A stretch of 64,000 nucleotides of DNA from Zygnema cylindricum (Eukaryota; Streptophyta; Zygnematophyceae; Zygnematales; Zygnemataceae): contig JBBHKE010002722.1 in NCBI GenBank assembly GCA_037447655.1, positions 62,001-126,000 on the forward strand, given 5' to 3'. The notes beneath the pieces were generated by a model. That model was given only the letters and a program-made list of their open reading frames with translations, searched no databases and had not been told where the DNA came from. The position numbers were made by a program, and so were the translations under genes. The first letter of the stretch is position 1. Every line of letters starts with the position of its first letter. Positions 1 through 64,000 of this stretch are shown one piece after another.

Positions 1-1127
1 TCACAATCCAAGGTTTAGCAACAGCCTGAGAAAAGAAGGTTGCGCAACAATCCACTTGATAAGACGAGAGAAGAAGTGAAGGGAAACTGATAAGGCCTCG
101 GCGTGAGCCGTGTAGATTAAATTCCAAGACAGATTACAAAGAAATGTGAGTGTGAACTAGGCAGCAAAATGCTTAATGACAAGAAAAATAGTCACTAAAA
201 CTATCCTGACATTTTCACAAGAAAAATAATGAAAGCAAAGGTCAAATCTTCCAAAAGAATTCCTGTGCTCTTGATATTGTGAGCACATAATTCACCTAAA
301 TTTCACAAAGTACATAGTCTACAGCTGAGCGCCTAACCTACTGTAAACACATGCCTTCTATGTAGTCGTCTACGCCTAGTTTGGATTTTGGCCAATAAGC
401 TACTAGAATTCTATGCCTTGCATTACAAAATCTACAGTGTAAGGATAAAAACCCTTCCTACACAACATGTGAATGCGTGAGACCTCTAAGATTCCACGAC
501 TTAAAATGGACCAATCGCATCGTCGTGTGCAATTTGAATCTGAATCACCTGTTGGCCTACATCATTTGTGACCGTAGATGCGCCTTCGTCTTGGCATACT
601 TTTAAGTTGACGCTTCGATTCGCAAATAGTACGGACGACAACTCGAATTGGTTCGCAGATATCCTGGCCGACAACTTCATTTGGTTCGCGGAAATTACGG
701 CTCCTAAAGCATAGGCGTACGGGCTTCAATATGTTTGCAGGTTCCACAACGCTTGACGATTTCGCGTACAAAATCTTAATTGTCCGTCAGTTTCACGGCG
801 TCAACAAAAATCTGTACGGCCTTGTCACCACCGTAATATACCAGAATACAAGTTAGTGTGGCGTCGGTCTTCAAAGACCGTTTACATGCGATTTACATGC
901 AATTAAAATGTGGCGACGTGATGCCGCATGACAGTTGTCATGTATGTGACAAAAAAGATGGTAAACATGCAACACAATCAGGTGCAAGATAAAGGGTAAA
1001 GAAATAAGCAAGAAAATAATGAACATACTAGAAAATAAGTGAAATAAGTATGTACAAGCAACAAGCAACAAATACACGTATCACAAGAAAAATAAAGGTG
1101 GGATGAGAGAGGAAGCTAGGAGGCTCA
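1..1127 (-). repeat. 3' LTR of the methyltransferase Gypsy element (cut by window start)
   Basis: Bases 1-870 align with about 16,790-17,630, for example the shared stretch 'cggcgtgagccgtgtaga' and the block around 'ttagtgtggcgtc' at 853 and 17,605. On the minus strand the LTR would begin TGAGCC just below a G-rich polypurine tract, so the upper boundary is placed at 1127. The other end lies outside the window. Confidence 0.75.
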
Positions 1128-1155
1128 GTTAATCCCCCCCCCCTTCGCTCTTTAG
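1128..1155 (-). other. Polypurine tract of the methyltransferase Gypsy element
   Basis: The plus strand reads a run of ten Cs flanked by pyrimidines, so the minus strand is a purine run ending in ten Gs directly before the 3' LTR. That is the expected position of the plus-strand primer in an LTR retrotransposon. Confidence 0.6.
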
Positions 1156-1198
1156 CCTACCAAAAAGCTGGCCAATACGATTGGTAACTCTCGCCAGC

Positions 1199-1504
1199 CG
1201 TGACAAAACCAATGGCCGTCTGGAACTGCTATTAATGGAGGGACCAAACACTCGATATGAAATCCCTTGTTGGAATAGTAGCATAGAAGCATAGATGTTT
1301 CTCCGTCGGCCAGGTTGCAAAGTGTGCATTGTGTAGCCTTAGTGATAGGCATACGCATAAGGTCCATTTCTTGGGAGAGATCTGGTAAATAACATTGAGC
1401 ACGGTTCTTTGAATGCTCACGAAAGGTTCGCGTATCTGCTCATTGAAGTCCCAACATAGCATTCTTGTCAACTTCGACAATTCAGAGAATATGAGGTGAA
1501 ACAT
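1199..1504 (-). pseudogene. Pol C-terminus with a degenerate PHD finger
   Basis: The end of pol after integrase. One frame (1504 to about 1380) reads IREPFVSIQRTVLNVIYQIS. A second frame (from about 1367) carries a PHD-finger pattern: C-x2-C (CTLC) near 1328-1317, then LLC, GFHIECL, PPL, and finally GHWFC near 1205. PHD fingers bind histone H3 tails and use a C4-H-C3 zinc ligand set. Here the fourth ligand (expected in LLCxxC) is Ser and the last (expected in WFCxxC) is Trp, so zinc binding would be impaired. The two frames overlap, implying a frameshift. In this position other Gypsy elements carry a chromodomain, so a chromatin-reading role in target-site choice is a reasonable inference for the intact ancestor. 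Confidence 0.6.
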
Positions 1505-2229
1505 CCCTGTCTAAGGTATCGAAGGATTGGCGTCGTAAGTAGACGCAATCTCCCACTCTGTAAGGCTTCTGCTTGGGCTGGTAGCTGCTGCTGCGTGCTG
1601 TGGGAAAGCCCAAAGTCCCCGGTGCTGGGTGATCTGCAGGTTTTCAAAAGCCATGGACATCTCTCAGGCAAAAAGCAGCGCCCTGTTAGTAAGTTTTTCC
1701 GAGAAAACCCCATCAAACACTAAAAGAAGTAGAAATCTTGCAACTTTCTGGATAATCCTACCCCACAAGGGTTGACGCACAAATAAAACATAATATAGAC
1801 TGAAATTAGCAAGGCTCGCCTGCACAAACATTCGATATCCCATGGTAATTTAACTAAGGGACTCGTCCCATATTGTAATATGTTTCTCCAAGCAGTGTTT
1901 GCGTAATGCTCTCTTGAAGGTATGAACTGCTCGATCCGCCAATCCATGAGCATGTGGATGATCTCGGTTGGTTCGCAGTGGTCTATGAGCGCGTCGTCTA
2001 ACATTTTTAAGAATTCCCCGCGGAATTTAGTTCCTTGATCGGTAAGAACTTCGATTGGATCTCCGTACCTTGTAAGGACATGTTGCTTAAAAGCTGCGGT
2101 GGTTTGCAGTTTTTTGTGGTAACGCTACTACTTCAACTCATTTGCTAAAATTTTCAATCATGATCATTATATATTGTTCCCCCGTCCGAGATATGGGAAA
2201 GGGACCTGCCAAACCGCATGACCAACAGT
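1505..2229 (-). pseudogene. Gypsy integrase catalytic core (broken)
   Basis: Reading down the minus strand from 2229: FYCWSCGLAGPFP, then a stop-interrupted stretch with GEQYIMIMIENFSK, then YGDPIEVLTDQGTKFRGEF holding the second catalytic Asp (LTDQGTKF). After a frameshift comes DHPHAHGLADRAVHTFKRAL, matching the usual HPQ-NGQAER helix; the expected catalytic Glu is not preserved there, because A-D-R stands in for A-E-R. The protein joins to the H2C2 zinc domain at 8.05-8.30 kb once the solo LTR and Copia-1 are removed: LPIKGLF plus YCWSCG reads straight through. Stops and frameshifts make it non-functional. Confidence 0.75.
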
Positions 2230-2234
2230 AAAAT

Positions 2235-2597
2235 TGTTGTTTTGGGAAAGCTTTAGTCCTCTCTATGCTTCGAAATATGAGGAAGAGAGAGTTTCGAGAC
2301 TTAGAATGTTTTTCTGTAAGTTCGGTTCACTACGAACCACAACTGGTGTTACACCTACACATTGAGAAGTACACCGATAAAATACACTCTCGCAATACGC
2401 CACGTTATAAGGGAGAACGTATTTCGGAATATCCGTTTGTTGGTGTACGGATACACCTAAAGACCAAAATGACACTTGGCGGTTTACTTATGGATCTGAA
2501 TTTGATATGTGGGCGGTGGACAAAGACCGCCGACAAATGCTGGTCCGAGTGGATCATTTACACGATGATTCGACGTGGAATACGAAATCCTAAGTTG
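2235..2597 (+). repeat. Solo Copia LTR, left part
   Basis: Begins TGTTGTTTTGGGAAAGC right after the 5-bp target duplication AAAAT (2230-2234). It resembles the start of the Copia-1 LTR (TGTTGATTTTGGAAAGC). It continues at 7570 after Copia-1. The matching AAAAT is at 8046-8050. The total solo LTR is about 839 bp and lies inside the Gypsy integrase. Confidence 0.8.
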
Positions 2598-3563
2598 TGT
2601 TGTTCTACGACCAATAGAGCAAGGGAAACAACAATTGTAGTAGTAGAAGTAGGCATAATTCACTCACAAAAGCTGACCAAGAATCCTACGAAACAATTGA
2701 TTTCTACATCTCACTAAATCTGACACAACAATCCAAACAGCTTCGAACTATACCACAGTATAGAATATCACAAAGATTGACAACTTCCAAAGTTTCAGCC
2801 CAATTGATCCAACATACACCAAGATATACAACTCCGAAGTTTCCCAAAAACAATATGCAAATTACACAGTCTAGAAGTCCGGATACATCAAATGTTCTAA
2901 GTCCTTTGTCCTGTACTCGTAGTGAGTTTCTACTCCTAGTTGTCCTATTACATAATGGTGTACCTCTGATACAAATGCTCTTAAGAGATAGGTCTAAAAA
3001 CCAAACTGCCACTAAGGTCTAGGTACTCCTAATCGTGCTAAAGCTAATTCTGCCACTGTACAATCAATATTACTAAGAGATCAATACAAGTTATTGTCTA
3101 ATTACTTGCCGTCGGCTTAATTATTATTGTCTGGATGCGTCCATCCAAATGTTGCGAAAACACCTGCCAATAAAACACTTGTGATCCTTTTATGAATCTC
3201 GTCCATTGACTTGATTCATATCAACTGCAGCTGCGTTGTCCCGTTCCAAATCATATTCAACGTCACCGCAGCTTCATCGGAGTTGTGTTGTCTCGTACCG
3301 AATTATATCAAAAATAACAGCAGCTGCTTTGTCCCATGTGCGTCGCAGCTACTTTTGTCTCGTCTACGTCGAAGATGCTTTGCCCCATCTCCGCCGCGGC
3401 TGCTTTGTCTTGTGCAATGTGTGAAAGGCATATGTGGATGTCGGTGCCATTCCGAAATACTGGTTCTGTCCTTAAGTGACAAGGCGTGTCCTTTATGCTA
3501 TATTTTACTGTCTTTCTGCCGTCACACTAATTTACTGAGACTTAAAGCTTTCCCAAATCAACA
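2598..3563 (-). repeat. 3' LTR of Copia-1
   Basis: Pairs with 6652-7564 over its length, for example the 'gctttgtccca' and 'cttaaagcttt' blocks in both. It includes the first codons of gag, as in the 5' copy, and stops matching exactly where the primer-binding site begins in the 5' copy. Confidence 0.88.
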
Positions 3564-3744
3564 CTACCCTAATGCTTTAGACTCAGTGTATCAGCACAGC
3601 TGCTATGTCAAGAAGCGTAGATGCGTTGTTGAACTAGCGCAATATGTTAGAATAACACCGCAGCAAATTAGCTAGTTACCTAGTCCCACAGCATCCCAAT
3701 GTAGGACTAGCGCAGCATGGTAATATAGCAAAATAGTAACTCAG
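3564..3744 (-). other. Polypurine tract and short tandem duplication between pol and 3' LTR
   Basis: On the minus strand a purine-rich stretch (ATTAGGGTAG) sits directly before the 3' LTR. Above it a segment of about 73 bp is duplicated: 'agctagttacctagtcccac' occurs near 3670 and again near 3743, so the pol tail is repeated once. Confidence 0.6.
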
Positions 3745-4520
3745 CTAGTTACCTAGTCCCACTGCATCCCTGCAATACTCCAGCTTAGGAGCTGGAAGAG
3801 CTTGAGTGAGCATATCAGCAATCATTTTTGCATCTGGCAGATAGCACAATTTAATTACCCGGGAAAACATTTTTTCTCTTACAAAGTGTAATCTTACATC
3901 CATGTGCTTACTCTTGAAGTGGTGACTCGGGTTCGAGGCAATGGCAATGGAAGCCTGGTTGTCACACCAGATCACATGTGGACCAACTTGCATGTATCCC
4001 AATTCTTGCAACATATATTTTACCCATATGATTTTTTTGAGGGTCGAGCTTACTACCATGTATTATGACTCCATTGTCAATTGTGCCCTGACTTATTGAA
4101 GTTTGCTGCTCCTACAGCAAGTCCCGTTCCCAATTTGCAGAACGAATCCCGTGGTGGATTTCCGGCTTGGTATGTCGCCATAGCTTGCATCACTCCATGT
4201 TTGCAACTTTACTACGCCTCTGCCTAGTGTGAGTTTGAGGTCTTTGGTTCCTGTCAAATGTCTTCACACTCTCTTTGCTGCATCACGGTCAGATTTTCCA
4301 GGATTTTCTAAACTTCTGCTCAGTACCCCAACTGCTGCGGCATCATCAGGACGGGTACAGTTCATGAAATATATTAAACTTCCCACTATTTGTCATAATG
4401 TATTATTGTCATAAGATCATCCTCCCTTGACTCTAAATACTCACTGCCAATCACACCCGGTTTTGTCTGTTCTCCCTCTAACTTTTACCACTCCATTGGA
4501 GTTACACACCTTTTTGCCCC
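3745..4520 (-). pseudogene. Copia-1 RNase H and RT tail (broken)
   Basis: The clear open part (3745-4059) carries IWCDNQASIAIASNPSHHF followed by K-x-KHMDVRLHFVRE and the terminal MLTQALPAPK, the standard Copia RNase H end. Upstream, in other frames, fragments such as SDASYGD and FVLQIGNGTCC are readable. RNase H would remove the RNA template during reverse transcription. Several frame changes show it is not functional. Confidence 0.8.
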
Positions 4521-4880
4521 CTACATTCCATACTTATTTAGCATGTTTCCAATATCCTTTTTTTTAGTCAATTTTATTAATCTCTTATTTCTATCTCTTT
4601 CTACCTGAATACCCAAAATATATTTCGTCTCACTGAGGTATTTCATCTTGAATCGTGAATTTAAGGCAGCTTTGATTTTGTTGATTTCAGCCATTGATTT
4701 GCTAATTAATAGTAGATCATCTACATACACCGCTATATACACGATCACATCCGCGCCTTTTAGAACGTAAACAGAATAATCAGAGCTTATCTTTTGAAAT
4801 CCTAGGCTAGATAAAAATTCGTCAAGCTTCAGATTCCATTGCCTAGGGGCCTGTTTTAGGCCGTACAGAGATTTTAACAA
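4521..4880 (-). pseudogene. Copia-1 reverse transcriptase, C-terminal half
   Basis: Open for 119 residues: KSLYGLKQAPRQWNLKLDEF near the start, then the catalytic YVDD in VYVDDLLLISKS, then KYILGIQVERDRNKR. The RT palm is intact here, but the N-terminal fingers (WVFKVK and KTAFLHG motifs seen in Copia-2) are absent. The sequence jumps from the middle of integrase straight into this segment, so an internal deletion removed roughly 1 kb. Confidence 0.85.
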
Positions 4881-4895
4881 TTTGCATACTAAGTG

Positions 4896-5159
4896 CTATT
4901 TTCTTGGCAGACCATGTAGTTTCTCCACCCATACTTTGTAGTGTTGGAAGTGGGTGAAGACTTCACTTTTTTCCCTCATGAATGAGACTTTAGTAAACCT
5001 TGAAAAATCATTTGTAAACGTAACCATATACATCATCCCCTTGGCAGATGGTACCTTTGAAGGGCCGAAAACATTAGAATGAATTAGTTGCAAAAGTTTA
5101 GTGGACCGGTGTTTGGATTCCTGAGGAGGAAACGGTAATCTGTGTATTTTTCCTAGTGG
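4896..5159 (-). pseudogene. Copia-1 integrase core fragment
   Basis: Carries LIHSNVFGPSKV, where the first catalytic Asp (HSDV in Copia-2) is replaced by Asn, then YMVTFTNDFSRFTKVSFM and HYKVWVEKLHGLP. The reading stops there and RT follows directly, so the second Asp and the Glu of the DDE triad are deleted. Confidence 0.8.
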
Positions 5160-5831
5160 TCATCTGCGTATTTTTCCTAGTGCACAACCATCAGACGTTT
5201 TAGCTGACTGATGTGAAAGAGCGACTCCTTCTAATTTACCAGCATGTACCATTTTTTTCAAACTGTCATAGTTCACTTGGCCTAACCTCTTATGCCACAG
5301 CTCAATTGAAGATAATGCACCGGAATACAAAACATCATTTTTTTTATTATCGAGCATATCCATTCGATACATTTTGCTAGCATCTCTAGTGCCTGTAACC
5401 GCAATCTTTCTATTCTTGCTAACAACTTGCCTACCATGTTTCAAATTGACCTCGAACCCTTTACTTTCTACCAAAGAAGTTGAAAACATTTTTTTCTTCA
5501 GATCTAGGACAAATAGAACATTGTGAAGAGTTCTCTCAACTGCCTTTCCTTTAATTTCAACTAGCAAGGAGACATCACCTACAGAACGTGTCTGTACACT
5601 CATACCACAGGCAGAGTAAATATTTTTCTCTGGTGTGGATTTCAAATTTTTGAAAATTGCCTTGTTCCAGCACATGTGTGCCGACGCTCCTGTATCCATT
5701 ATCCATCTAATGTCTTTTGCACCCTCCATTGTTGCTGCCATAGCAAATAAATCCTCGTCTTTCTCCTTCAAGAGTGTCAGATATTCGTCCTGGTAAGATG
5801 AAGATGCAAAAATGGTGCATTTCCTAGACAT
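5160..5831 (-). pseudogene. Copia-1 protease and pre-integrase domain
   Basis: 223 residues. WIMDTGASAHMC is the aspartic protease active site (DTGA) typical of Ty1/Copia polyproteins, where the protease would cut Gag-Pol. ELWHKRLGQVNYDSLKKMV is the pre-integrase zinc region, with CALGK at the end in place of the usual CxxCxxGK. The frame is open, but the flanking gag and integrase are broken. Confidence 0.85.
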
Positions 5832-6379
5832 GTAGATCTTGTGAAGCCTTGATTAAACCGGCTCTATTGCCATGCAGGCCTATACAATCATGTTTCGTTA
5901 GCTCTCTTAAGCTTAGGACAAAACTTATATCCATGACCTTTTTCATTAGAATAAAAACAAGCATTGAAAGACTATCTAATTCCTCTCTGATTAAGTTGTT
6001 TAAACTGATTTTGGTTCTGATTAAATTGATTTCTCTGCTAATTAAACTATGTGTGTTTGTCAAAATCTGCATTAAATGCCTCTACTTGCTTTTCTCCACT
6101 AATAATTTTAGAATCAGCCTCTTTCTCTATTATCAAATTAATAGCTAACTGCAAAGTCCAACTGGCTTTATTTTTTATTTCAGAGTATCAAACGTTGCTT
6201 TCATAGTATTAGGAAGACCTTGCATTAGTAATGTAGCCTGCTGAAACCGAGGGAAAAATCCACCTGCAAAAGCATGAGAGTCTTTTAGAATTCGAAACTT
6301 ATTACCATATTCGGCCATTCTGCCTCCTAGTATTTATAGTCCCAAATTTGGCCAGCCAAAAATAATTATTGTTGGACAT

Positions 6380-6711
6380 TAGCCTTTTCGTAATCATCTT
6401 TGAGAGACTTCCACATATCGATCGCCTTTTTTATTTTTATCCGAGACATAGTCAATTCTTCTGAGATACAGAATTTCAGAATAGATCGAGCTTGCGAATT
6501 TTTCTTCGATTACGACGAATCCGATTCCGCCAATGAACCATCCAAAATATCCAAGAGATTAATATTTTCGAAGTGTGTTTCCACTATATCCGCCCAATAA
6601 ACATATTTTTCCCACGAGAAGATAGGAATTCTTGATGACAAGCCCATAACTTGTTGTTCCACGACCACTTGAGCCAGAGGAAGCAACAACAATAGTAATA
6701 GAAGTAGACAT
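6380..6711 (-). pseudogene. Copia-1 gag N-terminus
   Basis: The minus-strand ATG at 6711-6709 (MSTSITIVV) lies inside the 5' LTR. After a one-base frame change the reading continues VVVEQQVMGLSSRIPIF across the LTR end and primer-binding site, then YVYWADIVETHFENINLLDILDGSLAE. It closely matches the Copia-2 gag start. Later gag (6.38-5.84 kb) is heavily disrupted. Confidence 0.75.
6641..6650 (-). other. Copia-1 primer-binding site (half tRNA-iMet type)
   Basis: Directly after the LTR end (...GAACAACA) the minus strand reads AGTTATGGGC. Nine of these bases match the reverse complement of the plant initiator tRNA anticodon region. The same position and sequence occur in Copia-2 and Copia-3. 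Confidence 0.65.
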
Positions 6712-7564
6712 AATTCACTCACAGAAGCTGACTAAGAATAGTACTAAACAGTTGTTTTCTACAACTCATTAAATCTGACTCAACGATCCAAACAGCTTCT
6801 TACTATACCACAGTATAGAATTTGACAAAGATTGACAACTCCCACAGTTTTAGCCAAATTGATCTATTACACAACAAGATATGCAACTCAAAAGTTTCCC
6901 AAAAACGGTTTGCAAATTACAGAGTCTGGAACTCCAGATACATCAAATGTTATAAGTCCCAAGTCTTATAATCGTAGTGAGTTTCTACTAGTATTTGTCA
7001 TATTACATAGTGTTGTACCTCCGATACAAATGTTCTTGACAGATATGTCCAAAAACCAAACTGCCACTAAGGTATTAGTACTCCCAATCACACAAGCTAA
7101 TTTTGCCACTGTACAATGAATATTACTGAGAGATCAATACAAGAGATTGTACAATTACTTGCCGCGGGCTTAATTACTATTGTCCGGATGCGTCCATCCA
7201 GATATTGTGAAAACACATGCCACTAAATCACTTGTGATCCTTTTATTAATCTTGTCCATTGAATTGATTTATATCAACCGCAACTGCGTTGTCCCGTTCC
7301 AAATCATATTCAACGTCGCCACAGCTTCCTCGCAACTGCGTTGTCCCGTACGAAATCATATCAAAAATAAACGCACCAGCTTTGTCCCATCTGTGTCGCA
7401 GTTGCTTTGTCCCGTTCAATGTGTGATAGACATATGTGGATGTCGGTGCCATTCCAAAATACTTGTTCTGTACTTCATTGACAACGCGTGTCCTTTATGC
7501 TATATTTTACTGTCTTTTGCCATCACACTAATTTACTAAGACTTAAAGCTTTCCAAAATCAACA
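6652..7564 (-). repeat. 5' LTR of Copia-1
   Basis: The upper end CAACA (7560-7564) abuts the AGTTG target duplication, and the lower end is the complement of GAACAACA at 6659-6652. It pairs with 2598-3563. Length is 913 bp. Confidence 0.88.
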
Positions 7565-7569
7565 AGTTG

Positions 7570-8045
7570 TTGTAAATATTCGCTTGATTTGGTCTTTGCC
7601 TTTATTTGATTAGTTAATTAGTGTAGAATACTTTTTGGTTGGCATTCCTTGTCATTTCGGGTATACGCATAGTATTACATGTGTTGGGTAGTGAAGCTTT
7701 AATGTATATGAGTAGGACTCAGTCATTTTTGGAGTTATGAACACTTTGTAGGCAAAAATTGTTCAACATGTTTTTGGCAGTTTTTGGCATTTTCATCTGT
7801 GAATATCTCACAGATTTGTGGGTTGAATTACTTCTAATTTTGTGTGTGTGTGTGTTTATCCTGATATTATCTACATTGTGGTAGATTTGCAAAACTATTG
7901 TGTCTTTGGTTTGTGTTTTATCAACTGTTGAAGTTGTTGTATTTTCAAACTCGTTTTTGTGAGAGTTTCTTGCTTAATTTGGTTTTGAGATGGCTACACC
8001 GGCATCCTCATCGTCTTCGGTTCTGACTCTTGTCTCAGAACAACA
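7570..8045 (+). repeat. Solo Copia LTR, right part, carrying gag start codons
   Basis: Continues the LTR of 2235-2597. Near its end it encodes MATPASSSSSVLTLVSEQQ from an ATG at 7990 and finishes GAACAACA at 8045, followed by the AAAAT target duplication. It therefore shows independently that gag begins inside the LTR in this family. A short (TG)n run lies near 7,842. Confidence 0.8.
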
Positions 8046-8050
8046 AAAAT

Positions 8051-8500
8051 AACCCTTTTATTGGTAGTGGTTGGAGAGTAGTCTGCCGGTTGCTAAAAGA
8101 GGAACGCAAACGATCACATATTGCACACTTGTGCAATACCGATGCGACATCAGATTGCATCCCATACCACCAATAGCGTTTCTGCAGCAGGCTTTAGGTG
8201 CGTTTGGTCCCATAGTGACCAAGGTCGGTGTGAATTTGTTCGATCAGCGAAAGACGCTACGTAAGACGAGGCACGTGTCTTTGACTACCATCCGCTAACA
8301 ATCGAAATAGTGATCCACCTAACAAAAGATATTTTTTAGCTCTTTCCATCTCTCTTTCCTCCTTCTCAAATGTAGTGCCCGGTCGGAAAGTTTGTGAGGA
8401 GAGGAAAAGAATTAGTGCTCCGTCCCGCCATGGATCTGGGGCAGAACAAGAGTTGGGCAACGAGGCTAAGGAATGTGTAATATAAAACCCTGCTAACATT
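8051..8500 (-). pseudogene. Gypsy integrase H2C2 zinc domain and linker
   Basis: The minus strand reads IEQIHTDLGHYGTKRT, then LLQKRYWWYGMQSD, then HKCAICDRLR: the His-His-Cys-Cys zinc-binding motif at the integrase N-terminus. It ends LPIKGLF at the AAAAT target site and resumes at 2229. The linker toward RNase H holds a Glu/Arg-rich stretch (8.26-8.50 kb). One stop falls inside the zinc domain. Confidence 0.75.
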
Positions 8501-8559
8501 CTCGCTACGTCATCGTCATCAAAGACCTGCCGGACCCCGTTTCCGTTGTTTGTGGTCTA

Positions 8560-8882
8560 TGGCAGAGGATTTTTGGATATGTCGTCTACATTCAGACTAA
8601 GTAATCGTGGGCGGTGAATTATTTCCACATCGTATTTTTGTAAAATTAATGCCCATCGTGCTAATTTTCCTGCCATTTTATCGTTCGTCATTAGCCAATG
8701 TAAGGGTTGGAGGTCGGTTAGAAGTGTAAACCGTTTTGGTTAAAGGTAGTGACGAAAGTATACAATACCCCAAACAGCAGCCAAACATTCTCCTTCATAA
8801 CTATTGTAATTCGACTCTACACGATTATTACTTTTGCTTGCGTAAGTGACCACGTATTCTTCTTCTGTTAGTTCTCGGTGAG
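8560..8882 (-). pseudogene. Gypsy RNase H
   Basis: The minus strand reads YVVTYASKSNNRVESNYNSY, then EGECLAAVWGIVYFRHYL, a stop, then FTLLTDLQPLHWLM and LARWALILQKYDVEIIHRP. This is the usual Ty3/Gypsy RNase H ending, with the E-G/L-E-x-A and TD-x-x-x-L motifs. One in-frame stop is present. Confidence 0.8.
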
Positions 8883-10225
8883 TTAGATGGCCGCGATGTC
8901 AGGCTTTCCAAAGTCAATTTGTATACAAAAAGGTAATTTGTGATTAGGAGGTCGTTGGATGAGAGCACTAGAGAGGGCATACTTCAATTTATAAAAGGCT
9001 AAAATATGATCAGGTCCCCATACGAAAGGAACTTCTCTCTTGAGAAAATCGTTCAATGGTGAAGCGATAGTGCTGAAACTAGGAACAAACCTGTGATAAT
9101 AATTAGCTAATCCTATGAAGGCTCGAAGACTTGTGAGATCAATGGGGGCTGGCAGTTTGCTGACAGCCTCGGTTTTTGCCTCAAGTGGTGTGATTTTTCT
9201 GGAGGAAATGAAATGTCCAAGGTAAAGCACACCCTCGGACCCGAAAGTACATTTAGCTGGATGATATTTTAATCGGTCTTTTTTTTTTATTCAGCTAGGA
9301 CCTATTCGATATGAGCTGCGTGATCCTCAATTGTGGCAAATGCGATAATCAGGTTATCAATATAACATGGGGCAAACTTGCAACCACCTAAAACTGAATC
9401 CTTCACTTTTTGAAAAATTGCGGGGGCGTTCTTAAGTCCAAAAGGCATCACGGACCATTCCCAACGACCATCACTACCCCAAAAGGCGGTTTTATGCCTA
9501 TCTTTCTCCTCTGTTTCAATTTGGTTAAAACCTTGTCCCAAATCAAGAATACTCAAATATTCAGCGCCTCCTACATGATCAAATATTTCTTCGGCCAATG
9601 GCATCGGATGTCGATCTTGTATAGTTATAGCATTGAGTTCACGGTAATCGCCGCACATTCGATGATCAGTAAAGTTTCCTTAGGCATCTTTTTTTTGGGG
9701 CATGACAGTGGGTGCTGCAAAAGTAGAGTCCGACCGATAAATGAGGCCGGTTTGCTCCAATTCAGCGCAACGTTGGTCCACTAATTCCCATTCTGTTTCG
9801 GATAAACGGTGTTTTGGCTTAGAAATGGGACGATTGTCTTCGAGATCTATAAGCATTTTATAGGTGGTATGGCGACCAAGATTGTTCGTAGAGAAAGCAA
9901 AAGCGTCGATATTCCAGAGAATCACTTCGTTCAATAGATCATGTTCAGATTGAGAGAGATTAGAGCCAATTTTCCATTTGGGAGTTTTTGAACCTTTAAT
10001 CGTCATCGCTTCCATGGCTTGTGCAAAAGGTAGCTGTTCATCCGCGATAAGTGACTGACCGAATGAGTAAACAACCGCTAATTCCTGTAAGCAATTTGTC
10101 CAATGGTGCCAGCTGCGAGTAGGAAAGGCTGCGGTCCAGTAAGGAGGCGTTGAAATATGACTAGAGGGAGCGAATTGGGTAGCAGTATATACTGGAATGG
10201 ACCATGACATGTGACTAGGATTCAA
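8883..10225 (-). pseudogene. Gypsy reverse transcriptase
   Basis: Three open stretches (10225-9680, 9658-9302, 9230-8883). Motifs in order: RPISKPKHRLSETEWELVD, QTGLIYRSDSTFAAP, MPQKKDA followed by a stop, CGDYRELNAIT, YLSILDLGQGFNQIE, MPFGLKNAPAIFQ, then YIDNLIIAF where YIDD is expected, then the thumb YLGHFISS and LRAFIGLANYYHRFVP. The second catalytic Asp of the YxDD box is Asn, so the enzyme is dead as well as frameshifted. The methyltransferase lies immediately N-terminal. Confidence 0.88.
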
Positions 10226-10367
10226 AAAGTTGTAGATTGTGACATCTGGAGAAGGTTTTATAGGGGATGGAAAGAGGAAAAAATGAGAAGGTGTCTCTTT
10301 AAGGATGATAAGAGATCGTGTCGGTATGTGTTAAGAAATTTATGATGCACCCCCCCCCCCCAGCTGG
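10226..10367 (-). other. Linker between methyltransferase and RT with a C-run
   Basis: A run of ten or more Cs near 10,350 marks a likely slippage point: the reading frame changes between the end of the methyltransferase-like segment and the pre-RT segment here. Confidence 0.5.
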
Positions 10368-11375
10368 TTAAGACGGATGGGTTTGTGCGTAACAAACTGC
10401 TGCAAATCCAAGGCCTAAGACAAATGAGAAGGATTGAAGGTCCATGACACAACCTAAAAAGATGCAACGCTGCCGTTCTGTGAGACCATGGGCAACTGTA
10501 GTGTTGGGAAAGAAATGCATAAGGTGTTCCCATTCTGTGGATGTGGGCTCATCTAGGCCGCTTATGTGAATATTTTTGAGCAAGCCGGGCCCATCGCCAA
10601 AGAAAGCGTGAGAGTGTGGAAAAGACACTAGAGTGGGGAGAACTTTGAATGGTTGACCCGAGAGGTTAACGTTGTAATTCTGCAGGTGATCAGGCTGAAG
10701 ATATGTTTGGACTCTATAAAAAGCAAAAGTGGGGTCTGAATATCTGTAAAAGGGGGTCTAACTGAAATATTTCCTTCTCTAAGGCGACCAATATCAATCA
10801 AGTTGGTCTATTTATATCGGACCCGATGGGCTAAGGACCCGTGACGAGCGACATCAATGATAAGAGGAGGACCAATTAATGCTTCTATCCTCTTAAAATC
10901 AGCTAACACTGTAGGTCGGCGATCGTTATAGGCTGCCACGTTTTCCAAAATATATCTTAATGGTCGATCTAAAGATTGCAGAAAATGCATGATACGAAGT
11001 AATTCAAAGAATAATTTAGTGCGAGGATGAGCTAAGCCGAGACCTTTGTCTGCTCGTGACATTCCTTGACACTCCCAACCAGCAAAGAGAAGATCGATTG
11101 GTTCCACCTCCAGAAGGTGTTGATTGCCTATCAAACGACTATCTTAAGGTAAGAATGTATACATATGAGCAAAGGCAGATTTGGGGAAAAGATGTGCATA
11201 TTAGATGTGTATATTGTCCGTGTAACAGATTACAGTGATGTGTTTGGGCTTTCCGAGCTAAAGGGTCAATGTCAACTGAGTAGTAGTGTTTGATAAGTAA
11301 TCTGTTACGAAGGCATGAGAGTAGAGAGGTACCTATGCCTGTGAATCGATCTAAAAAAACCAGACCATCTTGATG
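10368..11375 (-). pseudogene. C5 cytosine DNA methyltransferase domain inside Gypsy pol
   Basis: The enzyme family transfers a methyl group from S-adenosylmethionine to cytosine C5. Motifs in order on the minus strand: motif I FLDRFTGIGTSLL (near 11,355) and VDIDPLARKAQ (motif II); motif IV DLLFAGWECQGMS (near 11,090-11,055), where the catalytic Cys is kept but the preceding Pro is Glu; HPRTKLFFELLRI; motif VI ILENVAAY (near 10,945); IDVARHGSLAHRVRY (motif VIII region); a C-terminal part DEPTSTEWEHLMHFF, RQRCIFLG, FAAVC (motifs IX-X, to 10,368). A frameshift separates motifs I and IV, and the Trp expected after RVRYK is a stop. VARxxSxAHRxRY and RQxxLG resemble the DNMT3 branch more than DNMT1, but this is a weak call. 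Between protease and RT, it must have been made as part of Gag-Pol. Confidence 0.82.
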
Positions 11376-11599
11376 GGGTTTGAGCTGAATTGGTTTCCAA
11401 TTAATGGGAAGAAAACCGTAAGGATGAGGAGGAGGTGGAACTCGCGATAAAGGAATTTGAAGTGTGTGTTTGTAAATATGATCAAACTCGCGAGAATCAA
11501 TAATAAAACCTGGATTATTGAAAAGTTCAGGCAAAGAGGGATTGTCGGGCAGAATTTCCTCTGCGGATAGAGAATGAAAAATTTCAAATCCTACCAAAT

Positions 11600-12136
11600 T
11601 TCCGGAATAAGCAGGTACAGATTCGGCAGCTTGAGCCATAATGGGTATGGGTTGTCGTGCGGAAATTAGAGGGAGACAGATTTTCTTTTCCAGATAATTG
11701 GTAGGACGGTAGGAAAAAGTTTGATCGTACATATCAACGGCGCCCCCCACTCTGAAAAGCACATCTTGCCCCAATAAACACTCATAATTGCTACATTTGG
11801 TGACTAACGCGTGAGCAGGGACTTCCGCAAAATCAGAATCAGGGTGGATCTTTTGTAATGCCCAGAACTGGTTCCGTTGTTCTCGCTGACATGAGTAAAC
11901 GTATGTTGGTGGACTGAAGTTTATCAGCTGTCCGACCTAGTTTCAGTGCAAAAGATGACCCCAAAATAACTGGTTTTGCACCGGTGTATATAAGTGGTAA
12001 TGACGGTGTGACACCATTGATTGAAAATGCACCCTTTCCCATTATCCAAAAAACTCATGTCTGGGTCGAGTGAACTACGCTCTTCGGCAGAGATAGGCCT
12101 AAGAGCTTCCAAATTACAATTCATTTGCAAAACTTG
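11600..12136 (-). pseudogene. Gypsy retropepsin-like protease
   Basis: The minus strand reads INGVTPSLPLIYTGAKPVIL, then GSSFALKLG: the aspartic protease pattern with LIYTGA where LIDTGA is expected, so the catalytic Asp is lost. Downstream come TTEPVLGITKDP and LLGQDVLFRVGGAVDMYD, the usual C-terminal half of a retropepsin. It follows the gag zinc knuckles and precedes the methyltransferase. Confidence 0.7.
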
Positions 12137-13114
12137 TTATGTTGCAAATGGGACGGATGAGACGGTGGGAGAGTCAAAAATCATCGTGGATAAAATGGAC
12201 AATCTTTCGTTAATCTTATGACTGTCCTGAATAGAGCGGTCAAGAATGATGAGTGCTTCCGCCGTGATGGTGGAAGCAGTTTCGGGCAAGTTAGTTACTG
12301 TCTCTTTAGAGAACGATAATGGAAGACGCGTGATAGACTGTTTACCCTCGCGATTGTGATCAACTGTTCCCATTTCAAACGTGGTTGCCCGTTTTTGGAT
12401 GGTTGAATCAAGTAAAACTCGACCAGCTAGAGTGGGAAGGTGGACAACTGTACGAGCCATAACAGTCAGGTGAGATGGCAGTTTCATTTGAGCCATAAGG
12501 GATGCAAACTGGTCTTTGATCATGGCACCCATATGCGTTTGCATTTCCTCTCTCTCTTTTTCTCTCTGAGACACTTTAGGTGGAGAGTTTTTTTCTCGCT
12601 CTTTAACCGGTAAGACTAGTTTGGCAGATCTAGCCGGGATTCCACCATTTCGGATCTGATTTTGATATGAAAATTTAGGGTTTTTTATATGACAATGATA
12701 CACAAAATGGCCGGTCTGTTTGCATTGTTTACAGGTCGCAGATTTATTCGGACACATCCGAGCATCATGCCCGATTTTGCCACATCGGACACAAATGCGA
12801 TTGAATGGTTGATTTGGTCGGGTTCCCATGGGTGGGACCCTTGGTGGCCGATTATTTGGCCCCAAGTTACGAGGATTTGGTGAATTGAAAGGGTTAGGTT
12901 CTTTTGAGGGGCTTTTGGTCGATCGTGGGCCTCCCACCAACAATTCGTCGTCTCGAATTGTACGGCGTATTGAGCTGCATGGTCAAAAGTAAATTTGAGA
13001 CCGTATGTTTGGTTAAGATGGCTTTGAATAAATTTCCTTGACTGGAAAGGAAATTGTCCAACAACTTCTGGGCAACTTCAGCATCTGATATTAGATCGGG
13101 TAACGCTTCCCGTA
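12137..13114 (-). pseudogene. Gypsy gag C-terminal half with two zinc knuckles
   Basis: CVRCGKIGHDARMC (near 12,793) and CKQCKQTGHFVYHC (near 12,740) are paired CCHC knuckles that bind RNA in nucleocapsid. Upstream the capsid-like text REALPDLISDAEVAQKLLDN leads, after a frame change, to FIQSHLNQTYGLKF and AAQYAVQFE. It joins the N-terminal half at 14,631 when the solo LTR is removed (METL plus REALPD). Open from 12943 to 12137. Confidence 0.82.
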
Positions 13115-13119
13115 AGGTC

Positions 13120-14625
13120 TGTTGTCTTTGGTCTAAAATAGACCGCAGAAGCCACCCAAACTATCATGCAAAAAGCTAAGCGAAGCTAGGCCAATGAACA
13201 ATCATTTGAAATGCATCCTCCATTTAATATACAACAACTAAGGTTTGATGGTAAAATCAACATAAACAAACCTTAGGACAACATCTAAGGTTTGATGGAA
13301 TAATCAACATAAGCAAACCCTAGGACAAATGCATAAATAATGCATATCAAACAAACATAAATAACATAAATTAATAATGACAAAAAGAGTCCAATCTCAC
13401 ATAAACATTAAATAAACAAAAGTATATCAATAAACATATTACTCAAATGCATGACCTAATCGGCAACCCTAAAAGTTTACATCTTCGGTCCCTACTTTTC
13501 ATGCTAAGCATTGATGATTTTCCTAATGAAGCTCAAATCTATATATACACTTGTGAGCTGTTAACAAATCACTAAGTGTCAAAATAACCAACGTAAATTA
13601 CGTAACTGTCTTTAAATCAAACTAATCGTAAGCGTACACCTGAGAGTCAAGCAATCGTGAGCGTACGCTTGTCTACAAGTACGATATTTTTCACACACAA
13701 ATTAAATTGTCGAAACCCTAATTAACCACTTAAATATAAACGTCATAATCAACACTAATTAATAATACACATAAGACAAAACAATGTTGTTTCAAATATT
13801 ACACCGACGCGTCCGCAAAATACGCGTCATAAGCGACAACTTGCTTAGTCACTTGCAGATAAATCCACGTAGTGAACCGACATCGCATATGTACGGTCCA
13901 CCTAATAATACGTCATTAAAGATAATGAGATCCCTTGAAAATATCGGCGGACGTCGTCCGCCCTCCACGTGTACCACGAATCACTTGTCGAAATTAAACC
14001 GTACCTTCCAAAAATTTACAGGTACACAAAATCTCACAAAATCTTATGCTGACTCATGCTGAGTCACTCAACGAATCTCCTCAAATTTTGTCAAACAATC
14101 CGGAACGTCAAAAATAAATATCGTGTGATTGACGCGATTTCGCGTCACCACTACATAAAAAATCTCGGCGGCCTATATCCGCCGTCCGTCGCTCTTAATC
14201 GGCACCCTTGATGTCGCGCCGCGTGGTCATAAAAAAAAACCACTTGTCGAAACCTCGTCAAACTATCCAAATTAGTCCGTACCGTTACTTTTGTTCCTCG
14301 TCATAAATGCGCCTGCCAAAAATAAGTACACCTGTCCCCAAAAAGATTCTATGTACCGGCGGCGTCCTTTTTATATATCCCACGTGTCGCATTATGAACT
14401 TTACGTGCGACGTACCATTTTATCTTCGTCGATTATCTCACGTCGGATCGCTTCGCGATCCGCCGTCCATTTCCTCTCACATTTCGCGCCACTCAATTAC
14501 TCCATTAATTTTACTCGTACATTTAATTCCCCCATCGGAAAATCCTTTCGAACCACCACATTATATCAGGTAAATACATACGCATGCGCACGCATGTACG
14601 AAACTACATCTTCCAAAAAACAACA
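13120..14625. repeat. 1.5-kb solo LTR in the Gypsy gag
   Basis: Begins TGTTGTC, ends CAACA, and is flanked by a perfect AGGTC duplication (13115-13119 and 14626-14630). Removing it restores the gag reading frame. It has no coding potential. A segment near 14,440-14,480 with the palindrome-like 'gatcgcttcgcgatccg' resembles 23,518-23,550 in the 3' region of the chromovirus, inverted, so it may be a minus-strand solo LTR related to that element. A solo LTR is the simplest reading; a large non-autonomous element is the alternative. Confidence 0.75.
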
Positions 14626-14630
14626 AGGTC

Positions 14631-15403
14631 TCCATGCGGGCTCGTAAAGGGGGGGCACTTTCGCCCGGTTTACCCTCAAAATTCATTAATTCCTTTACTT
14701 TGTCAGGATTTTCCATGCGATACTCCTTTTGTAGCAAATTAACCATTACGGTGAGAGGATCTCGTAATGGTGCGGTCATCCTAGGACGAGACAGGACAAC
14801 GGCTCGGGCTTCAATGGCATATTGATAGGGAACTTTTGCAGCAGCAGGATAAAGAACATTGCCTTGTGCATCTAAGACCTCGCGAATAGCAGCTTCATAA
14901 GGAATTTCTCCTTGACATATGACTTCAGCCGCACCACCAAACTGTGGGGAATATTCGGTCATCGCAAGTATGCCATTATACTTGCCGGAATATAAGGTAA
15001 GGGCGGAACCGCGAAGGTAACGCACCAGCAAGGAAAAAGCGACACGCATGTCAAATCTATCTTAAAAACGCAAAGCTAGATCTCGCATTTCAATATCGAA
15101 TAACATTCAAAAATGAGATAAACTCATAGTATCCTTCATTCCGCAAAAGCATAATTGAAGTTTACCGGGAGTGCTCTCCGATGTGGAGGCCATCAAAAGA
15201 GATGAGTTAGCCGAATTCAAAGCTTGAATCGGTGCTAACGGAGACCAAAAAGAAAGAAAATCTGTATCAGGTTCCCTTTCGTTATCAACCTCTTCCACAA
15301 ATAGCGTGGATAGAATGGATGACAAAGATGACATGGTGGTTAAATCTGAACGAGTAGCGGACGCTCTAGATTCAATTAAAGGACTTAACGTCAAAGGAAC
15401 CAA
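14631..15403 (-). pseudogene. Gypsy gag N-terminal half
   Basis: Starts at an ATG at 15403 (MVPLTLSPLIESRASATRSD) and runs in one frame through two stops near 15.1-15.05 kb into RVAFSLLVRYLRGSALTLYS, a typical retrotransposon gag helix (RYLRGSA-LTLY), and RDPLTVMVNLLQKEYRMENP. It ends at METL against the solo LTR. Gag would form the particle. Confidence 0.75.
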
Positions 15404-15499
15404 ATTTGATTAATTTGATTGATTAAAAAATTGTTAAACAGAAAGTTCCACCACTACGTGTAGATCCATATGAGTAGTCAAGATTATCCCAATTAGTGG

Positions 15500-17690
15500 G
15501 CATAAAAATGACTGAGATAAAAAACTAATGCGCTAATGGATACGCCCTATACGAGGTGCAGCAAATGCCAAACCATACCACACACGTTGGCAACAATCTC
15601 AAAAAGTCTCTAACATGGCCTCGATGGCCAGATCTAGTCAAGAAGTCGCTTTTACCAAAACCTCTACCCCGCAAACGAGTGGGCAAGGCCGAAGGGCCAG
15701 ATCTATAAAGGCACAAATATTGCTAAACAAGCACCCGAAGGTGCAGATCAAGCTCCACAGGCAAAAAATAGTTCTATCCAAGGCCACCAACGGCCAGATC
15801 TAACCAGAAAATTCCACGCCAAACATAGATCAAGAAAAACATAAGGCCACTCACGGCCAAATGGCAAGCATGGAATGCGTGGACAATGCACATGCTCAAT
15901 ACAATTATATCCGATTGGACCCAATCCACTCACGTACCCTCTAAACGATCAACAACTATCCTAACACGCGCCTGCACCCGCAACGCATCGTAAACTTACA
16001 AACCACTCTTAGCAATCTGGTGATTGCCAAGGGTGAACTGCGGTTGTTCGCTCCAACCAGAGTTTTGCAGAGCTCCCGAAAACGAATCAGCTCCACTATC
16101 TCCTCTCCTTGGTGAGGTATGTCAAAATGTGAAGAATCGATGCCTCTGATCAACAAAGAGCAAGACAAACCAAATACCTAAGTTAGTGTAGAAATTCTTG
16201 GCCGAAAATTGGCAAAGGAGATAATTATGTCTGCTACCAAACAAACAATAATTAAAAATGCAAAACTAGTTATAGATTTATTTTTTCTTAGTTATTTTTT
16301 TCGAACAAATAATTACAACTTAGCAGAAAATTTAAATTTGTTAGGATCTATTATCAAATTGCAGACACACAAAGAAATACTGTCAAATTTAAATCAAATA
16401 AAATCGAGAAAAACTAACAATTTTTAATTGCATAAAATATAGAATAATTGTCAATGTAAAATTGCACAAAATAGACAACGTCAAATCGCAGAAACTAGAG
16501 CAAGACTGACAATGTCAAATTGCACGAAATAGAAAGTGCTGAAAATTTCAAGAGAACAAGAATATTAAGCCAACGGATAGCCACTATGCTCATTGGTCAG
16601 TTTATATTCATTACAAGAGTTCCATTAATAAAAACATAACCTAATTGTCACAACACATACTGAAAATGTAGAAAACTGCGAGCAAATCTTAGATAACCAG
16701 ATTTAGCCACACACAAAACAAATAAAAAAAGCCAACCCTAATCCACTATCACCAAGTAAACCACAAAAGCAAACCCAAAACAGTCCAATCACAATCCAAG
16801 GTTCAACAACAACCTGAGAGAGAAGGCTGAGCAACAATCCACTCGATGGGACGCGAGAAGAAATGAAGGGAAATCGGTTAGGCATCGGCGTGAGCCGTGT
16901 AGACTAAATTGCAATGCAGATTACAAAGAAAGGTGAGTGTGAGCTAGGCAGCAGAACGCTTAATAACAAAATAAATAGTCACTAAAACTGTCCAGACAAT
17001 TTCACAAGAAAAGATTAAAAACAAAGGTCAAATCTTCTAAAAAGAATTCTTGTGCTCTTGAAATTGTGAGCACATAATTCACCTAAAATTCACTGAATAC
17101 AAAGGCTACTCTTGAGCGTCTACCCTACTGTAAATAAGTGCGTTCTATGTAGTCGTCTGCGCCTAGTTTGGATTCTGGCGAATAGACGACCATAATCGTA
17201 TGCCTTGCATTACAAAATCTACAACCTAAGGATAAAAACCCTTCCTACGCTACATGTGAATGCGTGAGACCTCCAAGGGTCCACGACTTAAAGTTAACCA
17301 ATTGCGTCGTCGTGTGCAGAATGAATCTGAATCGTCCGTTCGTCTGCATCTTTTGTGGACATGGATTCGCATTCGCGTCAATAGTGGTACATGTGAATTC
17401 TGCAGTTTGACATTTCGCATCACGAATCGTACGGACGACAACTTAAACTGGTTCGCGGAAATTCCGGTCGGCAAATTAAGTCGTATCGCGAAATTCTGGC
17501 GAGTGTCGACTTCGCGTACGGAATCGAAATCGTCCGCGGGTTTCACGGCGTCTGACTTGAATTTGTACGGCCTTGTCGTCACGGAAACATACCCACGTTT
17601 AAATTAGTGTGGCGTCCCATTTGAAGGACCATTTCCATGCGATTAAATATAATTCACTGCGCCGACGTGATACGGCATGACAATGAAACT
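15500..17690 (-). repeat. 5' LTR and leader of the methyltransferase Gypsy element
   Basis: 16,790-17,630 matches bases 1-870. The upper end at about 17,690 is lost against a DNA-element remnant. The lower boundary is not precisely visible, and no primer-binding site can be named with confidence between the gag ATG (15,403) and about 15,550. Within it, 15,620-15,860 contains spaced copies of GGCCAGATC. An A/T-rich stretch (16,210-16,430) has no convincing gene. Confidence 0.65.
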
Positions 17691-18452
17691 ACAAAACTTC
17701 CTAAAATTGGTGACGTCTACAAAAACGGTGACGGCTGTAGACTTCAATGTTTTTGTGACGTTGTAGATGTTTAGGGTTTTGTGACATTGCGAAGTCATGC
17801 TACTATGTGACGTCATCAGTACGTAGATTTTCTGCCATGGCTTCTCAATTTCGTTTTCTTATCTTTTATCATTGATATGTCATTAAACTTAGACCAAAAA
17901 TATTAAAAAAAAAGAAAAAAAAATATCTTTCATTTGATATTATTATTGCTGCATCTCGTGTAAATAAGAGAGAAAGAGAAGTGTTCGGATGAGAAAGAGT
18001 GGGAGAGACGAGGACGACGTAAAATTTTGCAAAGGACCCATGAATGAAAGTGGAGGTCCGAGACCCCAACGATTTTTTTCCGTATATGCTAGTTATTTTC
18101 GTACGTATATGCGCGTGACGAGCACGGGAAATAATAGAATGTACTCTCCGTCGGTCAAATTTTTTGAAAACGTTTGACGCGTGCAATCCCGGTTTTCTAT
18201 TCGTCAATAGGGTAGTATTTTGATAGAAATCAGGTCGCGATTTGATTCCAGTGCAAGTGTGAAGATGAGCTGGAAGTGGGTCGCGATGATAATAATGCAA
18301 AATTGTCGTACCTTCCAAGTTCCAACATGACGCAAAATGTACTTGTGTTTTTGCCCATTTTTCGTACGGCGTAATATTTTCTCTTTGGAAGTCCCATTTT
18401 CTGTGTAAACGACGGAAAAAATCCCTTACTTGAACACATGGGGACACGCCCC
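17691..18452. mobile_element. DNA-element remnant, inverted relative of 27,561-28,530
   Basis: The reverse complement of about 28,330-27,900 is recognisable here: a GTGACGTC-rich block at 17,700-17,830 and the 'gaggtccgagacccc' block at 18,052 against 'ggggtctcagacctcc' at 27,954. It ends CATGGGGACACGCCCC at 18,452, like the terminal inverted repeats of the TA-flanked family. The start is truncated against the Gypsy LTR. Confidence 0.6.
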
Positions 18453-19954
18453 AAGACAGTTGACTTTAATTCGTATTAGGTTTGTACCAATGGTACGAAT
18501 TTTGTACATTTTTGTACTTGCTGACGTCTACTCTAGCTCCAAAGTGTAACATATAATGGTTCCATGGGAAGTTTATCTTTAACTCCGTTTTAGCCATAGA
18601 TGTCGAATTCGTACGGATTTCAACTTTTTTACAAAAACTACGTAGTATTCGTCTTTTTCATACTTTTCGTAAAATTCGTGTAAATTTCGCTGTACGGCAA
18701 TGTACAAAATTGTACGGAAAACGTAATCTTAAAAAATCCTTAAAAATCTTAAAAGTACGGAAATTTAACAGAAATGTACAAAATTGTATGAAAGTGTACC
18801 CTAAAAAACCTAATAGTACGGAATATCTACGGCAGCCGTACTGAAATATAAAGGAGCGTACGGCAACGTATCTTGGAAACCCTAAAAAATCCCCTAAAAT
18901 AACCCTAAAATGTACGAACATAGACGGACACTGTACGTATGTGTAGAAATAATGTACGGGTACAAAGCAAGGTACGCATTAACTTTTCAACATCGTTTGA
19001 TGCGTACCGTACGTAGTATTCGTTAGTTTATACCGTGCGTAATATGCCCACGGGACATCTATGGTTCAAATGAAGAAATGACGGCAATAAAATGCGTTAG
19101 CGTCTTTTTTCACGCCATATCGCCGTACGACGCATGAAAGATGCGGACAGAAAAAGATTCGGTACGGAGAGATGTCCAGCTAATGAGCCCGCTAACGGCC
19201 ACAACCTGGTCGTCAAATTGGCCGTTAGCGGCTTCCGTCTAATATCAATCGACGTTTATATTTTTCTAGCATTTATGACAGCTGCTAAAATCGTCTAACG
19301 ATTATCTTTTTAGACCGTTAGGGTTTTGACATTTGTTTGCGTACGACAGTTCCTCGTACGCCGCTCTGTGCGATAATACACCGTACAAAAATTGCACTGT
19401 GCAAATTTATTAAAGTCGTCGGCTGACAAATCACTTGCAATGCGAAGCAACCCGTGATGATATTACACGTGGAGATATGTCTTCCACGCGATTCGTCCAT
19501 ATAATTACAAGACTTGATTATATGTGATTTGTATATTCTTCTACATAAGTTTGACTCGTGCAAACGGATCTTCTGGGGTCCCAAATATATGGATGGATCC
19601 CAATCGGCAAATGCTATCGGACGGCTCAGATCACTCTTCAAGATGTCACGAGAAATAACCCGTCCTCTAGGCCGCCGTCAATTATTGGACAGGTGTTGAA
19701 AACTATTAGGAGAAATATTCCCCCCCCCTTCCCCCCCCCTCTTCAATGTGTTACCCGTAGGGCTGTACGGACTGTTAAAAGCTACAGTAGAGCGTTCCGC
19801 CTTAAAAGTTAAACCTTTTAATTCCCGCAAGATGTCCTATGCGCATAAAACGCACGGAGTAAACTACTGTAACGATTACTACGTACAGTGCGCATCAATC
19901 GATTTTGAAGTTTATAAAGGGAATTGATCATGACACGACTGTTTTGGATGCGCA
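18453..19954. other. Non-coding stretch with short CCCTAAA-like and TACGG-rich repeats
   Basis: No credible gene. 18,690-18,960 has many TACGGAA and CCTAAAA words, also seen inverted at 26,390-26,640. 19,190-19,230 forms a perfect 12-bp stem (CGCTAACGGCCA and its complement) with a 17-base loop. Poly-C runs lie near 19,720. Confidence 0.5.
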
Positions 19955-20148
19955 CAGACACTTACGTCACTTTGTCAAAAATTGTACGTTTGAAGTACAT
20001 ATTGGTACAAATAAATTACCGTTGAGTTACAAATTTGACGGTCAATCAGTTGGACAACTTTGACTTTCAAAAATTTGTTTCAACCACTTTAAATTTTGCC
20101 GCGCTTGCGGACGTTGACCGTCATACTAAAATTAGCAATTCACACGAC
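19955..20148 (+). repeat. Dispersed repeat family R, copy 1
   Basis: Holds 'tttgacggtcaatcagttgg' and 'attagcaattcacacgac'. Related copies lie at about 25,985-26,290 (inverted), 49,985-50,283 and 50,883-51,060. This copy stops abruptly where the chromovirus pol begins at about 20,149. Confidence 0.65.
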
Positions 20149-20159
20149 TAAAAATCTTG

Positions 20160-21070
20160 AAACACAACAATATGATTTTGTAACTGACATAAATACTTCT
20201 GATGCTGTTGATAAAGATTTGATTTTTGAATTTCAAGATGTTTTCCTAAGTGATTTACCCTCAAGAAAGGCCACCTTCCCGAGATGTGGAACATGTTATT
20301 AACCTTGAACATAGATGTAATCCTCATGTCACAGGAATTTATAAGCACAATTTCTTTGAGCAGGAGGAGTTAAAGAAACAAATATGAGCTTTTGGAGAAA
20401 GGACATATTCAGCCGAGCAAATCACCGTACGGAGCACCAGTTCTCTTTGTCAAAAAGAAGGACGGAACATTGAGAATGTGTGTCGACTATCGTAGTCTAA
20501 ACAAGATTCCGGCGAAGGATAAGTATCAGTTACCTTTAATTTCTGATTTGATACATCGTTTGAAGGGTGCTAAATTATTTTCTTTGATTGATCTGCTTAG
20601 TGGCTTTAATCAGGTGCCAATTAGAACCGAAGATGTTGACAAAACTACGTTTAGAACTAGAGTTGGTCATTTTGAATGGATAGTGATGGCATTTGGTTTG
20701 ACGAATGCACCGTCTACTTATCAAAGATTAATAAACCAAACCTTTTCAGATTATATAGATAAGTTTGTTCAGGTGTTTATAGATGATATTCTAATTTACA
20801 GCAAAACTAAATAACAACATGTAATGCATTTAACAAAAGTGTTGGAAAGGTTAAGGGAAAGAAAACTATATGGAAAATTGTCAAAATCCAGTTTTCTTAA
20901 AAGTGAACAATTATTTTTAGGACATATAGTTAGTGGGGAAGGTGTTAAAACAGATCCATCCAAAATTATGCAATCCAAAATTGGAAGCAACCCACTAATG
21001 TCACAGAAGTTAGATCATTTTTGGGATTGGCCACGTATTACAAGAAATTTATCAGAAACTTCAGTATGAT
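20160..21070 (+). pseudogene. Chromovirus reverse transcriptase
   Basis: Motifs: LIFEFQDVFLSDLPS; after a frameshift [92 protein letters not shown] with an intact catalytic IDD followed by a stop at about 20,812; then HLTKVLERLRERKLYGKLSK and [19 protein letters not shown]. The longest open piece is 140 residues from 20,392. The palm is intact but the protein is broken by stops and frameshifts. Confidence 0.88.
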
Positions 21071-21600
21071 CGCCTCACCTTTGACGATTTACTTCAAGAG
21101 AAGGAGACGTTTCTGTAGGGAGCTAATCAGGAGAGAGCATTTGTGGAACTAAAAGGGAAGTTGACTTATGCCCCTACACTGGTGTATCATGACCCTGCTA
21201 GGGAATTTAAAGTTCTGATCACTACAGATGCATTTGATAAAGGTCTAGGTGCAGTCATAAGTCAAAAAGTTAGTAAACACTTTCATCCCATTGTTTTTTA
21301 GTCCTGAAAATTCAAGGATGCTGAAAGGAACTACATAGCACAGGAAAAAAATTACTTGCAATTGTACATGCATCGGTGAAATGGCGTTGTTATTTACATT
21401 ATAAATAATTTACAGTTCATTGTGATAATAATGCACTTTCTTATTTACAAAGATTAAGTGATGCACAGATTATGACTGGCAGACAGGTTAGGTGGATGCA
21501 GAAATTGGCATATTTCAAATTTCATGTCAAACATATTCCTGAAAGACAAATGTAGTCGCGGATCCTTTAAGCAGATGTTTTGAAATAATTGTTATGGTTC
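21020..21600 (+). pseudogene. Chromovirus RNase H
   Basis: The three frames together read [20 protein letters not shown], then [57 protein letters not shown] and WMQKLAYFKFHVKHIPER. Several stops and small indels occur. Confidence 0.75.
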
Positions 21601-21659
21601 AGGATGAATTGTTTTAAGATGCTGTTAGAAATGGTTATGATAAAGATCATTTTTTTGCT

Positions 21660-22560
21660 GTGATTTGCAAGAATATTTCGGGAGGGAATCCTCACCCATT
21701 GAATGAGAGGCATGTCAAAAACTTTAGACTAGAGGATGGTTTACTGTATTTGCATATTAGGGCTAGATTATGCATTCTTGAAGTGGGAGACTTAAGAAAA
21801 CAAATTTTACGGGAAGCTCATGAGCATTTAGGACATCTAGGTCGAGATAAAACTCTTAGTCGATTGCAAAGTAGATTGTTTGGCCTGTGATGGCAAAGGA
21901 GGTGTCAAAACACGTGGAAAGTTAGGTCCCTTGCCAACAGAGTAAACCTAGTAACCCAAAACCTAGAGGTCTCTTAAAACCTTTAGATATCCCTGAAAGA
22001 CTGTGGGAATCTGTCAGTATGGATTTTATTGTCAGGTTACCAACTACATCTAGAAGAAATGATAGTATCATGGTCATAGTCGATAGGATCAGTAAAATGA
22101 CAATCTTTATCCCTTGCAAAACTACTCATTTAGTTGTCAGTTGTAGATATTACAAAGTTATATTTTGACAACGTGGTCAGACATCATGGAGTTCCCTTGT
22201 CTATAATCTGTGATAGGGATTCTAAATTTACATCTGCATTTTGGAAAGAATTGCAGCAAAATTTAGGCACTGAATTAGAAATGAGTACCTCTTATCATCC
22301 TCAGACAGATGGACAAACGTAAAGGATAAACCGTACACTGGAAGAAATGCTTAGGACTGTTTGCAGTGGAGTTCAGAACACATGGGAATCTAAACTGCCA
22401 TTAATGGAATTTGCATACAATTCATGTAAACATGCTAGTACAAGATTCTCACCATTTGAAGTTGCATAGGGATTCCAACCCACAAAAGCATTAGACTTAA
22501 TAACAAGGGTCACTCAAAAGAGTAGAAGTTCTGGAACAGAGTTTTGGGAATAGATTCAAA
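21660..22560 (+). pseudogene. Chromovirus integrase
   Basis: The zinc domain part is LREAHEHLGHLGRDKTLSRL, with the CxxC half frameshifted. The core has MDFIVRLPTTSRRNDSIMVI (first Asp), [20 protein letters not shown] (second Asp) and YHPQTDGQT, a stop, then RINRTLEEMLR with the catalytic Glu. At least three stops are present. It would have joined cDNA to chromosomal DNA. Confidence 0.82.
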
Positions 22561-22589
22561 CAGTTTGGAAAACATTACGTGATGCATTA

Positions 22590-23080
22590 GTGGAGGCACA
22601 AAGGAGGCAGAAGTTAAATGCTAACCGCAAATGGGGTGATTCGGTGGTAAGCGCAGGTGACAAGGTTTGGCTTTCTACAACTCATTACAAGTGTAAGATT
22701 GAGGGACAATCGGACCTTACAGGGAAATTTGCTCCTAAGTACATTGGACCATTTACTGTAATCAAGATGATACCGTCATTTGCTGCCAAATTAGACTTTG
22801 CGCCTTCAACAAAAATTCATCCAGTAATACACATCAGTCAAATGAAACTAGCAAAGCTTTGGCCAACTAAAAGAGAATTGGAATTGGATCCTTTAAAATT
22901 TATAGAACGTGAGGTCCACATATGGGTAATTGATTGGGTTGGTCAGCGGTTTAAGGTTGGCAATACTATATTCTAGCAAGTGCATTATCTAGGAAGGCCA
23001 GAAGACGAGTTGAATTTAGAAGATAAAAGTTTTGAGTTTTTACGAAGGTATTGGAGGTGTAATAATATAAAAGTCTCGTC
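22590..23080 (+). pseudogene. Integrase GPY/F module and chromodomain
   Basis: GDKVWLSTTHYK and FAPKYIGPFTVIKMI form the GPY/F module. HPVIHISQMKLAKLWP is the usual bridge. After it, WVIDWVGQRFKVGNTIF, a stop, then QVHYLGRPEDELNLEDKSFE resembles a chromodomain (its consensus has YLVKW-GY and W-P-E-L segments), here with several aromatic-cage positions altered. Chromodomains in such elements read methylated histones to guide insertion. Confidence 0.75.
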
Positions 23081-23133
23081 TTGAGAATGAAATGTGTTTT
23101 AATTGATGTTAGTGGAAAATAAGGATGGGATGA

Positions 23134-25061
23134 TGTAACAGTAATAGTGGATCAAACTTGGTCGTAAATGGGTATTTAAAGGTTAAGAATATAAAGTTAT
23201 GAATTTGGTAGACGTGCGCGCAAAAGAATCGCGCGATTTGGAGTTTTAACTCAAAAAGTATAGCGATGGGTGTATTTAGGTGACTGCGCGGGGTCAAACT
23301 AACAAGTGGGTATCATTGAAACGGGTTAAGGGTCAAATTAGTACTGAAATTTTGCGTGTATGTTTTATAAACTACTTGTTGTTTTGAAAAGTCAGTTGAT
23401 AGTTCATACGTAAATGCAAAATGGATTTAATATGGAGGTTCGAATTGCTTCACACATTGGGGAAGCGAACGTATGGATATAATTAAAGTGATGTAAGTAC
23501 CGTGAACAAGCATTGACAAATAGACGGCGGATCGCAAAGCGATCCGATGTGGAATAAACGAAATGTTGAAGTAGGCGACGCCGGTACGGCGTAGCAGTGA
23601 CGCAGACAAGACAACGCAGTTGCGGTTATTTTGGAAGAATATGCGTCGCCGGTACGGCGGAGCTGCGACGCAGTCAAGTCAACGCATTTGCGGCTATTTT
23701 TATATGATGCGTACGGACAACGCAGCTGACGCAACTGCTGATAAAAAAATATGATGAACTCATAGTAATGGTGGTAGCTTAGAGGTAGCTTAGTGGTTGC
23801 TTGGTTTCTGACGTACGAAGATTCATATGCATAAGTAAATTTTGCAGAGATGTTGCTCTAAATATTCTGTACAACAGAGTTTTATCTTCTTGATAATTAG
23901 TTTATTAGTGTATATTTGTTCAGTCTGACATACCTCGACTTATTCGGGTATACGTAAAATTGTTCAGGTAGATGTTAGATACCGTACGGCTAGTATGCCT
24001 CCCTACATTTAATAGTGAACTCTCTGAGTATAACTTGCAGGACTTAGATTATTTTGGGTTTCACAGTCAAGTATTATCTAAGCAATTGCATACTATTTTA
24101 TGCATCTTTGACCTGTTGGTGTTATCACTCTGTTTGGTATTTTCATATGAAACTTTGTGAGTTTATAGTGTCTATAATATACTGCCTATTGGTGCACTTT
24201 AAGGTGATTTTTTTCATTGTGGAGTAATCTGTGTTGTTTGAAACACAGCTGTTTAAAAGGTAGTCTGTGGTGCTTCCCAGATTAATCCATGGCCGAAATA
24301 GGCTATGGACAACAGTACTAATGAAATATTTAGTTGTTTAGTGCGCACGATGGTTCCTTTTGTACAGTTTTTAGTACAAAACGTCACTCTTACTTAATGG
24401 AATTTCGTAGGTAGTTTCGCGTGCGAAATTTGCGACCCACGTTCGTGCGAGGTCGCGTCTCGTTTGGCGTGCACTTTTGCACGTAAATGTTATGTAGTGA
24501 AACGTGGCGTTTGATTGGTTGGTAAATGCTACGTACTTAGAGATTTTGCACGTTTTTGCATTGGTCAGTCTGAGTATTTGCTGATCAATGATTGGCCTAG
24601 GTAAAACCTATTCAACGGAGCGTTAACTCTGGCCTGGCTAGCCCAGAGCGATGATGGATAAATAGTGAAGTCTAAAAGAAAAATAGACATTTTTTCCTTT
24701 GGAAAAATTTGTGGAAATTTTGACTGATCTTGGTCTTGAGCGATTAAAACCAAATTGGAGCAATGGCATTTTTGCACTGAAATCTCTTACAAACTAAGTA
24801 GTGTTTTAGTAGTTAAGAGATAGAATTATTAAGAGTGGAGAGTAGTGGAAAACACTTTAAAAAGAAGGGTTGAGCCACGAGGGCAAGAGACCAAGCTAAT
24901 GTTATGTGGACAGAAGCTTCTTCTAATTTAAAGTTTATCCTTATGTGAGTGATTTCCAACGTGGATGTGTATTAACCAATGTGTGGAATGTGTGGTTGAA
25001 ATTGGTTTGTAGTAATGGGATTTTCTGAGAGGTAGGAGATCCTATTACAGAGCGTGTGCAA
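23134..25061 (+). repeat. Probable chromovirus 3' LTR and flanking non-coding DNA
   Basis: An LTR-like start TGTAACAG at 23,134 follows the polypurine tract, but I cannot place its end, and no second copy exists to confirm it. 23,518-23,560 resembles the 13,120-14,625 solo LTR inverted. The rest to 25,061 has no gene I can support. Confidence 0.45.
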
Positions 25062-25602
25062 CTTGCTAGAGCGCCCTCACAAATTTCTCACGATTTCGTC
25101 AAATGGCTTGCTAGAGCGCCCTCACAAATTTCTCACGATTTCGTCAAATGGCATCAGAATTTTCAGACACTTGGAATGGAAAAATCCGTACCAAACGAAA
25201 CGCGACAAAACACAACAAATTGTGTACTTTGATGGACGCAAACGTACAAATCATAACGAATAGTGTACCTTTCGTCGTCGCTTGAATTCGTTTGAAATTT
25301 TTGTACAATATTTTAAACGTGCGAATACGTGTTCCTATTTGTTTCTCTAAAACACTTTGCTTTAAAACACATCGGCCTGTATTTTAAAGAAAAGTTTGAA
25401 GATGACGTTTTTTGGCGTGGCCGTGGGGTCGAACAACACAAGACCACAACATGTAGTACATCTGAAATTCGATGATGATGCAAAATGCATTTCGTTTTTT
25501 TTCTATTTTTCTGTACGGTTGAAGCTTACGCGGTACGGCTCTAAGTTTTACAAGAAAACGACAGAATAAAAACCCTTTCTTTGGCACACAGTGACACACC
25601 CT
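25062..25602. mobile_element. TA-flanked DNA element, 5'-truncated
   Basis: Resembles about 29,450-29,937. It ends GTGACACACCCT followed by TA (25,603-25,604). It contains an exact 45-bp tandem duplication (25,062-25,106 and 25,107-25,151). No transposase is seen. Confidence 0.65.
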
Positions 25603-26647
25603 TAGCCGCAAGATTGAAATTTAATCGTCTAAGCGTTACATTAAACTTAGATGCAAAGTGAAACGAAACCTCTTTAAACTAAAGTACTATAAGTTTTCAA
25701 CTGAAATATTTAAACGCACGAAACGAAATAAAATTTGTACACTATAATAAAACGAACCGGCTTAAAAAATATCAATTGCAATTAAATGAAAAATATGTGC
25801 GTCGTCACGCGCGATGAAATCGAGCCACACTATTTACAAATCAATATTCTTACATTGACAGCAAAATTTCGTTTCGTGCGTTTTAATATTTTCGTACAAA
25901 ACTTGCACTAGTTCAGTTTAGTTTAAAGAGGTTTCGTTTCAATTTGCGTCTAAGTTCAATGTAACGCTTAAACGATTAAATTTTAATTTTGCGGCTAAGT
26001 GTTCTCACCGTGGAGCTCACGTAAAGACAAAAAGTGACTAACAGCAAAACTTTTATTTACATGTGGTTGCCGCATTTTTGTTACCTTTAACGTTCGCCGG
26101 CCGTGTGAATTGCTAATTTTATTTTGACGGTCGACGTCAACAAGTGCAGCAAAAAATTTAAGCGGTTGAAACAATATTTTGAAAGTCAAAGTTGTCCAAC
26201 CGATTGACCGTCAAATTTGTAACTCAACGGTACTTTATTTATACCAATATGTACTTCACAAAGTACAATTTTGTGACCTAAGGACCTGGCAACCAAGCGT
26301 TCACCGCCATGATCAGTCCTTTATAAATTTGTACCTTTCTGATTCGAACATTTATCTAGTAATAACGTACTGTCCTCGTATATGACAATACATTTTAGGG
26401 TTTTTTAAGGGTTTTATGGGACTTAAGGGTTTTTAGGGTACATTTTCGTACTTTCGTAATTTTAATTGCTACTTTTTTAGATTTTTTCATACATTGACAT
26501 ATATTGTCCGTAAATTCCTGTACCTTTTACCGTTATTTTGTTTTAGATTTTTTGCATTAGGCTACCGTACATTTCCATTTTATTAAAGACAATTGCGTTA
26601 CATTTTCCGTACATCTGTTGGCATTTCCGTACATTATCGTACATCTT
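25603..26647. repeat. Repeat family R copy (inverted) and TTAGGG-like words
   Basis: 25,985-26,290 matches 19,955-20,148 inverted ('gaccgtcaaatttgtaactc'). 25,640-25,930 contains an inverted pair: 'aaacctctttaaact' at 25,668 and 'agtttaaagaggtttcgttt' at 25,919, suggesting the arms of a further element. 26,390-26,640 has degenerate TTTAGGG and GTACATT words, not a tandem array. No gene. Confidence 0.5.
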
Positions 26648-27372
26648 GGGGTATGTCCCCATGTGCATAAGTAAGGGTTTTTTTCTGTCATTTTCCTGTA
26701 AAACCTAGCGCCGTACTGCCTAAGTTGCAGCCGTAAGAAGCAATCGCAGATTTGTATAGTACAATTTGCGTCATCCTCGAACTTAAGATGTACGGAAATT
26801 TGTCGTCTTGTGTTTTTCGACCAACTTCCACAACAAAAAACATCATCTTCAAACTTATGTTTAAAACACATGCGCGGTGTGTTTTAAAACTAGGTATTTT
26901 CGATAAAAAAATAGGAACATATATTCGCACGTGCCGTAATTTCCGAAAATTTTCATACAATTTCCAAGGACAAAAAAAAGTACACAATTTGCTATGTTTT
27001 GTTCGTTTGCGTTCAGTACAATTTTTTTTTTTGCGAGGTCTCAAAATTTCGATGCCATTTCACGTCCGGATAGGAGACGCGAAGGCAAAGCGCATCTTCT
27101 TTAATCGTGAAACTGCATAGGATGGAATGTTGTACGTCTACAATGTCACGGTAAGACATGCGACGTCACAAGCAGTTCCAAAAAATAACGTGCGACAACA
27201 CAGATTGAAGACGTTGACAACCGTCATAGGTATTGTTGACATATAAAGTCGTCACAAACGTAAGTTACGAATACGTTATTACACATAGGGACACTTGAAA
27301 ACCGGGTTTGGGGGATCCGCGTTAAAATACAAAGTAAGTTCGCTAAGTTACAAGTACATGGGGACATACCTT
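26648..27372. mobile_element. TA-flanked DNA element copy (opposite orientation to 46,564-47,296)
   Basis: Starts GGGGTATGTCCCCATGTGCA and ends TACATGGGGACATACCTT followed by TA (27,373-27,374). The left TA is mutated. About 725 bp, non-coding. Internal sequence matches 46,564-47,296 inverted, for example 'ccaacttccacaac' against 'gtggaagtggg'. Confidence 0.75.
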
Positions 27373-27560
27373 TAGGGTTATTTATGCGCGATTTTAGGGT
27401 TTTTAGGGTACATTATAGTACGTTCTCGTATAATTCAAGACGTACAGATACCGTATGTATTCCGTACCTTTTTTTATATTTTTGAAGGATTTTTGGGAAA
27501 AAGTCGAAATCTGTATGAATTGGACAACTATGAATTCACGCTTTGCTATAGTAGAGGCTA

Positions 27561-28530
27561 AGGGTACGTCCCCATGTATTAAAGTATCAACTCTTTATGT
27601 CTTTTTGCCCTAAAATTCAAGGAACTTTGACAAAAACTTTAGCCGTACGAAAAAATCATTTTTACCAAAGTAGAGTGAACGTCAATTCATACTTTAGATG
27701 TACGGCGTGTTTGTCGTCATGTGAATGCATTTTGGCGTTTTCTCTTTTTCGACCCCCGGGCAAGAGAATCCAACCCAAAAAAAACTTCATCCAAAATCAC
27801 CTCGAGGGGGTGATTTTAGTTTAAGTACTGCCCAAACAGCGAATAAAACGACCCACGCACACACCACAAAAGTGGGAAAATTTTAGGACGAGGGAGAGTC
27901 CTCGCTATTTTTCTCCGTGCCCGTCACGCGCATGAGCGGAAAAAAAAATTGCAGGGGTCTCAGACCTCCACTTTCATTCATGGGGTCCATTGCAAAATTT
28001 TGCGTCGTCGTCGCTTCTCCCCTCTCCCTCTCACACGATCTCTTTTATCTCACACTTTTTAGAATGATACACGACAATATGGGTATAAAATGAAAGATAT
28101 TTTAGAATTTTTATTATTGAAATTTTTTAGGTTTTTTTTTAATGGCAAATCGAGTGAGAAAAGTAGAAAAAACGTAATCGGGAAACCATGGCGGAAAGTT
28201 ATTGAATCAGTGACATCAACGTTGTCACAAGTGAGCATGACATCACAATGTCACCAAACTAAACATCTACAATATCACAAAAATCTAGACGTCTACCACT
28301 GTCGCTGTTTTTGTTAGCGTCACTTGTCGCTGTTTTTGTTAGCGTCACTAATCGTCAAAAGTTTCGTAGTCGGCTTCAATCGTCACAAGTTGTACCTAAG
28401 TCTACAACCGTCACATTTCAAAGTTCTGATTTCATTTTCGCACATAGGGATGCTCTTCAAAGTAGTACGGAGAATCTTTACTACAGTCCAAAATACTTTA
28501 TCAAAGTACCGATTACATGGGGACCTACTT
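27561..28530. mobile_element. TA-flanked DNA element, second subfamily
   Basis: Starts AGGGTACGTCCCCATGTA and ends TACATGGGGACCTACTT, with TA on both sides (27,559-27,560 and 28,531-28,532). 970 bp. Related to 17,691-18,452. A 25-bp tandem duplication lies at 28,300-28,349. No transposase is recognisable. Confidence 0.7.
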
Positions 28531-29221
28531 TAACAAATAGGACAATATAACATATTTAAAATATTCCCATAGAAATCTCTCCTGACTAGCGAGTTGACGG
28601 CCGTCCGCGTCCTAGAATATCATTGGAGGAAGTGACAATCTGGAATTCTAACGGTCAGTCCGGCATTTCTTGCCCGCAGAGAAAATTTTGCCGGTTCTCC
28701 CCAGTACAGTATTTCCCGTTTTAATAGGACAGAAAATCGTACCGTTGAACAGCTGAATTCAAACAGTGACCATTCCAAAGTTTTAGGGTTTTAACTTTTA
28801 ACAACCTCACACGCTTGAGAAGAAGTTTCGAATGTCACGTCAATTTTTGACAGCTAAAGTGTTTTGGACCGTAGATGGAAATCATGCACAATTCACCGTA
28901 GATATACAATTTTTGCTTTGGAGAACTTAATTGCTCGGGAATGGCCAGAATAAGGCGGCGTTCTATACACCTTCACTCAGTTAAAATATCTATAAAAGAA
29001 ATTGTGTGCTTTAAATATCGCTGATTCTACTCGGACTTGCAATACGATTAAAAATCCCTAGAATCTGAAGTTCAGATTCGATACGCAACAGTAACTACAC
29101 GTGTCAAATTGGAAAATGCCAAAATGCTCTAAAGGAGTCCCGTTGAAGTTTAAACATCCGGTTCTACCGCAAAAAATACTGTGGCTCCATGCTCTATCGA
29201 GTCGAATCTTTCTAAATATTA
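28531..29221. other. Non-coding stretch, nothing recognised
   Basis: About 690 bp between two TA-flanked elements. No gene, repeat or RNA could be supported. Confidence 0.5.
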
Positions 29222-29937
29222 GGGTGTGTGTCCATGTACTTGAAACTTAGCGAACTTACTTTGTTTTTTAGCGCAGATCCGGCGGACCCGGATTTCAGGT
29301 GTCCCCATGGGTAAAAACGAAATTAAAACTTGAGGGTGTGACGATTGTATACGTTGACAGGCCCGTGATGGCTACCAACGTCTACAATCTGTGATGACGT
29401 ATTGGATTGTCGCATAATTGTTTGTGAGAGGCGGCGAGTGGGAATTGATGTGGCGCCCTCAGAGATTTCTCGCGTTTTCGTGAAATGGCATCAGAATCTT
29501 CAGATCCCCTGAAATGATAAAATCCGTACTGAACGAAACCTGACAAAACAAAACAAATTGTGTATTTTGACGGACGGAAACGAAAAAAATATAACGAATT
29601 GTGTACTTTTCGTCGTCGCTTGAATTCATTTGAAATTTTTTAAAAAATTCTACACTTTCGAATACATGATATTATTTGTTTAGCGAAGATACTTTGTTTT
29701 AAACCACATCGCGCATGTGTTTAAAAGAAAAGTTTGAAGATGACGTTTTTTGTCGTGGCCTTAAGGCGAAAAATACAAGACGACAACATGTAATACATCC
29801 TAAATTCGTTGATGACGCAAAATGTAGTTCTCTTTTTTTCTCTTTTTTTGTACGATTGAAACTTACGCGGTACGACACTAAGTTTTAGAGGAAAACGACA
29901 AAAAAAACCGTTGCTTTGGCACATGGAGACGCACCCC
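29222..29937. mobile_element. TA-flanked DNA element copy
   Basis: Starts GGGTGTGTGTCCATGTACTT after TA (29,220-29,221) and ends ACATGGAGACGCACCCC before TA (29,938-29,939). 716 bp. It shares the 'acttagcgaacttactttg' block with 46,590 (one mismatch) and 'aagttttagaggaaaacgac' with 25,543. Confidence 0.75.
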
Positions 29938-30196
29938 TACACACAATGTTTTTCGAAAATCTTTTGTTTTGAAATATTTACTGATACTGACCAAGGATTT
30001 CTATAAGCAATCCTCTTGCGCCACGTTTTCTATTTAATTTTTAGACAAAATTAAAAAAACGATTTTACGATCGCGCTTTTTAGGTCGGTATTCTATTCAG
30101 TTCAAAAAGACGATTCTCAATGAATTTACTTCACATGTTGTAAAAAACATACATGTCTCATGTCCCTGATTGGCTCAAATGGTTTAGAAAAAGGAT

Positions 30197-30420
30197 AGTA
30201 CACCCTGTATCGCTATTAGTGTTAATCATTTTTTTCCACTTAAAACATCTTTTCTCCGCACACTCTTGTCCGATTCTTAATTTTATTACCGTCAATCAAA
30301 AGATGAGAATCTTAACTTTCAATCGCAACCGTCAGATCTAAAAACCGACATGCGTGTACGGAGAAAAGATGTTTAAAGAGACAAAAAAACATTTAAACTA
30401 ATAACGATTCACGGTGTACT
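30197..30420. mobile_element. Hairpin MITE-like element, copy 1
   Basis: Ends are inverted copies: AGTACACCCTGTATCGCTAT at the left, and the complement of AGTACACCGTGAATCG at the right. 224 bp. Inner arms (AAACATCTTTTCTCCG and CGGAGAAAAGATGTTT) also pair, so most of the element folds back on itself. Confidence 0.7.
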
Positions 30421-30595
30421 GCACTTTCTCATAGAAGGCCTATGGCTTGAGTTTCTTAAAGACGCCGAAATAAATCATTAAATCTACCTTCGATGACTAC
30501 ACTATGGTATACCAAGCTAAGGTTCAATACCGCAAATATTGTGGATGTGGATTGGATCCCTTGGTGGAAGATCTAGAAGATCTCTCCTGTACTAT

Positions 30596-30811
30596 ACTAC
30601 ATCGTGAATCGCTATCAGTGTTTAAGTTTTTTCGCCATTTAAAACATTTTTTTTTTCGTACACACATGTCGGTTGTGGATTTGACGATTGCGATTGAAAG
30701 GTAAGACTCTCAACTTTTATTGGCGCTATTATAGTGAAAACTGGACTTGTGTGTCATATGTTTTACGTGGCGAAAAAAATTACCAACACTAATAGCGATA
30801 GACGGTGTACT
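30596..30811. mobile_element. Hairpin MITE-like element, copy 2
   Basis: Left arm CTACATCGTGAATCGCTATC, right arm AATAGCGATAGACGGTGTAC: inverted and related to copy 1. About 216 bp, non-coding. Confidence 0.65.
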
Positions 30812-30959
30812 GTACTTTGTTAGAGCCTCGAGGACCAAAACATAAGCCCTAAGGTTTTAGGGAAAAAGGGTTTTAGGGCAACTGATACATATCTTTATAC
30901 AAATTATAGACCTTTGGTCGTCCGTTTGAAAACCTTTAAATAGGCCGACTTACTGTCCG

Positions 30960-31105
30960 CCTGCACCCGTAATCGATGTGTCCCCCAACCGACGTCAACA
31001 AACGGGTAACGTTGCCCCTCGACCCACGTTAGCAAACGGATAGCGTTGTCCCTCGGCCTATGTCGGCAAACGGGTAGCTTTGTCTCCCTACTAACGTCAG
31101 CAAAC
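30960..31105. repeat. 34-bp tandem repeat, about four units
   Basis: Units begin near AACAAACGGGTAACGTTG (30,999), then AGCAAACGGATAGCG, GGCAAACGGGTAGC and AGCAAACGGGTAAG at 34-base spacing, with an earlier weaker unit. No open frame across it looks like a gene. Confidence 0.75.
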
Positions 31106-31518
31106 GGGTAAGTTTTAAAGTACTCCATTGGAAATCGTTCTTTACCGTCAGATCTTGACTGCTCGATCTTGTCAATAAATAAAGATGAAAGCCGCCACGT
31201 GCACTAAAGAGTTTTCAGCTGTCAATAATTCGTTCGTGACCGTCCGATTGTAAGATGCTGGTAGCTCAGAAGCTACCCGTCGTTTTCAACAAGTACGATT
31301 TCATGTTGTAAAGTTTTTGCTCGATTTTTCGTCAATCGTTATGTTGATTTGGGTAGCGTCTAAAAAAATCCGTACTGGCGAGTTGAATAGTACAATACTA
31401 CTAAGACATTTTGATAATCAGGACACCATGCGCGTGTAGCGGGCATGATAAACTGGCATGATTAACGGGCATGATAAAATAGGACACGGTCCATGCCCGT
31501 GTAACGGGCGTTGATTTA

Positions 31519-32058
31519 CTACACCGTCAATCGCTATTAGAGTAAAGGAATAAATAGCGTAAAAAAAAAATTAGTGTTATTAACACTAATCGGGAATTTT
31601 GTTTTTTTGAAAAAATATATATACTAATTAACCCCTAACTGTAATTTGGGTTGTCCTGAATAATAAATACCCGCCCTTTCGATGTCTACAGTAATCTGTG
31701 TAGCCGTACAAAATCTGACAAGCTGTTCACACGGTCGACGGACGAACATATGAGAACGTGATTTTCGTCGACGAGTTTGTATCTCTTTCTTCCAGTGCAC
31801 ATTCACATGCGTGCGCAATAATGTTAAGTGTCTTTTTATGCCTTTGTAATTCAAAAAGTACCATTTCGTACGGATATTCCGTGTCCGTACGCCACACTAT
31901 TTCCATCGCAGTGTACTTTCCTTATTAACGCTAATTGAAAAAAAAACCTAATTAGAATAATAGAAAAAATAGAATTATGGATTGTATTTCGGGTTTTTTT
32001 TTAAAAAAAAAGGGCATCGAATTGGCGTTATATACTCTAATAGCGATTGACGGTGTAG
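31519..32058. mobile_element. Hairpin/TIR element with 26-bp perfect ends
   Basis: Left end CTACACCGTCAATCGCTATT and onward is the perfect 26-bp reverse complement of 32,033-32,058. The ends are related to the two hairpin elements at 30.2 and 30.6 kb. 540 bp with no transposase; its middle includes a small palindrome near 31,575 (TTAGTGTTATTAACACTAA). No clear target duplication. Confidence 0.7.
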
Positions 32059-32157
32059 TTGACGATAAAAAACAACTTGAAAACTCAACAGCAGACTTTT
32101 TGATTTATGGATGTAAAATCTTTTTATGTCTTTACAAGATTTCTTTATGAAAACTTT

Positions 32158-33312
32158 TAACGGTTTAAGTTGACATGTAAAGAGTTTAGTGTTGCACGGA
32201 TTCCAGGGTTGAGTATTTGCAATAAAAGAGATTATTTCTCCCCTTATCAGTTCGGAGTTGCAACCAGGGGGGGTTGTGAGGTCGTGGTCCATGGGATCCG
32301 GGCTTTGCTCGATGCCCATCCGGATTGGTTAGTCCTCCAGGTGGATGTTTCTAATGCCTGTAATACAGTAAATCGGAATGCCATTTTTTCAGAGCTTATG
32401 GCCGCACCTTCCCTGATTGCCCAGATATTTCCTTTTGTGAGGGCCTTATATTCACTGAGCAGTAGCCTCTCTTTCTCCACGGATGATGGTTTGGTCCCAC
32501 TTTCCTCCATGACTGGCACCCGTCAGGGCGATCCTCTTGGGGGCCCTTTGTTTGCTCTAGCCCATTACCGTGCCCTCCGAGCTTCAGCAGTTGCTTATCC
32601 TTCTTGCCTCTTCCCTTCTGTTGCGGATGACACACACATTATTGGTCCTTCAGACCAAGTTATACCGGCCTATAACTATTTTAAGGCTCGCTTGGCCGAA
32701 CTCAATCTTTCTGTCCAGCCATCAAAGTGTGTTGTTTGGTCCCCACTTCTTATTCCTCTTTCTTTCACTCCCCCTTCTGGTTTTCTGACTCCTCTTCCTA
32801 CCGAAGGCATTCGGGTGTTAGGTTGCCCGCTTGGTTCCGATCCCTACGTCACAAAATTCCTCGATTCCGCTATTCAGACAGATTTGTCCCACGTGAATGA
32901 CCTTCCTCACCTCTCTGATCCCCAGGTGGCCTTTGCTCTTCTGACGCGCTGTTTCCCGGCCCGACCCTCCTACCTTACTCGCACTTCCCCTCCCACCCCA
33001 TCCTTTGTGCCCTCACTTTCCGCATTCGATGATCGTCTTATGGATGTCCTCCACACTTTGTTGGGCCGTGGAGCTTTTGATCGCGAGTCTGGGCCCGCGG
33101 CACGCATCCAAGCCTCTCTTCCAGTCTCGGCCGGCGGTTTGGGTTTACTCTCGACGGCGCGTGTTGCTCCAGCCGCCTGTTTGGGAAGTTGGTGCCTTGC
33201 TGCTTCCACTATTGTCTCTCGTTTTTGTTGGAATTTATAAATCTTATTTCTGTTTATAGGGGTAAAAATAACTTGGGAAGTTGGTGCCTTGCTGCTTCCA
33301 CTATTGTCTCTC
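32158..33312 (+). pseudogene. Non-LTR retrotransposon reverse transcriptase (5' part)
   Basis: Open from ATG 32,170 for 356 residues; likely 5'-truncated because upstream RT motifs are missing. Motifs: FGVATRGGCEVVVHGIRALL, LVLQVDVSNACNTVNR (motif A Asp), GTRQGDPLGGPLFALAHY (motif B), SVADDTHIIGP (catalytic ADD), VQPSKCVVWSP, GIRVLGCPLGSDPYV, and a C-terminal AGGLGLLSTARVAPAA. GC-rich codon use differs from the A/T-rich surroundings. The frame continues into the 3' part at 39,443 once Copia-2 is removed: ...TIVSRF joins VAGDTPIL. The RT itself looks intact here. Confidence 0.88.
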
Positions 33313-33364
33313 GTTTTTGTTGTAATTTATAAATCTTTATTTCAGTTTATAGGGGTAAAATACC
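33182..33364 (+). repeat. Tandem duplication spanning the LINE/Copia-2 junction
   Basis: About 92 bp (TTGGGAAGTTGGTGCCTTGC to GGGGTAAAA) is repeated once. Each unit holds the last LINE bases, GTTTT and the first LTR bases, so the duplication happened after Copia-2 inserted. Confidence 0.85.
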
Positions 33365-34262
33365 TTAGGATATTTTTCCTAGTAATACTTACCTTAATTA
33401 GTGTTACAATAGCAAAAGGTACACTAGAGTGTATTGTACTTAATGCAGGTTTTTCGGAGTAGCGCCGACAGTCAAGCATACGTGTCAAAAAGTTGACGAT
33501 GCGATTCACATGATCGGACGAACGGAATCTGTCCCGAGTATTTCGGAAACATATGATACAGATCGGCGGTACCATCGTCAATCGAATCTGTTCCAACGGA
33601 CGCGATTCACCTGGGACCACAAGCGTGATTCGCGTGGGACCACAAGTGACGAAGCACTCTGCTTCGTACTACACGACCACATTCGACTGGACTTTAGCTG
33701 TCACCGCTAACTAAGCATTTGGAACTTTTTGTGTACGGTTCAATTTCTGTAAATATTTGAATAACATTAGTTTGTCGTTTAGTGTGATATACAATAGTGT
33801 TATATTAATCAGGTTTTTAGAAAATAGTAATTAGGGTTTTTGAGGCACAGTGACGTATGGGTAGGATGCTTTGTGGTTACTCAGGATAATAACCGTAGTA
33901 ACGGTTACCCAAATTAGTGTAGATCAATAGATACACACTGTCAGTTTATCAATTAGGACATAGCCAATTTTGTAGTATCCAGTTTTGGGAATATGATTTT
34001 CTAATGGCAGTTTTTGGGAAACTTCTTGATATCATATCTTATGGTTTACTAAGTCATTTGGGCTACAATTTTGGGAATTGTTAGTTCACTGTATTTTGTA
34101 ACACTCTATCAAATTTGAAACTTATTGGGGTTCTGAGTCATATTTTGTGTCAGTTCAAAGTTGGCTGTTGAGTTTGTATTTTGATAGTTTCTGCTGTTTT
34201 TTCATGTCTACTTCTACTACTACTGCTGGTTCTCAGCCTGCAACGGTGGTTGTAAAACAACA
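33318..34262 (+). repeat. 5' LTR of Copia-2, including the gag start
   Basis: Pairs with 38,376-39,437. It ends GTAAAACAACA at 34,262, 59 bases after the gag ATG at 34,204. Both LTRs share the block 'ggataataaccgtagtaac' and the gag-start codons. Confidence 0.88.
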
Positions 34263-35010
34263 GGTTATGGGCCTTTTGTCAAGAATTCCTATCTTCAATG
34301 GCCAAAAGTATGCGTACTGGGCGGCGATGGTTGAATCGTCGTTTGAAACTGCTGACTTATTGGGGGTCTTGGATGGCTCCCTTGATGAAACAGATCCAAC
34401 TTGGGCAAAAAAGAATTCAATGGCAAAAAATAATCTGATTCTTAGTATTTCACAAAATTTGGTAATGTCTCGAATGAAAATGAAGAAGGCGAGGGAGATT
34501 TGGACATCCCTCAAATCCGCTTTTGAGAAAGCGAATGTTCGGAGGAGCTCTTGGTGGATGGAAAAATTTGGGGATACAAATACACAGGGGAACAATGGTT
34601 GAGTATTGTGACAATTTTTGAGCGCTCATTGATGCTCACTCTTTTGTTGGGGAGTCATTTCCAGAGTTTCAACAGGCAGCTTTGCTTATTAGAGGTCTCC
34701 CTAGAAGCATGAAGGGTGTGTCTGTTCAATTAAAAAGTCATGACAAAGCTAGCTGGTCATTTGAGTTAGCGTATAATCTTATATTGGAGGAAGAAACAAA
34801 CACTAAAATCCTTGAGGTAGAAAGAAAGGTTGAAGCATTTGCAAAAGACTTTGAGAAAAGAAACCAGTTTAATTAGAATAGGAATCAGTTTAGCCAGAAT
34901 CAAAATCAGTTTAATCATAGGCATAATAGGCCATCTACTACTACTTTCTTCTATTGTTCTGAGAAGGGTCATGGATACAAGTACTGTTCTAAATTGAAGA
35001 AGGCTAATGA
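34204..35010 (+). pseudogene. Copia-2 gag
   Basis: MSTSTTTAGSQPATVVV begins in the LTR; VMGLLSRIPIF crosses the primer-binding site; then YWAAMVESSFETADLLGVLD and KMKKAREIWTSLKSAFEKAN, the usual UBN2-type capsid fold of Copia. A frameshift at about 34,600 is followed by AALLIRGLPRSMKGV and a zinc knuckle FFYCSEKGHGYKYC near 34,950. Gag would form the particle. Confidence 0.82.
34263..34273 (+). other. Copia-2 primer-binding site (half tRNA-iMet type)
   Basis: GGTTATGGGCC follows the LTR end directly and is the reverse complement of GGCCCATAACC in the anticodon region of the plant initiator tRNA-Met. It is also read as codons for Val-Met-Gly within gag. Confidence 0.75.
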
Positions 35011-35164
35011 GACAGGTTTATACAGGCCAGGTTGGCAATAGAGCCAGTATCACAGAGGTTTTTTTGGAAATCCTTCCCGTGGAAATGCTCTTTTTTCAGC
35101 TTCTGCAACTGATGCAGATGAGTCTCTCATCTTCAATGAGCAAGAGGAGGCGGATTTATTTGCT

Positions 35165-36800
35165 ATGGCGGCTTCCATGGAGGGTCCAAAGGATGCAGGA
35201 TGGATCATGGACACGGGAGCGTTTGCCCACATGTGTCGGAACAAGGCGGCTTTTACGAATCTGCAGCAAACATCTCCAAAGTGTATCTATTATGCTTGCG
35301 GCATGAGTGTTCAAACCTCAGCTCAGGGTGATGTATCATTGATGGTAGGTGTGGGGGGAAAGTCGGTAGAGAGAACCCTTCAGAATGTTTTGTATGTTCC
35401 ATATTTTAAGAAAAATCTTTTTTCTACATCATTAGTGGAGAGCAAAGGCTTTGAAGTTGTTTTGAAAGGAGGGAGACAGGTTGTTAGCAAGAAAGGGAAA
35501 GTTGCAGTAACAGGAACTAGAGATCCTAGCAAAATGTATCGGATGGACATGGCTGAATATAAAGGAAATGATGCTCTCTACTCCAGTGTCGAATCTAATA
35601 ATGAGTTGTGGCATAAGAGATTAGGACACATGAATTATGATAGTCTAAAGAAAATGGTGAACTCGGGAAAAGTTGATGGAGTTTCTCTCACATCTCATCC
35701 TATAAAAACTTGTGATGGTTGTTCACTTGGCAAGATTCACAAATTGCCATTTCCACAGGAAACAGACCATAGATCGGAAAAAGTTCTGCAGCTTATCCAT
35801 TCTGATGTTCTCGGTCCGTCACAAGTGGCTTCGGCTGGAGGTGTCCACTATATGGTCACATTCACAGATGACTACTCGAGGTACACCAAAGTTTACTTCA
35901 TGCAACATAAAAGTGAAGTGTTTACTCACTTCAAACACTACAAAGCGTGGGCGGAAAAGCTTCATGGGGTTCCAATATTGGTGCTAAGATCGGACAACAG
36001 GGGAGAATACACATCGAAGGAATTCGAAGAATTTCTCCTTCAAGAAGGTATCAGTCACAACCTTACAGTTCCATATACACCGGAACAAAATGGTGTTTCT
36101 GAGAGATTAAATAGGACATTAACAAAGAGTGCTTGGTCCATGCTTGCAGATAAAGGGCTATATTTGAAATTCTTGGCTGAAGCGCTTAATTGTCCTGTTT
36201 ATATTAAAAATAGAATTGCTTCTAGGTCTGTTACCACCACACCTTATGAGCTTTGGACAGGGGAAAAATCTGATGTTAGTCACTTTAAGATCTTTGGTAG
36301 CAAGAGTTTTATTTTAGATACTTCACATTTTAGATGGAAAATGGAGCATAAAGGCTTACCTGGGATTTTCATGGTGTATGATGATAATGCGAAATGATAT
36401 AGAGTTTTTGTACTTGAGAAACAAAAAGTGATTGTTTCTAGAAATATCCAGATTAAAGATGAACAAGATTCGGTGGACCTGTTTAAAGTGCCAGATCAAT
36501 TGGCAAAAGAAAAGCAAGAATATGTCATTTTTCACCATACGCAGCGAGTTTACTTTCCACCGGCAAGTGGGACACCACTTCCTTCAGTTCCTCTAGTGCC
36601 TTTAGAGGATGCTTCACCAAGAGCTACACCTCAGTGGAAGGAACTACTACACATTCTGTACTAGATGAAGTTACGGTTCAAACTAAACAGAGAAATCAGA
36701 GGTTGTCGACAATCTCAGCCTTAGAATTTCCGGGGGAAAAGAGATCTAGCAGCCGTTTGCAAGCTAGCTCTCACTTTGTTTTTTCTGCAGCTACAAAGGA
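35165..36800 (+). pseudogene. Copia-2 protease and integrase
   Basis: 410 open residues. WIMDTGAFAHMC is the protease active site; ELWHKRLGHMNYDSLKKMV and CDGCSLGK are the pre-integrase zinc motif; LIHSDVLGPSQV, VTFTDDYSRYTKVYF, LRSDNRGEYTSKEFEEFL and TPEQNGVSERLNRTL carry the D, D and E residues of the integrase core. After a stop at 36,395, the linker continues with a Ser/Pro-rich stretch to about 36,800. Confidence 0.9.
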
Positions 36801-36829
36801 GCCTCTAACGATCTAGGAGGCCTTCTAAT

Positions 36830-37660
36830 CACCTGAGAGAAATCAGTGGATCGAGGCAACAAACGATGAAATGAAGTCCATTATGGAGGCACAGACATGG
36901 GAGCTTGTGGATCTTCCTCCGGGCATGAAAGCCATCGGTAGCAAATGGGTATTCAAGGTGAAGCTGAACCTAGACAACACCATCAAAAGGTATAAGGCCA
37001 GACTAGTGGCCAAGGGATATAATCAAAAAAAAGGTATTGACTTTGAGGAAACCTTCTCCCTAGTTGTTAGATTTCCCACTGTCAAAATTTTGCTAAGTCT
37101 AGCGGCTATAGAGAATATGGAAATACATCAGATGGATGTTAAAACTGCTTTCTTGCATGGAGAGTTAGAAGAAACAATTTATATGTAACAACCTGAAATG
37201 ATGTTGAAGAGGGAAAGGAAGAATTAGTGTGTAAATTGATGAAATCTTTATATGGGCTAAAACAAGCCCTGCGTCAGTGGAATCTGAAGTTAGATGAGTT
37301 TTTGACTGGGCTAGGTTTTAAGAGAATTAGCTCAGATCATTCTGTATATGTTCTACAAGGTGAGGATGGGGTAATTTACATTGTTGTATATGTGGATGAG
37401 ATATTATTAATAAGTAAGTCAATGGATGAAATAAACCGCATTAAAGCAACTTAAAGGTCTAGGTTCGAGATGAAGGACCTCGGTGAGGCCAAATACATCT
37501 TAGGAATACAGGTAGAAAGAGACAGAAACAAAAGGTTGATTATGCTGACTCAGAAAGAAGTAATTCGTAACATGCTGGAAAGATTTGAAATGAGAGATGT
37601 AAAAGGATCCGTACTCCTATGGAATTCAGGCAAAAATTGGAAGGAATTGATACAGAGTCA
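36830..37660 (+). pseudogene. Copia-2 reverse transcriptase
   Basis: WELVDLPPGMKAIGSKWVFK, VAKGYNQKKGIDFEETFS and MDVKTAFLHGELEETIYM, then a stop (37,186), LMKSLYGLKQALRQWNLKLD and YIVVYVDEILLISKS. The YVDD box reads YVDE, so the second catalytic Asp is Glu. Stops at 37,186 and 37,452 also break it. Confidence 0.88.
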
Positions 37661-37729
37661 GGCATAATGGTTGGTGGGAGTCTAAAGACAAGGGAGGAAG
37701 AGTTTATGGCTCAAAGCCATATAGACAGG

Positions 37730-38352
37730 TAGTCGGAAGTCTTATATATTTTATGAATTGTACGAGACCCGACATTGCAGCAGCTGTGGGAGTCTTGAGT
37801 AGAAGTCGAATCCTAAAAGGGCAGATTGGGAAGCAGCGAAAAGGGTGTTGAGATATCTTGCAGGAACTCGAAAGCTCAAGCTTGTACTCGGAGGAGGAGA
37901 GGTGAAAATACAGACGTGGAGCGATGCCAGCTATGGGGACATGCCAAGCCGAAAATCTACAACTAGTTTTGTACTTAAGATTGGAGATGGAACTTGCTGC
38001 TGGAGCTGCTGCTCAATCCACAATGGAGTCTGAATATATGGCTGCAGCTTCGACCCTCAAGGAGCTCCTATGGGTCAAGTTTATTCTACAGGAACTTGGG
38101 TACATGCAAACATGTCCTCAGTCTATTTGGTGTGACAACCAGGCAGCCATTGCCATTACCTCTAACCCTAGCCATCATTTTAAAAGTAAACACCTGGATG
38201 TTAGACTTCACTTTGTCAAGGAAAAAGTACTTGCAAAAGTCATTAAGTTGTGTTATTTACTGGATGAGAAGATGGTGGCTGACATGTTAACAAAAGCCCT
38301 TCCTGCTCCTAAGTTGCAGTTTTGCAAAGAAGTTGTTGGACTAAGTGAGTAA
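37730..38352 (+). pseudogene. Copia-2 RNase H
   Basis: IYFMNCTRPDIAAAVGVLSR, then AKRVLRYLAGTRKLKLVLGG, TWSDASYGDMPSRKSTTSF, a frame change, ESEYMAAASTLKELLWVKFI, IWCDNQAAIAITSNP and ADMLTKALPAPKLQFC. Normal Copia ending, two frames. Confidence 0.85.
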
Positions 38353-38375
38353 CCGAGTCTAAAGATTTGGGGGAG
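38353..38375 (+). other. Copia-2 polypurine tract
   Basis: AAAGATTTGGGGGAG directly precedes the 3' LTR start TGTTGAGATTTG at 38,376. Confidence 0.75.
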
Positions 38376-39437
38376 TGTTGAGATTTGAAATCTTTAGTTA
38401 GTAAATAGAGTAGACCTAGAATAGTTTCTAAAAAGTGGTATACAAGACTTACCTTTATTAGTGTTACAGTAGGCAAAATACAATAGGGTGTATTGTACCT
38501 TTGCAGGTTTTACGGAGTGACCACGACACGCGTCACGCAGCACACAATTGGAATCGCCAGATCAGACGGACGGAATCTGATCCGGATATCTCGAAAAATA
38601 TATGGTACAGCTATTTTTGGAGTCATACAAATATTTTGGAATTATATGTTACAGAATATTTTTATGATCATTAAATAGAAACGTTCGAATATTTTGGAAG
38701 TGAATTATGATCATTGATTTTGAGAGACGTCGACGGACGCGATTCACGTGGGACCGCAAGTGATGAGGCGTGATTTACGTGGGACCACAAGTGACGAAAC
38801 ACTCAAGTGATTCGTACTACACGACCAAATTCGGCTGGACTTTAGCGGCTACCATTGACTAAGCATTTGGAACGTTTTGTGTACGGTTAGAACGTTTTGT
38901 GTACGGTTCAATGTTTGTAAATATTTGAATAACATTAGTTTGTGGTTTAGTGTGATAAAAAATATTGTTCCATTAATCAGGTTTTTAGAAATTAGTAATT
39001 AGGGTTTTTGAGGTACAGTGACGTACGGGTAGGATGCTTTGTCGTTAGTCAGGATAATAACCGTAGTAACGGTTACCCGAATTAGTGTAGATCAGTAGAT
39101 ACACACTGTGAGTATATAAATTAGGACTTAGCCAATTTTGTAGTATCCAGTTTTGGGAATATGATTTTCTAAGGGCAGTTTTTGGGAAACGGCCAGACAT
39201 CATATCTTATGGTTTACTTGGTCATTTGAGCTGAAATTTTGAGAATTGTCATTTTACTGTATTTTGTATCACTGTATCAAATTTGAGACATATTGGGGTT
39301 CTGAGTCATAATTTGTGTCAGTTCAAAGTTGGCTGTTGAGTAGGTACTTTGATAGTTTATGATGTTTTTCATGTCTACTTCTACTACTACTGCTGGTTTG
39401 CTGGTTCTCCGCCTGCAACGGTGGTTGTAGAACAACA
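38376..39437 (+). repeat. 3' LTR of Copia-2
   Basis: 1,062 bp, longer than the 5' copy through small insertions, including a tandem AACGTTTTGTGTACGGTT at 38,870-38,905. It repeats the gag-start codons (MSTSTTTAG) and ends CAACA at 39,437 before GTTTT. Confidence 0.88.
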
Positions 39438-39442
39438 GTTTT

Positions 39443-40735
39443 GTGGCTGGGGACACTCCTATTCTTGCGGCCGTGGTTCCTCGTGTTTCAGATGGTGAGC
39501 TCGCCTTCCAACGGTCCCTTTGGATGCATCACGTTCTCTTAATCCGTCGGCTATCGAGGACATGCCGATGTTTTCCACTCTTGTTACGACATCAGTTGCG
39601 CGTGTTCAATAATCCATTTCTGATCGGGTTGTTGCCGCTATTATATCCCAGCTTCTCGAGGCGCTTCCTTCCAATTCTTCGCGTGCACGCTTCCTGTCTT
39701 GTGGCGGACTTGGCTCTGGAGCTTGGCTATTGGCTGCCCCTATCTTATCCACTCTTCGTTTCACCCCGGCTCAGTTCACGACGACCCTTAGGTTCCGGCT
39801 TGGCCTCCCTCACCCACCTTTGCTTGGCTCACTTGTTTGCTCCTGTGGCCACGTTCTCGAGCCCGACGGGGTTGATTTGCTTCGTTGCTCCCATGGGGGC
39901 GAGTTAATTCAGGCGCACGACACGATTCGAGACACCATCGCTACTATCGCTTCTGAGGGGGATTTTCTGTTTGCCGGGAGGTCTCTCACATTATTCCTTC
40001 GCGTCGGATCGATCTTGTATTACTTGATGGTGTGCGTCGTACATTTGGTGACATTGTTGTGGCGAACCCTACCTCAACTACAGTCGTCAACCAATCGTCT
40101 CGGCATGTGGGAGTGGCCGCCCGTGACGCGGCTAAAAGGAAGGAGCGTGATTATGCCCATCACGATGCTATGGATGGCTTCATTCCGATGGCGGTCGAGA
40201 TATTTGGTTGTTTGGTTGTGGCTTTGGATGAGTTTTTCCGTACTTGTGGTCGGCGCTCGTTCGAGAGGCGGGGACATGGGAGCCCTTCTGTTTCATTCTT
40301 TACTTCTTTTTTTTCGTCAACGTTTTTCCTTTGCCCTACAACGGGTGTTGGCTTCTATATTACTTCGATCGTCTATTACCGTTATGGATCGACGGCGTGT
40401 TCCGGAACTTCCTCCTCGTGCTCCTCTGGGATTCGGGGACTTACGTGGCTGCTTTCTGTAGCTTTTTAGTTATGTTGGGGATTTTTTTTTATACGTGTTA
40501 GTTTTTTCCTTTGATGTTTCGTTTGCTGGGTTTTGCTTTTTTGGGTGTTTTCGATTTCCCTGCCATCCTTTCGTATTTTCATCGTTTTTGCCTTGATTTT
40601 TCTTTATGTTTATTCCCTCGTCATGTGGTTTTTTCAGTTTTAGCAATGCTACTTCCTTTTGTTCCTATGGACTCAGATGGTTTACCATCGCGCTTTTTAA
40701 TAAAATCGCCCCCCACCTAGATAAGCTTCTTTGGA
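39443..40735 (+). pseudogene. Non-LTR retrotransposon 3' part: zinc finger, PD-(D/E)XK-like endonuclease, 3' UTR
   Basis: Continues the RT of 32.2-33.3 kb. VAGDTPILAAVVPRVSDGEL and a frameshifted connector lead to WLLAAPILSTLRFTPAQFTT and FRLGLPHPPLLGSLVCSCGH. A zinc-finger-like segment follows: CSCG-x8-GVDLLRCSHGGELIQAHD. After a frame change (40,010-40,469): RIDLVLLDGVRRTFGDIVVANP, then RDAAKRKERDYA, DGFIPMAVEIFGCL; this RxxD...(D)IVVANP arrangement fits a restriction-like PD-(D/E)XK endonuclease that nicks the target. About 270 bp of 3' non-coding sequence follows. At least two frameshifts. Confidence 0.75.
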
Positions 40736-41780
40736 TATGCGATTTCTGTGGGGGAATGGTGCCCACAAAATTTCATTAGTTCGTGCGTACTTTCCGATTT
40801 GAACAACCATGGACGTGAGGTTTCATTATTATACTATATACAGTGTAAGATACTAAGTGATAGACTAATAAATACATATTGAAAAACATTATGCATAGTA
40901 CAAAACATATCAGCATTGTCTTTTTGTCGTTTATTAAATTATGTGTAGGTTCTTTATACTATGTATATGTATTTTATACTTTGTATTAAAGACATATCGA
41001 ACTTGTTTTATATTTCTATGAAAGAGATAAATTAAACATAATTAAGAATAATTAAATGTTTACTGTTTACTAACATAATTTTATTTCTTCAACTCTTTTA
41101 CATCATGATTTTCATCAGAGCTCTTTTTTCTTTTATCATCTTTCACAAAAGATTTAACGAATAGACAATTTGATAAATGCACACCATTTAAAACATAAGA
41201 CAAAAAAGACAAAATGTTACAGAATAAAAAACATTTAAAAGAGAAACAAAGAAAAAAAAAGAAAAACCAGAATCTTGCTGCGAAAGAATTACAACCAGAT
41301 AATGAAAAAGGTAAAAAGAAAAAGATAATATATTTTTTTCTTCCTTGAGGCAAAAAAAGTCAAATTTTCCACATTTAAAAAAAAAACCAATTTTACATCC
41401 TCTTTTCCTCCTCTCTTTAATCTCTCCTAAAACCCCCTAAAAAAAAAAACCCTAGTTATCAAAATATTTACAAATACTCCTTATTTCAACTCTTGGCAAA
41501 CTACAAAAAAATGTACAATTTCTCTCCCTCTCTCCCCTCTCTCCCTCTCCCTCTTTTACTCTGTTTCCCTCCCCCCCCTCTCTCTCTCTCTCGCTCTCCC
41601 TCTCTTTTTTTTTTCTACTCGGAAAACATGTGTTTTTTCACGCCACATTTTCATAAAACAAAAGTACTAGGTCAAATTTTCGCTTGACCAGTTTTTTATC
41701 GCATCTTTAAAACTTCGCCCAATTTTTTTTCCCTTTCTTTTTTCTTTCCCTTTCTTTTTTTTTTGTTTTTTTTTTTTAAT
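40736..41780. other. A/T-rich region downstream of the host gene
   Basis: No protein gene. Poly-A and poly-T runs and a CT-rich tract (41,520-41,610) occur. It includes the 3' UTR of the minus-strand gene ending at 41,781; no polyadenylation site can be fixed. Confidence 0.45.
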
Positions 41781-44700
41781 TTAAACGGCATTTTTAGGGT
41801 CTTTTCCAAACCCCATAAGGACGTGAGTGACAAACATATTTGTTCGGCGAATCGGGCGAGTCCATCCGTTTAATTCTTTTGAATTCCATCTAAAAAATAT
41901 AAAAATAAAAAACAACAAACAAGCAAAGAAACAAATGAGGGATTTAGAATTGGATGAGTGTTTAATTCTTTTGGATTCAATCTTAAAAAAAGAAGAAAAA
42001 AAAAAGGAGAAATTTTGAGTCGGATAAGAACGTTGGTTTTTTTGAAGTCAATCTGAAAAAAAAAATAAACAAATAAGTAAATAAATGGATGAATGATGAA
42101 GATAAAATGACATTATTTTCTGAATCAGACGAATCTATCCTTTAAGTTCTTTTGAATTCCATTTGAACACAATAAAAATACAATTTATTGAATAAGTAGA
42201 CTGTTAAAAAAGATGGAGAGAAAAAAAAAGAAGAAAAAAAAGAGAGAAAAAACTAACCTGTCTTCGTGATGAGTCACTTTTCCATCCTTCACCTGAAACA
42301 CGAAAAAAGAAAAGAAAAGAAAAAAGAAAAAAGAAAAAAAAAGAAGAGAAAATATGGAAAGTGAAGAAATACTAGTTCACAATGTTAAGAAATTTAAAAA
42401 TAAATGAAAACAGAAAAAACAGTGAAAAGACAAAAAAAACTAACAAAAAAAAAACAATAATGATAAACCCTAATAATAATAATAACAATAATAATAATAA
42501 CAACAACAACAATAGCAATATTAACAAATGAAATAATAAATAATAATAACAACAATAATAATATTTTTACCAACAATATGAATAAAACAGAAGACATAAT
42601 ATTGCTAAGAAAAAAAACATCTATCTCCCTCTTCTTTTTTCCCTCTTTTCCTCTTTAACATTTTTTTAAAACTAACAATTTCATTCTAATTTTTATAAAA
42701 GATAAAGTACCTATGTAACGATCCATTTTATGTAATAATTTATTTTTTTAGTGTAAAATAAAATATTTCATTAATTATTTTAAATACCTGTAATAAAATA
42801 GTGGTATCAGTGTCGAAAGCTCGTCCCATTATCTCATAATGTTGTTTATTTGATATAACAATCTGAAAAAATAAAGTACGGAAAAAAAATGGGATCAGGA
42901 TGAATAACTGGAAGAAAAAAAAACCGAGAGAAAGAGGAAGAGAGGGAGAGGGGGAGAGTGGGGAGAGGGGGAGAGTGAGAAAAGAGAGGGGGGGGGGGGA
43001 GAGGGGGAGAGGGGGAGAGGCGGAGGGAGGGAGGGAGGGGGGGGGGGAGGGGGAGAGGGGGGGGGGGAGGGGGAGAGGGGGGGGAGGGGAGAGGGGGGGG
43101 GAGGGGGAGAGGGGGGGGAAGGGGAAGAGGGAGAGGGAGAGGGAGAGGGAGAGGGAGAGGGAGAGGGAGAGGGAGAGGGAGGGGGAGAGGGAGAGGGAGA
43201 GGGAGAGGGAGAGGGAGAGGGAGGGAGAGGGAGAGGGAGAGATACCTGTCCTGTACCAGGAGAAGATTCCATCTCCTCGATCGAATATTCCACTATTTTT
43301 GCCACAGTGAAGAGCTGCCCGAAAAAAATAAAAAATCATAATTATTAAAAAAATAATAATAAACAAATAAATAAGTATCTTTGATATGCATGTTGAAAAA
43401 AAAAGGGGGTTGGAGGGAGGGAAATCTTTGACATTGAGAGGAAAGTTAAATAAAAAACATCACAGGAAAAAAGAAAGGAAAAGAGAAAACGAACGATAGA
43501 GAAAGGGGGGAGAGGGAAGGAGGAAGGGAGGAAGGTAGGGGAGGGGAAGAGGGAGAGAGGGGGAGAGGGAGAGGCATTACCTTGGCCAGAGAATAAAAAG
43601 CAGATTTTATTTGAGGGACTCTGTACCCCATTTAAAAAAAAAAAAAAAAAACAGGGGGGTGGGGGGGGGGGGGGGGAGGGAAGGGAGAGAAAAAAATAGA
43701 CTTTTAAAGGTTTTCTTTTTTAAAAATTATTATTGATAATTATTATAATTTCCAATCACCACTCCCCCGTTAATAAAAATAAAATAGCATAACCGACAAA
43801 TTAAGTAAAATAAAATAAAGTGAAAAAAATAATAGACAGAGAAAAAAAAAAACAAAAATTGAATAAAATAAACTCAATTAGATATAAATAAAATAAAACA
43901 AAATAAATTAAAATAAAACATACAAATAAACGAACTAACAAATACAAACACAAACAAACAAATAATTAAACGAAATTAAATAAAATTAAATTAAATAAAC
44001 TTACCCCTGGGCCCTCATAATGGGGTCCTCAAAAACTGCATTGTTGGCGTAAATTTCAAAATCTGCCGATTTTGGAGAACCCGCATACCTGCCCGAACAA
44101 AAAAAAAAAAAAAGTGAAAAATGAATGATAAATAAATAATAAAATGACCTAAAAAGATAATAATGATAATAATAAAAATAAACAAAAACAAAATTAATAA
44201 CTAAAAAATAATCACCTTAAAAAAAACAAAAATGATAGCAATAATGATAAAAATAAAAGTCAAAAAAAATAAAAAAAAAATAATAATCACCTAAAATGAC
44301 AATAATGATAATAAAAATTATCAAAAAAAACTCACAGTTTGAGAATATGGGGCCAGACGTTTTTTGAGAGAGGGCCCAAAGGGGTATTTTTTCCGGGACC
44401 TGTCAGAGGAGAAAAGGGGGGAGAGGGGCGGGGGGGGAGAGGAAGGGAGAGAGCAGAGGAAGGGTAGAGGGCGGGAAAGGGGAGAGGGAGGGAGAGGGGA
44501 GAAGGAGGGAAAAGGGGGGAGGGAGAGGAGGGGGAGGAGAGGGAGGTGGAGAAGAGGGAGGGGGAGGAGAGGGACAGGGGAAGGGAGAGAGAAATATATC
44601 AAAAGTCAGAAACATGTCAAGATGCACAAAAATGATTGATTACATAAAAGGGAAAGAAAGGACAGAGGGAGGGAAAGAGGGAGGGAAACAGGGAGGGAGA

Positions 44701-44940
44701 GGAGGGAAGGGACACATGAGAGAAATGGGGAGAGAGAGGCCGGAAAATTTAAAAACAGAGAGGGAGAGGGAGGCCAGAGATTTGAAAGGGGAGGAAAGAG
44801 AGCAAAAAAATAGTAGGAGAGGGATAGAGAGGCTGAGAATTTGCAAGCAGTTGTTTTTTAGGGGGGTGAAGGGAGAGAGAGAGAGGCAAAAATTTACCTT
44901 CCGGATAAGTTTGTCCCTTGAAGGCTCCGTCTGCTGCCAT
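41781..44940 (-). CDS. Spliced host gene: small conserved plant protein, probable NTF2/SnoaL-like fold
   Basis: Eight coding exons on the minus strand: 44940-44898, 44399-44336, 44088-44005, 43620-43581, 43314-43246, 42862-42788, 42292-42258, 41889-41781 (stop). Every intron is GT..AG, and all phases join to one open frame of 172 codons plus TAA. In order the protein has an N-terminus MAADGAFKGQTYPEGPGK, VWPHILKLYAGSPKSADFEI, FEDPIMRAQGVPQIKSAFYS, VAKIVEYSIEEMESSPG, VISNKQHYEIMGRAFD, VKDGKVTHHEDRW and a C-terminus FVTHVLMGFGKDP. The FxxPxxxxG..xIK..FYSL core and I.N.Q.Y.... G strand pattern fit an NTF2/SnoaL-like cone fold; I believe a plant family with this layout exists but cannot name it. 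No signal peptide or membrane span. It is the only intact gene of host type found. Exons are 35-109 nt; introns are A-rich or polypurine. Confidence 0.85.
41950..42162 (-). repeat. Three decayed tandem copies of the last exon's start
   Basis: Minus-strand copies begin at 42162 (ATGGAATTCAAAAGAACTTA), 42052 (ATTGACTTCAAAAAAACC) and 41981 (ATTGAATCCAAAAGAATTAA). The real last exon begins at 41889 (ATGGAATTCAAAAGAATTAA). Some keep an acceptor-like AG, for example TTTTTTTCAG before 42052. All lie in the last intron, and the copies contain stops or frame changes. Confidence 0.7.
42900..43240. repeat. Polypurine low-complexity tract with (GGGAGA)n in intron
   Basis: Plus strand almost pure G/A, with regular GGGAGA hexamers about 43,130-43,240. 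On the minus strand it is a polypyrimidine run inside the intron between the exons at 43,246-43,314 and 42,788-42,862; the donor side of that intron reads straight into it. Confidence 0.9.
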
Positions 44941-45340
44941 TGTGAATAGGACACCTGAGGGGGAAAGGAGGGAGAGAGAGAGAGAGAGGGAGAGAGTGGG
45001 AAAGAGAAAAAGTGAGTAAGAAGGAAAAGAGAGAGGCTGGGGGGGGGGAGAGAGAGAGAGAAGAGAGGCAAGAGAGAGACAGGGGGAGAGGAAGATGGGG
45101 AGAGAGAGGAAAGGGGAGAGGGAGAGGGGGGGGGAGAGAGAGGCAGGGGGAGAGGGAGAGGGGGAGAGAGAGGCAGGGAGAGTGGGAGAGAGAAAGAGAA
45201 GGGGAGAGAGGGGGGTGAGAGGGGGAGAGAGGGGGAGAGAGGGGTTGAGAAGGGGAGAGGGAGAGGGGGAGAGAGAAAAAAAAGAAAGTGAAAGGGAAAG
45301 GGAGGAGGAGAGTGATAGGAAGAGGAATGAGAAGTAGAAG
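44400..45340. repeat. Polypurine-rich introns with GGGAGA and GAGA runs
   Basis: 44,400-44,600 and 44,640-45,340 are strongly G/A-biased on the plus strand, broken only by exon 44,898-44,954. Long apparent open frames here in both strands are low-complexity artefacts. Confidence 0.85.
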
Positions 45341-45364
45341 GTAAAGTAGAATAAAAACCAAAAC

Positions 45365-45399
<35 letters not shown>

Positions 45400-45400
45400 A
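45365..45400. repeat. Poly-A run
   Basis: About 32 As on the plus strand, within the putative intron upstream of the coding start. Confidence 0.85.
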
Positions 45401-45491
45401 AAAACAACAATATTGTCAACAAATTAAAAAACATATCATAATAAATAATACATACAATAACATATATAATACGATATATAATATAATATAC

Positions 45492-45858
45492 CGCTGTAAA
45501 ATCCGGCAGCTGTAATGACAAAAAGGCACACTAAATAAAAAATTCGCAAGTTACCCCTTTTACTGGTATCCATGAAAACGAACAAAACCTAATTAAAAAT
45601 AATTAAAAAATGAGAATAAAAATAGAGTGAGAAAAAATCCTAAGTCCAAAAATCGCAAAATAAAAATTCCCAAATCGAGGAATAGATAAAAAAATGTGAA
45701 AACTGATAGAAAATTCTACAAATGGTAAAGAAATAAAAAAATAGCGTAAAGAAAAAAAAAATTGAAAAAAACTGTAAGAAAACCTGAAAATAGCTTCACA
45801 ATAATTTAAGATAAAATAACTCGCCTACCTTTTCTTGAAGATTTTGTGAATTTGTAGG
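45492..45858 (-). other. Candidate upstream exons (5' UTR or N-terminal extension)
   Basis: Three segments with GT..AG ends: 45858-45829 (30 nt), 45588-45555 (34 nt) and 45509-45492 (18 nt). They also join in frame to a 57-nt version of the first exon (44954-44898, preceded by a CT-rich CCCCCTCAG acceptor), giving VLFVFMDTSKR, AAGFYSG and VLFTMAADG. Alternatively these are 5' UTR exons and translation starts at MAADG. I cannot decide without RNA evidence. Confidence 0.35.
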
Positions 45859-45869
45859 CTTCCCAGGAA

Positions 45870-45993
<124 letters not shown>

Positions 45994-46019
45994 CAAAAAC
46001 GATTAAAAACTAAGACTAT

Positions 46020-46169
46020 ACACGTAATCTGCCACGTGTCTCGATATCTTTCTCGTGTCAAAAAATCGTTGAAGAAAATACGCGTCCAAAAAAAAAATCG
46101 TCGGTGGAGTTGCCACGTGTGCAGAGAAGGGAGTGAGAGAAGAGAGAGAGACAATAGAGAGAGATAGAC

Positions 46170-46213
<44 letters not shown>

Positions 46214-46545
46214 CACGGTGGCGTGGTTACAACGCCGGATTTGTATGGAATCTAGACGGCCACGCGTCCGTACCTGCCAGAAACTGACACGTGTTGACAA
46301 CTGGAAAAAAATGTACGGATAGGATTCGGTCAATGGTTTGCTACTTTGTTTGTTTTCGAACGAATGGATTAGGGTGAACCGAGTTCCAGTCTGCCCACAC
46401 GTGCGAAGGACGACGCGACAGATGTTTGGACACGTGGAGAGAATCCAGCATTCCTGGAAACAGGTGCGAAAATGCGTTGCCGGGAAATTTCGCGACAGGT
46501 GGCGTGCATTTTCTGTTCACGTAACGTGACGTCACGTGGGAGAGA
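46020..46545 (-). promoter_or_regulatory. G-box cluster, probable promoter of the host gene
   Basis: Six CACGTG hexamers (46,033; 46,114; 46,288; 46,398; 46,431; 46,533), several in the CCACGTGTC/ACACGTGG context of G-box/ABRE sites that plant bZIP and bHLH factors bind, plus TGACGTCA near 46,526. A second (GA)n run lies at 46,175-46,210. The cluster sits just upstream of the first candidate exons and ends next to a DNA element at 46,564. Function is inferred from density alone. Confidence 0.6.
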
Positions 46546-46563
46546 ACCCGGGGATCCAAACTA

Positions 46564-47296
46564 AAGGTATGTCCCCATGTACTTGTAACTTAGCGAACCT
46601 ACTTTGTATTTTAGCGCGGATCCGCCGGACCCGCTTTTCAAGTGTCCCTATGTTTGTAAGGACGAAATCGTAAGTTACGCTTGTGACGATTGTATACGTC
46701 GACAATACCTGTGACGGCTGTCAGCGTCGACAATCTGTGGTCGCACGTTATTTTTTGGAACTGCTTGTGACGTGGCATGTCTTACCATGACATTGTAGAC
46801 GTACCGCCTTCCAGCCTGTGTCTGTTCACGGTTGAAGACGATGCGCTTTGCCTTCGTATCTCCTGATCGGAATTTGAAGACCCCTGCAAAAAAAATTCTG
46901 TACTGGACGAAGACGGACAAAACCAAACAAATTGTGTACTTTTTTTTCGTCGTATTTGAACACAAACGGACAAAACATAGCGAATTCTGTACTTTTATGT
47001 GTCCTTGAAAGTCGTATGAAAACTTTTGAAAATTACGGCAGGTGCGAATATATGTTCCTATTTGTTTATCGAAAATACCTAGTTTTAAAACACATCGCGC
47101 ATGTGTTTTAAACGTAAGGTTGAAGATGACGTTTTTTGTCGTGGAAGTGGGTCGAAAAACCCAAGACGACATCTAAGTTCGAGGATTTGTACTCTACAAA
47201 TCTGCTATTACGGTTGCAACTTAGGCAGTACGGCGCTAAGTTTTACAGGAAAATGACAGAAAAAAACCCTTACTTATGCACATGGGGACATACCCT
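46564..47296. mobile_element. TA-flanked DNA element, best-preserved copy
   Basis: Starts AAGGTATGTCCCCATGTAC after TA (46,562-46,563) and ends CACATGGGGACATACCCT before TA (47,297-47,298). 733 bp; related copies at 26,648-27,372 (inverted), 29,222-29,937 and 50,286-50,882. Terminal repeats plus TA target duplications fit the Tc1/mariner superfamily, non-autonomous. Open frames inside are not protein-like. Confidence 0.8.
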
Positions 47297-47298
47297 TA

Positions 47299-49984
47299 TA
47301 TTATTATATTTAGGTGTTCGCACGAGTGGATTTTGTGATGAACAGTTCCTTATTTTTTGAATTGTGACCGAATTAAAAAAACCGATTAGGGTTTCAGATA
47401 ATTTGGTCCAAAACAGAAAAACAAACTCGAATTAAGAATAAGTAAATAGGTTTTGAGATTGAAAATGTGAAATCAGTACATTTTTCTGATTTGAAATGTA
47501 TTTTTTCTTACAAAAATGATTACCAATGCATTCTTGTAGATGCAGATTCACTCTGATACGGTTTGTAGGAAAAGACAAAGTCTATTTTACGTTCCAAATC
47601 CTGCTTTTCTCGTATATTCTGCACGAGCGTTTTTTTTACCTTTTTCAAACTGCGAGTACAACTGTCATAGAGAAGATATGATTCTACTGTCGGTGGTTGT
47701 AGGACAAAACTGTGTACTGTCCAGTACAGTTCTAAAACTGTCCAGGTTTTCGCCTTTCTGTCGGCACTGCCTTTTGACGCTTGCATATAAAGTACGCAAT
47801 CCGACAAAAAAGCACGATAATATCCGCTACAATAAAGTATTATCGTGTGCAGAAATGTAAATTCAAAAAATAATTTCGGTGGACATCAGAAGTCCACGTC
47901 ATCAGAAAAAATCTAATTTTGAATTTTTGACATGCTAGAGTGGAAATTGTGCCATGTCATCAGAAATTGCACGGTACCGTACGACATCTTTTATGGAACT
48001 GTCCGGCGACCACGTACCAGATTCCCCGATTCGTACATATTGAGTTCATTTCCGTACATATTGTAAGATTCGGAGCGTTGTAAACACTGTTAACTGCAGT
48101 CCTGAACTGGAGCAAAGATTGGCTCAATGTCATTAAAGTTGGGCCATCGGGAGCACGTAAGAGGATTTTATATTTTTTTTTCTGCCGGCAATTTCCGGCA
48201 TTGTACGGCAGATAATACGACACTGCTCAATACTATGAGCCACATCTGATCGTTAAATAAATAATTTTACGGTCAGATCCGGATTCTACGCAGCCTGTGG
48301 ACTCATTTTGAGAGTTCCACATCGGCAGCTTCGAGTCAATTGTTCAAATATGTAGTGAGTATGAGTAGACTTTATATTTTTGTCGCTTTCTTGAAAGAAT
48401 ATCTTTCTCGATATTTTAAGCCAACTGCCATTCATGCGCAAAAAGTACGATATAAATCGTAAAGTAATAAAGAACTAGGACTGGCCGTTTGGGATTTAGG
48501 TCAAAGGAAGATATTAAAGACTATTCCCCTTAGCCCTTTTGAGGAACATAAATAAAAGGGAATGTCTGCGGACACCAAAATGTTTTGTACGGACACCGAG
48601 CCAGCAAGGAATAGTAGATCGACAGCTGTCCTTTTACAGGCCGCAAACGTCCACAAATTGGCCGCTAAAAAATTTTCGTCTATTATTTCAATAGACGTTA
48701 GATTTACACGTCAGCAATTATGAATCAAAGTTTAGCCTCGGAGAAACCGTTTGCCACTTTTCTCGCGCGTGCGAATCCAGTTTTACACGTGCGGTAATTT
48801 TGTCAGTTTGGATCGGAGAAATTTGATTGGTTGTAAAATCTTATCAACTGAAAAAAAAATACAAGAGCAATTCCCTAAACATGCCCCGATTTTGTTCTTT
48901 TAATTCCGACAAACGTACTTCAAAGTGGCTATTCCATTTTAATTGCCCAATAATATTATTTAAAAAAAAAAAAAGGACGCTGACCGTCAGCGATTATAAT
49001 TATGCAATCTCAAAAAAGATACGCGCAATCTGGAGGTTTGCCAACAGTAAATCCTGCGGTATCCACAGTATTTCCCAAAATTTACCGGGGACAAAAGTAT
49101 TTAAGTAGGTCATAACTTATATCTCCAAAAGCTTGCGGTTGACAAAAAAGTGAAAAACGAACAGCATGTATTAAGTGCGTGGTGACCGCACGGTTTAAAA
49201 GTACGCAAGTACATCGCACGTGTTACGCGCGACCCAACAGTATAGCCAGCGTGAATAACACTGATTCACAGTTTTAGGTCAAAAGCGTTTAAGTGCTTCA
49301 ATTAAAGGTTTAATCCACATCCACGATCTCCGGGGGTGTAGAGTTTAGTCTGTTAGGGTTGGGTAGTCAATTGGTATCATAGTTCAAAAGTAGGTGAAAG
49401 TAGGCCCATACAATATGCCTATTGTACGCAAAACATACAATATGACCTTAAGACCCACATTGTATTCGGACCTATTCGGACCGATTAAAACATTCAGACT
49501 AATAATTGGACCAAGTAAAACATTCAGACCAAATATTTTTATTTACACCGTCATATTCGGACGATCGGACGGTCGCTGATCATAGTAGCGATCTAAGAAG
49601 ATCACATGAAAAGCCGATAACACAACTTACGATAAAGGCGCCGACCAAAGGCCTACCGTAAAAACACCAACTTTTGAACTATGATTTGTATAGTGTCATC
49701 TTTAGTAAATTTGCTTGGTTTTGGCAGTTATTCTAGTTAGATTTGGTGTCTTCACGTATTTTCTTTCCCTTAGTTTCCTTTGGCTATTTTTTAGCATTAA
49801 GCGCTATTTCCCCTTTTTTAAAACCCTTTGTACCTTGATGGTTTTTTCCATCGCACTTTTTGAAATAAAAGATCTAAATGGTTTTTTTTTAAAGGTTTAG
49901 GCAAATGATCAGTGCCAACGTTACATGAGCCTTTCAACGATAGTACAATTTACATACACATTTGTATAGTTTCCATACAATACT
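47299..49984. other. 2.7 kb of non-coding sequence, no gene recognised
   Basis: No protein, RNA or terminal repeats could be supported. 48,640-48,710 contains GGCCGCTAAAAAATTTTCGT and AATAGACGTTAG words that echo the hairpin at 19,190-19,260. 49,400-49,560 is rich in CGGACC/GATCGGAC words. Confidence 0.45.
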
Positions 49985-50283
49985 ATACTATACTGTCTTG
50001 CTGATTTGAGATTTGACAGTCAATCCGTTGAACAACTTTGACTTGCGAAAAAATTGTAACCAATCGATTAAATTTTTTAAATTTTCCCGCGCTTGTGAAT
50101 GTCGACCGCTGTATGAAATCAACAATCCACACGGCCGGCCAAAATTTACGATATGGTGACAAAGTGTTTGTGTGCAACACTTTCATTTACATGTGGTCGT
50201 CGCAGTTTTGTTACTGTTGAGTTTAGATTTAACGCAACATTTGACGGTCACTCAGTTGAACAGCTTTGACTTGCGAGATGTTG
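49985..50283 (+). repeat. Repeat family R, copy 3
   Basis: Holds GACAGTCAATCCGTTGAAC and ACATGTGGTCGTCGCAGTTT. Base 50,057 on provides the empty-site counterpart of the element insertion at 50,286. Confidence 0.65.
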
Positions 50284-50285
50284 TA

Positions 50286-50882
50286 AGGGTGCGTCTCCAT
50301 GTGCCTAAGAAAGGGTATTTTTTTGTCGTTTTCATGTAAAACTTGGAGTTGTACCGCCTAAGTTTCAATCGTACAAAAAAATAGAAAAATGAAAAGTACA
50401 TTTTGCGTCATCATCGAATTTAGGATGTACTACATGTTGTCATCTAGTGTTCTTGAACCCACCGCCACACCAAAAAACGTCATCTTCAAACTTTTCTTTA
50501 AAATACAGGGAAGATGTGTTTTAAAACAAAATATTTTCGAAAAACAAATAGGTTCACGTATTCGCATGTGTAAAAAAAATCAAACAATTTCAAAAGAATT
50601 CAAGCGATGACGAAAAGTGCACGATTCGCTATATTTTGTCCGTTTGCGTTCACGTACGACAAAGCATTGTACACAATTTGTTTGGTTTTGCCCGTTTGCA
50701 CTTGGTACAAATTTTATTTCGCCAGGGAAATCGAGCACGGGCATTGTCAGCGTATACAATCGTCACACCTTTAAGTAATAGATTCGTTGTTACACATAGG
50801 GACATGTAAAATCAGGGTCCGCCGGTTCCGCGCTAAAAATAAAATTAAATTCTCTAAGTTTCAAGTACATGGAGACGCATCA
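50286..50882. mobile_element. TA-flanked DNA element inserted in repeat family R
   Basis: Starts AGGGTGCGTCTCCATGTGC after TA (50,284-50,285) and ends TACATGGAGACGCATCA before TA (50,883-50,884). 597 bp. The flanks read TTTGACTTGCGAGATGTTG and ACAACTGATTAAAATTTT, matching the uninterrupted paralogous site at 50,036-50,085. Confidence 0.78.
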
Positions 50883-51060
50883 TAACAACTGATTAAAATT
50901 TTGCCGCGCTTGCGGACGTGGACCGTCATAATAGAGTCGACGATTCACACGACGGGCCTAGATTAACGGTGACAAAACTGCGACAACCACATGTAAATAA
51001 AAGTGTTGCGCGCAGATAATTTCTCTGTTTCTCTCTTTACGTGAACTCCACTTTGAGAGT
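50883..51060 (+). repeat. Repeat family R, copy 4 (continues 50,283)
   Basis: TTTTGCCGCGCTTGCGGACG and GCGACAACCACATGTAAATA match 20,094 and 50,180 respectively. It continues the copy that ends at 50,283 after the inserted element. Confidence 0.65.
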
Positions 51061-52004
51061 ACATGTTGGTGTCGTCAAATAGTGTGGTTTGATTTGGTCG
51101 CGCCTGACGACGCGCATATTTTTCATTTAGTTTCATTGATATTTTTAAATTGTCCGTTTTTTTTATCATGTACATGATATATTTCGTTTCGTGCGAGTAA
51201 GGTGCCTTGCTGGCACGACCCGATGGATAAGTGATAGAAATATTACTGCCAGTAAGCGTGTCCGTACGATTATTTGAAACGCATGATGGACGACGACCCA
51301 TAATCAACGTTTTAAGTACACGTGTGTTCGATTTACGTTTGGAACTACCAATTGAAAGGTAAGGACATTACCATTTCATCGCCACCGTACGACTATTTAT
51401 TCGATAAAATATTACGAGTACATTCCACGTGGTACAAACGACCCTACAACATAGCCACCACGGATACAGCCAACATGGGGACACAATAACTAAACTTATC
51501 AGTAATATGTTGCTCAATTTAAAAAAAAATCCAACGGTAAACAATAACCTAAAAATGTATAATAGGGAGGTGTTAGTTCGTTAAGTATGCCAATATACTT
51601 AGTTTGTTGTGCTCTTCAAAATGTGTAAGACTTGTACAACTTATTGATTTACATGTCCCCAAAGTGAAGCTCTCATTCGTCATGTCCTAGCCTACCACAT
51701 ATGTCCCCAAACTTCGACAACTATCTAAGATAAACAGCAAACATGTAGATATGTTGTTGGATCGTCTAACATGCATTCTTTATCATATTTTAAGGTTAGG
51801 CTTTGCCATCTGGACGTAAGATCCATGCCATGCACCTATTTATTAATATAGGGTCGACTGGCAACATTCCCAATGCATTATTTTTTATCAGAGAAGGGAA
51901 ATGGCCTTGGAAAGGTCACCATGCGATCACAAATCTATGCCTTAGTGCGTTTTAGCCCGATTTGGTCATAAAATGACGTCTTGCCTTGTCGGGTAACTAT
52001 AGCC
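51061..52004. other. Non-coding flank of Copia-3
   Basis: No gene or repeat boundary could be supported. It ends at the LTR start. Confidence 0.45.
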
Positions 52005-52987
52005 TGTTGAAAAGAATTAATTTAAACTCAATTTTTAATTTAGACTATATTGTAAAGAGAGGGAGAGAGTCACCATAGCTGCCCCCATAGTGAGAAAGAA
52101 ACAGGCAATTCTTAATTTAGACTTTATGTAAAGAGAGGGAGAGAGTCACCATAACTGCCGCCATAGTCAGAAAGAAACAAGCAGACACGCAGGCAATCAG
52201 ACAAATTGATAGATTACCAAAATGGTGCCTTTAGCAGGATTTGGACTTGGGTCTACAGAGTACTATGTAGACGTACGCCTTATCCACTTGGGTGTTAACA
52301 AAACGATACACGTACATGGTTCGGTAATTAATTAAAGTGTTATAGAAACTTCACTTTGACTTAAACATACCAAAATTGACAAAATAGCATCTATATTCAA
52401 ACGGCGCTCGCGGACGCGAATCTAAACGTATAAAATATATGATTCGACGGCCTTCGTCGGCCCCCCAAACCCGAATGAATCTTTGGCGGCTTCCGAACAG
52501 CGCGCCGCCCTTTGCCACGTGGCGACACATCATTGGACGTCGAGAAAGATGGGAGGAGGAACGATGGCGCCCAAGTTGACAGGTGTCAACCAGAAGGCCA
52601 TGTTGTACAATGGCCGTACAAGAAGTACAATCGACCACTGTACCTTCTTGTATTATACACTCTTTTGATTGGCCTAGGGTAGAGTTGTAGGTAGTTATGA
52701 GTAGGATTTAAGGTTCTTAGCGTATTTCAGGCGCCTCTCTCTAGGTGACCTTTTGTATTTATAGGCCACCTTTGGCCAGCCATAACTTACTGCTCAGGGG
52801 AGAAAATTCAATGATTCATTTTGCGTTTGACTTAAGGGAGTCTTGTCCTCATAGGGGTGAGGGTGGTCAGAATATTTGTGTGTTTGGGCGGCACTTATTG
52901 AGTGAGAAAGTGAAAGGGGCGAATATTATCCTAGAGGTTTTACATAGGCTGATAATTTTGTGGGTTAATGGAGACCATAGAATTTCA
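52005..52987 (+). repeat. 5' LTR of Copia-3, with an internal duplication
   Basis: TGTTGAAAAGAATT to AGAATTTCA, 983 bp. Pairs with 63,489-64,000. A segment of roughly 80 bp around AAAGAGAGGGAGAGAGTCAC occurs twice (52,054 and 52,132) but once in the 3' LTR (63,538). The gag ATG at 52,968 lies 20 bases inside the LTR end. Confidence 0.88.
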
Positions 52988-53950
52988 GGTTATGGGCCCA
53001 CCCTCTAGGGTGCCCATATTTTATTGATCTGACTTTCTTTATTGGGAAATGATGATGGATGGAGAACTTTTTGAGAAGCACCTATGGGGCAAAGTGTCCG
53101 GGCAAATTCAATGTCTACCATCCACCTGGGTTTGGAGGAACACGTTTTTCTGGCGCCTCCACCACCACAGCCACCATTACAAACGATGACGAGGAAAGGG
53201 AGGAGATAATCATGGAAATAGAAAAGGGAGGAGTTGCTTCTCAAGGGACTGTATTATCAAGGACGATATCGGCAGCAGCACCACCAGCAATGGTGACAAA
53301 GAGTCAGACCGAACGGTCAGAATATGAAAATTGGAACTATAACGACAAGGTTGCTAAGCTACTAATACTCAAAAGTGTAGTGAAGGGTATTGCCATTCCA
53401 TTTATGCATGTTAGATCTTCCTCTCAGATTTGGGTATCTCTTGTAAACAAATATAAAAGTGGGTCATTGCAGCAGCAACAGCTGGCACAAAATAAGATTT
53501 TAGCTTACACTTACAAAGGAGGAAGTATGAATAATTACTGCAATGATTTAGGAGCATTATTTGGAGAACTGGAGAGTGCAGGTAACTCATGGTCTGAGAG
53601 ACAAAGAGTAAATACACTGATAATGAAACTACTTGAAGAGTATGAGAATATCATTAATCGTTTGCCGGATCTAGGTGATAGCAATTGGAATTAAGATGAT
53701 ACAGTGGGGATGATTTTAGTGAAAGAGAGTACCATAGAACTTAGGAGAGGAAGTCCGAGTGTTCAAGCATTGGCTCCAGGATCTGATTGGCGGAAGCGTG
53801 ATGAGGAAAAGGGAAAGGATCCCTATCGAAAATTTGGAGGAAGAGGACAAAGAGGTGGCAGATTTGATCGATAGGGGAGAGGAGCTCCTCGAGGTAGACT
53901 ATGTCACTTCTGCAAGAAACCGGGATATTTTATGGCAGAGTGTGTCAAGC
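52968..53950 (+). pseudogene. Copia-3 gag
   Basis: METIEFQVMGPPSRVPIFY from the LTR across the primer-binding site, then a stop and, after a frame change, the open piece 53,059-53,694: EYENWNYNDKVAKLLILKSV, SSSQIWVSLVNKYKSGSLQQ, ILAYTYKGGSMNNYCNDLGA, the UBN2-type gag fold. A zinc knuckle LCHFCKKPGYFMAEC is near 53,905-53,945 (the usual H position is F, with Y before it). Broken by at least three stops or frame changes. Confidence 0.82.
52988..53002 (+). other. Copia-3 primer-binding site, perfect half tRNA-iMet match
   Basis: GGTTATGGGCCCACC is the perfect 15-base reverse complement of GGTGGGCCCATAACC, the anticodon stem-loop segment of the plant initiator tRNA-Met as I know it. It follows the LTR end directly and lies in the gag reading frame. 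Confidence 0.8.
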
Positions 53951-54990
53951 TTGCATATCTCCGACTGAAAGATGAACAAGGTTCCACAAGAGACAGAGGA
54001 AAGAAAAAGGCTTTTCTAACTCAAGTTCATGACGAGGGACAAGATGAAGTAACGGAACAGGAAGATGAGCTCGAGGAGCTTCTTCGAAAACCAAAAACCA
54101 CTAAGAAGCATGCAGAAATTCTACGGAGACAAAAGTGTGCTTTCGGAGGAAAGAGGGATCCACCTGAGGATGGGTGGATCATAGACTCAGGGGCCTCGAT
54201 GCATATGTGCAAGGAAAAGTGGTGGTTTACTAAATTAAGAAAGATTCCAACAGTTGAGAAAGAGTATGGAGATGGTAGAGTAGAAACCACAAGTCTAGTT
54301 GGATCGGTTGATTTAAAAGTTCTAGTTGATGGAAAGGCTTCAATTGTAACACTCACAGATGTTCTTTACATTCCACAGCTTGGCAAGAATCTAGTCTCTA
54401 TAGCTGTTCTAGATGAAAAAGAGTTCGAAATAGGAACCAAGAAAGGAATCTTTACAGCTAGCTTTGATAATGAGGTTTATTTCATAGCTGAAAAGGGTAG
54501 TCAAGGAATGTTCAGAATTGTACTTTGCAATGAAAAGGGTGTTCTCTACTCATGTGGAAGTGATATGATGCTTTGGCACAAGAGGTTGGGGCATGTGAAT
54601 CTAGACAGATTAAAGAAAATGAAGGAAAAATGAATAGTGGATGGGATTGAGTTTAGAGATGATGAGACCTCAGATGATTGTAGTGGATGTGCCCAAGGGA
54701 AGAGTCATAGACTCCCATTTCCAAAGGCATCCACATTTAGAAGAGAGAAAATATTAGATCTAGTTCACACTGATGTTTGGGGACTAGCTAGGTATGCTTC
54801 ACATGGGGGGAAGAGATGGATGCTAACCATTACAGATGATTGGTCTACATACACTAAGGTATATTTTCTTATACATAAGTCAGAGGTACAAAGATGTTTC
54901 AAAGAATACAAAGTATGGAGTGAAAAATTACATGAAACCTCAATAAAAGAGATAAGAAGTGATAATGGGAAAGAATACACCTCAAAATAA
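53932..54990 (+). pseudogene. Copia-3 protease and pre-integrase, start of integrase
   Basis: WIIDSGASMHMC (protease DSG active site), LYIPQLGKNLVSIAVLDE, MLWHKRLGHVNLDRLKKMKE with a stop at 54,631, CSGCAQGKSHRLPFPKA, LVHTDVWGLARYASHGG (first integrase Asp), ITDDWSTYTKVYF and IKEIRSDNGKEYTSK (second Asp). Two open pieces in one frame (53,932-54,633 and 54,637-54,990), separated by a stop. Confidence 0.88.
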
Positions 54991-55768
54991 TTTTAAGATT
55001 TTTTTTAATGAACAAGGAATCCATCATAAGAAAACTGTTCTTTATAATCCGGAACAAAATGGAGTAGCAGAAAGAGTGAATAGGACTTTAGGAGACATGT
55101 CCAGAAGTATGCTAACTGATAAAAGAATAGGATTACAGTTTTGGGCTGAGTCTATGAACTATGCTAACTTCATCAAAAATAGAGTACTAACTTCGGCAAA
55201 TAAGGAGGAAACTCCGTATGAAAGGTGGACGGGAAGAAAACCAGATTTGTCTTGTTTGAGAGTGTTCGGAAGTCAAGTATACAGTTTGGATTCCGATAAG
55301 ACTAAATGGAAGTTAGAGGGAAGAGGGAAATTGGGATATCTTGTAGGATATGATGAGAGCACAAAAAGATATCAAGTGCATGACTTTAAAAAGAGAGATA
55401 TCATTTTGTTAAAACACATAGTTGTGATGAATGAAGTAAAGTCTATTGATAAACTCAAATATAACAAAGAAGTAAAAATCAGATTTGAACCGGGTCAGTT
55501 TTTTGACTTTGACTTTGGAAATGAAGAGAACGAAGACGAGGAGAAGGAGCAATTTGCAGATATACCAAAAGAGAAGGACGAAAAGACAATATCCAAGAAA
55601 CGCCACAATACGAAGTGGAAACCGACGAGGAACTTGATCAATTACTGGAATTGGACGACAAGGGAGTTGAAAATCTTCCTAAATGAAATCCGAGGATGCC
55701 TTCTATACCGGCGTCAAATTTTGAAGGAGGAAGAAAAAGTAGTAAACTGCTTCAAGATAGAAAAGTAA
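54959..55768 (+). pseudogene. Copia-3 integrase C-terminal part and linker
   Basis: NPEQNGVAERVNRTLGDMSR carries the catalytic Glu; TPYERWTGRKPDLSCLRVFG and GYLVGYDESTKRYQVHDF are the usual following motifs. A one-base overlap with the preceding frame marks a frameshift near 54,980. An acidic linker (EENEDEEKEQF) precedes RT. Confidence 0.85.
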
Positions 55769-55779
55769 ATAACCAACTT

Positions 55780-56177
55780 ACAAAAATGTCTCACCCAAAT
55801 GAACCTCAGACATACTTCGAGGCCATAAATACCCTAGAGAGCAACCGATGGATCACTGCCATCAATGAAGAAATGGCTTCCATCATGGAAACCGATACAT
55901 GGGAGTTTGTAGACTGTCCACCAGATCGAAAACCGATTGGATGTAAGCGGGTTTTTAAGCTTAAACTAAACCCAGGTAATTCCATTGAAAGATATAAAGC
56001 TAGGTTGGTTGCTAAAGGTTATACTCAAAAAGAAGGAATAGACTATGGAGAAACCTTTGCACCGGTAGTCAGATTTCCCTCTGTCAAAATCCTCTTAAGT
56101 TTAGCAGCAGTAGAGAATATGGAAATACATGAGATGGATATTAAAACCGCCTTCTTACACGGAGAACTAGAAGAAGA
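55780..56177 (+). pseudogene. Copia-3 reverse transcriptase N-terminal part
   Basis: HPNEPQTYFEAINTLESNRW, IMETDTWEFVDCPPDRKPIG, LVAKGYTQKEGIDYGETFAP, MEIHEMDIKTAFLHGELEE, then the insertion. Continues at 62,270 with EEIYMRQPEGF once the insert and one GAAGA copy are removed. Confidence 0.88.
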
Positions 56178-56910
56178 TGTTAAAAAAAATAAGATCGTTG
56201 CTCACAAAACAATCTTACAGAAATATATCATGCACAGCGGAAGCTTAAACCAAAACAGTCTCACAATCTCCAACAAAGTTCATCGACCTAATATACTTTT
56301 ATTCAGCCGAATGCTTTTCCTTTTCCTTTACAAAACTCTCACTCTTGCTCTCACTCTTCTTACTCACTCATATCTTCTCACTCACTCACTAACTCACTTA
56401 CATCTTCTCACTCACTCACTCACTCACATCTTCTCACTCACTTACTCTCACTTCTCCACTTACTCTCACTTGCTTCTTCCTTACACTCGCCCTCACCTAA
56501 CTCTGATGCATCACTATTTAGGACACATGATGCATCTTCTATTACAAGACGCATAATAATTCCTAACTCAGACTTTTCCTTTAATAAGAATACACGGAAA
56601 GACTTACTCTTCACGACTTCCCTACTTTCTCCTCACGTTACAGACTCCACTAACTTCACGGAAACTTACTCACTCTCACTGGAACCTTCAGCGCCTAAAC
56701 AGAAGTGACGCGGAACTTCAAACGTGCGCTGGACCAAACATACAGTACAAAGGTCCTACGCACTAAATGAACCAACGTCCGTACAATACTAAACGAAACT
56801 AAACGTACCAACAACTTACCGCCGACGCGAACTGAACAAACATAACTTAACCCGAAATTGAACCAAACGTGAATTCGGGCGATCCGCCGATTCACCTAAT
56901 ATTCCTAACA
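56178..56910 (-). repeat. 3' LTR of element A
   Basis: TGTTAAAAAAAATAAG to CCTAACA, followed by the pyrimidine complement of a polypurine tract (TTCCCCCTCTTATTGGG). It contains (CTCA)n-like sequence at 56,335-56,480. Related in plan to element B's LTR (shared ACAGCGGAAGCT and TTCAGCC words). Confidence 0.75.
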
Positions 56911-58205
56911 TTCCCCCTCTTATTGGGCGAAGCGGTGAGAGGCTCAATGCCGATGCAATTTGCCCCCTCTCCAACTTGTCGCCGTACGCCAATACCAAAA
57001 ACGGACACAAATCTACTCACGCTTCAAACGAAACCGTACACCCGAAATTGTACAGAAATTTTCCTCTTCGAATTTCTCCTTCGTCACCTCCTCACCTCAC
57101 CTCACTCAAGAAAGTCTTCCTCACGAATTTTTTCTTTCCTTCACATAAACATCTGCCGTGTACAGATTCTCTCACCGTTGTCGTCAATTTCTCACCGTAC
57201 CCGAACTAACCGGCAAGTCTTTAAACTGGTGCTTACTGTTTTCAACATTCCAACTTTAAATGTCTAAACATTGCGGCTGGAATCACTTTCAACAAAAACC
57301 GCATTTTCTCCATGATAAAATCCATGACGAGTTCCACGACCAAATCGCCGACTACGATCACGTCTTCCTCCTCTCTCCAAGCCTCTTTTTCCTCGGTCAA
57401 AAACAATTCTGTACAGGTCGCCATTTTTCCTCCTTGGAAATTTGTGCGATCTCTTCCACTTTTCTTTCCGAATTATCCAGACATTTTCTTCCACAGTTTC
57501 TTCTTCTCCTTCATCGTTTTCTTCTTCTTTGGCATATTTATCATTTTCACTTCTTCCTCCTCCAAATCAGAATAGTCCCCAACTTCTTGCATCTCCTTGC
57601 AACTTTTCTCATTCAAAACTACGAAATCAATATCCGGATTTCCTCCAATTGGACTCCAATTCGGAGCTGGATCATCACTTACTCGAAAATTTCCTTTCTT
57701 TCAAACATTGGATATTCTCTCATCCACGTAACCAAACTGGTTCACAAACAAATCACATTGTCTTTCCTCGAACATATCTCCACCACTGACTTGGCAAGCC
57801 GGATCACTCGAGAGAAATAATTCAGCGGTAGCCTTTCCGAAACTGAACTCCTTCTCACTTTGCAAACTCTCACTGCCACAAGGGCTGAACCTGGGCTCCT
57901 TACTCACATAACACCTTCCATTACTTCCTCCAAACTCATTCTGAAGTCTCACATCAATATACTCAATCACCGCGTCGAACAATTCAAAAAACAAATCCTC
58001 GGAAATTGGTACACCTCCATACTTGACTTCACTCTCACACGCCAAACGGGAAGACTTTTCGAGAGCAAGAAACACATCCAAATTCTTCCTTCCCATGGCT
58101 CCTACTTCCTCACTAACTCACTAACTTCCTCACTGACCACAAAAATGACATTGTTTGTCCTTATCCGGACAAGAGGATGACAAGTGTCCAAGCTGGTTAC
58201 ACCGG
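56911..58205 (-). pseudogene. Element A internal region with zinc-knuckle gag-like ORF
   Basis: On the minus strand a CCHC knuckle TCYRCNQLGHLSSSC followed by CHFCGQ lies near 58,210-58,150. After a stop comes an open 131-residue stretch (58,096-57,701) and further Glu/Lys-rich coding-like text to about 57,240. No RT or integrase belongs to it, so element A looks non-autonomous or internally deleted. The knuckle's role would be RNA binding; the rest is not recognised. Confidence 0.55.
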
Positions 58206-58860
58206 TAGCATGTCAGGATCTTAAGCAAAAGATTTTCACTTAAAATAATTCACAAAACATAAATCATTACACAGCGGAAGCTCATAAAAGACAAGAGGAA
58301 TATTCAGCCAAAAATATTTATAAGTGTTCTTGGCCAAAGCCTTTTTACATCATCTCTCTTCTCTCTTCTCTCTCTTCACTCTTCTCTTTAGATAATCTCT
58401 ACTCCAAGATTAGTCCTCTATGATTAATTGGTTGATTAATTAATACAGTGCACATGTACACTGCCGCCTATATATACTCGCTACCCCGCACTTAGAGACA
58501 ACAAGATAAGACAAGCAGAACTTAGCGTAGCGACGAAGTCTGTCCCTAGCTGACTGTGCACTCTTCAATGAAAGTTTCCATGAAGGAAGGCGCACGCGCT
58601 TCTTCCTTCAAAACAACAAACTCCAAACGTTGACTAAACATGTGTCGCTTCGCGAACACACCTGCACGCAAATTGAAACATCTGTACCTGAAGACAAAAG
58701 TCACGCAAACGAAATAGTATGTTTCGTTCGCGGACGCTTCAAAATAAGTACCACGAAACCTACATCGTACGTTTCGTATGATGACGTGGTACTTCACGTC
58801 AACAATTAAATGTTGGTATGACCCTTCGCGGAAATACCGCGAAACGACAATAATCCAACA
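58206..58860 (-). repeat. 3' LTR of element B
   Basis: Upper end AATCCAACA at 58,860, followed by the complement of a polypurine tract (ATTCCCCTCTTATTG). 58,390-58,860 is near-identical to 61,801-62,269. The lower boundary is uncertain (about 58,206). Confidence 0.78.
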
Positions 58861-58893
58861 ATTCCCCTCTTATTGTCGGAGTCGCCAAATTCT

Positions 58894-60434
58894 TCAAAAT
58901 AATCCAAGTTTCGGCTGCCCCCTCTTAAACACATCATGTGTAGCAGCCTTTGTCAAGAAATCAGCCGTCTCCTCTTTTGATAGTACATACGAAAATTCAA
59001 TCTCGTTCGCCAGAACCAAATCTCTTACAAAATGCCATTGGATCCTGATGTGTTTCGTCCTTTTGTGAATCACTGGATTTTTTGCCAAAGCCATTGAACT
59101 CATACTGTCAGAATAAATCGTCATACAACCAATAGGAATGCTTAACTCACGTAACATCTCTTTAATCCAAATTAATGCCTTAGCTGCATGACACACAGCC
59201 ATATACTCAGATTCTGTGGAACTCAACGCAACTGTAGGTTGTAGCCTTGAACTCCACGAAATCGGAGCTCCTCACAAAATAAATGCATATCCTGACGTGG
59301 ACTTACTTGAATCAAAATCACCGTCCCAATCCGCGTCACAATACCCAACACACTCCAAATATTTTTTGTCAGAAGTAAACAAAGTCCAAGATCAATCGTA
59401 CCATCCAAGTATCGAAAGATACGTCGTACAGCCTCCCAGTGTGCCTTCTTTGGCTCGTGACAATAACGGCTGACAATGGAAACCGCGGCCGAAATATCTA
59501 GACGAGTACCAACGCTAAGGTACATAAGTGAACCAACCGCCTCTCGATATGGTACGTCGACAAAATCCTCCTCTTCAAACTTACAAATGTGTAGATTTAC
59601 ATCCAACGGTGTAGAAAACGGTTTCGCGTCAGACATACCAAATCTCTCCAAAATCTCCTTACAATATTGAGCTTGACACAATTTAATATTCCCCTCTTTG
59701 TCACGTATCACTTCAATACCCAAAAAATATCGTACCTCTCCAAGATTTGATACTTTGAAATGTAAAACAAGGTAACGTTTCAACTCATTAATGCGCTCCA
59801 TCTTGTCGCATGCCATCAAGAAATCATCCACATAAACAGAAAAGATGTTTTGATCAACTCCTTCACCTTTCACGTAAACTCCAGAATAGGAAGTAGTCCG
59901 TACAAATTCAAAATTCAATAGTTCTTGATGAAGTCTCAAATACCAAGTGCGTGTTGCTTGTTTCAAACCATATAATGAATTTCTCAAACGCCATACATTT
60001 CTTTCCTTCAAAGGAGAGACACCTTGCGGTACCTTCATATATACCTCTTCCTCCAACTCACCATTTAAAAACGCGGTTTCAACGTCTATTTGATGGATGT
60101 GCTTCTTCCCCATCGCTGCAATTTCAATAATAATCCGTAGTGAGTCGAACTTCACCACGGGAGCATAAGTCTCCTTAAAATCGATTCCCTCACGTTGTTG
60201 GAACCCCTTGCAAACAAGCCTCGCCTTGTACTTAATTATTTCACCCGAAGCTCCAGTTTTGGTCTTGAAGACCCACTTTGCATCAATCGCCTTTTCCCCC
60301 TCCGGTAATTTCACTTCCTCAAAAGTTCGATTATCAACCACCGACTTAAATTCTTTCTCCCACGCCGGTTTCCACTTACTCTCCCAATCAACCGACCTCC
60401 TAGCCTCAACATAAGATTGAGGGTCGCCGGTCAT
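58894..60434 (-). pseudogene. Element B reverse transcriptase and RNase H (nearly intact)
   Basis: 403 open residues from 60,434: WESKWKPAWEKEFKSVVDNR, KAIDAKWVFKTKTGASGEII, KETYAPVVKFDSLRIIIE, IDVETAFLNGELEEEVYM, NSLYGLKQATRTWYLRLHQE, VYVDDFLMACDKMERIN (intact YVDD), SLMYLSVGTRLDISAAVS. The final 110 residues in a second frame (59,226-58,894) are RNase H: STESEYMAVCHAAKALIWIK, IYSDSMSSMALAKNP, ADFLTKAA. One frameshift near 59,225-59,400 separates them. Least decayed pol in the window. Confidence 0.88.
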
Positions 60435-61224
60435 ATTCTCCGTAAGTGATTGCTACAAAAGAAATTCCGTTTCCTTTAGCATCGGAAAGAAAATAATGCG
60501 AATTCGATGCATTTTCCCCTTTTCGATCGTAAGTAAGTTTCTCTGGTTTCTTCCCCTTTGTAATCCGAGAGCTCCTTCTAATAACTTGCTCCTCCTCCTT
60601 TTCCTCTTTCCTTTCCTCGGATTCAATTTCAATTTCCTTCTCACTCGATTTAGAGCTTTGAGATTTCCGAATGTTCGAAGGCACTCGGGAATCCAAAGAT
60701 CCGTTACTCTTTCTTTCAAATTCAATTTCAACCGATTTACCCAATTTCTTTTTCTGAGTTTTCACATTTGGTTCCTCATCGGATTGTGAATCCCCAATGT
60801 ACAGAAAATTCTCAATTTCACTCTCCTCATAAAAATTCAAATTTTCTTTAAATTTCCCAAAGGAATTCATGGCGGATTTGAGATCCTCATGAAAATCCAC
60901 ATTCCGAGATTCCTCCACGGTGTGACAAGCCCGATCATATACTCGGTATAAACTCCCCTTCGCACTATATCCAATAAAAATTCTCGACCAACTCCTAGGT
61001 GCAAATTTCCCCTTTCTCTTAATTGATTCCACATACACCGTAGCATGAGATCCCCGAATTCTTAAATGATGAACCGTGGGCTTTCTACCACTCCACAATT
61101 CTTCCGGTGTTTTACTTCCGGAAATCGAAGTGAGTCTTCGGTTACAAATATAATTAGCTGTAAGAATCGCATCTCCCCACAAAAACATTTCTCGTCCGGA
61201 GCTATGAACCATCGCACGGACCAT
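60406..61224 (-). pseudogene. Element B integrase C-terminal part and linker
   Basis: MVHSSGREMFLWGDAILTAN, KTPEELWSGRKPTVHHLRIR, RSWSRIFIGYSAKGSLYRVY, ending in a Ser/Glu/Lys-rich linker (SEKEIEIESEERKEEKEEEQ) and ITKGKKPEKL. It overlaps the RT frame by a few codons, meaning a frame change, and follows the core after a stop at about 61,228. Confidence 0.85.
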
Positions 61225-61227
61225 TTC

Positions 61228-61795
61228 TTATAAGGTACAATTCTTCCTCTCGGCCACTCCATTTGACTTCGGAGAATAAGGCGCCGTGAATTGATGCCTT
61301 ATTCCCCACTCCTTACAATACCCCTCAAAAACATCAAACTCCCCTCCATTGTCCGAACGAATGGACTTAAGCTTCTTATCAATTTGCCTCTCGGCCATTA
61401 CATGCCATTCTTTAAATTTCTCAAATGCATCCGATTTCTTTTTCAATAAATACACCCATGACTTCCGGGAAAAGTCATCAACAATCACCAAAGTATATTT
61501 ATTACCTCCAATTGTCTCGGGTTTAATATGTCCACAAAGATCAATGTGGACAACCTCCAAAGGACTTTGAGCTCGATGCTTGATGTCTTTAATCGAATGG
61601 GATTTCCGAATTTGACGTCCTTTGCTACATCCTCCGCATCCGTTCACCTTCTCACCGTATGCGAGGTCCAAACCCCTCACCGAAGAATGACGAATCATCT
61701 TCTTCAAACTTACCTCGGATGTGTGACACATCCGATGATGCCATAAGGTAAGATCACCTTTCAACTCCGAAATTTGATGTGAAATTCCCTCGGTG
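61228..61795 (-). pseudogene. Element B pre-integrase and integrase core
   Basis: LTLWHHRMCHTSEVSLKKMI and CGGCSKGRQIRKSHS (zinc motif), VVHIDLCGHIKPETIGGNKY (first Asp), LVIVDDFSRKSWVYLL, KSIRSDNGGEFDVF (second Asp), YSPKSNGVAERKNCTL with the catalytic Glu and then a stop. The start is cut at about 61,800, where sequence passes directly into LTR. Confidence 0.88.
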
Positions 61796-61800
61796 GGAAA

Positions 61801-62269
61801 TAATCTCTACTCCAAGATTAGTCCTCTATGATTAATTGGTTGATTAATTAATACACTGCACATGTACACTGCTACCTATATATACTCGCTACCCTGCACT
61901 TAGAGACAACAAGATAAGACAAGTAGAACTTAGCGTAGCGACGAAGTCTGTCCCTAGCTGACTGTACACTCTTCAATGAAAGTTTACACGAAGGAAGGCG
62001 CACACGCTTCTTCCTTCGAAACAACAAACTCCAAACGTTGACTAAACACATGTCGCTTCACGAACACACCTGCACGCAAATTGAAACATCTGTACATGAA
62101 GACAAAAGTCACGCGAAACGAAATAGTATGTTTCGTTCGCGGACGCTTCAAAAATAGTACCACGAAACCTACATCGTACGTTTCGTATGATGACGTGGTA
62201 CTTCACGTCAACAATTAAATGTTGGTATAACGCTTCGCGAAAATACCGCGAAAAGACAATAATCCAACA
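61801..62269 (-). repeat. 5' LTR of element B, 3' portion deleted
   Basis: Matches 58,390-58,860 with few differences and ends CAACA at 62,269. The LTR portion equivalent to about 58,206-58,390, together with gag and protease, is missing, so one deletion joins LTR to the pre-integrase region. Confidence 0.85.
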
Positions 62270-63463
62270 GAAGAAATCTACATGAGGCAACCGGAAGGAT
62301 TCGTGGAAAGTGGAGAAGAAAGCAAGGTGTGCAAATTGATTAAATCACTTTATGGCCTTAAGCAAGCCTCGCGACAGTGGAACATAAATTTAGATGAATT
62401 TCTGACACGTTTGGGATACATTAGAATAAGTTCAGATCACTCCATATATATATTTGAGGATGAAAACGGAGTGATATTTATTGCTATTTATGTTGATGAT
62501 TTGTTAGTCTTAAAGAAGTCTATAGATATGATTAACAAGCTCAAACAGAATATGAGAAGTCGGTTTGACATGAAAGATCTCGGCGAAGCAAAATACATTT
62601 TGGGGATTCAAATGGAGAGAGATAGAGGGAATAGAATTATAAGACTCACTCAGAAAAAAGTTATTTGTAATATGCTAGAAAAGAGTGATGGAGGAAGCAA
62701 ATGGGTGCACCACTCTCATGGATCTAAAAAAAGTATCGGAGGGGAGTGAAGAAGGAGGGAAATTGATTTTGAATGATGAGATGGATGAGGAAGAAAAGAG
62801 GTTTATGGAACAAATTCCTTATCGGCAAATCGTAGGCCGTTTAATTTACTTTATGAATTGTACACGTCCAAACATTGCTGCAGCTGTAGGTGTTCTCAGT
62901 AGAAGTCTAAATGAACCCAGAAAAGAGACTAGGAAGCAGCCAAAAGAGTGATGAGATATTTGGTGGGAACAAGGAAATTATGGTTGCATTTGGGAGGGGA
63001 GCACACTGACATCAACACTTGAAGTGATGCTAGTTATAGTGATGCGCCTTTGAGACGATGTACAATTGGATATGTCTTGCAAATTTGATCTGGTGCATGC
63101 TGTTGGAGTAGCAAACAGCAGAAAGTAGTTGCTCAATCCACTATGGAGGCTGAGTACATAGCTTCTTGTGCTGCCACTAAAGAATAAATGTGGGTTAAAT
63201 CCCTACTCGAAGAACTTGGGTTCATGAAATTTGGGACTCAGAATGTCTTTTGTGATAATCAAGCTGATATTTTTAATGCAGCTAATCCAAAACACCATTT
63301 TAAAGCTAAACATATGGATATAAGACTAAGCTTTGTCAGAGAGAAGGTTGAGAATAAAATAATTAAACCGGTTCATAACATAGAGATGATTGCAGAGATG
63401 ATGACAAAATCGGTGCCTTCTCCTAAGTTAAAATTTTGTAGAGAAAATTGTGGACTTAAATAA
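62270..63463 (+). pseudogene. Copia-3 RT C-terminal part and RNase H
   Basis: EEIYMRQPEGFVESGEESKV, LYGLKQASRQWNINLDEF, IAIYVDDLLVLKKSIDMIN (intact YVDD), DLGEAKYILGIQMERDRGN; a frame change near 62,690; FMEQIPYRQIVGRLIYFMNC and AAAVGVLSRSLNEP; then RNase H in two further frames with VFCDNQADIFNAANPKHHF and MTKSVPSPKLKFC to a stop at 63,461. Confidence 0.88.
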
Positions 63464-63488
63464 AAAGTTGACTAAGAATTGAGGGGAG
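63464..63488 (+). other. Copia-3 polypurine tract
   Basis: AAGAATTGAGGGGAG precedes the 3' LTR at 63,489. Confidence 0.7.
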
Positions 63489-64000
63489 TCTTTAAAAGAA
63501 GTAATTATTATTCAATTCTTAATTTAAACTCTATAGTAAAGAGAGGGAGAGAGTCACCATAGCTGCCGCCATATTTAGAAAGAAACATATTTAGAAAGAA
63601 ACAGGCAGACAGGCAGGCAATCAAACAGATTGATAAATTACCAAAATATTGCTTTTAGCAGGATTTAAACCTGGGGGGTCTACAGAGTACTATATAGACG
63701 TACGCCTTATCCACTTAGGCGTTAACAAAACGATACACGTATATGGTTCGGTTATTAATTAAAGTGTTATCGAAACGTCACTTTGACTTAAACAGACCAA
63801 AATTGACGAAACGGCATCTATAGTCAAACGACGCTCGTGGACGCGAATCTAACAGTGTAAACTATATGATTGACTGCCTTCGTCACCCCCGCCAAACCCG
63901 AATGAATCTTCGGCGGCTTCCGGACAGCGCGACACATAATTTTCAACGTGGCGACACATCATTGGACGCCGAGAAAGATGGGAGGAGGAACGATGGCTTC
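63489..64000 (+). repeat. 3' LTR of Copia-3 (cut by window end)
   Basis: Starts TCTTTAAAAGAAG, a mutated TG, and pairs with 52,005 onward. It keeps a single copy of the AAAGAGAGGGAGAGAGTCAC segment that is doubled in the 5' LTR. A small tandem ATATTTAGAAAGAAAC lies near 63,575. Confidence 0.85.

Follow-up and report, generated by a model that had tools for sequence, protein, structure and literature searches.

The window, a stretch of 64,000 nucleotides corresponding to positions 62001-126000 of contig C2048, contains on its minus strand a long Ty3/Gypsy retrotransposon which starts at 17682, runs beyond position 1 and carries a Dnmt3-type C5-cytosine methyltransferase (MTase) within Pol. Judged from the sequences of this copy and its relatives, we show a lineage in which the MTase is a regular, selected part of Pol, alongside a Ty3-type reverse transcriptase (RT) and RNase H, a DDE integrase with a PHD finger, and split direct repeats. 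By the same comparison the window element belongs to the known KnitGypsy-Dnmt3 class, described from Klebsormidium nitens as having Dnmt3 in a Gypsy Pol together with DIRS-like repeats (de Mendoza et al. 2018, PMC5890265). The class itself being known, what is new lies in details, namely target duplications, an EC motif, the PHD finger and a second domain-order branch with another green alga. MTase-bearing Gypsy elements have been published. What a parasite gains from an enzyme that hosts use for silencing becomes testable in the genome searched here, a 352.8-Mb assembly with more than 100 MTase matches, an intact copy that is young, two families differing at the active site, and copies both possessing and lacking terminal repeats.

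The methyltransferase and the copy in the window

A preliminary description had placed a C5-MTase between the protease and RT of a Gypsy element at 10368-11375, and both a Pfam match and collinear tblastn pieces bear this out. The DNA_methylase model PF00145, proposed there as a check, matched 10808-11143 (minus strand) alone, with an E-value of 5.9e-8 and 32.9 bits against a cut-off of 22, and the aligned MTase comprises three reading pieces over 10353-11381, in agreement with the coordinates first given. The motifs can likewise be read on the minus strand in the order claimed, as I FTGIGTS, IV GWECQGMS, VI LENVAAY and VIII AHRVR, followed by a C-terminal block. DNMT3 was the best match of the element MTase, and among the matches listed in the structure comparison were DNMT3, HhaI, HaeIII and 4dkj. 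Identity as a DRM (rearranged) MTase was rejected because motif I precedes IV, VI and VIII and the order is not permuted, and both DRM and bacterial/viral-type enzymes were rejected on their weaker matches.

Using the protein of an intact relative on contig C1344 (P0001) as tblastn query, we found the window element to be collinear with it on the minus strand from gag through the PHD stretch. At the 5' end, repeat A1 (16563-17682; 77.2% identity to A2 over 1176 columns) has its outer end, TGTCATGCCG, at 17682. On the minus strand there follow the N-terminal part of gag (14624-15575; P0001 residues 22-343), its C-terminal part with a CCHC zinc knuckle (12032-13136; CCHC Pfam E-value 0.0034, below cut-off), and the aspartic protease region (11830-12033; P0001 705-772), for which the Asp_protease_2 match on P0001 708-760 was weak (E-value 0.012, below cut-off) and that on the relative P0003 stronger (1.3e-5). 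Beyond the MTase, tblastn located a linker and the first part of RT (9281-10369, with RVT_1 at an E-value of 1.5e-18 within 9302-9679), the RT end, RNase H and integrase start (8047-9284), the remainder of the integrase core (1568-2233; P0001 2034-2257) and a C-terminal stretch (1155-1616) with a decayed PHD finger at 1194-1328, a position computed from the P0001 finger. Repeat B1 (935-1133) lies directly after a G-run (polypurine tract) and is 88.4% identical over 199 bases to B2, which is found at window positions -226 to -424 (C2048 61774-61576); A2, the partner of A1, extends between them from 933 to -225 and so lies with 226 bases beyond the window start, these repeats also being on the minus strand.

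This order is interrupted twice, by inserts to which no strand was assigned and whose limits are approximate. A plain-LTR element of 5.8 kb (~2240-8046), delimited from its LTR parts and junctions, splits the integrase; its LTR parts at 2598-3563 and 6652-7564 are 81% identical, and its flanks are 5 bp long (AAAAT), against the 4-bp duplication of the surrounding MTase element. A solo-LTR-like insert of ~1.5 kb is nested in gag (~13140-14632), seen as a gap in the tblastn map with ends placed by eye; it has the ends TGTTG...CAACA and the flanks GACCT, and its ends resemble those of the nested LTR element. The window copy also has 26 in-frame stops, counted over 14 slightly overlapping aligned segments, and its PHD finger has lost two cysteines. 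It is an old copy, and the stops, the inserts in gag and integrase, and A repeats that are merely 77% identical identify it as dead.

Intact relatives, split repeats and element ends

The search of the genome for the MTase gave at least 123 scored matches from 782 candidates, a match not always being a separate copy. The preliminary description had suggested looking for intact copies, and one was found on C1344, with identical A repeats and a single stop-to-stop open frame of 2395 codons in the order CCHC-PR-MTase-RT-RH-INT-PHD. In its protein the CCHC (449-464) and protease (~708-760) matches are weak, and these are followed by the MTase (942-1078 and on), RT (1496-1647), RNase H (1712-1841), integrase (1962-2128) and PHD finger (2338-2382, E-value 1.5e-9). 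The RT/RNase H matched that of Ty3 (4ol8) with an E-value of 2.3e-80, and the Pfam order RT-RNase H-integrase with a Ty3-type RT places the element in Ty3/Gypsy; its integrase is of the rve (DDE) type, and the tyrosine recombinase that marks DIRS elements was not what P0001 carries. Among solved structures the C1344 PHD finger is closest to PHF12, KDM5-type Lid, BAZ2B, WSTF and PHF21A, and the C-terminal PHD-like finger reported earlier is therefore intact in C1344 and decayed in the window. Several PHD fingers of the PHF12/KDM5/BAZ2B-like kind bind unmodified H3K4.

The genome holds two families, A (the window copy and C1344) and B (C544 and C1374). Family A has EC in motif IV at 9 of 9 distinct loci, one of which has a stop just before it, and family B has PC at 7 of 7 loci, including two, L003 and L018, with a similarity of only 49-61%; no MTase piece was obtained from locus L007. 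For the pairs listed, dN/dS was 0.06-0.39 in the MTase and 0.08-0.23 in RT, pairs with saturated or tiny dS having been dropped and the overlapping loci L005/L014 and L006/L009 counted twice. By this measure the MTase is under purifying selection, and its dN/dS range argues for a working enzyme.

Repeats were analysed in 15 copies (seven of family A, eight of family B) chosen for strong MTase matches. We had assumed a plain LTR element with two LTRs and rejected this, as the copies have either A1-ORF-B1-A2-B2 or A-ORF-B. The layout is one of split direct repeats, A1-ORF-G-run-B1-NN-A2-B2, which in C1344 occupies 85514-86444 (A1), an open frame to 94718, the G-run, 94737-94978 (B1), two bases, 94981-95911 (A2) and 95912-96154 (B2), with A1 equal to A2 and B1/B2 99.6% identical; the window copy follows the same plan with 77% (A) and 88% (B). 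Split repeats occur in six of the seven family A copies (window, C1344, C829, C2602, C449 and C1407, the last without a visible A1), and in C2577 neither an A nor a B repeat was found with 2-kb flanks. In family B, four of eight copies have them (C1042, C2458, C1870 and C2234), and the other four, C1374 (L009), C544 (L012), C507 (L035) and C1920 (L043), are A-ORF-B without terminal repeats and stop at GACA immediately after B, the 5' end of C1920 not being in view. Of 12 family B-type 3' stretches fetched, seven gave no match to the element end.

The inner junction is CA-NN-TG in all ten split-repeat copies, and the element ends are TGTC...GACA (TG...CA), the right end of the window copy being a decayed AACA. 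Both ends were read in 10 copies, and 5 of these are flanked by exact 4-bp target duplications (C1344 TTGG, C829 AAGG, C2602 CCCC, C2234 TTGT and C507 ACGT), a match expected by chance in one of 256 per copy, and are inexact in C449, C1870, C1374, C544 and the window; this count leaves aside C1042, with a degenerate 5' end, and C2458, with a 5' N run. Together, the duplications and the element ends indicate that the DDE integrase inserts a DNA extending from the start of A to the end of B. The mirror form A-B-A-ORF-B, with B before A1, was seen in none of ten copies, and a tRNA-type primer site (TGG) directly after A1 was absent from the five family A copies read. New here is the combination of split repeats with a DDE integrase, with TG...CA ends and with 4-bp target duplications; having split repeats and a DDE integrase in one element bridges two retroelement classes usually kept apart.

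Relatives in other organisms and domain order

In protein searches, family A found 46 relatives, the domain profile 32 (at 1e-8) and family B 22, among them proteins from Haematococcus lacustris, Closterium sp. NIES-54 and K. nitens (KFL_009030040, here P0094, partial). In addition, a scan of IMG/VR, in which only frames were scored, yielded 25 loci where portions of the MTase matched at 26-46%. Trees were built from 48 of the 53 proteins with both domains, leaving out the near-copies P0025, P0029, P0030, P0031 and P0048, and their rows are element proteins, host DNMT3 genes not being among them. The MTase tree splits 11 proteins from 37 with support 99/94, and the same 11-row group appears in the RT tree with support 99; it includes K. 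nitens, Closterium NIES-54 and both families of the window genome, in line with the kinship to charophyte elements claimed at the outset. From these relationships the host is probably a streptophyte alga. The MTase precedes RT in 11 of 11 proteins of this group, and RT precedes the MTase in all 42 others (the 37 in the trees and five near-copies), Haematococcus included. A further proposal, that domain order marks a distinct lineage, holds in so far as order separates the two groups completely, and fails as regards uniqueness to this genome, since the order is common to all 11, K. nitens and Closterium NIES-54 among them. The two trees have 26 of 45 bipartitions in common (Mantel r 0.64, 0/2000 permutations), a congruence which implies that the MTase domain travels with the element. 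That both trees split alike into two groups matching domain order is new here, and the second order extends this kind of element to at least one chlorophyte alga.

It is possible, on balance doubtful, that the two groups captured Dnmt3 genes independently, one taking the domain before RT and the other behind RT/RNase H. Position in Pol differs without exception, and two acquisitions were inferred for dinoflagellate DIRS from two orders far apart on an RT tree (PMC5890265). Against this, GW[E/P]CQ, a TAAPG block and a PHD finger at the C-terminus are common to the two groups, which points to a single ancestor followed by a relocation.

KnitGypsy-Dnmt3 is among the nearest known systems, being described as an intron-free, multi-copy Gypsy Pol with a Dnmt3-type MTase (PMC5890265) and DIRS-like repeats, the Klebsormidium layout being taken from the legend of Fig. 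4c. P0094 groups with families A and B in both trees and has its MTase before RT, and differs in combining PC in motif IV with an altered motif VI (EH), where family A has EC and family B PC. The portion of that description covered here does not mention a PHD finger, 4-bp duplications or copies lacking terminal repeats (PMC5890265), contrasts which may be unreal as P0094 ends before the PHD position. Dam-like MTases occur in DIRS elements and Dnmt3 in SymbioDIRS; SymbioDIRS-Dnmt3 shares a Dnmt3-type MTase in Pol and the split repeats A-ORF-B-A-B, and has a tyrosine recombinase in contrast to the Ty3-type RT, DDE integrase and target duplications found here (PMC5890265). Elements from H. lacustris and relatives (P0014 and 41 others) resemble the window element in their Gypsy Pol, a Dnmt3-type MTase mostly with EC, and a PHD in 36 of 42, and differ in the place of the MTase, which is between RT/RNase H and the integrase. 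Chromoviruses also have a domain of chromatin-reader type at the integrase C-terminus, which is a chromodomain, unlike the PHD finger found here with an MTase and split repeats (PMC3605345). In a 2019 opinion article, green algae are named among the organisms that have elements of the Dam or Dcm type (PMC6338049). In the literature covered, which was mainly titles and abstracts with subscription papers largely outside it, the second domain order, the EC motif, a PHD in MTase-bearing Gypsy elements and 4-bp duplications are unreported.

Replication and possible roles of the methyltransferase

We think it probable, with some reserve, that the window holds a dead copy of an autonomous Ty3/Gypsy element of the KnitGypsy-Dnmt3 kind, whose ends are templated by the internal junction, whose MTase acts on its own cDNA and whose PHD finger takes part in the choice of chromatin. 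Template repair of element ends through an internal junction has been proposed for DIRS/PAT elements. The same layout of A1 and B1-A2-B2 is described for VIPER (PMC6681497). Here the G-run before B1 is the likely plus-strand start, from which ordinary reverse transcription would yield B-A LTRs. At the B1|A2 junction (CGACA-NN-TGTCA) the right and left element ends are adjacent, and the junction may act as an internal template for rebuilding the two ends during reverse transcription, with the integrase inserting the resulting DNA with A at its start and B at its end. The A-ORF-B copies could then have arisen by cutting at the two B|A junctions, or by recombination of B1 with B2. A free two-junction circle as the sole path of integration was considered and is weakened by the failure to see mirror forms, which such a circle would be expected to yield as well, in ten copies. 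That result and the A-ORF-B form of half of the family B copies count against our explanation, as do the inexact duplications in five of ten copies, the repeat-free C2577, the lack of a tRNA-type primer site in the five family A copies read, and EC in place of PC in family A.

During this replication the MTase would act within the Pol complex on new double-stranded element DNA, adding 5-methylcytosine before or at integration, and the PHD finger, which occupies the position of the chromodomain in chromoviruses, may help to select chromatin. The sole member of the lineage to have been assayed, KnitGypsy-Dnmt3, gave no methylation in yeast, which its authors called inconclusive (PMC5890265). Self-methylation might show as a depletion of CpG, and this gave no clear signal when MTase copies were compared with the rest of the window, the observed/expected ratios being 0.88, 1.01 and 1.06 in three copies of family A, 0.91 in the window copy and 0.66 in one family B copy, against 0.94 for the remaining window sequence and 0.69 for a nested MTase-free element.

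Alternatively, the enzyme might arrive with the integrase complex and methylate the insertion site or host DNA, so tuning silencing, with the PHD finger for targeting. A Dnmt3-type domain and a finger resembling those of PHF12, Lid, BAZ2B, WSTF and PHF21A do occur in one polyprotein, and animal DNMT3 couples methylation with chromatin reading through its ADD domain; moreover, a PHD pattern lies behind the integrase under both domain orders, in 36 of 42 proteins with RT first and in 4 of 11 with the MTase first, several of the latter ending early. We nevertheless hold action on host chromatin to be unlikely, as a long stretch of Pol separates the MTase from the PHD and the element has a protease, which would probably leave the two on separate mature proteins. 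PC in motif IV is a feature of the Dnmt3 family, and proline is replaced by glutamate in 50 of 77 MTase domains (a tally that includes near-copies) and at 9 of 9 distinct family A loci of this genome, which could mean that EC-type enzymes have lost catalysis and that their fold is retained to bind nucleic acid or to give structure to the RT complex. This appears quite improbable given that, in the same tally, the cysteine is kept in 76/77, the glutamate of motif VI in 77/77 and AHR of motif VIII in at least 70/77, and that the best MTase tree needs at least six EC/PC changes, an unusual number if the loss were one-way; well-supported branches, however, force only one change in the MTase tree or three in the RT tree. 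Finally, the broken state of the window copy would suit a host methyltransferase gene that had entered one Gypsy copy by chance and was decaying there. We reject such a passenger as extremely improbable in view of the 123 scored matches, the intact frame of C1344, the purifying selection, the constant position within Pol among 11 of 11 relatives and the congruence of the MTase and RT trees.

A broader and rather speculative idea, which we consider unlikely, is that split-repeat retroelements, among them DIRS, SymbioDIRS and the present Gypsy lineage, repeatedly recruit DNA MTases whatever their integration enzyme, the mark serving a step of that replication path and EC being a variant of fitted reactivity. 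If true, a methyl mark could distinguish the inner B1|A2 junction from the element's real ends at B2 and A1, or protect long-lived double-stranded, perhaps circular, DNA before integration.

The window has other features as well. A second Gypsy-type RT stretch at 20386-21155 (plus strand) matches the RT of P0001 and not its MTase part. By eye, frames at 35042-36397 and 53056-56556 (plus) and at 59223-61806 (minus) are Copia-like, and those at 32161-33240 and 39613-40461 (plus) LINE-like. A long purine-rich, strand-biased stretch occupies 42000-46000, with a GC skew of up to 0.57 and an AT skew of up to 0.53.
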